DNA of 64,000 bases from positions 4,836,001-4,900,000 of the forward strand of contig NZ_CP136600.1 of NCBI RefSeq assembly GCF_032911225.1. Reading direction: 5' to 3'. Numbering within the stretch: position 1 is the stretch's first letter; each line of letters opens with the position of its first letter. Both the position numbers and the translations under genes were made by a program. Positions 1 to 64,000 of this stretch are shown here, piece after piece. The notes below the pieces were generated by a model that saw nothing but the letters and a program-made list of their open reading frames with translations, did not search any database and was not told where the DNA came from. This DNA is from Thalassotalea fonticola (GTDB taxonomy: Bacteria > Pseudomonadota > Gammaproteobacteria > Enterobacterales > Alteromonadaceae).

Positions 1-45
1 AAGCAGCTACAAAAACTAGCAAAGCTAAAAAATAAAACGCACTAA
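1..45 (+). CDS. C-terminal end of a gene upstream of pspB, probably pspA
   Basis: Frame 1 is open from the window edge to a TAA at 43-45 and encodes a short Lys/Leu-rich tail. The gene lies 31 bp before pspB in the same direction, where pspA (membrane-stress effector and PspF inhibitor) normally sits. Only 14 codons are visible, so the identification rests on synteny alone. Confidence 0.45.
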   Translation, partial: KQLQKLAKLKNKTH

Positions 46-76
46 TTTATAAGCTCAATCGTTAAGGAGAATTATT

Positions 77-307
77 ATGGATCCAGGTCTTTTAATGGCA
101 CCGATCATTATATTTATGGTTATTGTGGCACCAATTTGGTTAATTTTACATTACCGTTCAAAGCGTCAAATAAGCCAAGGTTTAAGCGAAGATGAATATA
201 GACAATTATCAGATTTATCGGAAGCTGCAGATCAAATGGCAGAAAGAATCCAAACCCTCGAAGCCATTTTAGATGCTGAAACTCCAGACTGGAGAAAGAA
301 AGTATGA
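77..307 (+). CDS. pspB: Phage shock protein B
   Basis: This 76-residue protein has one N-terminal membrane helix (about residues 5-25) followed by a charged cytoplasmic helix rich in Glu, Gln and Arg that can form a coiled coil. Length and layout match PspB. In the psp system PspB and PspC sit in the inner membrane, sense envelope stress and release PspA from PspF. A strong Shine-Dalgarno (AAGGAGAA, 65-72) precedes the ATG. The stop overlaps the start of pspC (ATGA), so the two are translationally coupled. Confidence 0.9.
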   Translation: MDPGLLMAPIIIFMVIVAPIWLILHYRSKRQISQGLSEDEYRQLSDLSEAADQMAERIQTLEAILDAETPDWRKKV

Positions 308-735
308 AAACATCAAGAGGTGAACTATTTCGAGACCCGACTAAAGGCAAAATTGCCGGAGTCTGTGCCGGATTAGCACAGTATTTTGGCTGGGAAGCCT
401 GGCTTGTAAGAATACTGGTTGTGTCAGGTGTATTACTTGGTATGGGGTGGTTTGTAATTCTTTACATCGCAGGTTGGTTTATTTTAGATAAAAAACCAAA
501 CCGTCTTTCTCCGAAGCAAGCGGCAAAAAACGTTAAAGACAAAATTCATGAAGAAGAAATTTTTAATGAATCAATTAAAGTAAAAGCAAAAATTTGGCAG
601 TCTGGAGAGTTACCAAAACAAGCGGTGCGAGATATAAGCCTTAAGTTTAAATCTCTAGAACATGAATTGCGTAATATGGAGCGCTACGTAACTTCACCAG
701 AATTTACAGTTTCAAGAGAAATCAACAAGTTATAA
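304..735 (+). CDS. pspC: Phage shock protein C (PspC domain)
   Basis: The 143-residue product begins with a PspC domain: the conserved start SRGELFRDPTKGKIAGVCAG at residues 4-23, then a hydrophobic hairpin (about 35-65) containing GMGWF. A charged cytoplasmic tail with coiled-coil character follows (about 75-143). PspC is the inner-membrane partner of PspB in stress sensing. The start overlaps the pspB stop by four bases. A rho-independent terminator follows about 20 bp after the stop, so the operon ends here and the ycjX-like gene is transcribed separately. Confidence 0.93.
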   Translation: MKTSRGELFRDPTKGKIAGVCAGLAQYFGWEAWLVRILVVSGVLLGMGWFVILYIAGWFILDKKPNRLSPKQAAKNVKDKIHEEEIFNESIKVKAKIWQSGELPKQAVRDISLKFKSLEHELRNMERYVTSPEFTVSREINKL

Positions 736-754
736 ATGTTTAACATCTTTATCA

Positions 755-782
755 AAGGTCGCTATTAGCGACCTTTTTAATT
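755..782 (+). terminator. Rho-independent terminator after pspC
   Basis: An 8-bp stem AGGTCGCT/AGCGACCT with a 2-3-nt loop (756-773) is followed by a T-rich run. It closes the psp operon. Confidence 0.85.
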
Positions 783-1044
783 TTTATGATTTGAAACGAG
801 AAACGAGAAGCTAAGAGAAGGGAGCATGAGATGACTCCGATTTAGTGGACACCTTGCTGAACTCGCTTCAGGCTTCCCTCTTGCTTTTCGGTTCTAGCTT
901 CTAGCACTCTCTTTTCTGAACTCGTTTCAGGAGCTATTTTGTTTTTTCATTTTTCTTTACTCTCTAGTAAGTTTTAAGCTTTTGTTTTACATTAGATATT
1001 AAGATAAAGAAAAATATTAATAAGCGATTTTAAAGCGTGGAGCG
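783..1044. other. Intergenic spacer with two copies of a small hairpin motif
   Basis: No gene is visible. The motif CTGAACTCGCTTCAGG (857-872) recurs as CTGAACTCGTTTCAGG (916-931). Each can fold as CTGAA/TTCAG. Purine-rich text at 795-825 is partly complementary to pyrimidine-rich text at 873-915. This looks like a small dispersed intergenic repeat. The promoter of the ycjX-like gene must lie in the AT-rich last 80 bp. Confidence 0.4.
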
Positions 1045-2487
1045 ATGGCAATAATTAATAAAAAAACGATCAAAAATCTTCAACGACGAGTGAAAGATTC
1101 AGCGAGTGAGTTGTTTAATAGAAGCCTTGATCAGCATGTTAACCTAGCCGTTACGGGCTTGTCGCAAAGTGGTAAAACCGCATTTATTACTTCTTTGGTA
1201 AATCAACTAATCAATGAAGGGAATGGCAAACCGTTAACATTTTTTAATGTTGTCCATGAAGGACGATTTATTGCCGCTAAACGGGTGCCGCAATCCAATT
1301 TACACATTAGTCGTTTTGATTATGATGGTGCAATGCAAAACTTGGGGGAAGATGAACCCATTTGGCCAGTACCAACTAAAAACATTAGCGAGTTGCGTTT
1401 AGCTATCCGTTATTACCCTGATCAATCATTATTAAAATATGCCAAAGAGATGGCGACATTATATGTAGATATTACAGATTACCCTGGTGAGTGGTTACTC
1501 GATTTACCTATGTTAAATCAAACTTTTGAAGAATGGTCAGAATACATGGGCGAATTACTTAAGCAAGAGCCCAGAAAAGAACTTGCCGCCGACTTTCTGA
1601 CAAAGCTGAATGAAGTTGATCCCCTTGGGCCTGTAAATGAAGATTTGCTAGCCGAACTTGCTCATGATTATACCCAAATTTTGATAAAGTTTAGACACGA
1701 ACAAGGCCTCTCTGTTATTCAACCAGGCCGTTTTATTTTGCCCGGCGAGCATGAAGGTGCACCTATCTTACAATTTGTGCCTTATCCATTTTTTAATGAT
1801 ATAGAAAAAAATGATTATCAATCAGCAGGGCAGGACACCTTCATTGGTATGCTCAGAGCCCGTTACTTAGAATATAGAGAACGAATAGTCAGAGAGTTTT
1901 ATAAAAAACATTTTGTTAAATTTGATCGACAAATTGTTTTAGCAGACTGTTTAACCCCATTGACAAATGGTCCGTATGCTTTCGATGATTTACAACAAGC
2001 GATAGCGTTAATTTTAGAGAGTTTTGCTTACGGCAAAGCAAATATTATTACGCGTTTGTTTTCGCCAAAAATTGATAAATTATTATTTGTAGCGAGCAAA
2101 GCTGATCATGTTACCGGTGAGCAACATAGCAATTTAACATCGTTACTCGAGCAGTTAGTCTATAAAGCTAAAAAAGCATTAAGTTTTGATGCAATAAAAA
2201 TGAAAACTCTTGCTATCGCTTCAATTCAAACGACCAAGCAAGGTAAAAGTGAGTATCAGGGAAAATCTATAGCTGTGCTAAAAGGTAAACGCTTAGATAC
2301 ACAAAAATTAATCACCGTTTACCCTGGCGCTGTGCCAGCAAAATTGCCGAGTAAAGAGTATTGGCTTAATCAAGGATTCAAATACATAGCCTTCAAACCG
2401 ATGAATAAAATTGACGAGCATGAAGCATTGCCAAATATTAGGTTAGATCAAGTATTACAGTTTTTATTGGGAGATAAATTAAAATGA
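1045..2487 (+). CDS. ycjX: YcjX-like P-loop NTPase (DUF463)
   Basis: A 480-residue protein of the YcjX/DUF463 family. An N-terminal Walker A, GLSQSGKTAF (about residues 38-47), is followed by long conserved segments including DYPGEWLLDLP (about 144-154). In enterobacteria ycjX and ycjF are members of the psp regulon and encode a putative GTPase and a membrane partner; the biochemical role is unclear. Here they follow pspBC but behind a terminator. The stop overlaps the start of the next gene by four bases (ATGA). Confidence 0.88.
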   Translation: MAIINKKTIKNLQRRVKDSASELFNRSLDQHVNLAVTGLSQSGKTAFITSLVNQLINEGNGKPLTFFNVVHEGRFIAAKRVPQSNLHISRFDYDGAMQNLGEDEPIWPVPTKNISELRLAIRYYPDQSLLKYAKEMATLYVDITDYPGEWLLDLPMLNQTFEEWSEYMGELLKQEPRKELAADFLTKLNEVDPLGPVNEDLLAELAHDYTQILIKFRHEQGLSVIQPGRFILPGEHEGAPILQFVPYPFFNDIEKNDYQSAGQDTFIGMLRARYLEYRERIVREFYKKHFVKFDRQIVLADCLTPLTNGPYAFDDLQQAIALILESFAYGKANIITRLFSPKIDKLLFVASKADHVTGEQHSNLTSLLEQLVYKAKKALSFDAIKMKTLAIASIQTTKQGKSEYQGKSIAVLKGKRLDTQKLITVYPGAVPAKLPSKEYWLNQGFKYIAFKPMNKIDEHEALPNIRLDQVLQFLLGDKLK

Positions 2488-3512
2488 GTCAGGAAAATGA
2501 TAAATACGAACAGCAAATATTGTTCAATGAAGCACCTGATTTAAGCAATGTGCAGGCAGATATAGATAGCCAACCTGAGAACCAGGTAATTTTACCTGAA
2601 GCTGCATGGCAACCCATTGATGAAAACCTTACTGAAGATATTATTGAGCTTAAAAAGTCTAAACCACGATGGTTGTGGCGTTTAGCTGGAGTATCGTTTT
2701 TAACTTTACTTGTTTATGAATTAATTAATTTTTTAATCTTGGGTTTTAGTAATTCGCCAATAATAACAAGCATTTATTCAATGTTTTTTGCTGCAATAGC
2801 GGGTATTTCTGGTTTAGCCTTATTGAAAGAATTAAGAGGGTTAAGGCAATTTAAATTGCAAACCAAAAATCAACATAAAGCTGCGCAACTCTTAGCCAAT
2901 GAAACATTTTTTGATGCTAAAACATTTTGTCAAAAAATTAGCTGTAAACTTCCAAGCGATGCTGTTGAAGAGCATCAACAAATGTTCGAAGATAATATAG
3001 GGGAAGAATTAACTGAACAGGAAATTTTAACCCTATATTCAAAGCAAGTGCTAAGCCATGTTGATGAACAAGCGTTAGCTCAGGTTGCAAAATTTTCTAC
3101 TGAGGCTGTTGTTTTAGTTGCAGTAAGTCCTGTCGCTATTATAGATATGCTGGTGTTAATGTGGCGTAATTTGCGTATGCTCGATAAAATTGCTGGTCTT
3201 TATGGGGTAAGGCTTGGTTATTGGAGCCGGCTTAAGTTAATTAAGCATGTATTTACGAACATGGCCTATGCGGGCGCTAGTGAAATCATTGCGGATGTTG
3301 GCCTGGATCTGCTTGGTGTTGAAACTCTTGGTCGATTATCAACTCGTGCTGCGCAGGGCTTAGGGGCTGGGATGCTAACTGCTCGCTTAGGAATTAAAAC
3401 GATTAACCTTTGTCGACCTATTCCATTTGTTGATAAACCACCTGGTATTAGCCAAGTTCGTCAACAAGTTATTGCTCAAGTAAAAGCGTTATTAACGTCA
3501 AAAGTTAAGTAA
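2484..3512 (+). CDS. ycjF: YcjF-like inner-membrane protein (DUF697)
   Basis: The 342-residue product has a hydrophilic acidic N-terminus (about 1-60), two adjacent membrane helices (about 65-115), a linker, and a C-terminal DUF697-type region with hydrophobic Gly/Ala-rich helices (about 200-310). This is the layout of YcjF. It is translationally coupled to the upstream YcjX-like NTPase, which supports joint action at the inner membrane under envelope stress. No terminator is obvious immediately downstream. Confidence 0.87.
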   Translation: MSQENDKYEQQILFNEAPDLSNVQADIDSQPENQVILPEAAWQPIDENLTEDIIELKKSKPRWLWRLAGVSFLTLLVYELINFLILGFSNSPIITSIYSMFFAAIAGISGLALLKELRGLRQFKLQTKNQHKAAQLLANETFFDAKTFCQKISCKLPSDAVEEHQQMFEDNIGEELTEQEILTLYSKQVLSHVDEQALAQVAKFSTEAVVLVAVSPVAIIDMLVLMWRNLRMLDKIAGLYGVRLGYWSRLKLIKHVFTNMAYAGASEIIADVGLDLLGVETLGRLSTRAAQGLGAGMLTARLGIKTINLCRPIPFVDKPPGISQVRQQVIAQVKALLTSKVK

Positions 3513-3617
3513 TACCATTTTGCATAAGTACTGAGTTGACTATATGCTTATGCAGATTGGTATAATTAGCCGATATTTTTTTGTTAACTTATTGAAAACT
3601 TGGCATTGTTAATTCTC

Positions 3618-3635
3618 TGTAAAGAAAAACATACA
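3618..3635 (+). promoter_or_regulatory. Possible weak TyrR box upstream of phhA
   Basis: TGTAAA-N6-CATACA resembles the TyrR operator TGTAAA-N6-TTTACA, with two mismatches in the right arm. It lies about 145 bp before phhA, and a TyrR gene follows two genes later. A palindrome AGGAAAGTTTCCT lies just downstream (about 3642-3654). Regulation of phhA by TyrR/PhhR is known in related bacteria; the site itself is an inference. Confidence 0.35.
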
Positions 3636-3779
3636 AGTTTTCAGGAAAGTTTCCTTTGTAAAAATTTCTCATCAAGAACCACTTCTTATAGTCTTAGGTC
3701 CAACTAATAAACAGATTCCAATAACAAAGAATGTTGTGAATCTGTAAATCCTCTTGTAGGTACAAAAAGGACAAAATAC

Positions 3780-4607
3780 ATGGCGAAGGCAACTTCATAT
3801 GTTTCTAAAACAGCCGATGAACAAGGCTTTATCAGCTGGACCGAGGAAGAAAACTCTACTTGGCAAAAGCTCTATTCTCGTCAAATAGCCTGCATTAAAA
3901 ATAAAGCCTGCGATGAATATTTCCAAGGCTTAGATAAACTCAGTTTACCAGAAGACCGGATCCCTCAGCTCGCTGAAGTAAGTAAAGTTCTCCTCAAAGA
4001 AACTGGTTGGCAGTGCCATCAAGTTCCGGCATTGATTGGCTTTGGTGAATTCTTTAAATTGCTATCAGAGAGAAAATTCCCCGTTGCCACGTTTATCCGT
4101 AGCACCGAAGAATTTGATTATTTGCAAGAGCCTGATATTTTCCATGAAATATTTGGTCATTGCCCATTACTAACTAATCCATCTTTTGCTGATTTTACTC
4201 AGCTGTATGGCGAGATCGGGTTAAATGCGAGTAAAGAAGATAGAGTTTTTCTGGCACGTTTATATTGGTTTACCATTGAATTCGGTTTATTAAATACTGA
4301 AGACGGCTTACGTATTTATGGTGGTGGGATTTTATCGTCACCAGGAGAAACGTTATATGCCATGCATGATGATTCTGTCATTAGAAAAGAGTTGGATAAT
4401 GCTGAGCAGTTGGTTGACGTTTATAGAACACCGTATAGAATTGATATAATGCAACCTATTTACTTTATGTTAAACAGCATAAAAGAATTAGACAAAATTG
4501 GTAAACTCGATTTACTGGCATTGGTAAAGCAGGCTAAAGCGCTTGGTTTACATGAGCCTATGTTTCCACCAAAAGAGCAAATTAAACAAACAGCAAAAGC
4601 AAGTTAA
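3780..4607 (+). CDS. phhA: Phenylalanine-4-hydroxylase
   Basis: This 275-residue non-heme iron monooxygenase converts L-phenylalanine to L-tyrosine using tetrahydrobiopterin (or a related pterin) and O2. The bacterial single-domain form is recognisable. The iron ligands are His122 and His127 in [11 protein letters not shown] and Glu167 in YWFTIEFGL. Length fits bacterial PhhA, with no regulatory ACT domain as in the animal enzyme. An AAAAGGAC ribosome site precedes the ATG. phhB follows after 2-8 bp and tyrR lies downstream, giving the classic phh catabolic arrangement. Confidence 0.96.
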
Positions 4608-4615
4608 GGATGCAA

Positions 4616-4957
4616 ATGACAACTACATTAGCAAAACAAGAATGCGAAGCATGCCAAGTGGGTGCTCCAAAGGTTTCAGAAGAAGAATTAGCACAACTTA
4701 TTGGTCAAATTCCTGATTGGGTACCTGAAGTCCGTGATGGTGTGATGATGTTAGAGCGTGTATTTAAATTTAAAAACTTTAAGTTAGCGTTAGAGTTTAC
4801 CAATAAAGTTGCTGAATTAGCAGAAGCTGAATTTCATCACCCGGCAATTACCACTGAATGGGGAAAAGTCACGGTAACATGGTGGACGCACGCTATTAAA
4901 GGTCTTCACCAAAACGATTTTATTTGTGCGGCCAAGACTGACCAATTACTCGATTAA
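4616..4957 (+). CDS. phhB: Pterin-4a-carbinolamine dehydratase
   Basis: The product recycles the 4a-hydroxy pterin made by PhhA. The family signature [21 protein letters not shown] holds the catalytic His pair, and the length (about 113 residues) is normal. Two ATGs are possible. The one at 4616 is preferred because AAGGA (4606-4610) is spaced five bases from it, whereas the ATG at 4610 has no ribosome site. It is cotranscribed with phhA. It is followed by a hairpin at about 5034-5070 that may end the operon. Confidence 0.95.
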
Positions 4958-5033
4958 TTAACGAATACATCACTTCGTGGTTCGTAGCAAAGCGTATTCG
5001 CAGTGAAACGTATTCGAAATAAATAGTTTTTTA

Positions 5034-5073
5034 CAAAGACGGTAAATATCTATTGGTATTTATCGTCTTTTTT
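5034..5073 (+). terminator. Probable terminator after phhAB
   Basis: AAAGACGGTAAATA pairs with TATTTATCGTCTTT, with one small internal mismatch, around an 8-nt loop. A T run follows. It separates phhAB from tyrR, which has its own operator immediately after. Confidence 0.7.
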
Positions 5074-5075
5074 GT

Positions 5076-5093
5076 TGTAAAATTAACTTTACA
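5076..5093 (+). promoter_or_regulatory. Perfect TyrR box in front of tyrR
   Basis: TGTAAA-ATTAAC-TTTACA is an exact match to the palindromic TyrR operator consensus TGTAAA-N6-TTTACA and is embedded in a longer inverted repeat TTGTTGTAAA/TTTACAACAA (5074-5097). It lies 39 bp upstream of the tyrR start, where it could mediate autoregulation, as tyrR does in E. coli. Confidence 0.8.
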
Positions 5094-5132
5094 ACAAAAT
5101 TAATAGAAATATTAAAACTAGCGGAAGGTAAA

Positions 5133-6683
5133 GTGCGTTTACAAATTGAATGTCAGGACAGGTTCGGTATAGCTCAAGAAGTATTAGCCATATTCGTCGA
5201 TCGAGAAATTAATGTTAAAGGGATAGATGCAATCACAGAGTCAGGGCAAATTTTTGTGCACATACCTGATCTGGAATTCAGCCAGCTGCAAGACTTCATG
5301 CCACAGCTTAGACTGATTGATGGGGTGCTTGATGTTAAAACTACTACTCATATGCCTTCAGAGCGTGAACGTGAAGTATTAGACACTATTGTAAGAACAT
5401 TGCCTGATCCCGTTGTTACAATTGATGCGAAAGCCGCGGTTTATGGTGTGAATGACGTCGCCAAACAAAAAATATCAGCTGATTTAAAAGATATTATTGG
5501 CCAGCAAGTAAGCCAGTGGCTTAAAGGTTTTAACTTTAATCGATATTTAGAATCAGATGAAACATTACCACATACCCGTAAATTAAAGTTTCTAGACGAA
5601 GACTATGTGGCAGATATTTTACCGGTCACTGTGTCTGGTGAAAGTGAAGAGAAAGTTCTTACTGGCGCCATTTTAATGCTTAAGTCTGAAGCTCGTCTTG
5701 GTCAGCAAATTACCGCATTTAAACATCCCAAAGATAATGACTTTGCTGGTATACAAGCAAGCTCTGCATTAATGCGCAAAGTGGTTCGTGAGGCTCGTAG
5801 AATGGCTCATTTAGATTCCTCTATTTTAATTATGGGAGAAACAGGTACCGGTAAAGAGTTATTGGCACGATCATGCCATAATGCCAGCGATAGAGCTGAT
5901 AGCCCATTTGTCGTATTAAATTGTGCAGCCTTACCTGATGATGTTAGTGAGACTGAATTGTTTGGTAAGTTAGTTAACCCGACAGAAACTAAAAAAGGTA
6001 TTTTTGAATTAGCCGATGGCGGCACTATCTTTTTAGATGAAGTATCTGAAATGTCAGAAAAGCTGCAATCTAAGTTAATTAGAGTACTGGAAAGTAGCAG
6101 TTTTAGAAGAATTGACGACGAAAATGAAATAACCGTTGATATTCGCTTTATCAGTTCGACCAATAAAGATTTATTGTCTATGGTTGAAAAGGACGAATTC
6201 AGAGAGGATTTATATTATCGTTTAAATGTATTGGGCCTTGCCATTGCTCCACTTAGAGATAGAAGGCAAGATATTTTACCACTTGCCGACACCTTTATTC
6301 GCAAAGCGGCACAATTAAATCATCGAGCTAATGTATTGTTTGATAAAAATTGTCGCGATTTCATTGAGCATTATCCTTGGCCTGGCAACGTTAGGCAGCT
6401 TGAAAATGTTATTTTAAGAGCTGTGTCACTACTAGAAGGTGATGTGATCAGGATCTCAAATTTACAATTACCAAACTACACTCCTGATCATGGTTATCTT
6501 GAACATGAGTTTGAAGGCACACTAGAGGACGCAGTTAAAGGTTATGAGGCTGATTTATTAAGAAAGCTTTATCCGGCTTACCCAAGTACAAGACAATTGG
6601 CAAAAAAGCTTGGCTTAAGTCATACGGCAATTGCAAACAAGCTACGTGAATACAATATCAACAAAAAAACAGTGAAAATATAG
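5133..6683 (+). CDS. tyrR: TyrR/PhhR-type aromatic amino acid regulator
   Basis: The 516-residue protein has an N-terminal ACT-like ligand domain (about 1-75), a PAS domain (about 80-190), a central AAA+ domain with Walker A GETGTGKE (235-242), Walker B-like TIFLDEVSEM, and a Fis-type C-terminal HTH (about 485-512). The start is a GTG after GCGGAAGG. The GAFTGA sigma54-contact loop is missing: ELFGK runs directly into LVNPTETKKG. E. coli TyrR also lacks this motif and works with sigma70, so this protein probably does too. It is likely to control phhAB, itself and aromatic transport or catabolism genes. Confidence 0.94.
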   Translation: MRLQIECQDRFGIAQEVLAIFVDREINVKGIDAITESGQIFVHIPDLEFSQLQDFMPQLRLIDGVLDVKTTTHMPSEREREVLDTIVRTLPDPVVTIDAKAAVYGVNDVAKQKISADLKDIIGQQVSQWLKGFNFNRYLESDETLPHTRKLKFLDEDYVADILPVTVSGESEEKVLTGAILMLKSEARLGQQITAFKHPKDNDFAGIQASSALMRKVVREARRMAHLDSSILIMGETGTGKELLARSCHNASDRADSPFVVLNCAALPDDVSETELFGKLVNPTETKKGIFELADGGTIFLDEVSEMSEKLQSKLIRVLESSSFRRIDDENEITVDIRFISSTNKDLLSMVEKDEFREDLYYRLNVLGLAIAPLRDRRQDILPLADTFIRKAAQLNHRANVLFDKNCRDFIEHYPWPGNVRQLENVILRAVSLLEGDVIRISNLQLPNYTPDHGYLEHEFEGTLEDAVKGYEADLLRKLYPAYPSTRQLAKKLGLSHTAIANKLREYNINKKTVKI

Positions 6684-6695
6684 GGCTAAATAAAT

Positions 6696-7337
6696 ATGAT
6701 TACTTTATATGGGTACTGGCGTTCATCGGCTGCTTATCGAGTACGAATCGCATTAAACTTAAAGAAAATTAAACATGAGCTGATTTCTGTTCATTTAGTA
6801 AAAGACGGCGGGCAACAGCATAGTGAAAGTTATGTAAAATTGAACCCAAACCATCTTGTGCCAACATTGGTTGATGGTGATTTTAGTTTAAATCAATCTT
6901 TAGCGATAATAGATTACCTTGATGAATCTTTTACAAACGTTAGCCTTTACCCAAGTAATATCAAAGATAAAGCGTTAGTTAGAGCCTTAGCTTGTGATCT
7001 CGCCTGTGAAATCCATCCATTAAATAATTTAAGAGTGCTGCAGTATTTATCAAATCAGTTAAACATTAGTGATGACCAAAAGACTGCTTGGTACCATCAT
7101 TGGATCCTGGAAGGTTTTTCCGCATTAGAATTGCGTTTAGCAAAAACTGCTGGCCAGTATTGTTTTGGCGATAGTGTTACTGTTGCCGATTTATGTTTAA
7201 TTCCACAAATTTATAATGCCAAACGCTTTAATGTAGACATGTCAGTATTTCCCCTGATCAATAAAATTGAGCATAACTGCTCATTATTGCCTGAATTTAT
7301 TGCCGCTATACCTGAGAATCAAGCTGACGCAAGTTAA
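6696..7337 (+). CDS. maiA: Maleylacetoacetate isomerase (zeta-class GST)
   Basis: A 213-residue glutathione transferase of the zeta class. The signature YWRSSAAYRVRIALN near the N-terminus (about 7-21) contains the catalytic Ser pair. LNPNHLVPTLVDG and NQSLAIIDYLDE form the glutathione site. It isomerises maleylacetoacetate to fumarylacetoacetate late in tyrosine breakdown. It lies 12 bp after tyrR, probably in the same transcript. The other homogentisate genes (hpd, hmgA, fahA) are not in the window. Confidence 0.93.
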   Translation: MITLYGYWRSSAAYRVRIALNLKKIKHELISVHLVKDGGQQHSESYVKLNPNHLVPTLVDGDFSLNQSLAIIDYLDESFTNVSLYPSNIKDKALVRALACDLACEIHPLNNLRVLQYLSNQLNISDDQKTAWYHHWILEGFSALELRLAKTAGQYCFGDSVTVADLCLIPQIYNAKRFNVDMSVFPLINKIEHNCSLLPEFIAAIPENQADAS

Positions 7338-7477
7338 AACTCATTCAGTTGCTGATATGATGATTGCGCCTTCGCTAGCGTTTATGTTTATTTTTTAATT
7401 AAATATAAATTACTTTAAACTTTTTTATGTTTTGACTATCTTTATATATGTCACAATTAAATCTTTAAGGTATTCAT

Positions 7478-8350
7478 TTGTCAGCTGCAAACTCAAACAT
7501 AGATTCATCGATCACTAGCAAAAGCTCTTCGTCTACATTAGTGTTTGTAATTATTCTGGTAGTAGTTATTACTGTTTTCGGCTATTTATTTTTACAAGAT
7601 GATGAGGCAGAGATAAAGCCCGTAGCTAGTGAAGAAATTATCACAGAGCCTGAAGTTATTGTTCCTGTTAAAGTCGAAACAATCAGCGTACCTGTTAAAG
7701 TACAAGAGCCAGTTGCAACAGAGCCTGAAATTGTCAAACCATCCCTTCCTGTTTTGGACCAAAGTGATGCCTTTGTTGTCGCTAAAATAACTGAAATATC
7801 ATGGCGAAAAGAGCTACTGGGTTTATTACTAACAGATGATTTAGTACGACGAGTTGTTGTCTTTACTGATAACTTTTCTCGGGGAGAAATGGCCTACAGT
7901 CATTTGCCTTTAAAGCCACTAACTGGAAAATTTTCAGTCAAGCCAGATATTAATGAGGCAGATGATATATACCAATTTAACGACTCTAACTTTACCCGCT
8001 ATGAGGATTATATAGAACTACTCCATTCGTTTGAACCAGAAGCCTTAGCAAGCAACTTCATTCTAATAAAACCCTTATTTGAGCAAGCCTTCACTGAATT
8101 AGGTTATCCCGATCAAACTTTTGAACAAGTACTATACCTTGCAATTGAACGGGTACTCGATTTTCCCGTACCTAGCGAGCAGCCGGTATTGGTCCAACCT
8201 AGTGTGGTTTATAAATATCAAAACCAAAAGCTTGAATCTTTAGCTGATGCTGACAAGTTTTTATTACGTTTAGGTAAAGAAAATTTATTGCAACTAAAAG
8301 CCATAGCTCTAGAGCTGGATAATCAACTTAACTTGCAAAACAATCAGTAA
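7478..8350 (+). CDS. DUF3014-type membrane-anchored protein
   Basis: The 290-residue protein starts with a short polar segment, then one membrane helix (about 20-42), a Glu/Val/Pro-rich linker (about 45-90) and a folded domain containing the RRVVVFTDNFSRGEM segment typical of DUF3014. It should be a bitopic inner-membrane protein with the domain in the periplasm. The start is a TTG, supported by TAAGG (7466-7470) at proper spacing; no ATG is available. An acyltransferase gene follows after 15 bp. The function of DUF3014 is unknown. Confidence 0.8.
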   Translation: MSAANSNIDSSITSKSSSSTLVFVIILVVVITVFGYLFLQDDEAEIKPVASEEIITEPEVIVPVKVETISVPVKVQEPVATEPEIVKPSLPVLDQSDAFVVAKITEISWRKELLGLLLTDDLVRRVVVFTDNFSRGEMAYSHLPLKPLTGKFSVKPDINEADDIYQFNDSNFTRYEDYIELLHSFEPEALASNFILIKPLFEQAFTELGYPDQTFEQVLYLAIERVLDFPVPSEQPVLVQPSVVYKYQNQKLESLADADKFLLRLGKENLLQLKAIALELDNQLNLQNNQ

Positions 8351-8365
8351 AAGCTCATAACATCT

Positions 8366-8956
8366 ATGGATAATTTATCTCAGATTGTACCGGTGAATAT
8401 ACCCAGAACAAATCGACGGTTTATTAAATGGCTTAGCCGTCACTTATTAACGTTATTAGGTTGGCGGATTAGTGGTAGCTTTCCAAACGAGAAAAAATTA
8501 ATTCTAGCGGTAGCGCCTCATACTTCAAACTGGGACTTTTTCATTGGCGTGGTGGTAAAATTAGCTCTTGATTTAAAGTTAAACTTTTTGGGGAAAGACG
8601 CTATTTTTATTTGGCCATTTAAAATTTGGTTGGAGGCTATTGGCGGTATCGCAATTGATAGAAAGTCGGCACATGGTGTAGTAGGGCAAATGGTTGATAA
8701 GTTTGCACAACAAGATACTTTAGTATTAGCTTTGGCACCCGAAGGAACTCGCTCGAAAGTTCAACAATGGAAAACCGGCTTTTTACATATCGCCCAAAAA
8801 GCTAAAGTCCCTGTTTTGCCTATTCAAATAGACTATAAAACCAAACAAGTTATATTTTACCAGGCACGTAACATAACTGCTGATATTGATGAAGAACTGC
8901 AGGATATAAAAGCAATATTTAATAAAGATTGTGCAAAAAATCCTCATTATTTTTAA
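8366..8956 (+). CDS. PlsC-like lysophospholipid acyltransferase family protein
   Basis: The 196-residue protein carries the acyltransferase motifs HTSNWD (HX4D, catalytic, about residues 52-57) and APEGTRSK (about 125-132). It is shorter than PlsC and lacks an obvious leading membrane helix. This matches the small 1-acylglycerol-3-phosphate acyltransferase-like group common in marine gammaproteobacteria. The substrate cannot be told from sequence. It is probably coexpressed with the upstream DUF3014 gene. Confidence 0.85.
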   Translation: MDNLSQIVPVNIPRTNRRFIKWLSRHLLTLLGWRISGSFPNEKKLILAVAPHTSNWDFFIGVVVKLALDLKLNFLGKDAIFIWPFKIWLEAIGGIAIDRKSAHGVVGQMVDKFAQQDTLVLALAPEGTRSKVQQWKTGFLHIAQKAKVPVLPIQIDYKTKQVIFYQARNITADIDEELQDIKAIFNKDCAKNPHYF

Positions 8957-8993
8957 TGGCTGTTAAATTTGCCTAATTTTCACTAATTAGGCC

Positions 8994-9022
8994 TTGCACA
9001 CTACAACACAATTCGCCATAAT
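8994..9022 (+). promoter_or_regulatory. Sigma70 promoter of the 4.5S RNA gene
   Basis: TTGCAC and CATAAT are separated by exactly 17 bp, followed by a GC-rich discriminator (GCGCC), as at stable-RNA promoters. Transcription would start near 9029-9030, leaving a ~30-nt 5' leader before the mature RNA. E. coli 4.5S RNA also has a leader removed by RNase P. Confidence 0.7.
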
Positions 9023-9058
9023 GCGCCTCGCTTTAGGTAATTTACCTATCGCCATTAT

Positions 9059-9172
9059 GGTACCTCTTTTGGTCCTCCCGCAATGATACTCTGTGAACTC
9101 GGCCAGGTCCGGAAGGAAGCAACCGCAGCAGACGACTCATGTGCCGGGATGTGGCTGAAAGAGGGGCCACCC
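9059..9172 (+). ncRNA. ffs: Signal recognition particle 4.5S RNA
   Basis: Bacterial small SRP RNA. The apical domain is unmistakable: AGGTCCGGAAGGAAGCA with the GGAA tetraloop and the CAGG/AGCA symmetric loop that binds the Ffh M domain, followed by TGTGCCGGGATGTGGCTG. The 5' CCTCTTT pairs with AAAGAGG near the 3' end and closes the terminal helix. It has its own promoter. With Ffh it targets nascent membrane proteins to FtsY/SecYEG. A second, incomplete copy lies at 11785-11880. Confidence 0.95.
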
Positions 9173-9868
9173 AATCTAAAAAATGCTCTCTGCAGACCAA
9201 TAAAAACACTATAATCAACTCGATTAGTCCAAAAGCATCACAGTAAAGATCACAATTCTAGCGTGATAATTTATCTACTTTCACTAAACACTTATCTATA
9301 ACTTTATTAAGATTCTTTTGCCACGTACTAAATTTGACCCTGTTCAATAAATATCACAAATCTCGTTATAAGAATCATATAGGCCTTTTTGCTTTACATA
9401 AAAAAACGAGGTGTCATCATGTTACGAACAATCATTAAAACCATCATTGGCTAGGTAAAAAAACTATGGGAACTACTCAAAGTCATCATTGACATTGCCC
9501 CCACCAAAACAGTCAACCCAGACCGTAACCATTCCATAACAACGAACACTAGGCAAAGCGCGTTGCACGATTGGAGATCGTCAGGAAGCCGACAAGATGT
9601 TGTTCGCCATAGGTATGTAGAAGTTGATGGATACGCAGAAAACTTCCATATTGACCGCCAGGGGCGTTATGATTTTGCAAAACGTCGAAGATCAACTCTA
9701 GAAATAATATGGGCATTTCATTCAAGCCTAAGTCATTTCTTCGCAAACAACCGTTGTGGCAAATAAGTGAGAACAAAACATAAAGCTAATCACCTCTTCA
9801 AACCTGTACATATGTTTTTTCAATTTTTATATTCTGTTCAGAACGTGCTCGCTCTGTGTTTATTCATT
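9173..9868. other. Gene-poor stretch with a possible decayed small gene
   Basis: No intact gene is recognised between the SRP RNA and the convergent sulfotransferase gene. The only coding-like trace is the interrupted frame at 9419-9766, described separately. Confidence 0.5.
9419..9766 (+). pseudogene. Frame with good ribosome site broken by one TAG
   Basis: From ATG 9419, preceded by GAGGTG at good spacing, one frame runs 115 codons to a TAA with a single in-frame TAG after 11 codons (9455-9457). The stop sits in a context where TGG (Trp) would read naturally. The base usage is more C-rich than that of the neighbours. I do not recognise the protein. It may be a decayed foreign gene, a short 11-residue cationic hydrophobic peptide, or chance. 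Confidence 0.3.
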
Positions 9869-11551
9869 TTACTTTAGCAGCTCGGGATAGCGATGAATAA
9901 AATCTGACAATTGATTTTTATAACATGTCCATCGCTCAATGGAATTGTTGTAGATTTTCTGGCGAGCCTGCCAAACACTGGCTGTATGGATTGAAGCAGT
10001 ATTCTGTTCACCAGATTCTACTGATAATTGTTTCAGATTGGTATATTCACACAGTTGATCAATTACCTTTTTGGGATCTCTTACCATGTCCTCATAGCTA
10101 ATGGTTAGGATGTCCAGGTCTTGATAACTCCAGTGTCGCATCATTTCTGAGTATAACGAATGGTATTCGGCGATATCGTTTAAGTCGTAACTGAAGTCCA
10201 AGTTAGTGTGTGCAAAATTTTGAGAATAAATGGATAGGCAAATATCAACGGGATTGCGAGTACAATGAATAATCTTGGCTTTAGGGAACAACATTTTGAT
10301 AAAGCCAATGTTAGCGAAATTTAAAGGATTTTTATCCAGTGTATGTTGGTAATCATTATAATTAGTGGTAATGGATTTCAAATATTGTACACAATAATAT
10401 TCTACCGCCCGCTCAGGAATATGGGATAAAACCTCAGGAAAAGTAACTTTGTTTCCCGTAGAATTTTCAATATGTTTTGGGAACAAATCCAGTGTATCTA
10501 ACTCACCTGCGCAAAACACCTTTTCATTACTTGAAAAAATCCTTTCGAGTAAGGTTGTGCCTGACCTAGGCATACCAACTATAAAAATGGGCTCATAATT
10601 GTTAGTTGTTTTTTGCTGAAGCTGCTTAATTTGTTGTTCGCTAAAATAACTTTTTAGTTTTTCAAATTGCTGTTTGACGCTATTTATATCAAAGGGTTTG
10701 GTCAGCATTTTTTTTCGTTGTTTGTTGGCTGTTTTAAAGTATTCAAATGCCTGTTCATATTTATGCAGGTCATCATTAATTTTTCCAAGAGAAAAATTTA
10801 AAACAGTCTTGGTTTCAGCGCTCACCCCTGCCTTCAAGGCATCAGTAAATTTCTTGATAATTTCACTATCATCCGTACTGAATTTTTTTGATACAGCAAT
10901 GCCTTGGTAAGCGGCAGCACTGTTAGAGTCTTTCGAGAGAGCAAGAAGGTTGTATCTCGTCGCTTCATTAAACTCACCCAGAGAATAATGCAGTTTTGCA
11001 ATTTTTGACAGTGTTGTCGCTGTGTAGCACTTTCTTTTTATCGTTAAAGCGTAAGCGTCAAGTGCTGCCGAATCAGCACCAATTACCGATAAATAGGAAG
11101 CCGCTGAGTTATGTATTTCCACATCGTCAGGATATTGTTTGAGCAATGAAAAAAGAGTAGTTTTAGCGAGATCAATTTGCCTGCTATGGCCATAAATTTC
11201 GGCAAGTAACGTATAGGCCTCAACACATAAAGGATCCTTTTTTATACAGTCATTAAGTACTGAAATGGCAGACGTGGAGGCATTCATCTTGTCATGCAGC
11301 AATGCCAGCCTTACCTGTAATAAAGACGATACTTGCGTCGTCGTACTATATTGATTTAAGACTTCGATGCCCTGTTGAAAATAACCAGAATCAAGTAAAA
11401 GCTGAGTAATTGATAATAACAAAAATGGTTTGTCATCAGTCTCATTAAGTGCCTTCTGGAAGTATTGGAAGGCTTCATTGGCCTTTTTTTGTTGCCATAA
11501 TGAGAGGCCTTTTTGATATGGGTTTTGTGCTGGATTGGGACTATTGCTCAA
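9869..11551 (-). CDS. TPR-repeat sulfotransferase
   Basis: The 560-residue protein has about eight TPR-like helical pairs in the N-terminal half (about 10-290), then a sulfotransferase domain. FIVGMPRSGTTLLERIF (about 324-340) is the PAPS 5'-phosphosulfate loop, and CTRNPVDICLSIYSQNF is the 3'-phosphate motif. Such proteins transfer sulfate from PAPS to an unknown acceptor and are common in marine gammaproteobacteria. The only N-terminal start compatible with the frame is TTG at 11551, without a clear ribosome site. It sits alone between the two SRP RNA copies. Confidence 0.85.
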   Translation of the reverse strand: MSNSPNPAQNPYQKGLSLWQQKKANEAFQYFQKALNETDDKPFLLLSITQLLLDSGYFQQGIEVLNQYSTTTQVSSLLQVRLALLHDKMNASTSAISVLNDCIKKDPLCVEAYTLLAEIYGHSRQIDLAKTTLFSLLKQYPDDVEIHNSAASYLSVIGADSAALDAYALTIKRKCYTATTLSKIAKLHYSLGEFNEATRYNLLALSKDSNSAAAYQGIAVSKKFSTDDSEIIKKFTDALKAGVSAETKTVLNFSLGKINDDLHKYEQAFEYFKTANKQRKKMLTKPFDINSVKQQFEKLKSYFSEQQIKQLQQKTTNNYEPIFIVGMPRSGTTLLERIFSSNEKVFCAGELDTLDLFPKHIENSTGNKVTFPEVLSHIPERAVEYYCVQYLKSITTNYNDYQHTLDKNPLNFANIGFIKMLFPKAKIIHCTRNPVDICLSIYSQNFAHTNLDFSYDLNDIAEYHSLYSEMMRHWSYQDLDILTISYEDMVRDPKKVIDQLCEYTNLKQLSVESGEQNTASIHTASVWQARQKIYNNSIERWTCYKNQLSDFIHRYPELLK

Positions 11552-11784
11552 AGCTGATTACTTTATCTTTTATGGGAGTACAAGTAATATAAACGGCCTA
11601 TTCTATATAATCAATCCATAGTTCAAAACAAATCTGTTTATAGTGATCGCATAAGACCAATACACTATTAATTTGACGCTGTGCTTCTGACCATGGCACA
11701 TTGATTGTTTAATTTAAATATTTGCAATGTTATTTTTTACTCTACGCTTAATTATGTTGGCAAGCATCGCTGTATCCCTTACTG

Positions 11785-11880
11785 GCAATGATACTCTGTG
11801 AACTCGGCTAGGTCCGGAAGGAAGCAACCGCAGCAGACGACTCATGTGCAGGGATGTGGCTGAAAGAGGGGCCACCCAAT
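11785..11880 (+). ncRNA. Second, 5'-truncated copy of 4.5S SRP RNA
   Basis: These 96 bases match 9080-9175 except for two substitutions. The first changes CAGG to TAGG in the symmetric loop that binds Ffh (11809); the second changes GTGCCGGG to GTGCAGGG. Upstream of 11785 all similarity ends, so the normal 5' strand of the closing helix (CCTCTTT) is replaced by unrelated sequence that pairs poorly with AAAGAGGGG. No promoter like the one before the first copy is visible. It is most likely a degenerate duplicate, though the whole apical hairpin could still fold. Confidence 0.75.
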
Positions 11881-11904
11881 ACTTATCTAATAGTATTTAT
11901 TTTT

Positions 11905-12549
11905 CTATCTAGTTCTTTCAGAATTTTCTATTTGTTTTTCTACATCACTAATTGCTTTTCTACATCGCCCTAGGCGCTGTTGCAAGGTTAAAATTTCTTG
12001 CTGGATAGTTGCAGTGTTATACTTTGTAGTCTTCGCTAACGCTAATTCTTTAACTTGCAACATATCTTGCAAACGTCGTTCAAAACCTAGAAATTCAGCA
12101 AGTTTTGCATAGAGTTGGTGCGACGGTACAAGTACAGCCTTGGCTTGTTGCTTGAATTTTGCTGTCTGCTTACCTGTTACCGGTTTTTTTTGTTTCTTTA
12201 GTCTATTACGGCGGTCAAGACGATATTCACTATCATTATGGCGATTGTCATTCGACTTAATTGCAGTGATCAATGATGAAATCTGTTCTTCCAACTCTGC
12301 CATTAATGCACCACAAAATTCCATATGTTTTGTGCTCAGCAATTTCTGTAAATGTTCTAAACGCTTTTGTGTATATTTGACATAGGCATAATAAGTAGAG
12401 CTGACGATAGGAAATAACTTCTCATCAAACATGGCTTCATCTTGAAGATAATAATGTGATTTTCGTTGTTTATTAGCTTGATCTACCGAATTTGCATCAA
12501 TTTCAAGTTGATCCAGTATTGATTTTAATCTGCATAAAGAGCGCTCCAT
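11905..12549 (-). CDS. priC: Primosomal replication protein PriC (N'')
   Basis: The 214-residue, very basic, helical protein has the PriC pattern: an N-terminal helical domain (about 1-95), a lysine-rich linker (about 105-135), and a C-terminal region with LYAKLAEFLGFERRLQDML. PriC restarts collapsed replication forks by reloading DnaB through contact with SSB and the fork. It is 9 bp downstream of a TauE/SafE permease gene on the same strand, so cotranscription is likely. The second SRP RNA copy faces it from 25 bp away. Confidence 0.85.
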   Translation of the reverse strand: MERSLCRLKSILDQLEIDANSVDQANKQRKSHYYLQDEAMFDEKLFPIVSSTYYAYVKYTQKRLEHLQKLLSTKHMEFCGALMAELEEQISSLITAIKSNDNRHNDSEYRLDRRNRLKKQKKPVTGKQTAKFKQQAKAVLVPSHQLYAKLAEFLGFERRLQDMLQVKELALAKTTKYNTATIQQEILTLQQRLGRCRKAISDVEKQIENSERTR

Positions 12550-12558
12550 AAGTAATAT

Positions 12559-13335
12559 TTAAAACCAAGCTACATAAGCAAGCTTAATAGCCATCACCAT
12601 CACCACAGTAATAAATATAGGCCTAATAAATTTACTGCCATAACGTATAGCTGAGTGCGCGCCAATCCAAGAGCCAATAATCATAAATATCCCCATGGCC
12701 AAGCCAAGTAAAAAGTTAACTTGGCCAAAATAAATGAAGATCAATAACGACGTGAAATTACTTATAAAGTTCATGCTTCTAGACAAGCCAGAACTTAATA
12801 AAATATTCATTTTATATAGAGCTAAAGAAGAAACAGTCCAAAATGTACCAGTACCTGGTCCGGCAAAACCATCATAAAAACCCAACACAAACCCTTGTAT
12901 GCTTTGTTTAATTTTGATTAGTACGCTGGGTTTTGGAAAACTGGCGGACTCGCTAAGTGCCGATTTTGAACATAACGTATATAAAGCGCAAAGCAAGATG
13001 ATAATAGGCAGTAATTTGTTTATTAAATCCGCACTAACAAAATTTACAATTATGGTACCGATGACGGCACCAAATATTGTTGCTACAGCTGCAGAGAACC
13101 AAAATAGAGGGTTGAATAGTTTTTTTCGGTAGAAGGTAACCGAAGCAGTAAATGAGCTGAAACACGCCGCTAGTTTATTTGTACCCAAGGCAATATGTGG
13201 TGGCAAGCCTGACGATAACAAAACAGGCACGGTCAATAGACCTCCGCCACCAGCAATTGCATCAATAAAACCCGCAATTAACCCAACTAGGGATAATGTT
13301 AATAATAAATACGGATCGGAAAAAAGTTCAAACAT
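12559..13335 (-). CDS. TauE/SafE (TSUP) family membrane permease, YfcA-like
   Basis: The 258-residue protein has about eight membrane helices. The family signature near the N-terminus reads GFIDAIAGGGGLLTVPVLL (about 21-39) with LGTNKLAA shortly after, and a second related motif GFYDGFAGPGTGTFW lies in the middle. TSUP proteins are inner-membrane anion or sulfur-compound exporters; the substrate is unknown. Orientation and the 9-bp gap suggest an operon with priC. Confidence 0.9.
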   Translation of the reverse strand: MFELFSDPYLLLTLSLVGLIAGFIDAIAGGGGLLTVPVLLSSGLPPHIALGTNKLAACFSSFTASVTFYRKKLFNPLFWFSAAVATIFGAVIGTIIVNFVSADLINKLLPIIILLCALYTLCSKSALSESASFPKPSVLIKIKQSIQGFVLGFYDGFAGPGTGTFWTVSSLALYKMNILLSSGLSRSMNFISNFTSLLIFIYFGQVNFLLGLAMGIFMIIGSWIGAHSAIRYGSKFIRPIFITVVMVMAIKLAYVAWF

Positions 13336-13866
13336 GGGCGGTTTAATGGCTCTAAAACAATTGAAGTGCTAATTCGTTAACGGGATCTGAGTAAGGGTGA
13401 CCTAAACCAATTGAAATAGCCAGAAAATAATATTCTTTGTAATATTTTATCTTAGATTACCAAATGGGTAATAAATGTAGGCGTTCTGTATAGAAATGTG
13501 TCCGCTTAGTTTTTTTGTATCTGTTTTTATGTGTGGGTTAGTTGTTGTTTTTTAAGTAATAAATAATTTCGTATAAACTAGAGTATATAGTAATAAGTAA
13601 ATATTTATTATGCAGTTTGGTGAATATATATTCTGAATTTTCATGTATTTATGCGTGAATTGTGTGTGGAATTGTAACTGAGGTGTGTGGTTTTGTAAGA
13701 AATTTTGAATTTATGTAATTTATGTTGTTGACCTGTTAAAGAAAATCGTTTTATTATCGTCTTCGACAGATCAGGTCTAATGACCTAATAAAAAGAAAAT
13801 ATAACAAAGCAATATAGCTTTGATTTTTAAACAATAGAATCACTTAGAGTGGTCCAGGGAGTAAAC
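13336..13866. other. Long regulatory spacer before the TonB-dependent receptor
   Basis: AT-rich and non-coding. A related phrase, AACAATTGAAGTGCTAA near 13360 and AACCAATTGAAATAG near 13408, occurs twice. The promoter and a dyad are listed separately. Confidence 0.5.
13728..13786 (+). promoter_or_regulatory. Candidate promoter and dyad for the TonB-dependent receptor
   Basis: TTGACC (13728-13733) and TTATTA (13751-13756) are 17 bp apart. Just downstream AGGTC-TAAT-GACCT (13773-13786) forms a 5-bp inverted repeat where an operator or leader hairpin could lie. This is inferred by eye. Confidence 0.4.
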
Positions 13867-16611
13867 ATGTATAGCAATAATAAACTTGCTAAAGCCGTTC
13901 GCCTAGCATTAGTGTTTGGCGCAAGCGCAACAGCTGGTATTTCTGCAAACGCATTCGCGGCAGAAGAAGTAACAGCTGAAGAAGAAGTGGAACGCATTGA
14001 AGTTACCGGTTCTCGTATTAAACGTACTGATATGGAAGCGGCTAGCCCGATTTCTGTATTTACAGCAGAAGATATTGCCGTTTCAGGTGTATCAACAGTT
14101 GAAGGTTTCATCAAAAGCATCCCGGCAATGAATGGCGGTCAAATTGGTTCTAACGTAAATAATGGTAACCGTGGTTTCGCAACTGCTTCTTTACGTGGTT
14201 TAGGTGATGGACGTACATTAATACTTATCAATGGTCGTCGTTTCAACTCAGGCGATTTAAACTCTATCCCTACTTCATTCATTGAACGTGTTGAAGTAGT
14301 ACGTGATGGAGCATCAACTGTTTATGGTTCAGATGCAATTGCTGGTGTTATTAACTTTATCACTAAGAAAGATTTTGAAGGTGTTGAAGTTTCTGCGCAA
14401 TACGACGTAACTAGTGAAGACGACGGTGAAACTAAAAAGTTCTCAATCGTAACTGGTACTTCTAGCGATAAAGGTAACGTAGTATTCTCAGTAGATTACA
14501 CTGACCGTGAAGCCGTTAGCCAAGGTGACAGAAGTTACTCTGAATGTCCTCTTTGGGATGACGGTGTAGGATCTAAGCCATACTGTGGTGGTTCATCACA
14601 TTCTCACTTAGGTCGTGTTAACGTACCTGAAGTAAATGGTCTAGGCCTTGACGCTGGCCGTTATATTACTCAAAACGGTGAAGCAGTACCATTTAGCACT
14701 GCGGATCACGGTTACAACTACGCTGCAACAAGTTACTTAGTAACTCCTGCACAAGTGTTTAGTGTAAACGCCGCTTCTACGTATGAAATTACAGACTCAA
14801 TGTCGATATTTGCTGAAGCTGGTTTCAGTAACCGTCAATCAAGTCAACAAATGGCTCCAGCAGCAACGTTCTGGAGTGCTCCAGTTCCTGCTACTCACCC
14901 TGACAATATTTACGGTGTTGATTTATCAGTCAACCGTCGTATTACCGAAGGTGGTGGCCGTGGTTTTGAACAAGATGCTGAAGATTACCGTATTGTTGCT
15001 GGTTTAGAAGGCGAATTCGACAATGGTTGGGGTTGGGACGTAGCTTATAACTACTCACGCTTTGTTGATTCACGTATTATGACTGGTGAGCTTAATCGTC
15101 CAAATACAGAAACATTACTTGACCCAGCATTATGTGCTGCCGATGACGATTGTCCTGGTTTATGGAACCCGTTTGCTGAAGGTACTATGACTGCTGAGCA
15201 ACATGCTTATGCTTCTGTTACTTTCTCTCCGGTAAGAAAAGGCCAAACAACTCAGTTTTTAGCCAACCTTACAGGTGACTTAGGTAGTTTCGAATTACCA
15301 GGTGGTCCGATTCAGTGGGCAACTGGTTATGAGCGTCGTATTGAAGAGTATTTAAATGAACCTGATGGAGCTGAAGCTTTAGGTCAAGTATATGGCCAAA
15401 GTGGCGATAGAACTGAAGGTAGCTATACTGTTGAAGAAATGTATGCAGAATTTAACTTCCCTATTTTAGCTGGCCTACCATTTGCAGAGCGTTTGACGTT
15501 AACTGCTGCAGTAAGAACTTCAGATTATAGTAACCAAGATGATACTGCTACTAACACTAAGTTTGGTATTGAATGGGAGCCGGTAGAAGGGTTATTAACT
15601 CGTGCTACGTTTGCTGAAGGTTTTAGAGCGCCAAGTATTACTGAATTATTTGATCCACAAGAGCAATCTGCGATTAGTTATACTGATCCTTGTTGGGATT
15701 ACGGATTAAGCAGCAATGCTACATTAAAAGCTAACTGTGCGGCTGATGGCCTACCAGCAGATTTTAATTCTGATAGTCAGTCAAACTCTGTTATTGGTGG
15801 TAACCCAGAACTAGAGCCTGAAGAGTCAGAAAGCTTTACAGCAGGTATTGTTTACTCAGGTTTTGAAAACTTTAGCATTGCAATAGACTACTTCAACATT
15901 GAAATTACCGATGGTGTAGGTACTGCTGGTACAGATAACATTGCTGAAAGTTGTTACAACTCTACAGATTTTTCTAGCCCTTTATGTGACTTAATTAAAG
16001 GTAACAAGTACGGTCCTATTGATACACCGCCACATCCTACGTCACCGCGTCGTAACGTAAGTGAAGTACTTTCAGGTGTATTAGTAACAAATGCTAACCT
16101 TTCAACATTTGAAACGTCTGGTATTGACTTTGACTTTAGCCATAATATGGACATCTTCGGCGGTAACTTTGTAACTACCCTTAACGGTACTTACTTAGAT
16201 CAATATGATTACACTCTTGTTGCCGGCGGTGAGAAAATCAAAGCTTCTGGTAAAGTTGCGGCTGACCAATGGACAGGTAACCCAGCAGTATTTGCTGAAA
16301 TAAGAGCAAACTTAGGTTTTACTTTCGCAACTGATAATTATAATGCGAACATTACGTTCCGTTATCAGTCTGAAGGTGATGACTTGTTAGCAGATGATAC
16401 AACTCTAGATTCAGTTGCTGATTCAATTGTGTACACAGATGTTCAAGGTACATGGTTCGTTAACGACACTTACACCTTATCAGCTGGTGCACGTAACTTA
16501 CTTGATGAAACACCTCCTTATATGTCGAACTATGATGACTCGAATACAGTTAACTATTCGTATGATCTACCAGGTGCATACTATTACTTAAAAGCAACTG
16601 CTAAGTTCTAA
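13867..16611 (+). CDS. TonB-dependent outer-membrane receptor
   Basis: The start is set at ATG 13867 because AGGGAG (13857-13862) precedes it, giving a 914-residue precursor. A signal peptide ends near ANAFA. A plug domain follows with VERIEVTGSRI, LRGLGDGRTLILINGRR and VEVVRDGASTVYGSDAIAGVINFITKK. A ~700-residue beta-barrel ends in the aromatic tail ATAKF. Such receptors import large substrates (oligosaccharides, peptides, siderophores) using TonB energy. The ligand is unknown. The partner TonB2-type operon begins 2.7 kb downstream. Confidence 0.93.
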   Translation: MYSNNKLAKAVRLALVFGASATAGISANAFAAEEVTAEEEVERIEVTGSRIKRTDMEAASPISVFTAEDIAVSGVSTVEGFIKSIPAMNGGQIGSNVNNGNRGFATASLRGLGDGRTLILINGRRFNSGDLNSIPTSFIERVEVVRDGASTVYGSDAIAGVINFITKKDFEGVEVSAQYDVTSEDDGETKKFSIVTGTSSDKGNVVFSVDYTDREAVSQGDRSYSECPLWDDGVGSKPYCGGSSHSHLGRVNVPEVNGLGLDAGRYITQNGEAVPFSTADHGYNYAATSYLVTPAQVFSVNAASTYEITDSMSIFAEAGFSNRQSSQQMAPAATFWSAPVPATHPDNIYGVDLSVNRRITEGGGRGFEQDAEDYRIVAGLEGEFDNGWGWDVAYNYSRFVDSRIMTGELNRPNTETLLDPALCAADDDCPGLWNPFAEGTMTAEQHAYASVTFSPVRKGQTTQFLANLTGDLGSFELPGGPIQWATGYERRIEEYLNEPDGAEALGQVYGQSGDRTEGSYTVEEMYAEFNFPILAGLPFAERLTLTAAVRTSDYSNQDDTATNTKFGIEWEPVEGLLTRATFAEGFRAPSITELFDPQEQSAISYTDPCWDYGLSSNATLKANCAADGLPADFNSDSQSNSVIGGNPELEPEESESFTAGIVYSGFENFSIAIDYFNIEITDGVGTAGTDNIAESCYNSTDFSSPLCDLIKGNKYGPIDTPPHPTSPRRNVSEVLSGVLVTNANLSTFETSGIDFDFSHNMDIFGGNFVTTLNGTYLDQYDYTLVAGGEKIKASGKVAADQWTGNPAVFAEIRANLGFTFATDNYNANITFRYQSEGDDLLADDTTLDSVADSIVYTDVQGTWFVNDTYTLSAGARNLLDETPPYMSNYDDSNTVNYSYDLPGAYYYLKATAKF

Positions 16612-16666
16612 TATATAAAACCTAGTCGATGTAGGACATTAGCTTTTTAATGTTCAGTAAATGTAA

Positions 16667-16697
16667 AAAACCCATCTATATGATGGGTTTTTTTTAT
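16667..16697 (+). terminator. Terminator after the TonB-dependent receptor
   Basis: AAAACCCATC-TATAT-GATGGGTTTT with a long T run. A-richness on the left side means it could work for both strands. Confidence 0.85.
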
Positions 16698-16907
16698 GTC
16701 TTTAAAATTGTTCTAATAAAAATAGAGTTAAAAAGCAAAGTTGGGTTGTAGAATTTAATAACTATAATACATGCATACCAGAATAAACTTTATCTGTTGA
16801 GTGACTGAATACAGCGGTTCTTATAGTTACAAGAATAGATAGGAGATCTTATTTAGAACAAATAAAAGATCGCAATTTAATTGTAACTTATTTTAATAGT
16901 GTTGGCT

Positions 16908-18785
16908 TTAAATTGGGACTATGTCGTAAGGTGTAGTGATTCTTTGTTCGTCACTGTTAAAAGGTGTGGTGCCATGCCAAAAATATGAAGGAAACTGTAC
17001 CATTAAGCCTGCCTGAGGCTCTATGCTTATTTCAGATGATAGTTTTTCTGCCATATTAAAACCTGGCTCACCAAAATTTATCCAGCCTTGTTGTTCAGAA
17101 TTAGCAATTATTGTTTTTGGTACTTGCACATAGTAACAACTGCTCATCCAGCCAGCAGAGTGATAGTGGTTTTTATGATAACCACTGTTGTTTAATAATA
17201 CAGACCAAGAATCAGACTCGACAAACCTTTGAGTGTTTCTTGCCAGCAGCGGGTGTATGCTATCTTTTGGTAATTTAGATAAAAACTCAGATGTTTGTTC
17301 TTTTAAACTTAAAAACAACGTTTTTATTATTGGCAGATGATAGTCAAATAAATTCTCACTGGTTTGACTGCCACTAATTAATGATTGATCTAAAGGATGC
17401 GATTTAGCTAAATGAATAGTTCGCAATTGAGCGGCTAAGCTATGGTTAAATTCACTTAAGTTATGGAAGCCTGCTGGTAAATCAATATGAGCGCTTAAAA
17501 TAAACTTTTCATAGTCGCATAGGTAATCGTATTCGGCATCATTTAAACCTCTTAATGCAACTGTTTTATAAGCCAGAAGGCCTTGATGGTTAGGCTGTTG
17601 CTTGAGCAGTTTATTAAGCATCGACAGTGCTTTATTATATTCGCCCACGCTGAGCAAACTTTTTCCTAATGCAAGTTTTACTTCAAACGCATTGGATTTT
17701 ATTTTATCAGCCTCTTTGGCAAAAGAAACTGACTGATCAAACTTACTTTGTTCATTAGTTATTGAACTCAACTCTAATAAGCTATTTAAGTGTTTCTTAT
17801 CTCTTTGTAATAGGTTCTTTAGAACATCTTCAGCGAGTTCAATGTTTTCAGACTGTTTCAATTTAAGCGCATATGAATATTCTAACTCGGAATTTCCTGA
17901 GTTTGACTTCATCGCTAATTGATAAGATTTCAAAAAGTCGGTATCAGCATGTTCCCATAACATTTTGTTTAACCAGTTGTGGGCATCAATATCTAGGGGG
18001 GCTTTATCAAGCAATTGCTGGTACAGGCATTTACTTTTTTCGATATCTCCAATCAATGTATAACAGCTGGCTAAATTTTTTGTTATGTCTGAATTGCCTG
18101 GGGTTAAACTTAGCGCTTTGATAAAACAAGCGATAGCTTCCTTATATAGACACTTCTTTTTAAATACTAGTCCAAGGTTATTTAAAGCTGGAGTGCTATT
18201 AGGTTGAATTTTTAATGCTTGTTCAAAAAAGTGCTGAGCTTTTAAAAGTAAGTTCAAATGAAGATAGGTTTGCCCTATAGCTATCGATATTTTTAAATCA
18301 TTTTGTTTAAGCTGATTTGCTTTATTTAAAACACTTAGCGCATCATTACTTTGTCTATTTCTATTGAATAAGACTCCTAGGTTATACAGAGAATCTAGGT
18401 TGTTCTTGTCGATGCTTAATATTTTATTATGGGCTGTGATTGCTTGTTTAACATTTCCGTCTTGCTTTAATAATTTTGCTTGGTTTTGTAGTGCTGGTAT
18501 CAATTTAGGATCTAGTTTTAGAGATTTTTTTAACGCAACTCGGCATTGTTCAATGTCTCCGAGATTATGATGAATTACAGATTTTAAATGCCACAAGGTT
18601 GCATCACTCTTATCTATTATCAATAGCTTTTTAATTAATTTTTCAGCATTTATAAAGTCTTTATTGTTTAAAAAGTAAAATAATTTTTGTTTTAAGTTTT
18701 GCACATTAGCATTTATCTGTAAGGACATTTTCTGATTGAAATAGTGATCTAAAAGTAAATATAAATTTAATCTGAAAGCCGGCAA
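16908..18785 (-). CDS. TPR protein with C-terminal 2OG-Fe(II) oxygenase domain
   Basis: Up to 625 residues. About eleven TPR units (about 25-420) lead to a C-terminal putative 2-oxoglutarate/Fe(II) dioxygenase. HYHSAGWMSSCYYVQVP supplies the first His, and FWHGTTPF near the end supplies the second, followed by the Arg of the 2OG site. This pattern occurs in putative 2OG oxygenases often encoded beside TonB receptors. The longest frame starts with TTG at 18785; an ATG at 18728 (MSLQINAN) is an alternative. Neither has a clear ribosome site. The target is unknown. Confidence 0.8.
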   Translation of the reverse strand: MPAFRLNLYLLLDHYFNQKMSLQINANVQNLKQKLFYFLNNKDFINAEKLIKKLLIIDKSDATLWHLKSVIHHNLGDIEQCRVALKKSLKLDPKLIPALQNQAKLLKQDGNVKQAITAHNKILSIDKNNLDSLYNLGVLFNRNRQSNDALSVLNKANQLKQNDLKISIAIGQTYLHLNLLLKAQHFFEQALKIQPNSTPALNNLGLVFKKKCLYKEAIACFIKALSLTPGNSDITKNLASCYTLIGDIEKSKCLYQQLLDKAPLDIDAHNWLNKMLWEHADTDFLKSYQLAMKSNSGNSELEYSYALKLKQSENIELAEDVLKNLLQRDKKHLNSLLELSSITNEQSKFDQSVSFAKEADKIKSNAFEVKLALGKSLLSVGEYNKALSMLNKLLKQQPNHQGLLAYKTVALRGLNDAEYDYLCDYEKFILSAHIDLPAGFHNLSEFNHSLAAQLRTIHLAKSHPLDQSLISGSQTSENLFDYHLPIIKTLFLSLKEQTSEFLSKLPKDSIHPLLARNTQRFVESDSWSVLLNNSGYHKNHYHSAGWMSSCYYVQVPKTIIANSEQQGWINFGEPGFNMAEKLSSEISIEPQAGLMVQFPSYFWHGTTPFNSDEQRITTPYDIVPI

Positions 18786-19337
18786 GTAGTCAATAATTAA
18801 AGTCGTTATGGGTATAAATCAATTTCCGTTTTACAGAGGCTTTAAGTTCATCGATCTCTTTGATGGTGGAAATTTTAAAATATGAACGTGAATCTATAAA
18901 TAGACTGCAATTCATTTATTAAAAATCTAAACTTTTCACTGTTACAAATTGATGAAATTTATATGATTGACTATCCTTAAATGGTCAGTGAAAATGTAAT
19001 ATGCATGCAATTAAGTTGTGTAATTGAGTGGAACCGGTTGAAAACCATACTTTTTGTGTGTTTTTTGCGCTGTTTTGATTCAATTTAAGCAAAATGTTTG
19101 ACTTTAGCGTGTAGCTATTGTCTTATAGAGAGCTGTTATTCATATGAATATCAGCCTAGAAATAACAATTTTGATAACTTCAAAACATTGCAAATGTGAT
19201 TGAAAGGTTAACAAGATTGTGTTTCTAAGGATAACAACTTATAAGCACTAAATATAAATGTTCTTATGTTTGGGTCCTTAAATCTGATTTAATGGATTTT
19301 GTTGGAATAAAAGTTAAATAGCAATTGGTTGGGAACT
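18786..19337. other. Divergent regulatory spacer before the TonB2-type operon
   Basis: About 550 bp without a gene, AT-rich. It must hold the divergent promoters of the oxygenase gene and the six-gene operon. I see no convincing Fur box. Confidence 0.5.
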
Positions 19338-20120
19338 ATGTCCAAAATAAGCAAGAAAAGCCTTATCGCAACGTCGATTATCGGGGCTATGGCATTAGTA
19401 GGTAGCAATATTGCTAGCGCTAATAGCCTTAAAGAGTTACACAAGAGTGAAGCTGCAACAGTTAAAGCTTCTGCCAAATCACAACAAAAAATCAATAACA
19501 TTTACGAGCAATCGCAAGAATTACTTGCTGAGTATCGTACCGTTGTTGACGAAACTGAGAACTTGAAAGTGTATAACGATCATGTTCAACGTTTAGTTAA
19601 TGACCAACAAAAAGGTATTGATTCTTTAGTACGCCAAATTGGTACTATTGCTGAAACTAAAATGGGTGTTGTTCCATTAATGTATAAAATGATTGCTTCT
19701 TTAGAGCAATTCGTTGCAGCAGATATCCCTGTTAACTTGGTTGACCGTAATAAACGTCTAGAGCAACTTAACGATGTAATGTCTCGTCAAGGTATCTCTG
19801 TAGCTGAGCAATTCCGTCTTGTACTTGAAGCATACGACATTGAAACATCTTACGGTTCAATGTTTGGTGCTTACCAAGGTGAGTTAGAATTTGAAGGCCA
19901 AAAAATTATTGTAGATTTCGTGCACATGGGTCGTACCGTGTTAGTTGCACAATCTCTTGATTTAAAAAATGCCTGGATTTGGGATAACAGCACTCGCTCT
20001 TGGTTAGCGCTAGGTGATGAATACCTAAACCCAATTACTAAAGCCGTACGTATGGCACGTAAGCAAACTGCTCCAGATCTAATCAAGTTACCTGTATATG
20101 CAGCGGGGGCTGGTGAATAA
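19338..20120 (+). CDS. DUF3450 periplasmic protein of the TonB2-type operon
   Basis: The start at ATG 19338 gives a 260-residue product. A signal peptide ending around ANIASA is followed by a long coiled coil (about 30-105) and a globular C-terminal half containing VDFVHMGRTVLVAQS. DUF3450 proteins stand first in the six-gene TonB2-type operon of vibrios and other marine gammaproteobacteria (V. cholerae VC1548 to VC1543). They are thought to assist the energy-transducing complex from the periplasm. The stop overlaps the next start (TAATG). Confidence 0.88.
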   Translation: MSKISKKSLIATSIIGAMALVGSNIASANSLKELHKSEAATVKASAKSQQKINNIYEQSQELLAEYRTVVDETENLKVYNDHVQRLVNDQQKGIDSLVRQIGTIAETKMGVVPLMYKMIASLEQFVAADIPVNLVDRNKRLEQLNDVMSRQGISVAEQFRLVLEAYDIETSYGSMFGAYQGELEFEGQKIIVDFVHMGRTVLVAQSLDLKNAWIWDNSTRSWLALGDEYLNPITKAVRMARKQTAPDLIKLPVYAAGAGE

Positions 20121-21475
20121 TGAATAAATTTATTAAAACGGCAGCAGTAGCTGCAACTCTAATGTTAACTGCTGGTATTTCTACAAATGCAGCGGCTAAT
20201 CAATTAGACGACTTATTAAAGCAAGTTAAAGCTGATCGTGTATCGGTTGCAAAACTTGACAAAAAACGTGAACAAGAGTTTTTAGCCGCGCGTGCTGATA
20301 AACAAGCTCTTTTAAAGAAAGCTGAAGCAGAACGTGCTGCTGAACAAGCTCGTAATACTCGCTTAACTAAAGCGTTTGCCGATAACGAGAAAATGCTAAC
20401 TACTAGAGAAGCCGAGCTTGAAGCAGCTAAAGGTGATTTAGGCGAAATGTTTGGTGTTGTACGTCGTGCGTCTGGTAATGCTTACGGTACTATTGCTACT
20501 TCAATAGTAAGTGCTCAATACCCAGGCCGTGAAGTAACTCTTGATAAATTAGCTAATGCTAAAGAAATTCCAGTTCTTTCTGAATTAGAAGAGCTTTGGT
20601 TTGCATTACAAACTGAGATGACAGAGTCTGGTAAAATTACTTCATTTGAAGCTGAAATTACTCAATTAGACGGTTCTAAAGCGTCGACTCAAGTGACTCG
20701 TATTGGTTCATTTAACCTTCTTTCAGAGCAAGGTTACTTAAACTACAACGATGACCAAGGTCTTATTCAACCACTAGGTAAGCAACCAGATGGTAGCATT
20801 GTAGGTACGGTATCACCGTTCATTTCAATGACTTCAGGTTATGCACCATTGTTCCTTGATCCTTCAAAAGGCACAATCTTAAACCTAGAAACGCAAAAAG
20901 CGACATTAGAAGAACGTTTCCATCAAGGTGGTACAGTTGGTTATGTAATCGCTGGTGTTCTTGCCTTCGGTCTATTAATTGCAATTGAACGTTTAGTCTT
21001 CTTATTCTTAGTTGGTGGCAAAATTGCAGCGCAACTTAAGAACCGTACTACGCCTAATGCGAACAACCCACTAGGTCGTTTGTTACAGGTTTACCAAGAC
21101 AACAAAAATGTTGATGCTGAAACTCTTGAGCTTAAACTTGATGAAGCCATTTTACGTGAAACGCCAAAAATTGAACGTGGTATTAATATCATCAAGATTT
21201 TAGCAGCTATCGCGCCTCTATTAGGTCTATTAGGTACAGTTGTTGGTATGATTGGTACATTCCAATCAATCACTCTATACGGTACTGGTGACCCTAAAAT
21301 CATGGCGGGTGATATCTCAATGGCGCTTGTAACTACAGCACAAGGTCTAATCGCTGCATTACCATTAATCCTAGTACATTCAGTTGTAGCAGGCCGTGGT
21401 AAATCAATCTTCCACATTCTTGACGAACAAAGCGCAGGTATTGTTGCTGAAATCGCCGAGAAGGAGAAACAGTAA
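20120..21475 (+). CDS. ttpC: TtpC-like MotA/TolQ/ExbB proton channel protein with periplasmic N-domain
   Basis: The 451-residue protein has a signal peptide, a periplasmic coiled-coil segment rich in Ala, Lys and Glu (about 30-110), a globular periplasmic domain, and a C-terminal ExbB-like channel domain with three membrane helices (about 275, 360, 405) including LLGLLGTVVGMIGTF. This matches TtpC, the extra component needed by Vibrio TonB2 systems to energise uptake. It is coupled by TAATG to genes on both sides. Confidence 0.9.
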   Translation: MNKFIKTAAVAATLMLTAGISTNAAANQLDDLLKQVKADRVSVAKLDKKREQEFLAARADKQALLKKAEAERAAEQARNTRLTKAFADNEKMLTTREAELEAAKGDLGEMFGVVRRASGNAYGTIATSIVSAQYPGREVTLDKLANAKEIPVLSELEELWFALQTEMTESGKITSFEAEITQLDGSKASTQVTRIGSFNLLSEQGYLNYNDDQGLIQPLGKQPDGSIVGTVSPFISMTSGYAPLFLDPSKGTILNLETQKATLEERFHQGGTVGYVIAGVLAFGLLIAIERLVFLFLVGGKIAAQLKNRTTPNANNPLGRLLQVYQDNKNVDAETLELKLDEAILRETPKIERGINIIKILAAIAPLLGLLGTVVGMIGTFQSITLYGTGDPKIMAGDISMALVTTAQGLIAALPLILVHSVVAGRGKSIFHILDEQSAGIVAEIAEKEKQ

Positions 21476-21999
21476 TGATTTACCTGATAGAGCTTTGGGA
21501 ATCTGTCAGGGAATTTATAGCTACTGGCGGTGGAGTACTTTACTTCGTTGCCATGGCAGTCTTCTTAATGTGGATATTAATGATAGAGAAGTTTTGGTTC
21601 TTATCAGCGACTTACCCAAAAATTAAGCGAGAAGTAATCGCTAAATGGGACGCAAGAACCGATACTACTTCATGGTATGCTCACAGAATTAGAGATACAT
21701 GGATTTCTGAAACGACAGAAGTATTAGATGCACGCATGATAACCATTAAAACTTTGGTAGCTATGTGTCCCCTTATTGGCCTATTAGGTACTGTAACAGG
21801 TATGATTGCAGTATTCGAAATTATGGCTGTACAAGGTACTGGTAACCCGCGCTTAATGGCATCGGGTATCTCAATGGCAACAATTCCTACAATGGCAGGT
21901 ATGGTTGCAGCATTATCTGGAGTGTTTTTCAGCTCTAGATTAGACGCAAAAGTTAAAATGGCGAAGGCTAAGCTAGTTGATAGCTTACCTCATCACTAG
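21475..21999 (+). CDS. exbB: ExbB-type proton channel subunit
   Basis: The 174-residue MotA/TolQ/ExbB protein has three membrane helices. The conserved PLIGLLGTVTGMI segment (about 98-110) and a C-terminal helix pair TIPTMAGMVAALSGVFF form the channel. It pairs with ExbD and passes proton-motive force to TonB. The start overlaps the ttpC stop, and exbD follows after 12 bp. Confidence 0.94.
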   Translation: MIYLIELWESVREFIATGGGVLYFVAMAVFLMWILMIEKFWFLSATYPKIKREVIAKWDARTDTTSWYAHRIRDTWISETTEVLDARMITIKTLVAMCPLIGLLGTVTGMIAVFEIMAVQGTGNPRLMASGISMATIPTMAGMVAALSGVFFSSRLDAKVKMAKAKLVDSLPHH

Positions 22000-22011
22000 A
22001 GAGATTTTCTA

Positions 22012-22416
22012 ATGGCTCGTAAAATAAAACGCGAAGATGAAGAAGCAACAATTGATATGACACCGATGCTAGATATCGTGTTTATCATGCTTATCTTCTT
22101 TATCGTAACCACTTCATTCGTTAAAGAAGCTGGTATAGATGTGCAAAAGCCGAAAGCGGCTAATGCAAGTAAAAAACCTTCAGCGAACATCTTTATTGCA
22201 GTTCGTGAAAATGGTGAAATTTGGATGGACAAACGTGTAGTTGATGTTGAGCGTGTTTCTGCAAACATTGAAAAACTACTAGCTGAGCAACCAACTGACA
22301 TCGTAATTATCCAAGCTGACAAAAAAGCAGAACATGGCATAGTTGTTAAAGTTATGGATGCAATTAAGGATGCAGGGATCGATAAGATTTCTATTGCTGC
22401 AGCCTCAGGGGGATAA
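22012..22416 (+). CDS. exbD: ExbD-type energy transducer
   Basis: The 134-residue protein has a short charged N-terminus, one membrane helix and a periplasmic domain. MTPMLDIVFIMLIFFIVTTSF (about 18-38) contains the Asp needed for proton use in ExbD/TolR. It acts with ExbB and TonB. Ribosome site AGAGA precedes the ATG by a short spacer. Confidence 0.95.
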   Translation: MARKIKREDEEATIDMTPMLDIVFIMLIFFIVTTSFVKEAGIDVQKPKAANASKKPSANIFIAVRENGEIWMDKRVVDVERVSANIEKLLAEQPTDIVIIQADKKAEHGIVVKVMDAIKDAGIDKISIAAASGG

Positions 22417-22418
22417 TT

Positions 22419-23045
22419 ATGGTTCGCTTTTTAGTATCAATACTATTGGGCGTTGCTGTAACATTTTTTTTGTTTGTCTTTATGGCATTCTTGATTTCTG
22501 GTGGTTCGAAACGCGCCGATAATACTGCAGATAGCGTTATTATTGACATCGTTTCAACTCCGCCTAAATCAAATGTTCAACAGCGTAGACGTGTGCCGCC
22601 ACCGCCGCCACCGCCACCTAAAACTCCGCCTAAGCCGCAAGCGCCAGAGCCGGAAATGAGTAATGATAACGCAGGTATGACATTTAACGTACCAGGTGTT
22701 CAGATCTCAGGGGCGTCAGCAGGTATGGATGCACCAGGTGCAGGTTTCGGACGAGATGGTGAAGCAACACCTATTGTACGTATCGAACCTAAATACCCAA
22801 TACAAGCAGCTCGAGACGGTAAAGAAGGTTGGGTACAACTAAGCTTTACAATTAACACTTTAGGTGGAGTTGAAGACGTAAAAGTTATTAAAGCTCAACC
22901 AAAACGTATTTTCGATAAAGAAGCCAAACGTGCGCTTCGTAAATGGAAATACAAGCCAAAAGTTGTTGATGGTAAGCCAATTGTACAACCTGGTATGACC
23001 GTACAGTTAGACTTTAAAATGAACCAAGAGGGAGGAGCACAATAA
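22419..23045 (+). CDS. tonB: TonB family protein
   Basis: The 208-residue protein has an N-terminal membrane anchor (about 5-30), a Pro-rich periplasmic stretch with a run of eight prolines (about 58-75), and a C-terminal TonB domain (about 120-205) with EPKYPIQAARDGKEGWVQ and RALRKWKYKP. It transmits energy to outer-membrane receptors, plausibly including the one at 13867-16611. The stop overlaps the next start (TAATG). Confidence 0.95.
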   Translation: MVRFLVSILLGVAVTFFLFVFMAFLISGGSKRADNTADSVIIDIVSTPPKSNVQQRRRVPPPPPPPPKTPPKPQAPEPEMSNDNAGMTFNVPGVQISGASAGMDAPGAGFGRDGEATPIVRIEPKYPIQAARDGKEGWVQLSFTINTLGGVEDVKVIKAQPKRIFDKEAKRALRKWKYKPKVVDGKPIVQPGMTVQLDFKMNQEGGAQ

Positions 23046-24307
23046 TGTTGAAAAAACTTATCACTTCTTCAGTAATGGTTGCGTTTGTAGCAACAGCTAC
23101 ACTTCCTATGACAGCCAATGCTTACGCAGCGGCTTGTCCTAAGGAAGCTGGCAAGAAGAAAGCTCGTACGAAAATTGTTGGTCCATCGGTAGGTAAAAAA
23201 GTGGGTAAAGCTTTTGAAGCCTATTCGGAAGATCGTATTGATGATGCTATTTCAATATTGTTAGATATTGAAACTAGCAAAGAATACGATCGTGCCTATG
23301 TTGATCGCTTTATTGCGAACATGTATGCAACCAAAGGCGGTGACAGTTCTAAAAAAGCACTTCCGTATCTTGAAAGTTCGGTTAAGGACAAAGTTCTTAA
23401 TGAAAAAGAACATGCAGATACGATTAAGCTATTAGCTGACTTGCAAATGCAAGAGAAGCAATACCGAAAAGCTTTAAATAACTATCAGTTCTGGATGGAC
23501 GATACGTGTAAGGAAGACTCAAACACTTATGTAAAAATTGCTCAAGCTCATTATGAACTTAAGGAATTGGATAAAATGATCACGCCGGCCGATAAAGCAA
23601 TTGCTTTGTTTGAAAAGCCAAATCAAAATCCATACATTTTAAAGTTAACGTCTTACTACGAGCGTAAACAGTACAAAAACGCGGTAAAAGTACTTGAAGA
23701 TGTCATTGAGTTATTCCCTGAGAATAAGCAATGGTGGACGCAACTTGGTATGTTCTACATGTTAGTAGAGGATTATACCAAAGCACTTTACACGTTAGAC
23801 TTAGCATATCAGCAAGGTTATTTGACAAAAGAGTCAGAAATAAAAACACTTGCTAACTTATACGCAACTAATGATGTTCCTTATAAGTCTGCTATGTTAC
23901 TGGAAAAGTACATTGATAGTGGTTTAATTGCCCGTACAGATACTAACCTTTACACCATGGCTAATGCATTTCATGCTTCACAAGAGGTGAATACAGCAGC
24001 TAAATATTTTGGTGAAACGGCTAAATTATCTAACAACCCGAAACATTACCGTCGTCAAGGCATGTTATTACAACAGTCTGAGCAATATGATGCTGCTACT
24101 AAAGCACTTCAAAAGGCTCTTGATTTAGGTATTGAAAATCCGGGTCGTGTATGGATGACCTTGGCTGAAGCTTACTTCTACCAAGAGAAATATCCACAGG
24201 CAACGAAAGCGATTAAAAAAGCACAAGAAGATCCGAAAACCAAGAAGGCCGCACGCGCTTGGGCTTCTTACATCCGCGATACAGCAGAGCGTAAGAAAAA
24301 AGTATAA
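23045..24307 (+). CDS. TPR periplasmic protein closing the TonB2-type operon
   Basis: The 420-residue protein has a signal peptide ending near NAYAA and about nine TPR units over the rest. It corresponds by position and type to the last gene of the V. cholerae TonB2 locus (VC1543). It is probably a periplasmic scaffold for the TonB complex. A strong terminator follows. Confidence 0.85.
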   Translation: MLKKLITSSVMVAFVATATLPMTANAYAAACPKEAGKKKARTKIVGPSVGKKVGKAFEAYSEDRIDDAISILLDIETSKEYDRAYVDRFIANMYATKGGDSSKKALPYLESSVKDKVLNEKEHADTIKLLADLQMQEKQYRKALNNYQFWMDDTCKEDSNTYVKIAQAHYELKELDKMITPADKAIALFEKPNQNPYILKLTSYYERKQYKNAVKVLEDVIELFPENKQWWTQLGMFYMLVEDYTKALYTLDLAYQQGYLTKESEIKTLANLYATNDVPYKSAMLLEKYIDSGLIARTDTNLYTMANAFHASQEVNTAAKYFGETAKLSNNPKHYRRQGMLLQQSEQYDAATKALQKALDLGIENPGRVWMTLAEAYFYQEKYPQATKAIKKAQEDPKTKKAARAWASYIRDTAERKKKV

Positions 24308-24328
24308 TCTAAGCTTTTATCAAATTAA

Positions 24329-24357
24329 AAAACCAGCCTTCAGGCTGGTTTTTTTTG
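24329..24357 (+). terminator. Terminator of the TonB2-type operon
   Basis: AACCAGCCT-TC-AGGCTGGTT is a 9-bp perfect stem followed by an eight-T run. Confidence 0.92.
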
Positions 24358-24467
24358 TCAAAAATATGTGAAAACTTGTTTAAAGCAATACAAATTTTTT
24401 TAAAACCGCTATCATTATTCTTAATAAAAACAAATTCTTAAATTTTAAGATAATATCCGGTTCGTTT

Positions 24468-26909
24468 ATGAAAAAACTTGCTCTATTGCCCGTTATTTTA
24501 TTTTCCCTTCTAAGCTTTTCAATATTCGCCATAGAACTTGACGAAGAGCCTGAAAAAGACTTGGCTGAAGTCGATAATGCCGCCGCAGCAACATTTTCAC
24601 TCGAAGATATTGAGCGGCTCGAATTAGAAGTACTTGATACCCCACCTTTGATTGATGGTGATTTAACCGACAAGTTTTGGGCATCTTCCAGTATTTTAAG
24701 TATTAATCTTGAAATGTATCCAACCCGATTCGCAAAATCTATTGTTGATACCGATGCACTTATAGGTGTAACTAAAACCCATGTTTATTTTGCATTTAAT
24801 GCCTATGATCCTGATGTGTCTCAGCTCAGAACGGCTGTTCGTGATGAAGATGGGGTAAAAGACGATGATTATGTTTCTGTAGTAATAGATCCTACTGGTA
24901 ATTTACGCAAAAAATATGAGTTTAGAGTTAATCCTAGTGGTTCTAAATCTGACGTATTACAGAATACGGTTAGTGATAGATATATCTATGATTGGGATAC
25001 TGAATGGGATGCCGCTGCAAAAATCACTGATTCAGGTTACTTGGTAGAAATTGCAATTCCAATAGACTCTCTGCGGTCCCCTAAAGCTGAAGGGGAAGAG
25101 CGTAATATGTGGGCACTAATACTTAAGCGCTCATATCCAAGAAAAATAGACAGAACAATGGGCGGGATTTATATTATTCACCCACCTAATACTATATCAG
25201 CGCAGCAAATAGCATCGAGCCAAGGTGGTGAGATGCAATTTGAAAACGCAACAAGAAACTTAGAGCTTTATCCATACGCTATTTATCATTCAAGTGAAAA
25301 ACGAAATTACCAACAGCCATTTGAACAAAGAGAAGAAATAGAAGAGTTTGATGCCGGTATGGACATGACGCTTACTGTTGATAATTCAACAATAGTTGCG
25401 GCCACGGTTAATCCCAACTTTACTGATGTTGAAGCGGATATTGCTCGGGATTCAATTAATAATCCATTTAATGTGTTTAAGCCGGAAAAACGACGGTTTT
25501 TTCAGCAAGATATGGATTTATATTCAACGTTAATGTCTCTTGTTTATACGCGAAATATTATTGACCCTGATTTAGGTCTCAGTGTTACTCATGAAACTAA
25601 AGAGTTTGCTGCAGGTGTTTTCTGGGCAAGTGATGAAGAAACCGAAGTTATTATTCCTGATAATCTCGGTAGTGACACTGTTGAGTTAGACACACTTGAC
25701 GGTCAATCAATGGCAGCAAGGTATGTTAGTGCAGCAGGGGGCAGTGCATACGGCTTCTTATCAACGGTTAGAACTGCAGAAGATTATGAAAATGGAGTAG
25801 TTGCCCACGATGGCCTGATAAACTTAGGAATAGACGATAAACTACGTTATCAAGTAGCTTTATCTTCTACTGAATATCCAGCATCTTTCGCTGAAGATAT
25901 TTGTGAAGAAGATGGCTGTCTTGATGTTGACCCAGAAGAAGACTGTGAATTAGGCGATTGTGCTACCACAAGTGAAGTGCTTAGGGTAAATCCTGATGAG
26001 AAAGTGGAAGGCTATGCAGTACAGATTAAATACAAACATCAAAGCCCTAATACTTTGTTTTGGGGAAATTATTTTGACATTAGTAAAGATTTTCGCGCTG
26101 ACTTGGGATTTTTAAGAAAGTCTGACTACCGCTTATACAATGTTGCCTATGGCCGTAACTGGTACTTTGAAACCTTTAGAGGTGATCAAGGTAAATCTCG
26201 TGGCCGGGTTTATTTAGTTGCTACTCATATTGAATCTCAATCAGGTCAAAAAATAGAAACCGGCTATGATATTTGGGGGGAGTTTAGAGGATCGTATCAA
26301 ACAGTCCTTCGTCCAGGGTATCGAATAAAACAAAAGGCGGTTAATCGCATTCAGCAAAACACGCTTGAGCTGAACAGTAATGCCCCTAAATTTGATGAAT
26401 CTTATTTTCAATGGTATTTAGAAACATCTCCTATTACAGACTGGACTTTTAATTTAGATGGGCGTTATGGCGATGTTGCTGACGCAGACAATATTGTTTT
26501 GGGCAAAATGAAAGAGTTTAAACCTAGGGTGCGTTACCAGGTAGGTGACTTTAATTTTAGTCTACAACATACATTACGTAATTTTGATTTTGAAAGTAAA
26601 CAATTGTATCAAGAAAATTTCACTACATTTACCGCGAATTATAGAAGAAGTGATGACCGCGTTTTTCGTTTACTCGTAAAGTGGGATGAAACAGACAGAG
26701 ATGTAGATAGGTGGCGTGGGGAAGAAAATTCATACGAACGTGAAGTTGAAATTGAATTTACTCATACACGTTATTTAAGCAAAAATTTAGCTATTTTAAC
26801 GGGGTTGAAATTTGAGCGTGAAAAAGACAATACCATAGCTCATGATTTCACCAACGACCGTCAGTTTTATTTAAAGCTTAATTATAATATGGGGTTTATT
26901 GGGAATTAG
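24468..26909 (+). CDS. CBM9-like/DUF5916 outer-membrane beta-barrel protein
   Basis: The 813-residue precursor has a signal peptide (about 1-21), an N-terminal carbohydrate-binding-like domain of family 9 (about 50-245; PPLIDGDLTDKFW, RDEDGVKDDDYVSVVID, WDTEWDAAAKI) and a long C-terminal barrel of the DUF5916 type. These proteins are common in Colwellia and Alteromonas relatives and are linked to glycan or peptide handling at the cell surface; no substrate is proven. It is transcribed alone after the TonB2-type operon terminator. Confidence 0.82.
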   Translation: MKKLALLPVILFSLLSFSIFAIELDEEPEKDLAEVDNAAAATFSLEDIERLELEVLDTPPLIDGDLTDKFWASSSILSINLEMYPTRFAKSIVDTDALIGVTKTHVYFAFNAYDPDVSQLRTAVRDEDGVKDDDYVSVVIDPTGNLRKKYEFRVNPSGSKSDVLQNTVSDRYIYDWDTEWDAAAKITDSGYLVEIAIPIDSLRSPKAEGEERNMWALILKRSYPRKIDRTMGGIYIIHPPNTISAQQIASSQGGEMQFENATRNLELYPYAIYHSSEKRNYQQPFEQREEIEEFDAGMDMTLTVDNSTIVAATVNPNFTDVEADIARDSINNPFNVFKPEKRRFFQQDMDLYSTLMSLVYTRNIIDPDLGLSVTHETKEFAAGVFWASDEETEVIIPDNLGSDTVELDTLDGQSMAARYVSAAGGSAYGFLSTVRTAEDYENGVVAHDGLINLGIDDKLRYQVALSSTEYPASFAEDICEEDGCLDVDPEEDCELGDCATTSEVLRVNPDEKVEGYAVQIKYKHQSPNTLFWGNYFDISKDFRADLGFLRKSDYRLYNVAYGRNWYFETFRGDQGKSRGRVYLVATHIESQSGQKIETGYDIWGEFRGSYQTVLRPGYRIKQKAVNRIQQNTLELNSNAPKFDESYFQWYLETSPITDWTFNLDGRYGDVADADNIVLGKMKEFKPRVRYQVGDFNFSLQHTLRNFDFESKQLYQENFTTFTANYRRSDDRVFRLLVKWDETDRDVDRWRGEENSYEREVEIEFTHTRYLSKNLAILTGLKFEREKDNTIAHDFTNDRQFYLKLNYNMGFIGN

Positions 26910-26941
26910 GAACGAGAAACTAGTTCCGGCTGCATGGAACT

Positions 26942-26992
26942 GGGGTCAGAGCAAAACCCTATTTTAAAATAATAGGTTTTGGTCTGACCCCG
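26942..26992. repeat. Large imperfect palindrome with GGGGTCAGA ends
   Basis: GGGGTCAGA at the left pairs with TCTGACCCC at the right; inside, CAAAACCCTATT pairs with AATAGGTTTTG, bulging one C. The whole folds into a long hairpin between convergent genes. This type, with TGGGGTCAGA ends, is found as a dispersed repeat in many gammaproteobacteria and may also act as a bidirectional terminator. Confidence 0.7.
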
Positions 26993-27065
26993 TATATCTG
27001 CACCTGCTAGAACCATATGGTTGGCGTGAATTTATTCGCGCGTCATGGCGCAGCCAGCTTTTAGC

Positions 27066-27719
27066 TTATGGATGTAAATTGAATATTTCCCAACTGTTTT
27101 CATGCTTCTCAAAACACACCCTGTCATGAAGGCGGCTGGCACGTCCTTGCCAAAATTCGATATAATGAGGTACTACGCGAAATCCTCCCCAAAACTCTGG
27201 TAATGGAACTTCTTTACCTTTAAATTTTTCAGTATAGTATTCTTCGCGCTCTTTTAGTTCTGTTGGTGTGGTAAGTTTTGTACTTTGCTTTGATGCCCAA
27301 GCGCCAATTTGACTACCTCGATCTCTACTATGAAAATATTGTTCAGATTGCTCTGCTGATATTTTTTCTACCACGCCCTCAATGCGCACCTGACGCTGTA
27401 ATACACTCCAGTGAAACAATAAGGCAACTTTACTATTATTTGTTAGTTCATGGCTCTTACGGCTGCCATAGTTGGTATAAAATACAAAACCTTGTTCATC
27501 TACTGACTTTAACAGTACCATTCTTGACGATGGCTGTCCTTGATCGTTACAACTACTTACCGACACAGCCTCAGGTAATAAAATTCCTGATTTATTGGCA
27601 TCATCAAACCAACCATTAAATAATTCAAATGGAGATTTGTTTTCAGGTATTGTCGGTAACGGCAAGGCAACTCCCTGGCCAAAAGTAAATATACAACGTA
27701 ATTTTTCAATAAGAGTCAT
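27066..27719 (-). CDS. pdxH: Pyridoxamine 5'-phosphate oxidase
   Basis: The 217-residue FMN enzyme oxidises PNP and PMP to pyridoxal 5'-phosphate. Family motifs are present: SSRMVLLKSVDEQGFVFYTN (FMN site, about 63-82), SRKSHELTNNSKVALLFHW, RQVRIEGVVEKIS and EFWQGRASRLHDR. Length is normal. The extreme C-terminus ends NLHP rather than the common RLAP, a minor change at the PLP site. ATG start at 27719. It is convergent with the DUF5916 gene. Confidence 0.93.
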   Translation of the reverse strand: MTLIEKLRCIFTFGQGVALPLPTIPENKSPFELFNGWFDDANKSGILLPEAVSVSSCNDQGQPSSRMVLLKSVDEQGFVFYTNYGSRKSHELTNNSKVALLFHWSVLQRQVRIEGVVEKISAEQSEQYFHSRDRGSQIGAWASKQSTKLTTPTELKEREEYYTEKFKGKEVPLPEFWGGFRVVPHYIEFWQGRASRLHDRVCFEKHENSWEIFNLHP

Positions 27720-28212
27720 GAGCGTTTTATAATCATTAATAATGACGGAAATTGTATCAGCTAAACTCGCAAGGAGATATAGTTGTAAAGCTCTAAAAGC
27801 CAGGATGAATATATTAATATTGCTGAACGTAAGTGATAATGTTCTAAATCAAAGGGCATTTTTGATAACATTATATGGCTCTCATCGGTTGTATTTTCAA
27901 GAAGCCATTATAAATCTATAGTATTACTACTTTCCTTGTTATTGTTTATCATTACCCATAAAAACAAATGGTTAGTATTGATTTGCCACAATTAGCTTAG
28001 TATATAATTATAAATAAATAAAAAATTGATAAATAATTAATGGTAATTGTAAATTCTTGAATATACTGCTTGGCTTTAATTCTGTATGGTTCGTGCAATT
28101 CCAACTATTAGGCTATGCTAAATTTATAATTTTTAAATAGCGTAGTATTCACAAAGCTAACTATTCGCTTGCTGACTTCTAAAAGATAATAAAGAAACAT
28201 AAAGGTTAATGA
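27720..28212. other. Divergent AT-rich spacer between pdxH and the M16 peptidase gene
   Basis: No gene, RNA motif or clear promoter pair is recognised. Confidence 0.4.
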
Positions 28213-30996
28213 ATGAAATTTTTAAAACCAACTCTCCTTGGTCTCTCAGTAACAATTGCACTTGGACTATCAGCATGTGCGACAAACAATAATTCCGCTG
28301 CTAACCAAAGCTCTCAAGCAACACAGACTCAAAGTAGCCCACTAACATATGTTCGCACAGTAGAAGGCATTGAAGAATATACCTTAGAAAACGGCTTAAA
28401 AGTTTTATTGTATCCAGACCCATCACAGCCTAAAACTTTGGTTAATGTTACTTACCGTGTTGGCTCTGTGCATGAGTATTACGGAGAAACGGGTATGGCT
28501 CATTTACTTGAACACATGCTATTTAAAGGCTCTACAAATTATAAAAGCATTGATAAAGAATTCAAAAAACGTGGCATGGGTAAAAATGCCTCCACTTGGT
28601 TAGACCGCACTAATTATTTTGAAACCTTTGATGCTAATGAAGACAGCCTTGAATGGGCTATTGGTATGGAAGCTGACCGTATGGTTAACGCCACCTTCAC
28701 TGAAGAAGATTTAAAAAGTGAAATGACCGTTGTGCGCAATGAAATGGAGCGAGGCGAAAATAGCCCATTTCGTATGTTAATGGGCCGTATGGCATCAACT
28801 GCCTTTTTGTGGCACAACTACGGTAATAGCACCATAGGCGCACGTTCCGATGTTGAAAACTTTCCATTTCAGCGTTTAAGAAAGTTTTATAAAAAGCATT
28901 ATCGACCTGATAATGCTGTGTTAACAATTGCTGGCCGTTTTGATAAAGATAAAACCATGGCGTTGGTTGAACAAAAATTCGGGACTCTTGCAAAACCAGA
29001 AACTCCAATTGAGCCACTTTATACAGTAGAGCCTACTCAAGACGGTGAAAGGTCGGTTAATATCCGCAGAGTTGGTGATTTACCTATAGTTGGCTTGTCT
29101 TATCATACACCATCGGGTTTACACCCAGAACATGCCGCATTATCAATTTTAGCTGATGTTTTAGGAGATGGAACTCGTGGGCGTTTACAAAAAGCTCTGG
29201 TAGAAAAGGGCATTGCTACTTCGGCATCAAACTTTATATTTGAGCTTAAAGACAGCTCGCAGTTTCTATTCTTTGTTGAAGGGGACAAAGAATCAGATCT
29301 TGCCAAGATAGAAACTGAACTGCTTGCTATTGTAGAGAACTTAAAAAGCCAACCTATTACCCAAGAAGAAATTGATTTAACCAAAGCTAAATTAGCGCGT
29401 CAATCAGAACAAGCAATGCGCAATGTAACTGGTGTGGGTATGGCACTTTCTGAATATATCGCTAAAGGTGATTATCGCCATGCGTTTTATTTAAGAGATC
29501 TCGTTGCTGAAGTAAGCTTGGAGCAAGTACAAGCGGCAGCTGAAAAATACCTAATTCAAAGTAACCGTACAACAGGACGTTTTATTCCTACTGAAAAACC
29601 AGTGCGTGCTGAAATTCCTGCTGCGCCAGATTTGACTGAAGTGTTAAAAGACTATAAAGGCAAAGAAGTTGCTGCTGCAGGTGAAGTTTATGACAACACT
29701 GTAGCAAACATTAAAAAGCGTTTAGTGAAAAGTGAATGGCCTGAAGGTACTAAAGTTAATGTTTACCCGAAAGAGCTTCGTGGCGAACAAGTCATAATTT
29801 CAATGCACTTCCCAAGTGGAACTGCTGAGACTCTGGCAAATAAAGGCATTGCAATCGGCTTTGTTGGCAGTATGGTAAAACAAGGTAACGCTAACTATTC
29901 TAAAGAGCAAATTGCCAGCAAGCTTGATCAATTGAAGAGCTCTATTTCAATCTCAACATCTCTTGGCGCTACTAATGTATCTATTAGCACAGACAAAGCT
30001 AATTTAGACGCAACAGTGAAATTATTAGGTGAATTAATGGCCGCGCCTACATTTCCTGAAAAAGAACTTGAAGTATTGAAGCGCGGTGCGATTGCTGGTA
30101 TTGAACAACAACGTAACGATCCAGGTGCGGTTGCTGGAAATAGCTTTAGAAAAGCATTAAGTAATTATCCTAAGGGTCACCCTAAAGCTTTCATGAGTTT
30201 AGATGACAAAATAGCAGCAATTAATGAGCTAACAGTAGACGAAATAGCTAGTTTATATAACAGCCATACCAATATAAATAATGGCCATATTAGTATTGTA
30301 GGTGATGTTGATGCTGAACAAGTATCTAACAAATTACATGCTCAATTATCAAGTTTTGTAAATGATACACCTTACGAACACATTAAAATTAGCATGAAGC
30401 AAGCTGGTGGCTTAGTTGTTTCAACGGAAACACCAGACAAAGCAAATTCGCAACTTTATGTTATAAACCCAATCACTATGAATAACAGACATGAAGATTA
30501 TTTGGCGTTAAAAATAGCCAATACCATTTTTGGTGGTGATTCGTTCTCATCTCGTATTGGAGCTCGTATTCGAGTGAAAGAAGGGTATAGCTATACAGTA
30601 GCGTCAGGCTTACAAGTTAATACACTTGATCAACAAGGTATGTATTATGCTTTAGCAATTTCGGCACCTGAAAATATGCCTGGTGTGATTGCTGCTTACA
30701 AAGAAGAAGTTGCTAAAGTTGTAGCTGATGGTTTCACCGAGACAGAACTAGATGAAGCCGTAAAAGGATTTGTAAGTAGCCGCAACAGATCATGGGCAAG
30801 TGATGCAACAATTGCAAGTATACTTTTAGGTACCAGTAAAAAGAATGAAGACTTAGCGATTTATGACCAGCAAATTGCTGATGTCCAAAAGCTCACAGTC
30901 GCAGATATTAATACAGCGTTTAACAAATACATTGGCGCTTTAGACATTAATATATTTAAAGCTGGAGATTTTGCCAAGGTTGCTGAAACAAAGTAA
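28213..30996 (+). CDS. M16 family zinc metallopeptidase lipoprotein
   Basis: The 927-residue precursor has a lipoprotein signal ending in LSAC (Cys22 region). Two M16 halves follow. The N-terminal half is active-type, with the inverted zinc motif HLLEH at 97-101 and a downstream Glu in VVRNEMERGE; the C-terminal half is the inactive partner. It probably degrades peptides in the periplasm from a lipid anchor. It is monocistronic, followed by a bidirectional terminator. Confidence 0.92.
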   Translation: MKFLKPTLLGLSVTIALGLSACATNNNSAANQSSQATQTQSSPLTYVRTVEGIEEYTLENGLKVLLYPDPSQPKTLVNVTYRVGSVHEYYGETGMAHLLEHMLFKGSTNYKSIDKEFKKRGMGKNASTWLDRTNYFETFDANEDSLEWAIGMEADRMVNATFTEEDLKSEMTVVRNEMERGENSPFRMLMGRMASTAFLWHNYGNSTIGARSDVENFPFQRLRKFYKKHYRPDNAVLTIAGRFDKDKTMALVEQKFGTLAKPETPIEPLYTVEPTQDGERSVNIRRVGDLPIVGLSYHTPSGLHPEHAALSILADVLGDGTRGRLQKALVEKGIATSASNFIFELKDSSQFLFFVEGDKESDLAKIETELLAIVENLKSQPITQEEIDLTKAKLARQSEQAMRNVTGVGMALSEYIAKGDYRHAFYLRDLVAEVSLEQVQAAAEKYLIQSNRTTGRFIPTEKPVRAEIPAAPDLTEVLKDYKGKEVAAAGEVYDNTVANIKKRLVKSEWPEGTKVNVYPKELRGEQVIISMHFPSGTAETLANKGIAIGFVGSMVKQGNANYSKEQIASKLDQLKSSISISTSLGATNVSISTDKANLDATVKLLGELMAAPTFPEKELEVLKRGAIAGIEQQRNDPGAVAGNSFRKALSNYPKGHPKAFMSLDDKIAAINELTVDEIASLYNSHTNINNGHISIVGDVDAEQVSNKLHAQLSSFVNDTPYEHIKISMKQAGGLVVSTETPDKANSQLYVINPITMNNRHEDYLALKIANTIFGGDSFSSRIGARIRVKEGYSYTVASGLQVNTLDQQGMYYALAISAPENMPGVIAAYKEEVAKVVADGFTETELDEAVKGFVSSRNRSWASDATIASILLGTSKKNEDLAIYDQQIADVQKLTVADINTAFNKYIGALDINIFKAGDFAKVAETK

Positions 30997-31019
30997 CTTA
31001 AGCGATTCAACTGAAACAT

Positions 31020-31049
31020 TAAAAAACGCCTTTATTGGCGTTTTTTTTA
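31020..31049. terminator. Bidirectional terminator between convergent genes
   Basis: AAAAAACGCC-TTTATT-GGCGTTTTTT, a GC stem with A and T runs on the two sides, lying between the M16 gene and the GGDEF/EAL gene. Confidence 0.88.
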
Positions 31050-31086
31050 TTCAGAGATATATGGCATAAATTCTGTTATCAGAGAA

Positions 31087-33474
31087 TTAACTTTGTTTAA
31101 AATTAACTTGCGTTAAATTTTGGTTTTCTATCTTAATTGATTGCTCTGTTATGTGAGGTAAACTGAATTTAGAGTTAGCTAACCACTGTGCAAATTCATG
31201 GGCCGGCAGAGGGCGACTTATAAAGTAGCCTTGAGCTTTCTCACAATTATGTTCTTTGAGCCAATCTAAAGTTTCTTGATCTTCAACACCTTCAGCTACA
31301 ACGGTTAAACCCAATTGGTGAGATAACTGAATTGTAGAATTAACAATGAGTTTGTCTTGTGGTTGCTGAATAAGTTGCTGGATAAAGCAACGATCTATTT
31401 TTAACTCTTGTACCGGTAAGTTTTTTAATTGAGCAAGTGATGAATAACCTGTTCCATAGTCATCAATAGACAAATAGATGCCGTTATTACGTAATAATTT
31501 TATATTCTCTACGGCTTTAGAGTTATGATCGACAAAAGCGTCCTCAGTAACTTCAAGACACATGGCATTTTGTAACTGACTCTTGCCGCATAATTTATCA
31601 ATAAGCTGCAGGCAAAATTCATCATCGAGCAAATTTTCTGGTGAAATATTTATCGCTATTTTTATATCAAGTCCTTCGGCTTGCCATGCAAAATACTGCT
31701 CTATTGCTTTATTTACTACCCAATGACTTAATGCGGTCATTTGGCCTGTTTGATCAGCTATATGAATAAATGATTCAGGTGTTATTAAACCATTTACCGG
31801 GTGATTCCACCTTACTAAAGCTTCGACTTCCTCAACAATGTTATTTGTTAAATTTAATTTTGGTTGGTAATAAAGAGTAAATTCGTTGTGCTCTATAGCG
31901 CCTTTTAATCGGTTTACAAGCTGCAATCGATCTAAGGTGTTAAGGTCTATTTGGCGGTCATACATTTGATATAACAAATTTTGACGCTTAGCTATTTGCA
32001 TAGCGGCATCTACTTCTTTCAATAGTTGGTTCGTTTGAGTCCAACCGTCACTCTCGGTAACGCCAATATTTACTTGTAAGTGAATGGTGATATTTTGGTA
32101 AATGAAGCTAGGCTCTAACACCTCAGTGATCAGACTTACACAGTTTTTAACGTTTGTTTTTGATTCTTCATCAAAACGTATTAAAAAACCATTGCCAGAA
32201 GTGTGAAATAGTGGTTTTTTAATTTTCTTTAATCGGCTGGCTATTTCTTGAATAACTTCATCACCTACATCATGGCCTAAAGTATCATTAATTTCAGATA
32301 TGCGACGTATATTAACTTGGCAGAGTAAAAATGGCTTTGATAAGCCATGCATATCGCGATTAAATTGGTTACGGTTTGGCAGCGATGTTAGCGTATCTAA
32401 AAATGCTTGTTCAGTAATTTTATTTTCACGTGATTTAATCGCTTCAATCATTTTGCCAAACTGCTCAGCAAGTTGGTTTAGCTCATGAGTATCCCCAACA
32501 TGTGTATCTAAGTGGTAGTTACCTTTGGCAATACCTTTTGATATTTTTACCAATCTTCTAACCGGTTCAGTAACGCTACTGGCAATAAAGTACGCGCCAA
32601 TCAATGAAACACCCAAAGTAATAAATATCAATATAAGCAAATTCCAACCGTCTTGGATAATTGCAGCTATCAGGTTTGAATGTAATTGAAAAATTGAAGC
32701 ACTAAGTTGCCATTCATCAATAGTACCTAACGGGTGATTTTGAGCAACAATACTGTCAGAGAATTGAGGCGATAAAGGCGAAATTGAATTCTTTACAACG
32801 TCATGGTTTTCAATAGCCTTATTAAAGGATATCCAATGAAAATCATCTTTGTTTTCCAATACAAAGCCGACGTTGAAAGATGTTAATTTGGAAAACTCGG
32901 TAGCTAGTTTATTATTTAACGAATAACCAAGCCCTATATGACCAATAACTTCTAGTTTTTCTAAAACAGGAGTTAATATAAGTTGATAAATTTCATCATT
33001 GGTAGAATAAAAAACACTGTTTGGATAGTCTTTTAACCACTCTGTATGCTCAAAGGGGCGGTTGATTTGATTACCCGTAAGAACTCGCTTGATTTCTTTA
33101 TTACTATCTTTAACTAGCAGCTCACCCAATATTGTGCCGTTAATACTTATTGCTAAAGCAATATCTGCATCAATTCTTTTTCTGTGGTTATTCAATGCAA
33201 TAGAAAAATTAGGATTACTGGCAAAGAACTCTTTTCTCAATTCAACATCTGTAGCTGAAATTTCAGTAAAGGCGGTTAAATAATAATTACGATTGCTGAT
33301 TTCTTCGGTTAGCAGTGTTTCAGCTTGAGACAAGTGGGAAGCTAACTGTTGTTGCTCGTTTCGTTTATTTGAATAAAACGAAGTAATGAAAGAAACGGTT
33401 TGCACTGCAATGAGCAATAAAATGAAAAAGAAAAAGATCCTGCTTCTTAAGCTATTGAACTTAATAGTATTCAT
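31087..33474 (-). CDS. Membrane GGDEF/EAL protein, probably a c-di-GMP phosphodiesterase
   Basis: The start at 33474 is chosen because AAGGA lies six bases before that ATG; this gives 795 residues. Order: membrane helix, periplasmic sensor (about 35-260), second helix, HAMP (about 290-345), GGDEF-like domain (about 360-510) and EAL domain (about 525-775). The GGDEF motif is degraded (GNGFLI replaces GGDEFL), so it is unlikely to make c-di-GMP. The EAL domain keeps EALVRW, NISPENL and DDYGTGYSS and is likely to hydrolyse c-di-GMP. Confidence 0.9.
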   Translation of the reverse strand: MNTIKFNSLRSRIFFFFILLLIAVQTVSFITSFYSNKRNEQQQLASHLSQAETLLTEEISNRNYYLTAFTEISATDVELRKEFFASNPNFSIALNNHRKRIDADIALAISINGTILGELLVKDSNKEIKRVLTGNQINRPFEHTEWLKDYPNSVFYSTNDEIYQLILTPVLEKLEVIGHIGLGYSLNNKLATEFSKLTSFNVGFVLENKDDFHWISFNKAIENHDVVKNSISPLSPQFSDSIVAQNHPLGTIDEWQLSASIFQLHSNLIAAIIQDGWNLLILIFITLGVSLIGAYFIASSVTEPVRRLVKISKGIAKGNYHLDTHVGDTHELNQLAEQFGKMIEAIKSRENKITEQAFLDTLTSLPNRNQFNRDMHGLSKPFLLCQVNIRRISEINDTLGHDVGDEVIQEIASRLKKIKKPLFHTSGNGFLIRFDEESKTNVKNCVSLITEVLEPSFIYQNITIHLQVNIGVTESDGWTQTNQLLKEVDAAMQIAKRQNLLYQMYDRQIDLNTLDRLQLVNRLKGAIEHNEFTLYYQPKLNLTNNIVEEVEALVRWNHPVNGLITPESFIHIADQTGQMTALSHWVVNKAIEQYFAWQAEGLDIKIAINISPENLLDDEFCLQLIDKLCGKSQLQNAMCLEVTEDAFVDHNSKAVENIKLLRNNGIYLSIDDYGTGYSSLAQLKNLPVQELKIDRCFIQQLIQQPQDKLIVNSTIQLSHQLGLTVVAEGVEDQETLDWLKEHNCEKAQGYFISRPLPAHEFAQWLANSKFSLPHITEQSIKIENQNLTQVNFKQS

Positions 33475-34279
33475 GAATGTTCCTTGAAAATACTCGCTTT
33501 TCAAATCTATTTTAAATGATATGCACTAAACGAATATTAGTTTATTTTTTTTATAGAAATTTTCACTAATACCTACAATGACAAATATTGACTGTTAGGG
33601 CAATAAGTATCTTTTTTATACTGTATCTTCTGACAAATTAAACATTTCTGAAGGTAAACTTTAGGCGAAAAAAGCGCAGGGTAAACGCCTTAATCTCTAT
33701 ACTTGGTGGAGTGGGAAGTTTGAGTTAATGAACTAATTAATTGATTTTTACGGTATTTAAAGATCGTCTGAGCACAGAGTGTTACTGCAAATGTTACTAA
33801 GATTTTCTTCTTGAGAGGAAGTTGTACCGCAGTCTGATATTTGGTTTGCCATTTTGAAATGAATTGTTCAATCAATTTATTTCATCACTAGGAACACTTG
33901 ATACTAACAATAATATTAAAAATTTAGAGTGGTAGTTTAATCATTGCTTTAAGTAAGGCAAAGCGAAAGTTGGACCTCATCAGTTAGGACTGAAAATACA
34001 ACTGATTATCAAAATTTAGAACAGAGAAAACGTATTTACTATACGCCCGAAAAAACATTAATAACAATAAATAACAGACGTCTTATAGGATAGCGTCTAC
34101 CCCTGTCCTCAAAGAGACTAGCCAAATTCACTTTATCGACTAAACTTAAGTCACTAATTGTTTTTTGTTGCCTGCTAAGGTATATATATTCGTTGCTTTA
34201 CGTTGTACGGATTTAAATCTGTTTAGGTTTTGTTTAAGCATTATGTTCTGAAGGTTCCGTAGTACACAAGGAACAATTC
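33475..34279. other. Spacer leading into the accessory segment
   Basis: No supported gene. The central part is the left copy of a ~300-bp direct repeat (listed separately). From about 34006 to 34279 the sequence is unrecognised; the ribosome site AAGGAA lies just before 34280. Confidence 0.5.
33701..34003. repeat. Left copy of a ~300-bp direct repeat with a tRNA/tmRNA-3'-like end
   Basis: It begins TTGGTGGAGTGGGAAGTTTGA, resembling the reverse complement of a tRNA or tmRNA 3' end (TGGTGGAG...TTGAA). It continues with GTGTTACTGCAAATGTTACTA and ends near TCAGTTAGGACTG. The same order of words recurs at 40304-40611 with roughly three quarters identity by eye. The two copies bracket the 1,846-residue gene. 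Confidence 0.65.
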
Positions 34280-37200
34280 ATGCATCAAAAATCATACATT
34301 TCAAGTATTAGTTCGATTTTATTCCCTAGAATAGTCGTGGCTTTGTCTTTGCTATTTTTATTATCAGGCACAATGGTGGCAATGACTGTTGTTGAGGCAG
34401 CCTCGGCTGGCGACATAAATAGTATTGCTAACGATGAGGCTAGCGAAAAACTTTTTTCTACACATCCCCTTTATATCAGACCTAGTAAATATGCGCGTGC
34501 TGCTTTAATCGGCAATTTGAATGTCAAAGGACTGGCTCAGGGCAAGCATAAATTGAGGATAACTTTACCCAACGGTAAAGTCGTTATTCTTCAACGTAGC
34601 TATCTTGAAAAGCGTGGCAAAGGCAACAGTACTTGGTTTGGTCGGGTAAAAGGTGAAGCCAATAGTGAAGTGGTGCTGACACTTAAACATGGTCTGATAT
34701 ATGGTCGGATCAGAATCGTCAATGAGGTTTTTGAGTTAAAGTCTACTCGTAAAAAACAATTAATCGTAGAACAACTCGATTCGCAGCTTTTTCCCGAACG
34801 GGGGGATGACACTATTCGAGTTCCAACATCAGGCGACAATAGTAGTAGTGTAAATATTCCTTCCGCGGCTAGCAGCAACGATGATGGTATTTCGACCATA
34901 GACTTATTGTCAGTTTATTCCAACGATGCTCTGAATAATGCTGGTAGTGCCGAGCAAGTAGAAACCATTATACAGGCGGCGGTTGATGCAGCCAATAACG
35001 CCTTTGTAAACAGTAATATATCTATTCGTTATCGATTGGTGTACACCGCTTCGGTTAATTACAACACTTCAGGCACTACTAGCAATGATCTACCCTGGCT
35101 CCGCTCCGATAGCCAGATAGCCGCTCTCAGGGATCAATATGGTGCCGATATGGTGTCATTGATAGTTGATACCTCTGACTCTTGTGGCACCGGCTATGTA
35201 CAACAGACTCCTGGCTCTGGTTTTGCCTCATTCGCTTTTCAGGTCACGGATATTGATTGTGCTGTGGGTAACCTTACGTTTGGCCATGAACATGGCCACA
35301 ACCTGGGAATGGAACATAACCCGAGTAATAGCAGTGCTTATCCTGAAAATGGGTCCTATCTTTGGTCATTTGGCCATTATATTAATGGTTCGTACCGTAC
35401 GATGATGTCATATTCGGATCCGTGTTCTAGCATTTGCCCTCGCGCTCAGCAAATATCAAACCCAAATGTCATACACAATGGCTATGCAACGGGTATCACC
35501 AACGAGAGAGATAATGCACGTACCGGAGATTTGACCGGTCCCATTTCGGCGGCGTTTCGCGAGCAGGTAGTCCCTTATGACGGTAGTATAGTCTTTGCCG
35601 CACTTGGAGACTTTGGTGATGGCAGCAATGCTGAAGCCGATGTCGCCAGCATGGTAAACGACTGGTTACCTGATTTTATTATCACTGCTGGCGATAATCG
35701 TTATGGTTCAGACAGTTACGATGAAGTAGTTGGACAATTCTACTGTAACTTTCTTACCGATGTAAGCAGTGGTAATTTTTGTGATGGTGGTAACAGCTCG
35801 ATAAACGCCTTCTTCCCGACGCTTGGCAATCACGATTATAGTGATGGTGGTGGCGTTGATGAATACCTTAGTTACTTTTCTCTGCCCGGTGTTGGTATCA
35901 CCACAAATAACACTTCCGGCAGTGAAACATATTATGATTTTGTCGACGGTCCAGTGCATTTCTTTGCCTTAGACAGTGACCTTGCCTGGCGAAACGCAGC
36001 CAACATGAATGCACAAAAAAGCTGGTTGCAAGCCCTGCTCGCCACGTCAATATCGCCATGGCAAGTTGTCTACTTCCACCATGGGGCGTACTCTTCTGCC
36101 AATCACGGTTCACATCCGCATATGCAATGGGATTTTGCTGACTGGGGCGTCGATGCTGTGATTTCCGCTCACGATCATACCTATGAACGGATCAAGCAAG
36201 ATGATATCCTGTATTTTGTCAATGGTCTGGGGGGGCGCAGTCTTTACAGTTTTGGCTCCCCTGTGGCGGGTAGTCAGGTGCGATATAATGGCGATCATGG
36301 GGCGATGCGAATTACCGCTAGCGTAGAGCAGATGCAATTTGAATTTATTAATCGCTTGGGTACTGTGATTGATAGTCATCTGTTGCAACCCTCTGTCGGT
36401 AATAACAATGTAGTTACTACACGAATAGCCTCAAGCACTGATGATGTTGAACAGCGAAGTAGCGATGGTAGCGTAGACATAACCGATTTCGATATCGAAT
36501 TGGGCGATGATCCTGGCTCCAATGAAGACCAAAGTGTTGGTCTGCGCTTCACTGCCCTGAATATCCCGCAGGGAGCAAGCATAATATCTGCTTCACTAGA
36601 ATTTACCGTTGCTGAAATAGATACAGCTACCACCAATGTTAGCATAAGGGCTCAGGCGGCAGATAATGCCGCAGAGTTTGTTGCTACAACCAATAATGTC
36701 ACTAATCGATCGCTTACTAACACATCTTCATCATGGAATATTGCCGCCTGGAATACCGTAGGTGATGTCAAACAATCAACCGATATTTCGGCCTTGGTTC
36801 AGGAAGTTATTAATCGCAACGGCTGGATCGCCGGCAATGCCATGGCCTTTGTGGTCAGTGGTAGTGGTTCTAGAACCGCAAAGTCTTATGATGGTGACGC
36901 AAGCGCCGCACCACTATTACGCATTGAGTATGAGGTGGCGCTACCAACATCAGGTAGCATTGATATCAGCGTTGCTTCGGCAAGCGATGATGTAGAACAA
37001 AAACTGTCGGACGGCAGCATGTATTTTGACAGCAGTGATCTTGAACTGGGTAGCGACGAGAGTTTTAATGGCGAGCAGAGTATTGGCCTCAGATTTCGAG
37101 GAATAGATATTCCACAGGGAGCCATTATCGATAGCGCTTACCTGGAATTTATCGTTGATGAAGCCAATAGTGGGGCAACCGATGTTGAGATCAGAGCACA

Positions 37201-39820
37201 AGCCGTTGATAACGCACCAGCCTTTGGTACTAGTGATTATGATATAACGAATAGAGTGCAGACAAATAATTATGTGCCCTGGGGTATATTATCCTGGGAC
37301 AATCCAGGTACGGCTAAACCGTCACCCGATATTTCAGCCCTAGTGCAAGAAGTCGTTGACCGTCAAGGCTGGAACTCAGGTAATAATATAGTGTTCTTCA
37401 TCAGTGGCGATGGCGAACGGACTGCCGAATCCTACGATGGTGCACCTGCATCGGCACCTAGATTATATATCGAATACAGTCAGGCACCGACGAACATGGC
37501 ACCGATTGCCGCATTTATTGAGTCTTGCAACGATTTGAACTGCTCCTTCACTGATACATCCACAGACAATGACGGTACACTCGGCAGTTGGTCCTGGGAA
37601 TTTGGCGATGGCGACATTTCCAGCGCGCAAAACCCAAGCCACAGCTATGCGTCAGCTGGCAGCTACACCGTAACCCTGACCGTAACCGATGATGACAATA
37701 GCAGCAACAGTACTAGCCAGTCGGTCACCGTCAGCGCACCGGCTAACCAGGCACCTAGCGCAAGTTTCTCTATCAGCACTGCGGATTTGACGGCAGCCTT
37801 TACTGACAGCTCAACCGACATTGACGGTACGATTGCAGCTTGGTCCTGGGACTTTGGCGATGGCGACATTTCCAGCGCGCAAAACCCAAGCCACAGCTAT
37901 GCGTCAGCTGGCAGCTACACCGTAACCCTGACCGTAACCGATGATGACAATAGCAGCAACAGCACTAGTCAGTCGGTCACCGTCAGCGAACCGGGTAACC
38001 AGGCACCTAGTGCAAGTTTCTCTATCAGCACTGCGGATTTGACTGCAACCTTTACTGACAGCTCAACCGATAGTGACGGTACGATTGCAGCTTGGTCCTG
38101 GGACTTTGGCGATGCTAACAGCGCTACCACCCAAAACCCAAGCCACAGCTATGCGTCAGCTGGCAGCTACACCGTAACCCTGACCGTAACCGATGATGAC
38201 AATAGCAGCAACAGCACTAGTCAGTCGGTCACCGTCAGCGAACCGGGTAACCAGGCACCTAGTGCAAGTTTCTCTATCAGCACTGCGGATTTGACTGCAA
38301 CCTTTACTGACAGCTCAACCGATAGTGACGGTACGATTGCAGCTTGGTCCTGGGACTTTGGCGATGGCGACATTTCCAGCGCGCAAAACCCAAGCCACAG
38401 CTATGCGTCAGCTGGCAGCTACACCGTAACCCTGACCGTAACCGATGATGACAATAGCAGCAACAGCACTAGTCAGTCGGTCACCGTCAGCGAACCGGGT
38501 AACCAGGCACCTAGTGCAAGTTTCTCTATCAGCACTGCGGATTTGACTGCAACCTTTACTGACAGCTCAACCGACATTGACGGTACGATTGCAGCTTGGT
38601 CCTGGGACTTTGGCGATGCTAACAGCGCTACCACCCAAAACCCAAGCCACAGCTATGCGTCAGCTGGCAGCTACACCGTAACCCTGACCGTAACCGATGA
38701 TGACAATAGCAGCAACAGTACTAGCCAGTCGGTCACCGTCAGCGCACCGGCTAACCAGGCACCTAGCGCAAGTTTCTCTATCAGCACTGCGGATTTGACG
38801 GCAGCCTTTACCGACAGCTCAACCGACATTGACGGTACGATTGCAGCTTGGTCTTGGGACTTCGGTGATGGCAACAGCGCTGCCACCCAAAACCCAAGCC
38901 ACAGCTATGCGTCAGCTGGCAGCTACACCGTAACCCTGACCGTAACCGATGATGACAATAGCAGCAACAGCACTAGTCAGTCGGTCACCGTCAGCGCACC
39001 GGCTAACCAGGCACCTAGCGCAAGTTTCTCTATCAGCACTGCGGATTTGACGGCAACCTTTACTGACAGCTCAACCGATAGTGATGGTACGATTACAGCT
39101 TGGTCCTGGGACTTTGGCGATGCTAACAGCGCTACCACCCAAAACCCAAGCCACAGCTATGCGTCAGCTGGCAGCTACACCGTAACCCTGACCGTAACCG
39201 ATGATGACAATAGCAGCAACAGCACTAGTCAGTCGGTCACCGTCAGCGCACCGGCTAACCAAGCACCTAGTGCAAGTTTCTCTATCAGCACTGCGGATTT
39301 GACTGCAACCTTTACTGACAGCTCAACCGACATTGACGGTACGATTGCAGCTTGGTCCTGGGACTTTGGCGATGCTAACAGCGCTACCACCCAAAACCCA
39401 AGCCACAGCTATGCGTCAGCTGGCAGCTACACTGTAACCCTGACCGTAACCGATGATGAGAGTGCTTCAGGCAGCGCTAGCCAGTTGGTGACGGTGACTG
39501 CACCCATTGCCCAGGCACCCAACGCACCCACAAACTTGGTCGCATTAGTTGAGAAATCAGGGAAAGGCAAGGACAAGGTGGTAACCAGCATCACCCTTAG
39601 CTGGGCCGACAACTCAAATAACGAGACAAGCTTTGTCATCGAGGCTTGCGTGAACATCGGCAAGGGTAGGAGCAGGGTATGCGACTTTGTAGGAGTGGGC
39701 AGCAGTGGGGAAAACGTCACTAGCTTTGCTGATCAGATACTGCTTGGTTATGACCGCTTCCAAGTCAAGGCGGTGAACGGCGTGGGTTCATCCGCTTACA
39801 GTAATCAGGTGAAGAAATAA
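34280..39820 (+). CDS. Giant secreted protein: zinc metalloprotease, metallophosphoesterase, PKD repeats, Fn3
   Basis: 1,846 residues. A signal peptide (about 1-43) and pro-region are followed by a reprolysin-like protease with HEHGHNLGMEH at 336-346 (HExxHxxGxxH). Next is a calcineurin-like phosphoesterase (about 437-700) with LGDFGDG, GDNRYG, LGNHDY, YFHHG and SAHDHTYE. Two related beta-sandwich modules (about 710-880 and 890-1065) start near SSTDDVEQ/SASDDVEQ. Eight PKD domains of about 84 residues (about 1070-1745) and a C-terminal Fn3 domain end the chain. It is probably an extracellular hydrolase. GC content is visibly higher than in the neighbours. AAGGAA precedes the ATG. Confidence 0.9.
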   Translation: MHQKSYISSISSILFPRIVVALSLLFLLSGTMVAMTVVEAASAGDINSIANDEASEKLFSTHPLYIRPSKYARAALIGNLNVKGLAQGKHKLRITLPNGKVVILQRSYLEKRGKGNSTWFGRVKGEANSEVVLTLKHGLIYGRIRIVNEVFELKSTRKKQLIVEQLDSQLFPERGDDTIRVPTSGDNSSSVNIPSAASSNDDGISTIDLLSVYSNDALNNAGSAEQVETIIQAAVDAANNAFVNSNISIRYRLVYTASVNYNTSGTTSNDLPWLRSDSQIAALRDQYGADMVSLIVDTSDSCGTGYVQQTPGSGFASFAFQVTDIDCAVGNLTFGHEHGHNLGMEHNPSNSSAYPENGSYLWSFGHYINGSYRTMMSYSDPCSSICPRAQQISNPNVIHNGYATGITNERDNARTGDLTGPISAAFREQVVPYDGSIVFAALGDFGDGSNAEADVASMVNDWLPDFIITAGDNRYGSDSYDEVVGQFYCNFLTDVSSGNFCDGGNSSINAFFPTLGNHDYSDGGGVDEYLSYFSLPGVGITTNNTSGSETYYDFVDGPVHFFALDSDLAWRNAANMNAQKSWLQALLATSISPWQVVYFHHGAYSSANHGSHPHMQWDFADWGVDAVISAHDHTYERIKQDDILYFVNGLGGRSLYSFGSPVAGSQVRYNGDHGAMRITASVEQMQFEFINRLGTVIDSHLLQPSVGNNNVVTTRIASSTDDVEQRSSDGSVDITDFDIELGDDPGSNEDQSVGLRFTALNIPQGASIISASLEFTVAEIDTATTNVSIRAQAADNAAEFVATTNNVTNRSLTNTSSSWNIAAWNTVGDVKQSTDISALVQEVINRNGWIAGNAMAFVVSGSGSRTAKSYDGDASAAPLLRIEYEVALPTSGSIDISVASASDDVEQKLSDGSMYFDSSDLELGSDESFNGEQSIGLRFRGIDIPQGAIIDSAYLEFIVDEANSGATDVEIRAQAVDNAPAFGTSDYDITNRVQTNNYVPWGILSWDNPGTAKPSPDISALVQEVVDRQGWNSGNNIVFFISGDGERTAESYDGAPASAPRLYIEYSQAPTNMAPIAAFIESCNDLNCSFTDTSTDNDGTLGSWSWEFGDGDISSAQNPSHSYASAGSYTVTLTVTDDDNSSNSTSQSVTVSAPANQAPSASFSISTADLTAAFTDSSTDIDGTIAAWSWDFGDGDISSAQNPSHSYASAGSYTVTLTVTDDDNSSNSTSQSVTVSEPGNQAPSASFSISTADLTATFTDSSTDSDGTIAAWSWDFGDANSATTQNPSHSYASAGSYTVTLTVTDDDNSSNSTSQSVTVSEPGNQAPSASFSISTADLTATFTDSSTDSDGTIAAWSWDFGDGDISSAQNPSHSYASAGSYTVTLTVTDDDNSSNSTSQSVTVSEPGNQAPSASFSISTADLTATFTDSSTDIDGTIAAWSWDFGDANSATTQNPSHSYASAGSYTVTLTVTDDDNSSNSTSQSVTVSAPANQAPSASFSISTADLTAAFTDSSTDIDGTIAAWSWDFGDGNSAATQNPSHSYASAGSYTVTLTVTDDDNSSNSTSQSVTVSAPANQAPSASFSISTADLTATFTDSSTDSDGTITAWSWDFGDANSATTQNPSHSYASAGSYTVTLTVTDDDNSSNSTSQSVTVSAPANQAPSASFSISTADLTATFTDSSTDIDGTIAAWSWDFGDANSATTQNPSHSYASAGSYTVTLTVTDDESASGSASQLVTVTAPIAQAPNAPTNLVALVEKSGKGKDKVVTSITLSWADNSNNETSFVIEACVNIGKGRSRVCDFVGVGSSGENVTSFADQILLGYDRFQVKAVNGVGSSAYSNQVKK
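37495..39510 (+). repeat. Tandem 252-bp repeats encoding eight PKD domains
   Basis: The period is exactly 252 bp: CAGGCACCTAG recurs at 37748, 38000, 38252 and so on. The first and last units are more diverged. Internal units are nearly identical at DNA level and alternate between two variants (GDGDISSAQ and GDANSATTQ), which suggests recent copying or recombination among units. Confidence 0.92.
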
Positions 39821-40200
39821 ATCACGTTAGCCGTGATGGTCTATTAAGCTGATTAAATCAAAGAAAACAAAGAAAGGTTGAAAAAAATTTAGAGTTCCTT
39901 GAGATAGTTGACTACATCAATAAAATTGGGGGATCTGTAAAAGTATCTGACGCTACTAATTACTACAGGTAATTACGGGGCGTTTCTGCCATACAATCTG
40001 TGGTTATACCAAGCAGTGTTACGAAAATTCGTAATGTAAATGATATAGAAAAGAACAGGTTTTGGAATTAACCAGATCTATCTTAAAGGGATTTTTGAAA
40101 ACCAAAAAGTTAACGCTACCTTATGACTTTCAGCCTGAACTTTACGTAAAAAATAAACAGTAATTGGTCTGAAAGTTTTAGATACCCAATAAATAAAAAC

Positions 40201-40231
40201 AAAGAAGCCGCTTTTAAAGCGGCTTTTTTTG
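40201..40231 (+). terminator. Rho-independent terminator
   Basis: GCCGCTTT-T-AAAGCGGC, an 8-bp stem followed by seven Ts. No intact gene ends just before it, so it may belong to a decayed gene. Confidence 0.85.
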
Positions 40232-40303
40232 ATTTTAACTGTCGCCAGTTTGTCGCCAAATCTAAAAGTTATCAGGAATAACTAATCGATTAAAAAGGAC
40301 TTT

Positions 40304-40611
40304 ATTTGGTGGAGCGGGGACGTCTGAATCGACGAACTAATTAATTGATTTTTATGCTAATTAAGTGTTGTTTGAACGCATAGTGTTACTTCAAATGTTA
40401 CTATAATTTCCTACTTGAAAGGCAGTTGAACCGCCGTCCGAGGTTTTGTTTTTCCATTCAGAAATGAATTGTTTAATCTATTTATTTCATCACCATGATC
40501 ACTTGATAAAAACAATAATATCACAAATTTAAAGTGGTAAGTTTAATAACTGTTTTATAAGACGAGTGAAAGTTGGTCCTCTACTAGTCAGGACTGCAAA
40601 TGCAAATAGGC
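40304..40611. repeat. Right copy of the ~300-bp direct repeat with tRNA/tmRNA-3'-like end
   Basis: It starts TTTGGTGGAGCGGGGACGTC, like the reverse complement of a tRNA/tmRNA 3' end. It keeps the same landmarks as 33701-34003: AACTAATTAATTGATTTTTA, GTGTTACTTCAAATGTTACTA and AGAAATGAATTGTT. With the left copy it brackets a 6.6-kb segment, as att-type repeats bracket an integrated element. Confidence 0.65.
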
Positions 40612-40848
40612 TGTTAAAGTTTGAACAGAATTTTATGCGCTGCGACCGTCTCTGATGTAGCACTTGCAGTCATAGGGGGGCTTTAATCTATGAGTGATAC
40701 TTTGATTGTTTTACAAATGATATAAGCATCTTCGACTGCTAACATTTTGTAGTTATCACTCATGGTATGAGACTAACAATATTCACTTTTAAATAACCTG
40801 AAATTGCACCTTTATAATGATTCAATACTTTGATGGATGCGCTTGAGA

Positions 40849-41088
40849 TTAGCCACTACTATTCTCTAGCGATTCAGCTAAAGGTAATTGCGGATTAATA
40901 TATTTTGAAAGTTCTCGCCAACCTCTGAAGTAGTTCTCATGTGCTTGATATAGCAATCCTATAATTTCATTAGAGTTTTCAGGCTTGGAGGAAAAGAATA
41001 GGTCACCAGCGTCTCCAATGTGGTCATTCAATACGGGATGCTCTGCAAATAAACCTAAATAACCACCTCTTAAATAAGAAATTTCCAC
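40849..41088 (-). CDS. Small hypothetical protein, possibly a fragment
   Basis: The 79-residue frame starts at a GTG without a good ribosome site. The same frame stays open upstream to about 41126 without an ATG, which suggests the C-terminal part of a longer lost gene. It is acidic and soluble and ends LAESLENSSG. I do not recognise the family. Confidence 0.45.
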   Translation of the reverse strand: MEISYLRGGYLGLFAEHPVLNDHIGDAGDLFFSSKPENSNEIIGLLYQAHENYFRGWRELSKYINPQLPLAESLENSSG

Positions 41089-41149
41089 ATGGTAACGTAG
41101 TTGCTTGCTCTCGCAGTGAACTAGATCATTCGTCCTCTATTATCTAATT

Positions 41150-41608
41150 TTAATCATCGCTTAATGTAACGTAACAGTTACCACTCCAAATCATCGTTTG
41201 TTCAACATTGGCTTTGATTAACTTAGCTCTGAGTAATCCTTTAATAAGGCCATCACTAGTTCTTTGCAAATACACGCTGTAGCCATTATCACCAGTCAGC
41301 ATATATCCCCTACCAAAAGTTGGGAATCCTTTCTTCCAAGTGTTGTTTAGAAATACATGAAATTCCTGTTTTTTATAGTTAATTGATAATTCATAGTCAT
41401 CAGATTTTCCATTAACTATACTAAAAGTGTATAACCTTTTATCTTTAAAGTTTGTTACATCACTGTTGTTGTTATCTACCGAAATTGAAGAATCAAATTG
41501 ACACTCAAACTTAGGGGGCATTTTATAACCATGTGATTCAGAAAAGCTGTCAGCTAATGCTATAGGTGAATTTAAAAGGGTGATAAAAATAAACTTTTTC
41601 ATGTGCAT
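41150..41608 (-). CDS. Small secreted hypothetical protein
   Basis: The open frame extends upstream to 41797, but the start is placed at ATG 41608: AAAGG precedes it and the new N-terminus (MHMKKFIFITLLNSPIALA) is a signal peptide. The mature part is about 130 residues, beta-rich, with two Cys. No family is recognised. It is likely to be periplasmic. The DNA upstream of this start contains hairpins (GGCAATC/GATTGCC at about 41641-41659), fitting a leader rather than coding sequence. Confidence 0.6.
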   Translation of the reverse strand: MHMKKFIFITLLNSPIALADSFSESHGYKMPPKFECQFDSSISVDNNNSDVTNFKDKRLYTFSIVNGKSDDYELSINYKKQEFHVFLNNTWKKGFPTFGRGYMLTGDNGYSVYLQRTSDGLIKGLLRAKLIKANVEQTMIWSGNCYVTLSDD

Positions 41609-41812
41609 AATTGCCTTTAATTTATATTGAAATTTTTCCAGGCAATCTACGTGATTGCCGAGCATTAAAAAAACTATCAAATATGTTGGAAGGGTGAGCA
41701 GGTAGGTCTTTATAAAGACGTTTCCCCTATTACCTAAAACAGTGTGTGCTATACACCACATACCCATAAAATAGGTTTGAAAACCTTTTGCATACACTTT
41801 TCTTGAGATAAT

Positions 41813-41838
41813 AAAAAGCCCCGCATTAGCGAGGCTAA
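41813..41838 (-). terminator. Terminator after the outer-membrane protein gene
   Basis: On the minus strand AGCCTCGC-TAAT-GCGGGGCT (one G-T pair) is followed by TTTTTATT. It closes the gene at 41858-42397. Confidence 0.85.
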
Positions 41839-41857
41839 TTTCTTAATTCATTGTTGG

Positions 41858-42397
41858 TTACAGGGCAATCTTGATAGTAGCAGCTGTCATTGTTACATCG
41901 TCACCGTCCATATCGTAAGTTGTGTAGCGTGCGCCAATACTTACTTTTTCAGTGATTTTGTATTCACCACCAAAACCATAGAAAATATCTGTTCCGTCAT
42001 CTTCGATAGATTCATTCCAATAGCTATCAGAAAGCTCACCTTCCCAACTAGCGACACCAACCTTAGCCATCAATGTGAACTTTGGAGCTAGTTCAATTGA
42101 ACCAACAACACCAACAGTTAATGCGCTAGCTTCGGCTTCTACATCAGAGTCATAGTCAAATTCAGCACTACCGAAATCAACATAAGACGCTTCTAGAGCA
42201 ATTGCTTCGCTTAAATTGTATCCGCCTATAACTTCAAATCCTGTAGCCTTGTCAAAATCATCAATAGCAGTGCTACCGACTGAGCCAACTATGTATCCTT
42301 TACTTTCGACAGCTTGTACCTCGTTTTCTTTTTCTACTGCATTTGCTAATGATGTTGAAGCTAATAATATTAAGCTTACTGGTAATAATTTTTTCAT
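41858..42397 (-). CDS. Small outer-membrane beta-barrel protein (OmpA-like barrel)
   Basis: The start at ATG 42397 is supported by AGGA six bases upstream and by the signal peptide MKKLLPVSLILLASTSLANA. The mature chain is about 160 residues of alternating hydrophobic beta strands (GYIVGSVGSTAI, FEVIGGYNL, ALEASYVDFG, VSIGARYTTYD), ending in TIKIAL. It matches the general outer-membrane porin/opacity-type eight-stranded barrel. Expression is monocistronic, with its own terminator. Confidence 0.82.
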   Translation of the reverse strand: MKKLLPVSLILLASTSLANAVEKENEVQAVESKGYIVGSVGSTAIDDFDKATGFEVIGGYNLSEAIALEASYVDFGSAEFDYDSDVEAEASALTVGVVGSIELAPKFTLMAKVGVASWEGELSDSYWNESIEDDGTDIFYGFGGEYKITEKVSIGARYTTYDMDGDDVTMTAATIKIAL

Positions 42398-43291
42398 TGG
42401 AATCCTAAAATTTAGATTGTTAATTTTCAACTTGGGAGGATGATAATCAGGACTTGGTAGTTATGTGTATCAACTTTGTAACAATCGACTATATTGGAAA
42501 TTAAAGACAAACCAATTGTAATAAAGGACAACTTTTTAATAAAAAGAAACAAGTCGGTAGCAACCATTCTACCGCTTTATCTTTTCTTTAACGGCCTAAT
42601 CACTCCTGTAATATATCTAATTTTCAAATAGCCAGTGATTTTCATTTTCTTTTTACTTTTGTTGAAGTCAGAAAACTAAAGTTTCTAACTATGGGGGTAA
42701 TTTTTTATATAACGAGAATAGGTTGGCAGCATGCAGCCCGGCACTGTGGAACATAAGTTTAGTTGTTATTTCCACAGCTGAATTGACGATTTAACTTAAT
42801 GATTATAAAACAGTTGATATTTAACCATTTAAAAATTGTTACCTAAGATGCTACTAACCCCGTTTTTTACTGGGTATTTGTAAGTACATACCACATAAAG
42901 TAGTTACTAATATTTGGTCAACTTTTGCGACTTAACAGTCATTAGAATTTTAAAATTATGAGTAATAAAATGGGGTAAGACGACTACAGCAGCCGTTAGC
43001 TTTAATTGATCTTTCTACCCTAGCGGACAGTTAACTAGGTACTTGAAATAAACTAACGTTCGGACGAAAGCAGTACTTAAAAACATTGGTACTTAAGCAA
43101 CGAGTCTTGATTTTTCTATAGACAATTCTCTTGACCAAAAAACGATCAAATGGTGAAGAGATTTTTAATTTTAGGTGTTACTTTTGGTTACTTAAGTTAA
43201 CAAAAAGACACAGTGTTGAAGTGGTTTATTTATTATCTGTAATTTAAAATATAAATATAAATATAAACTAATTGATACTTACAGAACCAAA
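42398..43291. other. About 890 bp without a recognised gene
   Basis: AT-rich and broken in all frames. AGTACTTAAAAACATTGGTACTTAAG near 43072 is a short internal repeat. It may be decayed accessory DNA. Confidence 0.4.
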
Positions 43292-44329
43292 ATGAAATTA
43301 TTTCTAACTATATTAGCTCTTTTATTCTCGAGTCATGCTTATTCTGATGTGTGGGAGGCATTATCGTCAAAAGATAAAAGCTTAAATAAAACAATCTACA
43401 CATCAAAGCACTTCACCGTTGATGAAGGTAGGATAAAAATTAGAAGTGGATCGTTCCCTAAATGTAATTCGGATTATGGTATTAAATATGGGGTGTTGTC
43501 TTTAAATAATACTAATATCAAATTAAAATTTACTTGCTCGGAAGGTAGGTACCCAACAGAAAATTTTGAAATAGCAACAAAGGAAGGGATGAAGTTTACT
43601 TTGGGGTTTCTGAAATCCAATAAGAAATTCACATTCCAGATTACTACTCCTACGGTAGTGCGTGGAGAAAATCAGGTAACTTTTGACAAAGCTCTTGGTG
43701 AAGTGATAAAAGAGCCTAGAACAATCCACGTATTAAATCAATCTACAAAGGGTTCTTGGTACAGTACAGGTGAAAAGGGACAGTACGTTCTTATCGAGGA
43801 TATGAAGAATCAAAGAAAAAATCTATTAGGTTTGCATTATGATGAAATTAAGTCTGAGGTCACTTTAAAGCTCAATTTTAGAAGTGCTTATTGGACTGAT
43901 CGTTACCCTTCAATATATGGAAAGCAGATGGGGCACATTGGAGAGTGTAATTACCTTACTAATAATGAACAATCAGGGGTGCTGTATATTAACGGTAAAC
44001 CATTAGAACTTTCGTTAAAGTGTGAAAATTACAACAACATTATATCACTTCCCGATAGCAACGTAACTTATGTTCCGAGTGTTGGCCAGTTAAAAGTTGG
44101 TGAACTTATTATCTCTTTGAGTGATATTAAAAACTTAACTGAAATTAAAAAAATAAAAATACATTTTGAACTTAAGTCTCTATCAAAAGAAGCTTTTAGT
44201 AAGTCAATTACTCTACACCGCTCTATTAATGAAACTATTGCCTTAATAGATGCACAAAATAATAAGAAAAAGAAAGCTCTTAAAGCTAAAAAAGATTCAA
44301 TTAAAAGACAGGTTAATAATAGTATGTAG
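43292..44329 (+). CDS. Secreted hypothetical protein
   Basis: The 345-residue product has a signal peptide (MKLFLTILALLFSSHAYSDV). A beta-rich periplasmic region follows with Cys pairs near KCNSDYG and FTCSEGRY and again near GECNYL and LKCENYN, suggesting two related halves each with a disulfide. The C-terminus is lysine-rich. Codon use is very AT-rich. No family is recognised. It stands alone. Confidence 0.65.
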   Translation: MKLFLTILALLFSSHAYSDVWEALSSKDKSLNKTIYTSKHFTVDEGRIKIRSGSFPKCNSDYGIKYGVLSLNNTNIKLKFTCSEGRYPTENFEIATKEGMKFTLGFLKSNKKFTFQITTPTVVRGENQVTFDKALGEVIKEPRTIHVLNQSTKGSWYSTGEKGQYVLIEDMKNQRKNLLGLHYDEIKSEVTLKLNFRSAYWTDRYPSIYGKQMGHIGECNYLTNNEQSGVLYINGKPLELSLKCENYNNIISLPDSNVTYVPSVGQLKVGELIISLSDIKNLTEIKKIKIHFELKSLSKEAFSKSITLHRSINETIALIDAQNNKKKKALKAKKDSIKRQVNNSM

Positions 44330-44569
44330 CAGATAAACTGGTGTTTTAAGGTTTAAGTTACTGAATAAAAATCTATGTTATCTGCAGCTAGGAAAATTGT
44401 ACTTGGCTGCATTCTGTTAACACCAGAAGCAATAACTATGCTCATAAACACCTCTATTGGAAGTCCAATGTAACTCATTTGGTGTCTAGCAAAGTATGGG
44501 AACTCCATACTTACAAGTTTTACAACAAAGTATTTCATCAAGTACCACATAATGGTGATAGGAATAAAT

Positions 44570-44638
44570 GAATAAATTAAGCTTAATATTAATTATAGGT
44601 CTAGCATTGACTGGATGTGGCAAAGAACAAGTGTAGTG
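44570..44638 (+). pseudogene. Lipoprotein gene truncated after its signal peptide
   Basis: ATG 44570 with TAGGA before it begins a 22-codon frame whose translation is a lipoprotein signal with lipobox LTGC. It stops two codons after KEQ, exactly where an IS-end-like sequence begins (TGTAGTGG...GGCCACCTAAGTAG). It looks like a lipoprotein gene cut by insertion and later deletion. Confidence 0.55.
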
Positions 44639-44676
44639 GTAAAACTAGTTTGGCCACCTAAGTAGAGCTTTTTAGT
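44634..44676. repeat. IS-end-like sequence, copy 1
   Basis: TGTAGTGGTAAAAC, a short gap, then TTTGGCCACCTAAGTAGAG. A close copy lies at about 54094-54131. No transposase remains beside either. Confidence 0.5.
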
Positions 44677-44765
44677 AGCAATTTGACTGCAAGCCTTTGC
44701 GTTTCTGTATATCTAGGAAAACTTCATTACGATGTAAATAATTAAGCGGGCGCTGAATCATTTAA

Positions 44766-45815
44766 CTAGAAGGAACTTTCCTCTAAATGCTTAAATAAAG
44801 GAACTTCTTTTCTTCCAATTACTAGATCATATTCGTCATCATTAAACCAAAATTGACAAATATCACCATTATGTAGAGTTCTTACGCCAAAGGTATAAGC
44901 ACTATCATATTTATAGTCTTGAAGCTCATCCCAAGTACAACTTAAAGGGCTATAAGCTTGCTTACATCCATCAAATCCATCTTGGCTGCAATGATGTTCA
45001 TAAATAGGCTTTTTGAACATTCTTATAAAATATGGGGTTCTAAGAGTTTCAATCTTTTGTTCGATTAGGTTTGCTTTGCGATATTTACGGAAGTGAACAG
45101 ACAACCCTACAGGCAGAGATTCAAAATCAAAATGTCTAGGAGCAGGCATTACATAGTGGTCGTATGCATCCTCAATTTCTGACTCATGGTTATAAATATA
45201 ACCTTGAAAATCGTCTTCCGACAGCATCTTATTATTGAGTGATTCAGTAAATATAGATACTACAGCGCTTGGGATTTTTCCAAAATAACCCTCTCCACTA
45301 TAAGCCTTTATCAATTGTAACAACATTTCCATTGTTGATATGGGAGTGAACTTTTGTTTTTTATCTGCAAAAAATCTCGTGGGATAGACTTCAGCATATC
45401 TTTTTCCCCACTTAAAACTAGGCCTGTTGTTGTATTCTTTTTGTAAAATGCCGTCCTCTGAATCAATGCTTACTATCTTGCCTTCTTTTATAGACACCAA
45501 AGAACAGCCCCGTAAAGAATAATTAGTACAGCAATCACAAAAAGGTTCTACATAAGGAATTTTGATAGTACCAGAGTACCAATCTGCAAAAAGGGGGGGA
45601 TTACCTAAAAGCTTGTACTTACCTTTGATTGAAACTAAAAACAGCTTGTCTTCGTTAATTTCCCAGGTGCCTACATATGCTCTCCAACAGGCAGAGTTAT
45701 AAAAACTACTATCACCCGTTAGTAAAATTCTATCATGCTTGGGAACACCAAAACTTTCATCAATGTAGAGTTTTTGATTTCTGAATATCAAAACTTCTCT
45801 TGCCTGTTGCGTCAT
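44766..45815 (-). CDS. Hypothetical protein, Cys-rich, with WEI/ADWYSGTI region
   Basis: 349 residues, no signal peptide or membrane helix. The N-terminal third contains CWRAYVGTWEI and FADWYSGTIKIP (about 43-90), phrases I associate with a widespread uncharacterised domain; this is recollection, not a match I could run. A Cys cluster CDCCTNYSLRGC (about 93-104) could bind metal. The C-terminal half is unrecognised. Start at ATG 45815, with GGGAAAGG just upstream as ribosome site. No operon partner. Confidence 0.6.
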   Translation of the reverse strand: MTQQAREVLIFRNQKLYIDESFGVPKHDRILLTGDSSFYNSACWRAYVGTWEINEDKLFLVSIKGKYKLLGNPPLFADWYSGTIKIPYVEPFCDCCTNYSLRGCSLVSIKEGKIVSIDSEDGILQKEYNNRPSFKWGKRYAEVYPTRFFADKKQKFTPISTMEMLLQLIKAYSGEGYFGKIPSAVVSIFTESLNNKMLSEDDFQGYIYNHESEIEDAYDHYVMPAPRHFDFESLPVGLSVHFRKYRKANLIEQKIETLRTPYFIRMFKKPIYEHHCSQDGFDGCKQAYSPLSCTWDELQDYKYDSAYTFGVRTLHNGDICQFWFNDDEYDLVIGRKEVPLFKHLEESSF

Positions 45816-46361
45816 TACCTTTCCCAGTTTAATCTAATCAGATTTAAATATTGCTTTTGACTTTTTAGTCATATGCTACAGCTAATACTTTCCACATCTA
45901 TTTTGCCAAACAACACGATTGTTAAAAAATTTTATTCCATATTAAGGCAGCATTGAAGCTTGACATTGTGACTTTCTCTATTATCGACCACTAACTTGAC
46001 CACTCTTAGAAAAAAGCTAACGAATATCTTAAATTGATTCGATGTAACTATATATGGATACTTTGTTTCAAAATGATATTGACACTTAAGGGATGGATCA
46101 AGTCTGGCATCCTGCTCTCAAACACACCTTGTTTTTAGATCGAAATCGAATAAATAGAGAAACTAGGATTTTAATGTTTTAAATGTCTGCTTAGGGGAAA
46201 TCGATTTATTTTCTTCCGAAAGCTCCTAGTCGGTTTTTACGTGGTGCCTGAATACCAATAAGCCAAACCCAACCTTCCGCTAAGTGGCAACAGTCGCCGA
46301 TTCGGCATCGAATTTCGAACCAGGTATTTTATTTTTTTGATAAAACTGTCTCTTTGGTTCG
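45816..46361. other. Spacer without a recognised gene
   Basis: AT-rich and non-coding. It leads into the shared left flank of cassette array 1. Confidence 0.4.
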
Positions 46362-46575
46362 CTTAGCGGACATAAATCATTTTCAAAAATTAAATACTTT
46401 TTCTAATGGTCCAGAAACCTACATTTTCATTTATAAATGCAGATAAATGCTTTATTTCAAAAGAGTAAATGAAGTTTGTTGTTTTAATGATTTTTTCGAG
46501 TTAAATTATGATCTTAATAAATGTAAGGGAGGCTTCTTCATTTGGAAATGAAGAAACTTTCCTCTTAATAAGCTG
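46362..46575. repeat. Left flank of cassette array 1, shared with array 2
   Basis: About 214 bp that recurs before array 2 (58717-58933): CGGACATAAAT, AATACTTTTTCTAATGG, AAATGAAGTTTGTTGTTTTA and TTAAATTATGA occur in the same order. Similarity stops exactly at the G of the recombination site AGCTG^TTA. It could be an attI-like site with a promoter, or the end of an ancient common cassette. A perfect hairpin TTCTTCATTT/AAATGAAGAA lies near 46531-46552. Confidence 0.7.
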
Positions 46576-47213
46576 TTAGTTTTTAAGAGGCACCTATGGA
46601 TTTAGGCTTTTGGGGGAGTATCACCTCTATTTTAGCTTTTGCTATTATGGTTTTCAGTTTTGTATATTCAAAAGTGAAAAAATTTAGAAGCAAAATAAAA
46701 CAACACGATCTAAAGCTTAGTTCACTTGAAGAGTACGTAAAAGAACTCATGAGTCAAGCTACGAATGATACCAAGAGGAATGAAATATACCCGTACATCA
46801 ACATGCTATCTCAAAATCAAGCTCAATTTGCTATACAGTTAAGGCTTCGTTACAACTTAATTGCTGTTGCTGGTTTTCTAGGTCTAATGTTTGCGTGGGT
46901 AGCATTAATTTTTAAAGTCGGAGGTTTTGTTAGTTACCAAGAAAATCCAGCGATATTCGTATTGAGTTCATCTTTGGTTTTCTTAAGCATAGGTATAATA
47001 TTAGTATTGACTATATTTCAATTCATTATCCGTAAAGTTGAAAATGAGCAAATAGCTATCAACGATACTTGTATTCAGTTTTTGGGCAATGAACTAGAGC
47101 AGAAATATTTAAATAATAAAAACTAACAAGTCACTTAAAAGGACAAATAACTGTTGGTTTTTGCTCCTTCGTCGCTTATTTTAACCAACTATTATTTGCC
47201 TCTTAGTGAGGCG
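46575..47213 (+). mobile_element. Integron gene cassette 1 of array 1
   Basis: The cassette begins at G^TTAGTT (46575-46581) and ends at the G of GTTAGGA (47213). Its terminal R'' AACTAAC is the exact reverse complement of its own first bases, GTTAGTT, as expected for an integrated circular cassette. It carries one membrane-protein gene. Confidence 0.85.
46596..47126 (+). CDS. Cassette-borne membrane protein
   Basis: 176 residues with an N-terminal membrane helix (about 5-25), a charged coiled-coil segment (about 28-75) and two further membrane helices (about 85-108 and 118-145), then a short polar tail. No family is recognised. AAGAGG precedes the ATG at good spacing. The stop codon TAA lies inside the attC R'' arm, which is typical of compact cassettes. 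The layout resembles small membrane proteins found as last-line effectors, but this is only a guess. Confidence 0.75.
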   Translation: MDLGFWGSITSILAFAIMVFSFVYSKVKKFRSKIKQHDLKLSSLEEYVKELMSQATNDTKRNEIYPYINMLSQNQAQFAIQLRLRYNLIAVAGFLGLMFAWVALIFKVGGFVSYQENPAIFVLSSSLVFLSIGIILVLTIFQFIIRKVENEQIAINDTCIQFLGNELEQKYLNNKN

Positions 47214-47219
47214 TTAGGA
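47121..47219 (+). other. attC site 1 (VCR-like)
   Basis: R'' AACTAAC (47121-47127), CTGTTGGTTTTTGC / CTTATTTTAACCAAC as central complementary arms, and CCTCTTAGTGAGGCGTTAGGA at the right end with R' GTTAGGA. The length (99 bp) and right arm resemble Vibrio/Pseudoalteromonas attC sites. Confidence 0.88.
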
Positions 47220-47224
47220 TTACT

Positions 47225-47689
47225 GTGCACATTATCATTATTCTTGTATTAATCTTAACTATTTTTTTAGTAGTTAAGTTTTTCCTAATACTCCTGTATT
47301 ACAGAAAAATGAAAAAACATTTACCTATAAATAAATTGCCACAAAATAAATTAAAAGAATCATTTGCAAAAGCCCGGCTTGAAAATAATATCGGGCTAGC
47401 CCTTATAGAGTTTTGGAACACTCCGTTGTACATCATAACTACTAAAAATTTAAACGGCGAAGATTGCTACGCAGCTAAAGTAGCTCAAGGAAAAGAATAT
47501 AAGTGCGTTACTGTTTCTGAGAACATTGAACAATTAAAATTTAATGACTACTCAGTCCGTCATTTGACCGGAGCGCAAATAATTCAAGATATAGGAAGAA
47601 AATATGAAGTTCTCATAGCGTATGACGATGGCGGTGATTATTTAACTAAAAACCATTTGAGTTGGTTTTTAGATATAATGGAGAAATAA
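47225..47689 (+). CDS. Cassette-borne membrane-anchored protein
   Basis: 154 residues; start GTG at 47225 with TTAGGA just before it. One N-terminal membrane helix (about 2-24) precedes a soluble basic domain of about 125 residues with GAQIIQDIGRKYEVLIAYDD. No family is recognised. It is the only gene of cassette 2 (47213-47784); its R'' TCCTAAC is the exact reverse complement of the cassette's own start GTTAGGA. Confidence 0.7.
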   Translation: MHIIIILVLILTIFLVVKFFLILLYYRKMKKHLPINKLPQNKLKESFAKARLENNIGLALIEFWNTPLYIITTKNLNGEDCYAAKVAQGKEYKCVTVSENIEQLKFNDYSVRHLTGAQIIQDIGRKYEVLIAYDDGGDYLTKNHLSWFLDIMEK

Positions 47690-47790
47690 TCCTAACAAGT
47701 CAATCAAACAGGACTTTAAACGGTTGGTTCTGTTCCGCTTCGCTTTACATTATAACCAACTATTAAAAGCCTATTAATGAGGCGTTAAGT
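47690..47790 (+). other. attC site 2 (VCR-like)
   Basis: R'' TCCTAAC (47690-47696), CGGTTGGTTCTG / ATTATAACCAAC central arms, right end CCTATTAATGAGGCGTTAAGT with R' GTTAAGT (47784-47790). Confidence 0.87.
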
Positions 47791-47842
47791 TTCTGTCTAA
47801 ATTAGTGCGTAATTTAGATGTTATATTTTATTAAGGTTTATT

Positions 47843-48070
47843 TTGAATCAAGAAGAGTATGTTTCCCCTGAAGATTGCCCTTTGTGTGGTGAAAATAATC
47901 ATTGTGGTAACTTATCTTCGGGTAAGAATAATAAATGTTGGTGTGCTAACAACGATATTACTTTTCCAGAAAGCTTGTTAAGTAAGGTTTCAAATGTAGC
48001 TAAAAATAAATCATGTATATGTAAGGCTTGTGCATTAAAGCATAAACAGGACATAAATAAGTCAACTTAA
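47843..48070 (+). CDS. Cysteine-rich CWC family protein
   Basis: 75 residues. CPLCGENNHCG, CWCANN, the phrase FPESLL and CICKAC together match the Cys-rich CWC family, small proteins of unknown role that probably bind zinc. The start is a TTG at 47843 with TAAGG upstream; no ATG fits. It is the gene of cassette 3, whose R'' ACTTAAC (48065-48071) is the exact reverse complement of the cassette start GTTAAGT. Confidence 0.82.
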   Translation: MNQEEYVSPEDCPLCGENNHCGNLSSGKNNKCWCANNDITFPESLLSKVSNVAKNKSCICKACALKHKQDINKST

Positions 48071-48090
48071 CAAGAGACTATGGTGTTATC
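48065..48090 (+). other. Internally deleted attC of cassette 3
   Basis: Only the outer parts remain: R'' ACTTAACAAGAGACTA and, after a few bases, GTGTTATCA, a possible R'. The central ~70 bp are missing, so the site can hardly fold or recombine. It joins directly to the right flank shared with array 2. Confidence 0.6.
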
Positions 48091-48142
48091 AATACAAAAA
48101 CTAATCCGAAATTACTTCTTTTAACTAATTCCTAATGTCTTT
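48091..48142. repeat. Right flank of cassette array 1, shared with array 2
   Basis: ACAAAAACTAATCCGAAATT followed by ACTTCTTTTAACTAATTCCTAATGTCT matches 61541-61585 almost word for word. With the common left flank, both arrays lie in copies of the same locus. Confidence 0.7.
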
Positions 48143-48534
48143 TTTGTGGCAGTGGCGGCACTTAGATTTATGATTTTAAATTTAAATTTAAATTTCATGC
48201 CGGTTAAAACTCCATTTAGTAACACTCATAGTAACAATTACTAAATGAATTTATAGCTGTTCCTTTGAAGTCATTGGCTTAATTGTCCTATTCAGCTGTG
48301 GGAATGACAGTTGAATCGTTATTAACCTATCTCGCTCTATAGCAAATCTATAACATTAGATGGCGATCTTCAGCGTAATTATTAATAGCATGAGGTGCTT
48401 ATACTCAATACGAAAATTATCACTCCATTAATAATTCGCGATAATACAAACTTAGAACTAAACTTACCCGAATCTAATCGATTAAATTGAACAGAAGTTC
48501 TATTTATAAAATGGTCTAATTGAAGGAGTTAATT
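48143..48534. other. Spacer before the beta-helix lipoprotein
   Basis: Non-coding, AT-rich; TTTAAATTTAAATTTAAATTT near 48177 is a short simple repeat. The ribosome site AAGGAG lies at 48523-48528. Confidence 0.45.
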
Positions 48535-50868
48535 ATGATTCATTCTCGATGTTTGAGTAAGTTGTTATTTGTCTTTCTTGCTTTTTTATTAGTCGCCTGT
48601 GGCGGTGGTGGTGGTGGTGGTGGTGGTGGCTCAAGTAAACAAACTACAGAAACTCAACCTCCTCCATTACCACCAAATTCTGACACCACCCCACCAGAGA
48701 TAATCTCTGTTAGTCCCGCCCCTAACTCTATTGATATACCTAGGGATGCAAAAATTGTGGTGAAATTTAATGAGCCGCTAGATTGGTCTACTGTTCGTTC
48801 TACTAATTTTAGTTTCAGTGGTCCCGGATATACCAATGGTTCTGTTGGATATAATGAAAGTGATAATACCTTGCACTTTGAAAGCTTTTCTCGATTCGAT
48901 TATTCGTCAGTATATAGCGCAACAATATCAAAAAATATTACGGATACAGTCGGTAATCAGCTTGCACAAGATTATATTTGGTCTTTCACTAGTGAGGCTG
49001 AACCATTAATTCCAACTGATAGATCTGAATTCCTAATTTGTGTCACCAATAGTGATGAACTAATTGCTGCCCTTGAGCAAGCGGAAACTGATGGTGAGGA
49101 TACTTACATCAGAGTGCAAAAAGGTTTATACACTGGTAACTTCAGCTATAACTCAAGCACTACTGAGCGGTTATATATCGAAGGTGGTTATGAAAATGAA
49201 TGTTTAGATAGAAGTGGTAGTATTCTTACTTGGGCTCCAAGTACAACAATACAATCTGGGCCAACTGGCTATGGCAGTGTACTGTCATTAGTATCAAGCG
49301 CTGAAACAGTATTTTTAATCGAAGGTATCACCATTCAAAACGGGCAGCCGGGTACCAATTATTCTGCATTAAGTCTTTCAAACTTAGGCAAAGTGATCTT
49401 AACACTCAGTATTGTTAGAAATAATACTAATGGCACACCTGGTGGAATGAGTGCTTCAGCAGATATTGTTGGCATAATTGATAATGAATTTTCCGATAAT
49501 AGTGGTAAATACACCATTGGCGGGGCGTTTATTGCTGGCAACTACGTGGTTTTTGAAAGAAACACTGTGATTAATCATTCAGCCAACTCAGGTGAAGCTA
49601 TTTCGATTAATGCTATTAATGAAGCTAAGGTATTTGGTAATTATATTCGTAATAATTTAATCGGAGGGGTCAAAGTCGATGCACCAAAGGTAACTTTTGA
49701 TTGGAATAAGGTAGAAAATAATGCCGGTATAGGTTTCGATATTGCTTCCAGCACTGGTAGTTCAGAATATATCTCAATTAAAAACAATCTTATCGATGGT
49801 AATGTGAATGATAGTCGAGGAGGAGGTTTTGAAGCCAGTAGCGACCATATCGATGTATCACATAACCGTATCATTAATAACATCGCAACCACTAGTGGCG
49901 GTGGTTTTTTGCGGATAAATAGTGCCAATATTATTAATAACGTCATTGCTGAAAACCAAGCAAGTAGTACTAGCACCGGTGGTTTGCATGTGGTGATGGG
50001 GATTAATAAAGAGGTTGTGATTACCAATAATACGATTATCAACAATAGCTCTTTAACCAAAGGAGGAGGCTTAAAAATAGTAGGCATTCCATTAAGGTTA
50101 GATATTTACAATAATATCATTGTCAATAACAGCGCCTCTGAAGGAGCCGATTTGTACTTTGATAATAATAGCAGTGGTGTTGCTAACCCCATGACTGTCA
50201 ATATGCATAAAAACAACTACGACCAATCGGTTAACGGTATCTATTTGGTTGAGGAATTTGCTATTGGCGAAGATAATTTTGATAACTTGTATCCTGGCTA
50301 TATTGACCCGTTATTCCCTTATTTGCCAACAGGTTCAGTATTAATCGATAAAGGTGATAATTTTGCTCCAGGCATTCCTGAACTGGATCTGATTGACAAT
50401 GCTAGAATCATCAATGGGCAAGTTGATCTTGGTGCTTATGAGAATACCGACCAAGAATGGGTTTCTACCTCGATAACTGAAGAAGAGCCCAATGATAGCA
50501 GCAATGAAGCTTATAACTTTGAGCTCAACTACCGTACCGGATTTTTATTTTTAGGTGCCTTAAACGATGTTTCTGATACTGCAGATTATTATCGCTTTAC
50601 CACGAACAATACCTCCGGTTTGCTCTCGATCTATTTATGTAATAGCCCTGATAATTGCCAGCAACCGTTTTATATTGGCGATGAAATTTATATCGAATTA
50701 TTAGATGATCAAGGGGTGATCATTAACTCGACTTACTCTGAACAAACTAATAATAACGAACATGTATTTAATATCACTCCAGTGCATGGTGAAGTTTATG
50801 ATGTTCGAGTTAAAGCCAAAGATACAGCTGGAGCCGACTTTAATTACAAATTAGTGATCACGGATTAG
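48535..50868 (+). CDS. Surface lipoprotein with Ig-like domain and right-handed beta-helix
   Basis: Start at ATG 48535 after AAGGAG, giving 777 residues. A lipoprotein signal ends in LLVAC, followed by nine to ten glycines encoded by GGT repeats. Then come a Big_5/SbsA-type Ig-like domain (about 55-155; NSIDIPRDAKIVVKFNEPLD), a long parallel beta-helix with many NN-x-I/V-x-N ladders (about 220-600), and a C-terminal pre-peptidase-like domain (about 650-777). It probably acts at the cell surface on polysaccharide or as an adhesin; no catalytic residues can be assigned. Confidence 0.82.
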   Translation: MIHSRCLSKLLFVFLAFLLVACGGGGGGGGGGSSKQTTETQPPPLPPNSDTTPPEIISVSPAPNSIDIPRDAKIVVKFNEPLDWSTVRSTNFSFSGPGYTNGSVGYNESDNTLHFESFSRFDYSSVYSATISKNITDTVGNQLAQDYIWSFTSEAEPLIPTDRSEFLICVTNSDELIAALEQAETDGEDTYIRVQKGLYTGNFSYNSSTTERLYIEGGYENECLDRSGSILTWAPSTTIQSGPTGYGSVLSLVSSAETVFLIEGITIQNGQPGTNYSALSLSNLGKVILTLSIVRNNTNGTPGGMSASADIVGIIDNEFSDNSGKYTIGGAFIAGNYVVFERNTVINHSANSGEAISINAINEAKVFGNYIRNNLIGGVKVDAPKVTFDWNKVENNAGIGFDIASSTGSSEYISIKNNLIDGNVNDSRGGGFEASSDHIDVSHNRIINNIATTSGGGFLRINSANIINNVIAENQASSTSTGGLHVVMGINKEVVITNNTIINNSSLTKGGGLKIVGIPLRLDIYNNIIVNNSASEGADLYFDNNSSGVANPMTVNMHKNNYDQSVNGIYLVEEFAIGEDNFDNLYPGYIDPLFPYLPTGSVLIDKGDNFAPGIPELDLIDNARIINGQVDLGAYENTDQEWVSTSITEEEPNDSSNEAYNFELNYRTGFLFLGALNDVSDTADYYRFTTNNTSGLLSIYLCNSPDNCQQPFYIGDEIYIELLDDQGVIINSTYSEQTNNNEHVFNITPVHGEVYDVRVKAKDTAGADFNYKLVITD

Positions 50869-50906
50869 GCAACAGATTTAATGAGTCCTGTGTAAACGTC
50901 TAGGTC

Positions 50907-51048
50907 ATGCAGTCAAACATATCCAAATTATGCCATTGGGTTTTACCCACAGCATCAAGCCTTCACCATCGTAAAGACTTTATTCCTTGGCTTTAGGTTT
51001 TGTTTTTTCGATCTCTGTATTTGTGAGGGGCTTGGTAATTCTAGCCAT
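50907..51048 (-). pseudogene. N-terminal remnant of a P4-type tyrosine integrase
   Basis: On the minus strand from ATG 51048 the translation reads MARITKPLTNTEIEKTKPKA, then KE and a TAA, and resumes in the same frame as SLYDGEGLMLWVKPNG. This is the characteristic start of P4-like phage/island integrases (normally ...KEYKLYDGEGLMLRV...). The stop replaces the usual Tyr. The gene decays after about 45 codons and the catalytic domain is missing. It lies next to a tRNA-3'-like sequence, as intact island integrases do. Confidence 0.78.
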
Positions 51049-51135
51049 TTTGGTAACACACCATCGTGTTACTAAAAATGTTACTATAACTGCTGGATAT
51101 TGCAAATCTTCATTGGTCAGTAATTGACACAAAAA

Positions 51136-51170
51136 ACCCGTAAACCCTTGTTTAATTAGGGTTTACGGGT
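51136..51170. terminator. Perfect 12-bp inverted repeat, probable terminator
   Basis: ACCCGTAAACCC, an 11-base loop, then GGGTTTACGGGT. An A run lies on the left side and CTTTG on the right, so it would end transcription better on the minus strand. Confidence 0.6.
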
Positions 51171-51194
51171 CTTTGTTGGTCCTTGATGAACCGG

Positions 51195-51222
51195 CTTGTG
51201 GTGGGCGGGGGGGATTTGAATT
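51195..51222. other. tRNA-3'-end-like sequence, possible att remnant
   Basis: TTGTGGTGGGCGGGGGGGAT followed by TTGAATTT reads like the reverse complement of a tRNA 3' part, but no full tRNA can be folded around it. It lies about 150 bp from the integrase remnant. Similar sequences occur at 33704 and 40307. Confidence 0.45.
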
Positions 51223-52058
51223 TAGTGCTTTATCATTTGTTATATAATGATTTTATCCTTTATGTATTTTAAGTGTATACCTATTGATATACCCAAGATG
51301 TGAATCGTCATACCGTTTTATATTGATTTAGTTTATAGCGGGTGAGGGTATCGATAGACCACTATTTAGTAAGGTATTTTCGCTCAAGACTCAACTATAT
51401 CAAACTCTTTATGCAATGATTACCAACTCAGTTTATCCATCGTGCTGTTTAACTCAAGAAATCATCCTTGGATAGCTTTAATTCATTCACTTATTACTTG
51501 ATAGTCTTATGTCTTTTTGTTATATGCTCCATTGTTTATATAGCTATGATGCATATACCTATTGATGAATTTAAGATTTTTCTTAAATTAAAGCTAGTTA
51601 TCATAGTTTTTTGGTTAAACCTGTTAATCTAAATTACGTCATATTGACCCGTGCAACAAAATCGAATTATTTATTGGCTCAACTGTAAAGTAGTAGCCAA
51701 TACCTTATTGTTATAGAAATTTAACCTCAACCGTTTATAGGCTCAAACAACCTAGAAATACCTAGTTCTTTAAATTGAACGATTAGATCCTTTTGGCCGA
51801 GAATTATAGGCCGCATGTTATGAAAGGTATAATTCAATATTGCAATTATTTTAAGTGAATTGATCACCATTAAAATAACCCAGACTTCTACCATATCAAT
51901 AATCAGTTACAAAACAATATCACTGAATTGCTTCTTCTAATTTTTGCTGTTAACGTAATAATACATCGTGAACTTTTGCAGAGAATTTTTGTAATAAAAA
52001 TGATACGTCGCAGGATATCACACCATTAGAATGTAAGCTGAGCAAAGAGTTTTCAATT

Positions 52059-52280
52059 ATGAATGAATTTTATACGTGGTTATTAAGCCAATCAGGTCGC
52101 AATGACATTATTTCTGATCTTGCGTCAGACGTTAGGCAAGATTCAAGTTTTCCACTAGATAGCGACAACTTTACTTCTCTTCGAGAGTATTTAGAAAACA
52201 AAGGTGCATGCCCTGGCGCGCTTGAAGCACTTGATGAAGCTTGGCGAGAGTTTGTGGAAATAAATACCATTAAAATATAG
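52059..52280 (+). CDS. YozE-like SAM-fold small protein
   Basis: 73 residues beginning MNEFYTWLLSQSGRNDIISD, with SDNFTSLREYLENKGACPGA and EALDEAWREFVE. This matches the YozE SAM-like family: small soluble helical proteins of unknown function. It is compact and isolated, and followed by an attC-like sequence, so it may be a former cassette gene. Confidence 0.8.
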   Translation: MNEFYTWLLSQSGRNDIISDLASDVRQDSSFPLDSDNFTSLREYLENKGACPGALEALDEAWREFVEINTIKI

Positions 52281-52365
52281 TTTCACGGCTTTTAAACGGA
52301 CTAAAGCTGTTGGTTGTTTTCCTTCTTCAACCATCTTTTAACGCTTAAAATGGGGCTATGTTATT
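52276..52365 (+). other. Degenerate attC-like sequence after the YozE gene
   Basis: CTGTTGGTTGTTTTCCTTCTTCAACC resembles the core of the other attC sites, and GGGGCTATGTTATTT could be the R' end. The left arm is not a clean R''. It is likely an eroded cassette end. Confidence 0.4.
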
Positions 52366-52653
52366 TAATTAATACGCAAACTAGTTGGATAAGTTGATGC
52401 CTTGCAAGTAGGTAGTCGCCTGTTAACGGAGGCGAGCTTACAAATAGCAAAAACAACCCCGTACATTTTAAGCGAGACCAATGGACATTTGCTGCCACAA
52501 AACAGACATTTCTCTGCTATGTATTTGTGAAATTGCCATGTCGCTGTCTTGCTTAAACTTGTCTACTTAACTGGGGGAAGTCCAAACTGACAAGACCCTA
52601 GTGTCATAGACATTTCTTAGCTTTATAATATGTAAAACTAATAGGTGTTATTT
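52366..52653. other. Spacer before the IS3 remnant
   Basis: No gene is recognised. Confidence 0.4.
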
Positions 52654-52914
52654 ATGAGCGGTCAAAGCTATAGCGAAGAATTCAAAATCTAAGCAGTTAA
52701 CCAAGTAACTGAAAGCAATTATCCTATGACTGAAATAGCAAAACGTCTAGGTGTCAGCTACAAAACTATCCATGATTGGGTAAAGAAATATTCAAAACCA
52801 ACAAAACAAAGACAATTGGACGATTTCCAGTCTGAGGTAATTCGTCGCTTAAAAGCTGAGTTGAAACGAGTTACCCAAGAGCGTGAAATATTAAAGGAAG
52901 CCGCGTCAAAATAA
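52654..52914 (+). pseudogene. IS3-family transposase OrfA, interrupted by a stop
   Basis: The frame from ATG 52654 reads MSGQSYSEEFKI, then TAA (52690-52692) where Glu or Lys is normal, then AVNQVTES and an HTH (MTEIAKRLGVSYKTIHDWVK). A leucine-zipper-like tail ends REILKEAASK. This is OrfA of an IS3-type element. OrfB and a clear right end are missing; 52915-53018 may hold eroded OrfB sequence. The element is dead. Confidence 0.8.
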
Positions 52915-53018
52915 ATTAGCAAGTCGTCAAGACGAAATACGACGCATTTTTAAGCCAAAACCATTCAGGTTCAAGGTTTCTCGCTGACAAGTATTTCTGA
53001 TGATTGTCAGCAATTTTG

Positions 53019-53753
53019 CTATTTGATTGGGCAATGTAGTTTCTTTATTTTGTCACTAATATCCGCATCATTACACATTAATTGCATGAGATCATTAGAG
53101 ATAATAGTCGAATCTAATCCTATGATAATATTGACTAAAAATAATAGAAAGGAAACTAATAGTGTCAGCTGAATAAAAAAGATCTGAAATTGGTGTTTCC
53201 AAATAAACTTTCGAATCGAACCAAGGCTGCCCTCTTTTACATGTGTGTCTAAAAAGCTCGATGATTTATCCCAACCAATTGAAAGGTTCATCATTGCTAG
53301 CCAAAATGCTAGAAGCACAATTGGCAGCGCCAAGAATTCAGACTTTAAGGTGCCATAGCAGAAGTACCCACCTAAAAACACACCGCTCGCGATAAAGTAG
53401 TTAGTTATGTGCTCAAACAAGGATAAATGTGGACTGTCTGAGCCACTTCCTCCTCCGCTAAACAATGCGTCTGACACAGAAGCGAAAACTCCTATGAACG
53501 TTAAAATCAAAGCTATAGTTACGGCAACCGATACCCATAACATCCATTCCAATGTAGTCAAAACAGAACCAGCAGTTGGGTAGAAAGAAGGGTCTATAAA
53601 CCCATATTCAACTGAAAATTCAATAATTAATGCTACAACAATTACAATAACTACAGCAACTTCAAAAAGAAATTTTTTTGGGTGGTTTGTTGCTCCAGTG
53701 TTTATTCTATCCGCGAAAGCCATATACTTTTTCCTTGTATTTTTATGTGACAA
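53019..53753 (-). CDS. Polytopic membrane protein of unknown function
   Basis: 244 residues with a cytoplasmic N-terminus and five probable membrane helices (about 28-50, 62-92, 112-132, 138-158, 190-218). A Gly/Ser-rich loop GGGSGSDSPH lies between helices 2 and 3. AAGGAA precedes the ATG region. No family is recognised. It is downstream of the retron on the same strand, but 1.2 kb away with debris between, so a shared role is unproven. Confidence 0.65.
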   Translation of the reverse strand: MSHKNTRKKYMAFADRINTGATNHPKKFLFEVAVVIVIVVALIIEFSVEYGFIDPSFYPTAGSVLTTLEWMLWVSVAVTIALILTFIGVFASVSDALFSGGGSGSDSPHLSLFEHITNYFIASGVFLGGYFCYGTLKSEFLALPIVLLAFWLAMMNLSIGWDKSSSFLDTHVKEGSLGSIRKFIWKHQFQIFFIQLTLLVSFLLFLVNIIIGLDSTIISNDLMQLMCNDADISDKIKKLHCPIK

Positions 53754-54448
53754 GCAAATTAAGCAATAAAATCATCCTAATGAAAGGTTATTACTTTTCG
53801 ATTTTAAAGTTCAAGTGCCAAACAATATGTACAGAATTAATTTTTTTGCTTTATGGAAATGCTGGTATAGAAATGTGTTGCAATGAATTCATGACAATAA
53901 CGCAGTTCCGTTCCGTATTTCCTACTACGGCAGATAAAAGTAAAGCATGATATTTTCCATTTTGCCAGATGGGTTGATTATGGAATTGTTTAGCTGCGTA
54001 TTAGGCGGAGATAATTCGCCATCAAAACGTAAGTGCAGGCGCTTCAGGGTTCTAGCATCTCACTTCAAATACCTTAGCAGCCTAAATTTAATACTGTAGT
54101 GGTATAGTGAATTTGGCCACCTAAGTAGAAGTATTAGCAAAACAAAAACTAATCTCAATACACCTTATCCAATAAAACCATTATGTCCGCAATGTGGCAA
54201 AAGTTAGATCATTTGTTGCAAACGCGTCTTCCTCTTTGGGCACTTACCATCCCTAGACGTTGTTAATTTAAACAACTCTCATTCGAACATATAATTTACT
54301 TTCATCATCTTCATATCGAGTTTCAAGCGCATCTAAATATTGAATCAAGTAACAAGTCTTAGATAGCCGTAGTTCTTTAAATTAAAAGGTGATTGCTTAG
54401 CGAGGTAAAGGCCTATGTCTGATACGTTAGCCCATCCATCCTCTTTTC
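53754..54448. other. Gene-free stretch with an IS-end-like repeat
   Basis: No gene is supported. The second IS-end-like copy is at 54094-54131. Confidence 0.45.
54094..54131. repeat. IS-end-like sequence, copy 2
   Basis: TGTAGTGGTATAGTGAATTT followed by GGCCACCTAAGTAGA; compare 44634-44676. Both probably derive from the end of the same insertion sequence. Confidence 0.5.
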
Positions 54449-54765
54449 TTACAATAGAAATGGCACAATAGACTTAGTTGTCGAATCCTCATGGGTCAAG
54501 CAGGTGCTATGTTTAGTCAATATACTTGTTGGTTTACTGATGTAATGGTCAAAACACACAAATTTCGAACAACTGTTCACAAACTCACTACAAGCCATAT
54601 TCTGTCCATAACCATGCAATTGGTTTTCGGTTGTCCTGATACGAGTCACTAAGGCCGGAAAATCACTGTCAGACGATACGATGGCATAAATATCAATGTT
54701 ATCAGCATGGAGTGAGTCAACATGGTCTATGGTTAAAGACGTATAACTGTACTAACTTCAATCAA
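54449..54765 (-). pseudogene. Truncated NYN-domain (LabA/DUF88-like) nuclease
   Basis: Reading the minus strand from about 54765, one frame gives TSLTIDHVDSLHADNIDIYA, then IVSSDSDFPALVTRIR and, later, a phrase like FVNSCSKFV. These are the typical second half of the NYN/DUF88 domain, whose IVSSDSDF motif carries the catalytic Asp residues. The N-terminal half and start are missing, so the gene is truncated. NYN proteins are RNases or related nucleases. It lies downstream of the retron RT on the same strand. Confidence 0.7.
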
Positions 54766-54976
54766 AGCGGTTGTTCAACCAATCTGACTGATGTTATCTT
54801 TTGCTAATTAATTTAGAAAAAAGTAAAGAAAACATGGCAGCATCAATTAAAAAGCTCAAGCCCACCTAAGTTGATTAAACCTTACCGAACAACATAAAGG
54901 GCACAGCCAAAACCCTATCTTTAGAAGACAAAATAAATTGATAGAGCAACTAGAAGTACAACACTAAATGGCGAAA

Positions 54977-56764
54977 CTATTTAATGGTGTCGAAGTGCTT
55001 AGTAGCCTTAACAATACGTTCTAGTAACGGCTTCAAATCATTAAAGTCTACAATGTTCTTTTGTGCTTTAACAATTTGTTTAGAAAATGCATCTTTACTT
55101 AAATCTTTATCTCCATCTCGATTGGTTACAGTGTTAAAACATTTACCCTTATATTTTCTTAGGCGATCAATATCCTTAAAGAAGTACTCTATATCAGTAT
55201 AACTATCGTTGACTCCTAGAGGAGTTAAAACTACATAAAGATTATGAAATATATGAATGAAATCAGCTTTTCTGTAGTCTTGTTTTAGCACTAATGAAGT
55301 GGGGGAAATAGTAGCTGAAGATATATTGGAGACATAGCTTAATAAGCCTTGTGGTCCAGTATCATTATCAATCACAATTATCACAGGCTGTTTAGGTTTT
55401 GGGGCTTTATATTGTTTTAGCTGAGATTCATAACCCATTATGAAGTGCTTCAAATAATCAGCTCCTCCGTGAAGTTCTAACAGAAATTTAGTTCTTTCTG
55501 AGTACTCTACAAAACGCAATAGCAGTTCATACGGTGTAGTGGCTGTTTTGACATTTGCCAAAGCAGGAAAATCCGAAGCAAGCATATTTATCGCTGTTTT
55601 TAGATAAACATTATCGGTTTTTCCTTCTGTTAGCATCGTTGGTTTGTCGTTTGCGTAAAATAATTGATAAAACAAAAATTGACTGAATGTTTTTTCTCGG
55701 CCACTAAATAAATACCTTCTTTGCTTAGCTTTTTTTTGTTTTATTAATTCATCCCTTTTTAAATTATACTTCGGATTGAGAGGTGGCTTTTGGCGTAATC
55801 TATTGTAATGATCTATTTGGTCAATAAAGTTTAACTGACCTTCTAACTCATTGATGTTGCCGTTGACAGGTATACCATCAGTTGTTTTAGTGAATTGTCC
55901 TGTATTAAATAAATTATTACATTGTGCTCTCACTGTGCGCCAATATTCTTTTTTTGTATTTGGCTTTTTATTAACCACTAGCCCTGTAACATCTTGTCTT
56001 GAATCCTTATATTGAATTCGTGTTTTCTTATCATTAATTGAAAACCCTGCTCGATTAATTTCACTTTTTAACTTTTTACTCGAGTAGTACTCGCCTTCTT
56101 CATGACGCATTATTTGAAGTGGGAAATCAGCTTTACGAGTTGAAAATGTTATGTCATCAGCATACCTAGAATAAGTACAAGAATGTTTTTTAGCGAGATA
56201 AGCTAGTCGAATATCTAATGAGTGAGCAATTAAATTTGTTATGACTGGTGAACTTGGACTTCCTTGAGGTAATTTATTGTTATAACATGCAATTTGGGCA
56301 ATAACTGTTGCTATTGCTGGATCTAATTTAAAGTTTTCATTTTTTATAAAGAAACCTCTAACTCTACCAAAGTTAAAACTATCAAAAAAGTTTTCAAGAT
56401 CAATGTTTAATACATTTTTTTGACCCAAATGCATCATCGCATTCGTGATTATAGATCTATGCCTGACAAAACCATGGGATAAAGTTGGCTGAATAATTTC
56501 ACTTGTGGGATATTTTATTTTGTTTATATCGTCAACACAATCTAGTAGCAAGTTTGAGAGATTAGCTTGAATAGTTTTTAATCTACCATTTGGAGCGCTG
56601 ATAATGCGCTCACCACCATTCTTTTTTGGGATTTTAAATTGAGTGTATTGAGTGCTGGGTTTAAGGATATATAAAGTATAAGTGAAAATTGACGCTTTAA
56701 TCCCAAGTAGGGTAGCTAGTTGTTTTTTTGTTGTAGTTTTTTGTAAAGCTTCCAATTTACCCAT
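54977..56764 (-). CDS. Retron reverse transcriptase fused to a C-terminal TOPRIM-like domain
   Basis: 595 residues. The RT half (about 35-330) has FKIPKKNGGER, NIDLENFFDSF with Asp122, QGSPSSPVITNLIAH (retron region X, NxxxH), YADD at 201-204 and the retron hallmark VTG at 259-261 followed by LVVNKK. A basic linker (340-365) leads to a TOPRIM-like domain (about 375-560): TEGKTD with Glu380, and VIDNDTG with the DxD-type pair at 466-468. It should reverse-transcribe the adjacent ncRNA into msDNA; the TOPRIM part may be the nuclease or effector. GAAGG precedes the ATG. Confidence 0.92.
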   Translation of the reverse strand: MGKLEALQKTTTKKQLATLLGIKASIFTYTLYILKPSTQYTQFKIPKKNGGERIISAPNGRLKTIQANLSNLLLDCVDDINKIKYPTSEIIQPTLSHGFVRHRSIITNAMMHLGQKNVLNIDLENFFDSFNFGRVRGFFIKNENFKLDPAIATVIAQIACYNNKLPQGSPSSPVITNLIAHSLDIRLAYLAKKHSCTYSRYADDITFSTRKADFPLQIMRHEEGEYYSSKKLKSEINRAGFSINDKKTRIQYKDSRQDVTGLVVNKKPNTKKEYWRTVRAQCNNLFNTGQFTKTTDGIPVNGNINELEGQLNFIDQIDHYNRLRQKPPLNPKYNLKRDELIKQKKAKQRRYLFSGREKTFSQFLFYQLFYANDKPTMLTEGKTDNVYLKTAINMLASDFPALANVKTATTPYELLLRFVEYSERTKFLLELHGGADYLKHFIMGYESQLKQYKAPKPKQPVIIVIDNDTGPQGLLSYVSNISSATISPTSLVLKQDYRKADFIHIFHNLYVVLTPLGVNDSYTDIEYFFKDIDRLRKYKGKCFNTVTNRDGDKDLSKDAFSKQIVKAQKNIVDFNDLKPLLERIVKATKHFDTIK

Positions 56765-56794
56765 GAATTACCTTCAAATTCCTTTTTATGAGGG

Positions 56795-56925
56795 GGTTTA
56801 TGGGCACTCTTACGCAGTTAACATTAGTAATGGTTTACAGAAGTACTAAAGTTATTATAAAGGCAATCCAGACGGACATTATTTTCACTGACCGCGAAAC
56901 GCGGCCCAAAATCTGCCCATAAACC
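56795..56925 (-). ncRNA. Retron ncRNA (msr-msd)
   Basis: On the minus strand GGTTTATGGGCA (a1, 56914-56925) and TGCCCATAAACC (a2, 56795-56806) form a perfect 12-bp inverted repeat around ~107 nt, ending 30 bp before the RT start. A G follows a1 as candidate branch base. The msr part has a hairpin CCGCG-TTT-CGCGG (56892-56904). The msd part has TAACTTTAGTA/TACTAATGTTA, 11 bp with one mismatch (56819-56854). Order, size and spacing match retron ncRNAs. Confidence 0.88.
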
Positions 56926-56943
56926 GCTAAGTAAAATAACTGT

Positions 56944-56977
56944 TATTATCATTAATTACAAGTAGTTAATGATAATA
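56944..56977. promoter_or_regulatory. 12-bp perfect dyad between the retron and the GIY-YIG gene
   Basis: TATTATCATTAA, ten bases, TTAATGATAATA. It lies 18 bp upstream of the ncRNA a1 arm, at the retron promoter, and 139 bp from the divergent GIY-YIG gene. It could be a repressor operator. A terminator is less likely, as there is no T run and the stem is pure AT-rich sequence. Confidence 0.6.
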
Positions 56978-57115
56978 CTTTAAATGTATCAGTTACAAAT
57001 TATAATTTTTATTTGTTGATGTATTACGATAGTTTATTGTGATATCTAATCCGTTAAAAAGCACAATATTTCATAGACTATAATTTAACTAGCAAAAGTT
57101 TACTGGGGATAGGCA

Positions 57116-57430
57116 ATGTGGCATATGGTGTATAAGATTTATGGTAAAGGGCATTTGCTTTATGTAGGAGAAGGATCGGATGTTGATGCTAGGGTTGATT
57201 TTCACTCTAAAAACGCACCATGGTTTAAAGAAGCCGATTGGATTAAGGAATGCTGGCTTCCAAATAAGGAGGTAGCGGTAATGTATGAAACTTATCTCAT
57301 AAATACAGAAAAACCGTCAGAAAACAAACAAAAAAATAATAATAGTGATATGAGTATTGTGACTTTTGATGAAGATTCAATTATGTGGTTGGATGGGCAT
57401 TTAAATGGACATTTGAGAGAAAACTATTAA
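57116..57430 (+). CDS. Small GIY-YIG superfamily protein
   Basis: 104 residues. VYKIYGKGHLLYVGEGSD holds a GIY-YIG core in which VYKI and LYVG stand for the two tyrosine motifs. DARVDFH supplies the Arg/His region, MYETYLI the catalytic-type Glu, and KPSENK the closing Asn. It is a minimal nuclease domain without a DNA-binding extension; the C-terminal ~30 residues are acidic and polar. It is divergent from the retron with a dyad between them. A role with the retron is possible but unproven. Confidence 0.75.
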   Translation: MWHMVYKIYGKGHLLYVGEGSDVDARVDFHSKNAPWFKEADWIKECWLPNKEVAVMYETYLINTEKPSENKQKNNNSDMSIVTFDEDSIMWLDGHLNGHLRENY

Positions 57431-58129
57431 ACAAGCTGAAAAATAATAATAAAGTTTAAAGGTGATGATAAAAGTTGATTTTTTAATAAATATATAGATA
57501 TTCAGTTCTGATGATTATTTTTAGCGGTATTGATAGTGGCACTAGGTTGTTGCTATTGGGTTAAGTTGCTTTGTATTGTGTGTTAGGTGTGTTGTCGAGT
57601 ATCTATATCCCAATAGATAAACTACTATTTTTTATTGAATAATGATTCAACTGACACCGTATCATCTGAATTAAGTGTTTAACTCATTATCAAAAAATGA
57701 TTTTATATTTACATGTGCGTTGGTGTATACCTATTGATGTGCCTAAACTGTGAACTGTTATACCTTTTTTAGTGATTTAGTTAATCACGGGGGGCTGATA
57801 TAATATTGCTTAGTAAGTTATTTACAATTGAGGCCCAACTCTACTTTGAAGTCTAGCTTTAATAGCCTATAACGCATCTCTAATTATTAAAAATCTGGCT
57901 CAACCGTTTTTAGCTTCTACGGTATGAGAAAGGGGAGGGGAGGCGTAAATCATCCAAGGCCCCCACGTCATAATAGACCCTGACCATACGCATACTTTGT
58001 GCCTCAATTTTTTTAGCAATCATATATTTTACAGACTAGTGGTGTTTTCGATCCTACAATTAATTAAAGAAGTTTTATCTGCAAACATTCAATACGCATA
58101 TCGACAGTAAACTATTTTTAGGATCAATT
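57431..58129. other. Non-coding stretch with a diverged repeat
   Basis: About 57690-57850 resembles 51230-51410: GTGTATACCTATTGAT, CATACC/TATACC-TTTT, TGATTTAGTT and TTTAGTAAG-like words are in the same order. No gene. Confidence 0.45.
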
Positions 58130-58324
58130 ATGAGTTTACACCATGAAAAAGTGGCAAAAAATATTTTAATTGAATCTCTTGAGTTCAACGAAGTGATAGA
58201 TGTAAGTTCAATTCCTATTTACGCAACAAACTGTCGGGAGGTTGGATGCTTCATTATATATAGCTTTAATCTGAGTCAAGGTTCAATGGTGATAGCTATA
58301 CTGCTGTACACAAGGACACTTTAA
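58130..58324 (+). CDS. Short hypothetical gene, possibly truncated or frameshifted
   Basis: 64 codons from an ATG with TTTAGGA before it. The first 45 residues look like a normal soluble protein (NILIESLEFNEVIDVSS). Near the end another frame stays open a little further, so a frameshift is possible. No family is recognised. Confidence 0.4.
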   Translation: MSLHHEKVAKNILIESLEFNEVIDVSSIPIYATNCREVGCFIIYSFNLSQGSMVIAILLYTRTL

Positions 58325-58716
58325 AAACAAAGTATTTGTAGATCTATTAAATAGATTAACCTGTAGCACTTTTCCAATTAAAGCGGGTGAGGGTTACATG
58401 AAGATAAAAACTAGAAATACATACTGTTTTATTATGAACAATTAATATTATTTTTCTTACCTATTTTTATTAACTTATATGTAAACTTGTAAACTTAATT
58501 AGTCTTTAAAAGTTAAAAAGAGGGTTGGTTTCCTCCTAGAATATGTCAGGATAATATCTTTGATATGAGTTTTGGGCGTTTTGAACTGTCAGCTGACATT
58601 TACGGCCCATTGCAGCGTTACTGACAGCTCCCTACCCCAAAACGACTGAGAATTACAACATTAATTGGCTGCTTCTAATTTTCTCTATGTGTCATTAGAT
58701 GTTTTATTTCAAATGT
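58325..58716. other. Spacer without a recognised gene
   Basis: Non-coding. CTGTCAGCTGACATT and ACTGACAGC near 58589-58626 form a loose inverted repeat. It leads into the shared left flank of array 2. Confidence 0.4.
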
Positions 58717-58933
58717 TCGCATACCGGACATAAATAACTTCAAAAATGCAATACTTTTTCTAATGGTATTTCAGTCTACATTTGATTGCACAAATGCAGA
58801 AAAATATTTTCTTTCAACAGCGTAAATGAAGTTTGTTGTTTTATTGATTTTTTCAAGTTAAATTATGAGCTTAATAAATGTTAGGAGAGTTTCTTCCTGT
58901 AGAAATGAATAAACTAACCTGTTAAAAGAGCTG
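58717..58933. repeat. Left flank of cassette array 2, shared with array 1
   Basis: The counterpart of 46362-46575. It has the same words in order and the same end point, AGCTG^TTA. The hairpin near its right end is weaker than in copy 1. Confidence 0.7.
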
Positions 58934-58972
58934 TTATGCCGCAATAGCCTAATCAATAGACATGGAGGTGTT

Positions 58973-60091
58973 ATGGGTGTTTTTTTAAGAAAAAGTATTA
59001 AAGTCGGTGCTTTTCGTTTTAATTTATCTAAATCTGGGGTAGGTGTCTCGGCTGGTGTAAAAGGGTTAAGGCTTGGCACTGGTCCAAGAGGAAATTATGT
59101 TCGCATTGGAACAAAAGGAATTTATTATAGTGCATCACTTCCAAAACCACCCAATATTGACTCTAATCCACGAATAGAACCAATAAATTTAGATAGCGTT
59201 AAATTGCCTGTTTCATCGACTCATGAAGAACTGAAAGAAATTGACTCTGCAGATACATCACAAATTGTCGATTCTTCATCTGTAGACCTATTAAATGAAT
59301 TAAACTTAAAACAAAAAAAACTAACACTTTTTCCAATTGTATTTGCTATTTTCATATTATTAGTGTTATTTGGTTATTATTCAAAATTATCAAATGAGCT
59401 GTTAGGCGTTCTAATTTTTCTGGGCGTTGGATTTTCTTGGTTTTCACATAATAGAGATATATTGGCAAAGACATCCGTTCTACTCTACGATTTTGAACCA
59501 AAAATTGAATCTAATTATAACCAATTGATTGAGGGGCTACTGAAAATTAGCCAGTGTGCAAAAGTTTGGCATATTTCTGCTTCTGGAAAAGTTTTAGATC
59601 AAAAGTATCATGCAGGTGCAAGTGATCTAGTCGAACGCAAAGAAACAACAATTAAAGTTGTTGAACCTCCCAATATAAAAACGAATGTTAAATCTATTGC
59701 TATAGCTGTTGGCCGTCAAACATTACACTTTTTCCCTGATCGTGTTCTAATTTTTGATGCAAATGGAGTTGGTGCAGCTAACTACTATTCTCTAAAAGTA
59801 AATGCTAAAGAAAAACAATTTATTGAAGAGGATGGAGTGCCTTCAGACGCAAAAGTTGTAGATAAAACTTGGAAGTATGTAAATAAATCTGGTGGCCCAG
59901 ATAGAAGATTTAATGATAACCACGAAATACCCATCTGCCTTTATGAAGAAATCCTATTTAAGAGTAGAAATGGGATAAATGAGATCATTCAATTGTCTTC
60001 TTGCGGAAAAACAAAAATGTTATTAGACGCTTTTACTAAATTTTCAACTTTTTTACCTAAAGAAGTGGTTTCTCAATCCGAAGCGGCATAA
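58973..60091 (+). CDS. DUF4236-domain membrane protein, cassette-borne
   Basis: 372 residues. The N-terminus MGVFLRKSIKVGAFRFNLSK through GVGVSAGVKGLRLGTGPRGN is a clear DUF4236 domain (about 1-55). A polar linker, two membrane helices (about 118-150) and a large soluble C-terminal domain follow (about 160-372). A strong GGAGG precedes the ATG. It is the first cassette of array 2 (58933-60180): its R'' GCATAAC is the exact reverse complement of the cassette start GTTATGC, and the stop TAA lies inside R''. Function is unknown. Confidence 0.82.
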   Translation: MGVFLRKSIKVGAFRFNLSKSGVGVSAGVKGLRLGTGPRGNYVRIGTKGIYYSASLPKPPNIDSNPRIEPINLDSVKLPVSSTHEELKEIDSADTSQIVDSSSVDLLNELNLKQKKLTLFPIVFAIFILLVLFGYYSKLSNELLGVLIFLGVGFSWFSHNRDILAKTSVLLYDFEPKIESNYNQLIEGLLKISQCAKVWHISASGKVLDQKYHAGASDLVERKETTIKVVEPPNIKTNVKSIAIAVGRQTLHFFPDRVLIFDANGVGAANYYSLKVNAKEKQFIEEDGVPSDAKVVDKTWKYVNKSGGPDRRFNDNHEIPICLYEEILFKSRNGINEIIQLSSCGKTKMLLDAFTKFSTFLPKEVVSQSEAA

Positions 60092-60186
60092 CAAAAATTT
60101 AAAGCGGGACTGCTTACTGTTTGCTCGGTTTCGCTTCGATACACATTTTAGCAAACTTTTATCAGCCCCTTAAATGGGCGTTATAC
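60086..60186 (+). other. attC site A of array 2
   Basis: R'' GCATAAC (60086-60092), AGCGGGAC, TTTGCTCGG / TTTTAGCAAAC central arms, and CAGCCCCTTAAATGGGCGTT with R' GTTATAC (60180-60186). The right arm is almost that of the Vibrio cholerae repeat. Confidence 0.9.
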
Positions 60187-60206
60187 GAAATAGAAATGGA
60201 GTCTCT

Positions 60207-60797
60207 TTGAGTTCTGAAAATTTTGAATTAAGTGATGGTGCATTACGTCAACGAAGAAACTTGATGTCTGTGACATTATTGGTTGTTTTTACTCACTTTG
60301 CGGGGGTAGAGTTCGGTGAGCAAGTGAAGTTCATGGGTACTTCTTTTAAAATTACTAACCCCAATTTCATTATTCAATTTATTTTGATTATACAAGCATA
60401 TTTTTTGTGGCGATTTTATCAGTATTTTTACCATGACAAAGTTACTCCAGCTCTGAAATTTCAATATCGAAACCAATTATCATCAACACAGGATAAAGAA
60501 ATTCTTTCTCAAATATTTAAAAAGCTACCGAAAGGCGTTCAGTTAATATCAAGTAGCCATACTTATTCTGATATACAAAAATTAGACTCAAGCGCAGGTA
60601 TATACGAAGTAGAAGTTAATTCACCAAATTCAGATAACTCAGGTGATAACAAACATTTGATAGAAATATCAAGAAAGTCTATTGAAAAAAAGAAATTTCC
60701 AGTCGTTTTTGGTTTTGCTTTCCGAGGAAAGATTATAACTGATTTTTATTTACCTTTGATTTTTGTAATTTTATCAGTTCCCTTAAATTTCGTATAA
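60207..60797 (+). CDS. Cassette-borne membrane protein
   Basis: The start is placed at TTG 60207 because GGAG (60198-60201) precedes it; the longer frame from ATG 60174 would begin inside attC. About 196 residues: two N-terminal membrane helices (about 20-40 and 55-80), a soluble middle, and a C-terminal helix (about 175-196). No family is recognised. The stop TAA lies inside R'' GTATAAC, the exact reverse complement of the cassette start GTTATAC. Confidence 0.68.
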   Translation: MSSENFELSDGALRQRRNLMSVTLLVVFTHFAGVEFGEQVKFMGTSFKITNPNFIIQFILIIQAYFLWRFYQYFYHDKVTPALKFQYRNQLSSTQDKEILSQIFKKLPKGVQLISSSHTYSDIQKLDSSAGIYEVEVNSPNSDNSGDNKHLIEISRKSIEKKKFPVVFGFAFRGKIITDFYLPLIFVILSVPLNFV

Positions 60798-60888
60798 CAA
60801 GTCATTCAAAAGGACAAAACAGTTGGATTTTGCTCCTTAGTCGCTTATTTTAGCCAACAATTATCAGCCCCTTAGTTGGGCATTATAT
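60792..60888 (+). other. attC site B of array 2
   Basis: R'' GTATAAC (60792-60798), AAGTCATTCAAAAGGACAAA, CAGTTGGATTTTGC / TTTTAGCCAAC arms and CAGCCCCTTAGTTGGGCATT. The R' reads ATTATAT, so the crossover G is an A here. Very close to attC 1 of array 1. Confidence 0.85.
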
Positions 60889-60903
60889 TCCTAGGAGTTG
60901 AAA

Positions 60904-61452
60904 ATGGAGTTTTCAGAAATAAGTAAAATTGTATTTGGGATCGTTACCGCTGTAGGTACTATAGCATTAACTTTTTTTAATATGAGTCAAACTAGGAAAG
61001 TTACAGCTGAGTTGTTAGAGAAATTTGAAATAGCTGTTGAAAAGACTCAAAAGAATTCGGTGACTGAATTGTTTCGCTTAATTCATGGATTGCGAATGAA
61101 TTACCAAGACATTATTGAGTTGATAAACCATGATGACTGTTCAAGAATAATATACGCATTAAAAAGAACACCTGGCTTGGTTTGTTATGAAAATGGTTCT
61201 TTTCAGTATACATCTATTGGCAGAAATTCAATTTTTAAATTCGTTGATAAATGGTTTACTCGACTCGGTATTGCAACCTTTAGCATATTTACTTTTGCCA
61301 GTTATTTACTGCTTGTTTTTGGTAATAATTACTCGGCAATTGCCGGGTTTTTTATGCTTATTGTGTTTGCATTTATGTTAGGTCGGCAGTTAAGACAAAG
61401 GAGGTATGACCAAATGGTAGAGTCTTTAGTAAAACCGGAACTTATGAAGTAA
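60904..61452 (+). CDS. Cassette-borne membrane protein
   Basis: Start at ATG 60904, with AGGAG six bases upstream (an earlier in-frame TTG overlaps the ribosome site). 182 residues: N-terminal membrane helix (about 8-26), a soluble helical region (about 30-115), two membrane helices (about 122-142 and 146-164) and a basic tail. No family is recognised. The layout (helix, soluble coil, two helices) is like that of the cassette 1 protein at 46596. Confidence 0.7.
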   Translation: MEFSEISKIVFGIVTAVGTIALTFFNMSQTRKVTAELLEKFEIAVEKTQKNSVTELFRLIHGLRMNYQDIIELINHDDCSRIIYALKRTPGLVCYENGSFQYTSIGRNSIFKFVDKWFTRLGIATFSIFTFASYLLLVFGNNYSAIAGFFMLIVFAFMLGRQLRQRRYDQMVESLVKPELMK

Positions 61453-61538
61453 ATAAGCCGGGACAAAAAACAATTGGCCTTCCTTCGTTCTCATTAATTT
61501 TAGCGAACTATTTTAAGCCGTTTAGCAGGGCGTTATTG
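61448..61538 (+). other. attC site C of array 2 (partly degenerate)
   Basis: GTAAATAAGCCGGGACAAAA at left has no proper R'' AAC. AATTGGCCTTCC / TTTTAGCGAAC arms and AAGCCGTTTAGCAGGGCGTT, with R' GTTATTG (61532-61538), are recognisable. It is the end of the array. Confidence 0.7.
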
Positions 61539-61540
61539 AA

Positions 61541-61585
61541 ACAAAATCTAATCCGAAATTACTTTTATAATGAAGTCCTAATGTC
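61541..61585. repeat. Right flank of cassette array 2, shared with array 1
   Basis: AACAAAATCTAATCCGAAAT followed by TACTTTTATAATGAAGTCCTAATGTCT; compare 48091-48142. Confidence 0.7.
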
Positions 61586-61821
61586 TCAAATTTGGCATTA
61601 GTTAACATGTCCAAAATGTTCGCATTCCTGACGTTAGCAATTCGTTAATTAAATATTAGTTACAGTCAGTAGCACTCTATAAAGCCGACATTATGAAACG
61701 CTTTATTTAAAGCCTAATTTATTCAAGTTTCATTCATTACTGAATTAAGGTATTGTTTTATATACTTTCATTTAGCGATTAAACCTAGAACATTAAAGAT
61801 AAATTTATGTTGAGGGAACAA
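61586..61821. other. Spacer before the Gabija-like genes
   Basis: AT-rich, non-coding; it must contain the promoter of the nuclease-helicase pair. Confidence 0.4.
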
Positions 61822-63771
61822 ATGCATTTATCAAATATAAGCATTAAAGGGTATAAAGTAGTAAACGAAACATCCACCGTTGCATTACATAAAGGGCTTA
61901 ACGTAATTGTCGGTGAGAATGCATCAGGTAAAACATCGATAATTGATGCTATCAGGTTACTTTTGCGTGAAGATGAATTTGGCTTTTCACCAGTTTCCGA
62001 AAAAGACTTTCACAAACCATTTACTGACAATAGTCAACCAGCGGATAATTTTTTTATTCAAGGGCAGTTTAGTGGGTTATCAAAAGATGATAAAGTAACT
62101 TTCCTCCCTTGGTATGACTTAAAAGAGCATGCAACACTTAGTCTTAAATTTGAAAATAAAGAAAAATATGGGCGATATAAAAAGCAAGTATGGGGAGGTA
62201 GTTCTAAATCATCAGTGTTTGAATGGGAGTTATTTGACAAGATAAATTGTATATATTTACCCCCTCTAAGAGATGCCGAAGCAAAGCTAAAAGAGGGTAA
62301 ATCATCTCGTTTAGCAAAATTATTGAAGAACTTAGAAGCTTCAGCAATTAAAGATGCGAAAGGTAATTACAAGCTCCATAAACTTGAAGAAAGGTTTAAA
62401 GTCTTTAATGACGAAATAGCTACTTCTGAAGACTTTCCGATTAAGGGCATGAATGACAAAATAAGTCAGCAACTAAAGGATGCAGTGGGTCAAACATTCG
62501 GGCAACATACACATATATCGTTCTCTGAAGTGGGTTTTAATCGAATTGCTGAAAGCCTGCGTTTGTTTTTCTTTCCGGGTATAGAAGAACATGAAAATAA
62601 AGAAAATTATCGTTCTTTAGACGAAAATAGTTTGGGGCATAATAACTTACTGTACCTAGCAACTATTCTTGCTGAGCTTATTGACTCAGGAGAGCAAGAT
62701 GAACGCTTGAAAGTGCTGCTGGTTGAGGAGCCTGAAGCTCACTTACATCCTCAGCTTCAAATAAAGCTTTTAAAATACCTTGAGACAATATCTTTAAGCA
62801 GAGAAATTCAGGTCATTGTCACAACACACTCCCCTGTTTTAGCGTCATCCGCGACAATTAACAGTCTAATCCATATTTGTTCTAATAATGGGAAAGTTAA
62901 TGCTACACCCATAAAAGATACAGGGTTGGATTATAAGGTCAGTATTAAGTGTGAAACGCACGATGGCTGCAGTGACATAACTATTCCTGAAAGTGCTGAC
63001 TTTTTAACTCGTTGGTTAGATACAACAAAATCGACACTCTTGTTTGCCAAAGGAATAATTCTTGTAGAAGGTATTGCTGAAGCGTTTATCGTTCCTCAAT
63101 TAGCAAAAAAAATACTTAAAAAGTATAACTCAACGAATAAACCTAAATTACCGGAAAGTATAGATGAAGCAGGTGTAAGCGTTGTTAATATGAATGGGAT
63201 TTACTTTAAACATTTCATGAGACTGTTTTGTAATTTTGGTATTGAGGACAAAGAAAGTGCTAATATTCCCATCAGGTGTTCGGGAATGACAGATCAAGAC
63301 CCAGAAAAGGACTTAGATGAAAATGGAAATAAAACAATTCCTGCTAGTCCAACTACTGCTAACCATAATTTTGGTAAAAATCCTGCACTGAATTTAATAG
63401 CAACAATCAATAAGTCTGAATACTGCCGCCTATTTGTAGGCCCTCTTAAAACCTTAGAGTATGACTTAGCTATGGAAGGCAATAATATTCAAAGCATGGC
63501 TAGTGTGCTTGCAGAAAATTGGCATAATAGAGAAGAGGTTTATAAAGAACTAAAAGAGATAAGTGAAAAAGATTGGTGCAAAGAAACGCTTAAAAATAAA
63601 GCTGAAGCAGCAAATGAAATTCTAAAAAGGATTGAAGATAAAAATATGGGTAAAGGATATTTTGCCCAGTTATTCTCTGAAACAATTACTAAAAATAGTG
63701 AATTAGCTACTCCTCAATATATAACTAATGCTGTTCTTTGGGCATGTGGGGGAAAAGTTAGTGACCAATAG
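61822..63771 (+). CDS. gajA: GajA-like OLD-family ATPase/TOPRIM nuclease (Gabija)
   Basis: Start at ATG 61822, six bases after GAGG; an ATG at 61807 is less well served. 649 residues. An N-terminal ABC-type ATPase has Walker A GENASGKTS (about 31-39), Walker B LLVEEPEAHLHPQLQ and H-loop VTTHSP. A C-terminal TOPRIM domain starts at ILVEGIAEAFIVP and includes the OLD-family phrase KTLEYDLAME. A UvrD-type helicase overlaps its end, as in Gabija (GajA cuts DNA, GajB senses or unwinds). It is likely to be an antiphage system. Confidence 0.88.
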   Translation: MHLSNISIKGYKVVNETSTVALHKGLNVIVGENASGKTSIIDAIRLLLREDEFGFSPVSEKDFHKPFTDNSQPADNFFIQGQFSGLSKDDKVTFLPWYDLKEHATLSLKFENKEKYGRYKKQVWGGSSKSSVFEWELFDKINCIYLPPLRDAEAKLKEGKSSRLAKLLKNLEASAIKDAKGNYKLHKLEERFKVFNDEIATSEDFPIKGMNDKISQQLKDAVGQTFGQHTHISFSEVGFNRIAESLRLFFFPGIEEHENKENYRSLDENSLGHNNLLYLATILAELIDSGEQDERLKVLLVEEPEAHLHPQLQIKLLKYLETISLSREIQVIVTTHSPVLASSATINSLIHICSNNGKVNATPIKDTGLDYKVSIKCETHDGCSDITIPESADFLTRWLDTTKSTLLFAKGIILVEGIAEAFIVPQLAKKILKKYNSTNKPKLPESIDEAGVSVVNMNGIYFKHFMRLFCNFGIEDKESANIPIRCSGMTDQDPEKDLDENGNKTIPASPTTANHNFGKNPALNLIATINKSEYCRLFVGPLKTLEYDLAMEGNNIQSMASVLAENWHNREEVYKELKEISEKDWCKETLKNKAEAANEILKRIEDKNMGKGYFAQLFSETITKNSELATPQYITNAVLWACGGKVSDQ

Positions 63772-64000
63772 GGAAGAGCTAATATCTACACTCTGCCCAA
63801 CCAATGGTGAACACATTTACTGCGATAAATGTCAGACCAATGGTAAATGCAGGGTGAAAGAAAAAACTGATAAGCAAATAAACTACATCTTATCCCCTAT
63901 AGACGAGTCTATATTTTTAAAGGCTTGCCCAGGAAGTGGTAAAACCGAAGTTGTAGCTATGAAAGCTGCCTATGAAATATCAAAATGGCAGTCTAATGGA
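63761..64000 (+). CDS. gajB: GajB-like UvrD/Rep helicase, N-terminus only
   Basis: Partial: 80 codons to the window edge. GTG 63761 with GGGGG about ten bases upstream overlaps the gajA-like stop by 11 bases; GTG 63746 is an alternative. The first ~35 residues hold a Cys cluster C-x9-C-x2-C-x5-C (CPTNGEHIYCDKCQTNGKC). The helicase begins with ILSPIDESIFLKACPGSGKT, which contains the Walker A of a superfamily 1 helicase. Position and motif support GajB; the rest is unseen. Confidence 0.82.
   Translation, partial: MTNREELISTLCPTNGEHIYCDKCQTNGKCRVKEKTDKQINYILSPIDESIFLKACPGSGKTEVVAMKAAYEISKWQSNG

Follow-up and report, generated by a model that had tools for sequence, protein, structure and literature searches.

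The window analysed here, a stretch of 64,000 nucleotides from the Thalassotalea fonticola contig NZ_CP136600.1, contains on its minus strand an open reading frame of 595 amino acids (54977–56764) and upstream of it a noncoding RNA of 131 nucleotides (56795–56925, minus strand), which together make up a retron. The gene is an RT-TOPRIM fusion of the type I-C retrons (Ec67 family). Its protein matched the PADLOC profile RT-Toprim_I-C with 743 bits and the NCBIfam family retron_Ec67_fus (NF038237) over residues 4–591 with 753.9 bits at a cut-off of 450, and it is 43.7% identical to the structurally solved Eco2 protein over 574 aligned residues. The reverse transcriptase core, residues 45–262 (55979–56632, minus strand), was delimited by Pfam RVT_1 and carries the complete retron signature of NAxxH (NAMMH at 108), YADD (201–204) and VTG (259), along with QGSP at 167. 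In the C-terminal part EGKTD at 380 and DNDTG at 466 contribute to the E, D, DxD, E pattern of a fused TOPRIM effector domain, which comprises residues 370–595 (54980–55657, minus strand), the boundary at residue 370 being taken over from the initial annotation. As RVT_1 was the only Pfam match and the C-terminal part gave none to a TOPRIM family, the TOPRIM assignment rests on the matches to the Eco2 family, to which the invariant acidic residues described below are added. A fold search with the predicted structure returned five matches at E ≤ 0.001, all of them Eco2 chains; TOPRIM folds of OLD, Gabija and PARIS were absent from this search, which says little at a mean pLDDT of 71.0. The retron with a TOPRIM-fused reverse transcriptase which the initial annotation had placed at 54977–56925 was thus confirmed, together with YADD, VTG and the EGKTD and DNDTG contained in the two TOPRIM-like motifs it had named.

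An excerpt of PMC12405507 assigns metal A of Eco2 to E374, D460 and D462, metal B to D378, S513 and E515, and catalysis to lysine 562. In a pairwise alignment the first three residues correspond to E380, D466 and D468 of the present protein and the second three to D384, D524 and E526, the serine of metal B being replaced by an aspartate. E380, D384, D466, D468 and E526 are invariant in all 15 aligned TOPRIM domains (alignment A2, 15 of 19 sequences, with L006, L010, L011 and L022 left out; the alignment A4, on which the model is based, holds 12 of the 19). No counterpart could be assigned to lysine 562 in the alignment, and by the count used position 562 of the Eco2 chain is an aspartate; the lysines which are invariant in the family are K541 and K557 in the numbering of the window protein. 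Among the reverse transcriptase residues of Eco2, F46, R56, K66, R184, Y199, D201, D202, K245, R247 and S253 are kept and R70, T249, R264, H281, Q329, D331, R332 and Y333 are altered, and from the basic contacts of its TOPRIM domain K383 is kept and H387, K418, R555 and K557 are changed. The trimer of Eco2 is held together by the msr RNA and a loop of residues 328–342, and in this loop, which aligns poorly here, R332 is matched by a tyrosine and D331 and Y333 differ; mutation of R332 to alanine abolishes defence in Eco2, as stated in the extract of PMC12405507.

The noncoding RNA has the order a1-msr-msd-a2, and its limits were derived from the arms, the fold, an alignment and a covariance model. 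The inverted repeats a1 (56914–56925, GGTTTATGGGCA) and a2 (56795–56806, TGCCCATAAACC), both on the minus strand, form a perfect 12-bp arm; when the 250 nucleotides upstream of the reading frame were shuffled 1000 times with their dinucleotides preserved, 2 shuffles gave a comparable pair at a permitted spacing of 60–200 nucleotides. The whole RNA folds with −39.8 kcal/mol, the mean of its shuffles being −27.45 (z −3.84), and none of 200 shuffles folded as well. In an alignment of 18 of the 19 noncoding RNAs (A1; L008, which lacks the upstream part, was omitted) 100% of the a1/a2 cells were paired by the standard pairs, and 11 of the 12 pairs show compensatory changes of both partners. The msr hairpin of 7 bp with a loop of 3 nucleotides (56890–56906, minus strand), also seen in the fold, was paired in 99.2% of the cells with both-side changes in 3 of 7 pairs, and a small hairpin in 88.9%. 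The long msd hairpin (56819–56854, minus strand), which was found by folding, is not conserved as such among the homologues, 42.4% of its cells being paired. For the structure as a whole none of 500 shuffles matched the observed pairing, the number of both-side-changed pairs or cells, or the covariation score, 40 of 500 reached the observed number of further pair types, and sliding the partners by 1 to 3 columns lowered the pairing from 81.2% to 32.6–44.4%. The predicted msd template of about 70 nucleotides (56808–56877, minus strand) was positioned by lining up with Eco2 and partly by the msDNA of Ec67. The presumed msDNA, folded as DNA over 56807–56876, one base off this template, was not unusually stable (z −0.54; 52 of 200 shuffles as good). 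Prominent in the alignment are the msr hairpin and a G-G-T which opens a2, and CAGA stands after or at the end of a1 in 15 of the 18 RNAs, with its AG kept in all 18. As CAGA is the context of the priming G in Eco2 according to an excerpt of PMC6868368, the predicted branch G was placed at 56913 (minus strand). Members of this subfamily have hardly changed in a1/a2, in the branch region and in the msr hairpin, and differ from one homologue to another in how the msd hairpin is built. The complete RNA with its arms and msr hairpin and the region of the branch G had been correctly recognized in the initial annotation. The covariance search it had suggested gave no match to a retron family of Rfam, neither in the whole window at gathering scores nor in 56700–57120 up to E 5, but a covariance model (R2) for which 17 homologues other than the window were used found exactly 56795–56925 on the minus strand at 120.2 bits (E 3.9e-27), against 17.3 bits for the second-best place.

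In the genome the retron was found at two identical places, and these are the only two found by the covariance model of its RNA. Over its final 14,523 bases the contig, the only one of the assembly, is identical to bases 3–14,525 at its start with zero mismatches, and a duplication of the retron was rejected because the second place falls into this overlap. Window positions from about 50254 to 64000 are accordingly repeated at the contig start, which is most simply explained by a circular contig whose overlapping ends were left untrimmed, a real terminal duplication being less likely.

Integron attC sites lie on both sides of the retron. In the window attC sites occur in short runs at 47121–47219 and 47690–47790 on one side of the retron and at 60086–60186, 60792–60888 and 61440–61538 on the other, further sites are found in L015 at 16660–16757, 17515–17613 and 18256–18354, and several cassettes open with bases which, when reverse-complemented, match the beginning of the attC belonging to the same cassette. 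Between 47791 and 60085 the attC model R1 detected no site at E ≤ 5, and the retron as an integron cassette is therefore not supported; since these sites also served to build R1, a strongly divergent attC may have escaped it. Genome-wide the attC model gave at least 71 places (150 of 1134 candidates scored), most of them around 3.33–3.37 Mb on the minus strand. An integron integrase at contig positions 3370273–3371219 (L029, L030; TIGR02249, 324.9 bits, cut-off 265) was matched in two pieces, the second of which holds an in-frame TAA, and is probably broken. A block of 222 bp is present in three copies which are 75–81% identical (window 46357–46578 and 58715–58936; L015 16089–16312), each of which ends in GCTGTTA and directly precedes the gene that opens a cassette run. 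The copy at 46357 aligned weakly with the interval between the integrase and the main array (59% over 217, E 4e-7) and the other two gave short weak matches only; these blocks may be additional attI-like leaders which lie far away from the integrase. The retron is flanked by a direct repeat of about 130 bp with 75% identity (51214–51342 and 57664–57791), and two differing matches to the bacterial small SRP RNA lie 2.7 kb apart at 9067–9163 (71.5 bits) and 11772–11860 (50.5 bits).

By family and anatomy alone it is practically certain that the locus is a type I-C retron belonging to the Retron-Eco2 (Ec67) family and that it is complete. That it is in addition an Eco2-type retron with the full mechanism, present as a single genomic copy and most likely serving in abortive antiphage defence, is judged likely by homology. 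Carried over from Eco2, the mechanism would start with the reverse transcriptase copying the msd part of the RNA, with the 2'-OH of the branch G (56913) as the primer, to yield an RNA-linked msDNA of about 70 nucleotides. The complex of RT-TOPRIM protein and msDNA would keep the fused TOPRIM nuclease inactive until the msDNA is attacked by a phage factor, which for Eco2 is probably the nuclease DenB; once freed, the TOPRIM domain would cut RNA and stop both phage development and the cell, with no second protein required. For Eco2 itself the excerpted text of PMC12405507 describes an RT-Toprim protein with its noncoding RNA, RNase activity and toxicity of the isolated TOPRIM part, protection against phage, and escaping phages with mutations in denB, DenB not having been directly assayed in that work. 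According to PMC11555353, Eco2 restricts some phages and is evaded by a phage gene named there. Several differences at the residue level may speak against an unmodified transfer of this mechanism, namely those at D331, R332, Y333, H281, R70, T249 and Q329 with the poorly aligning trimer loop, and those at S513 (D524) and K562; the msd hairpin, neither conserved nor unusually stable as DNA, points in the same direction.

In the initial annotation the missing ATPase had appeared as an anomaly, to be explained by a self-contained effector or by partners lost or located elsewhere. Association with an OLD-type ATPase is a feature of type I-B retrons (PMC10568477, in extract), whereas the fused Eco2 type is described as an RT-Toprim protein plus its RNA and the RT-Toprim_I-C models in PADLOC bear the label 'single gene'. 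As the reverse transcriptase carries its own fused nuclease domain, the lack of a partner gene is normal, and the self-contained effector is the part of that proposal which stood. No ATPase gene is immediately adjacent to the RT-TOPRIM gene among the window's reading frames, in agreement with the initial annotation, which had not mentioned an ATPase-TOPRIM gene 5 kb away on the other strand (61807–63771). That the retron lost an OLD-type partner, or uses a distant one such as this, is nevertheless extremely improbable: the gene is GajA (785.7 bits), followed directly by GajB (L015 13477–15510, beyond the window end, 589.2 bits), and this Gabija pair stands directly after an attC run. A type I-B retron was likewise rejected, no separate OLD ATPase-TOPRIM gene adjoining the reverse transcriptase. 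Comparison of 18 homologous loci (12 genome contigs, 3 plasmid records and 3 further genomes, with short flanks in some) yielded no conserved partner, as RT-TOPRIM is the only gene common to more than two of them and three other gene clusters are each common to two. Moreover, Eco2 is described as functional without such an ATPase in the excerpt of PMC12405507. The same-strand neighbour at 54452–54751 is a decayed NYN gene, as the initial annotation had held, covering only positions 79–142 of the 145 of the Pfam NYN profile (E 5.8e-10).

This decayed neighbour and a patchy occurrence in only 4 of 196 searched genomes of the same family, this one counted (E ≤ 1e-100), might suggest a silent or decaying retron copy without present function, but reading frame, motifs and noncoding RNA are intact and patchiness is usual for defence genes, which makes such a copy very improbable. 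A retron of the same anatomy could also direct its TOPRIM domain to a target other than the RNA of Eco2, such as DNA or particular tRNAs, or respond to a quite different phage trigger. TOPRIM effectors vary in this respect, with dsDNA as target for Gabija and tRNA-Lys for PARIS (PMC12405507, in extract); identity to Eco2 is just 43.7%, S513 has become an aspartate and the msd varies among homologues. As the acidic active-site residues are identical to those of Eco2 and nothing found here suggests another target, this alternative is considered unlikely. If selection drives the change of the msd, it might be an evolving bait tuned to local phage nucleases, and this retron would then have a trigger other than DenB, a speculative proposal which is considered unlikely. 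The Eco2-type retron acting as a single protein with its RNA is thus preferred. With this reading a false anomaly is removed, an RT-TOPRIM retron without ATPase being complete, and, while the kind of retron is already known (Eco2/Ec67), a well-preserved relative is added which can be aligned with the solved Eco2 structures at its RNA ends, its priming site and its active-site residues and whose region also holds Gabija and integron cassettes.

Matches occur in 370 plasmid records, 18 of which reach a coverage of 80% of the protein or more, and in phage records, where 1 of 54 matches does so; many plasmid records among the matches listed are annotated as 'retron Ec67 family RNA-directed DNA polymerase/endonuclease'. 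In the homologue L008 from a Geobacteraceae MAG the end of a group II intron (117–190; Rfam Intron_gpII, 54.3 bits) lies at the start of the RT-TOPRIM homologue, at residue 149, as if the intron sat inside the retron gene. In L022 (171–2904) the homologue is in two pieces with a reading frame of 301 amino acids (520–1425) between them, as if there had been an insertion into the TOPRIM part.

Compared to known systems, type I-B retrons such as Eco8 share the retron reverse transcriptase, the noncoding RNA and a TOPRIM-type nuclease, which is found there on a separate ATPase protein (PMC10568477, in extract) and here is fused to the reverse transcriptase. The Ec67 family protein of the Shewanella baltica plasmid pSBP2_mcr4 (NZ_CP051531.1) is 71.9% identical over 97% of the protein and its noncoding RNA is nearly identical outside the msd loop, but there the carrier is a conjugative plasmid and the neighbouring genes differ. 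From Retron-Eco2 (Ec67) of E. coli, the type I-C retron with the structures PDB 9lm3, 9i2f, 9i2g and 9s1f, the present one differs by the moderate sequence identity, the aspartate in place of S513, the trimer-loop residues and H281, and a different msd hairpin with a predicted msDNA of about 70 instead of 67 nucleotides. With Eco2 it shares the single RT-TOPRIM protein, the upstream noncoding RNA with one msr hairpin, the priming G in CAGA, identical TOPRIM acids and the absence of a partner gene.
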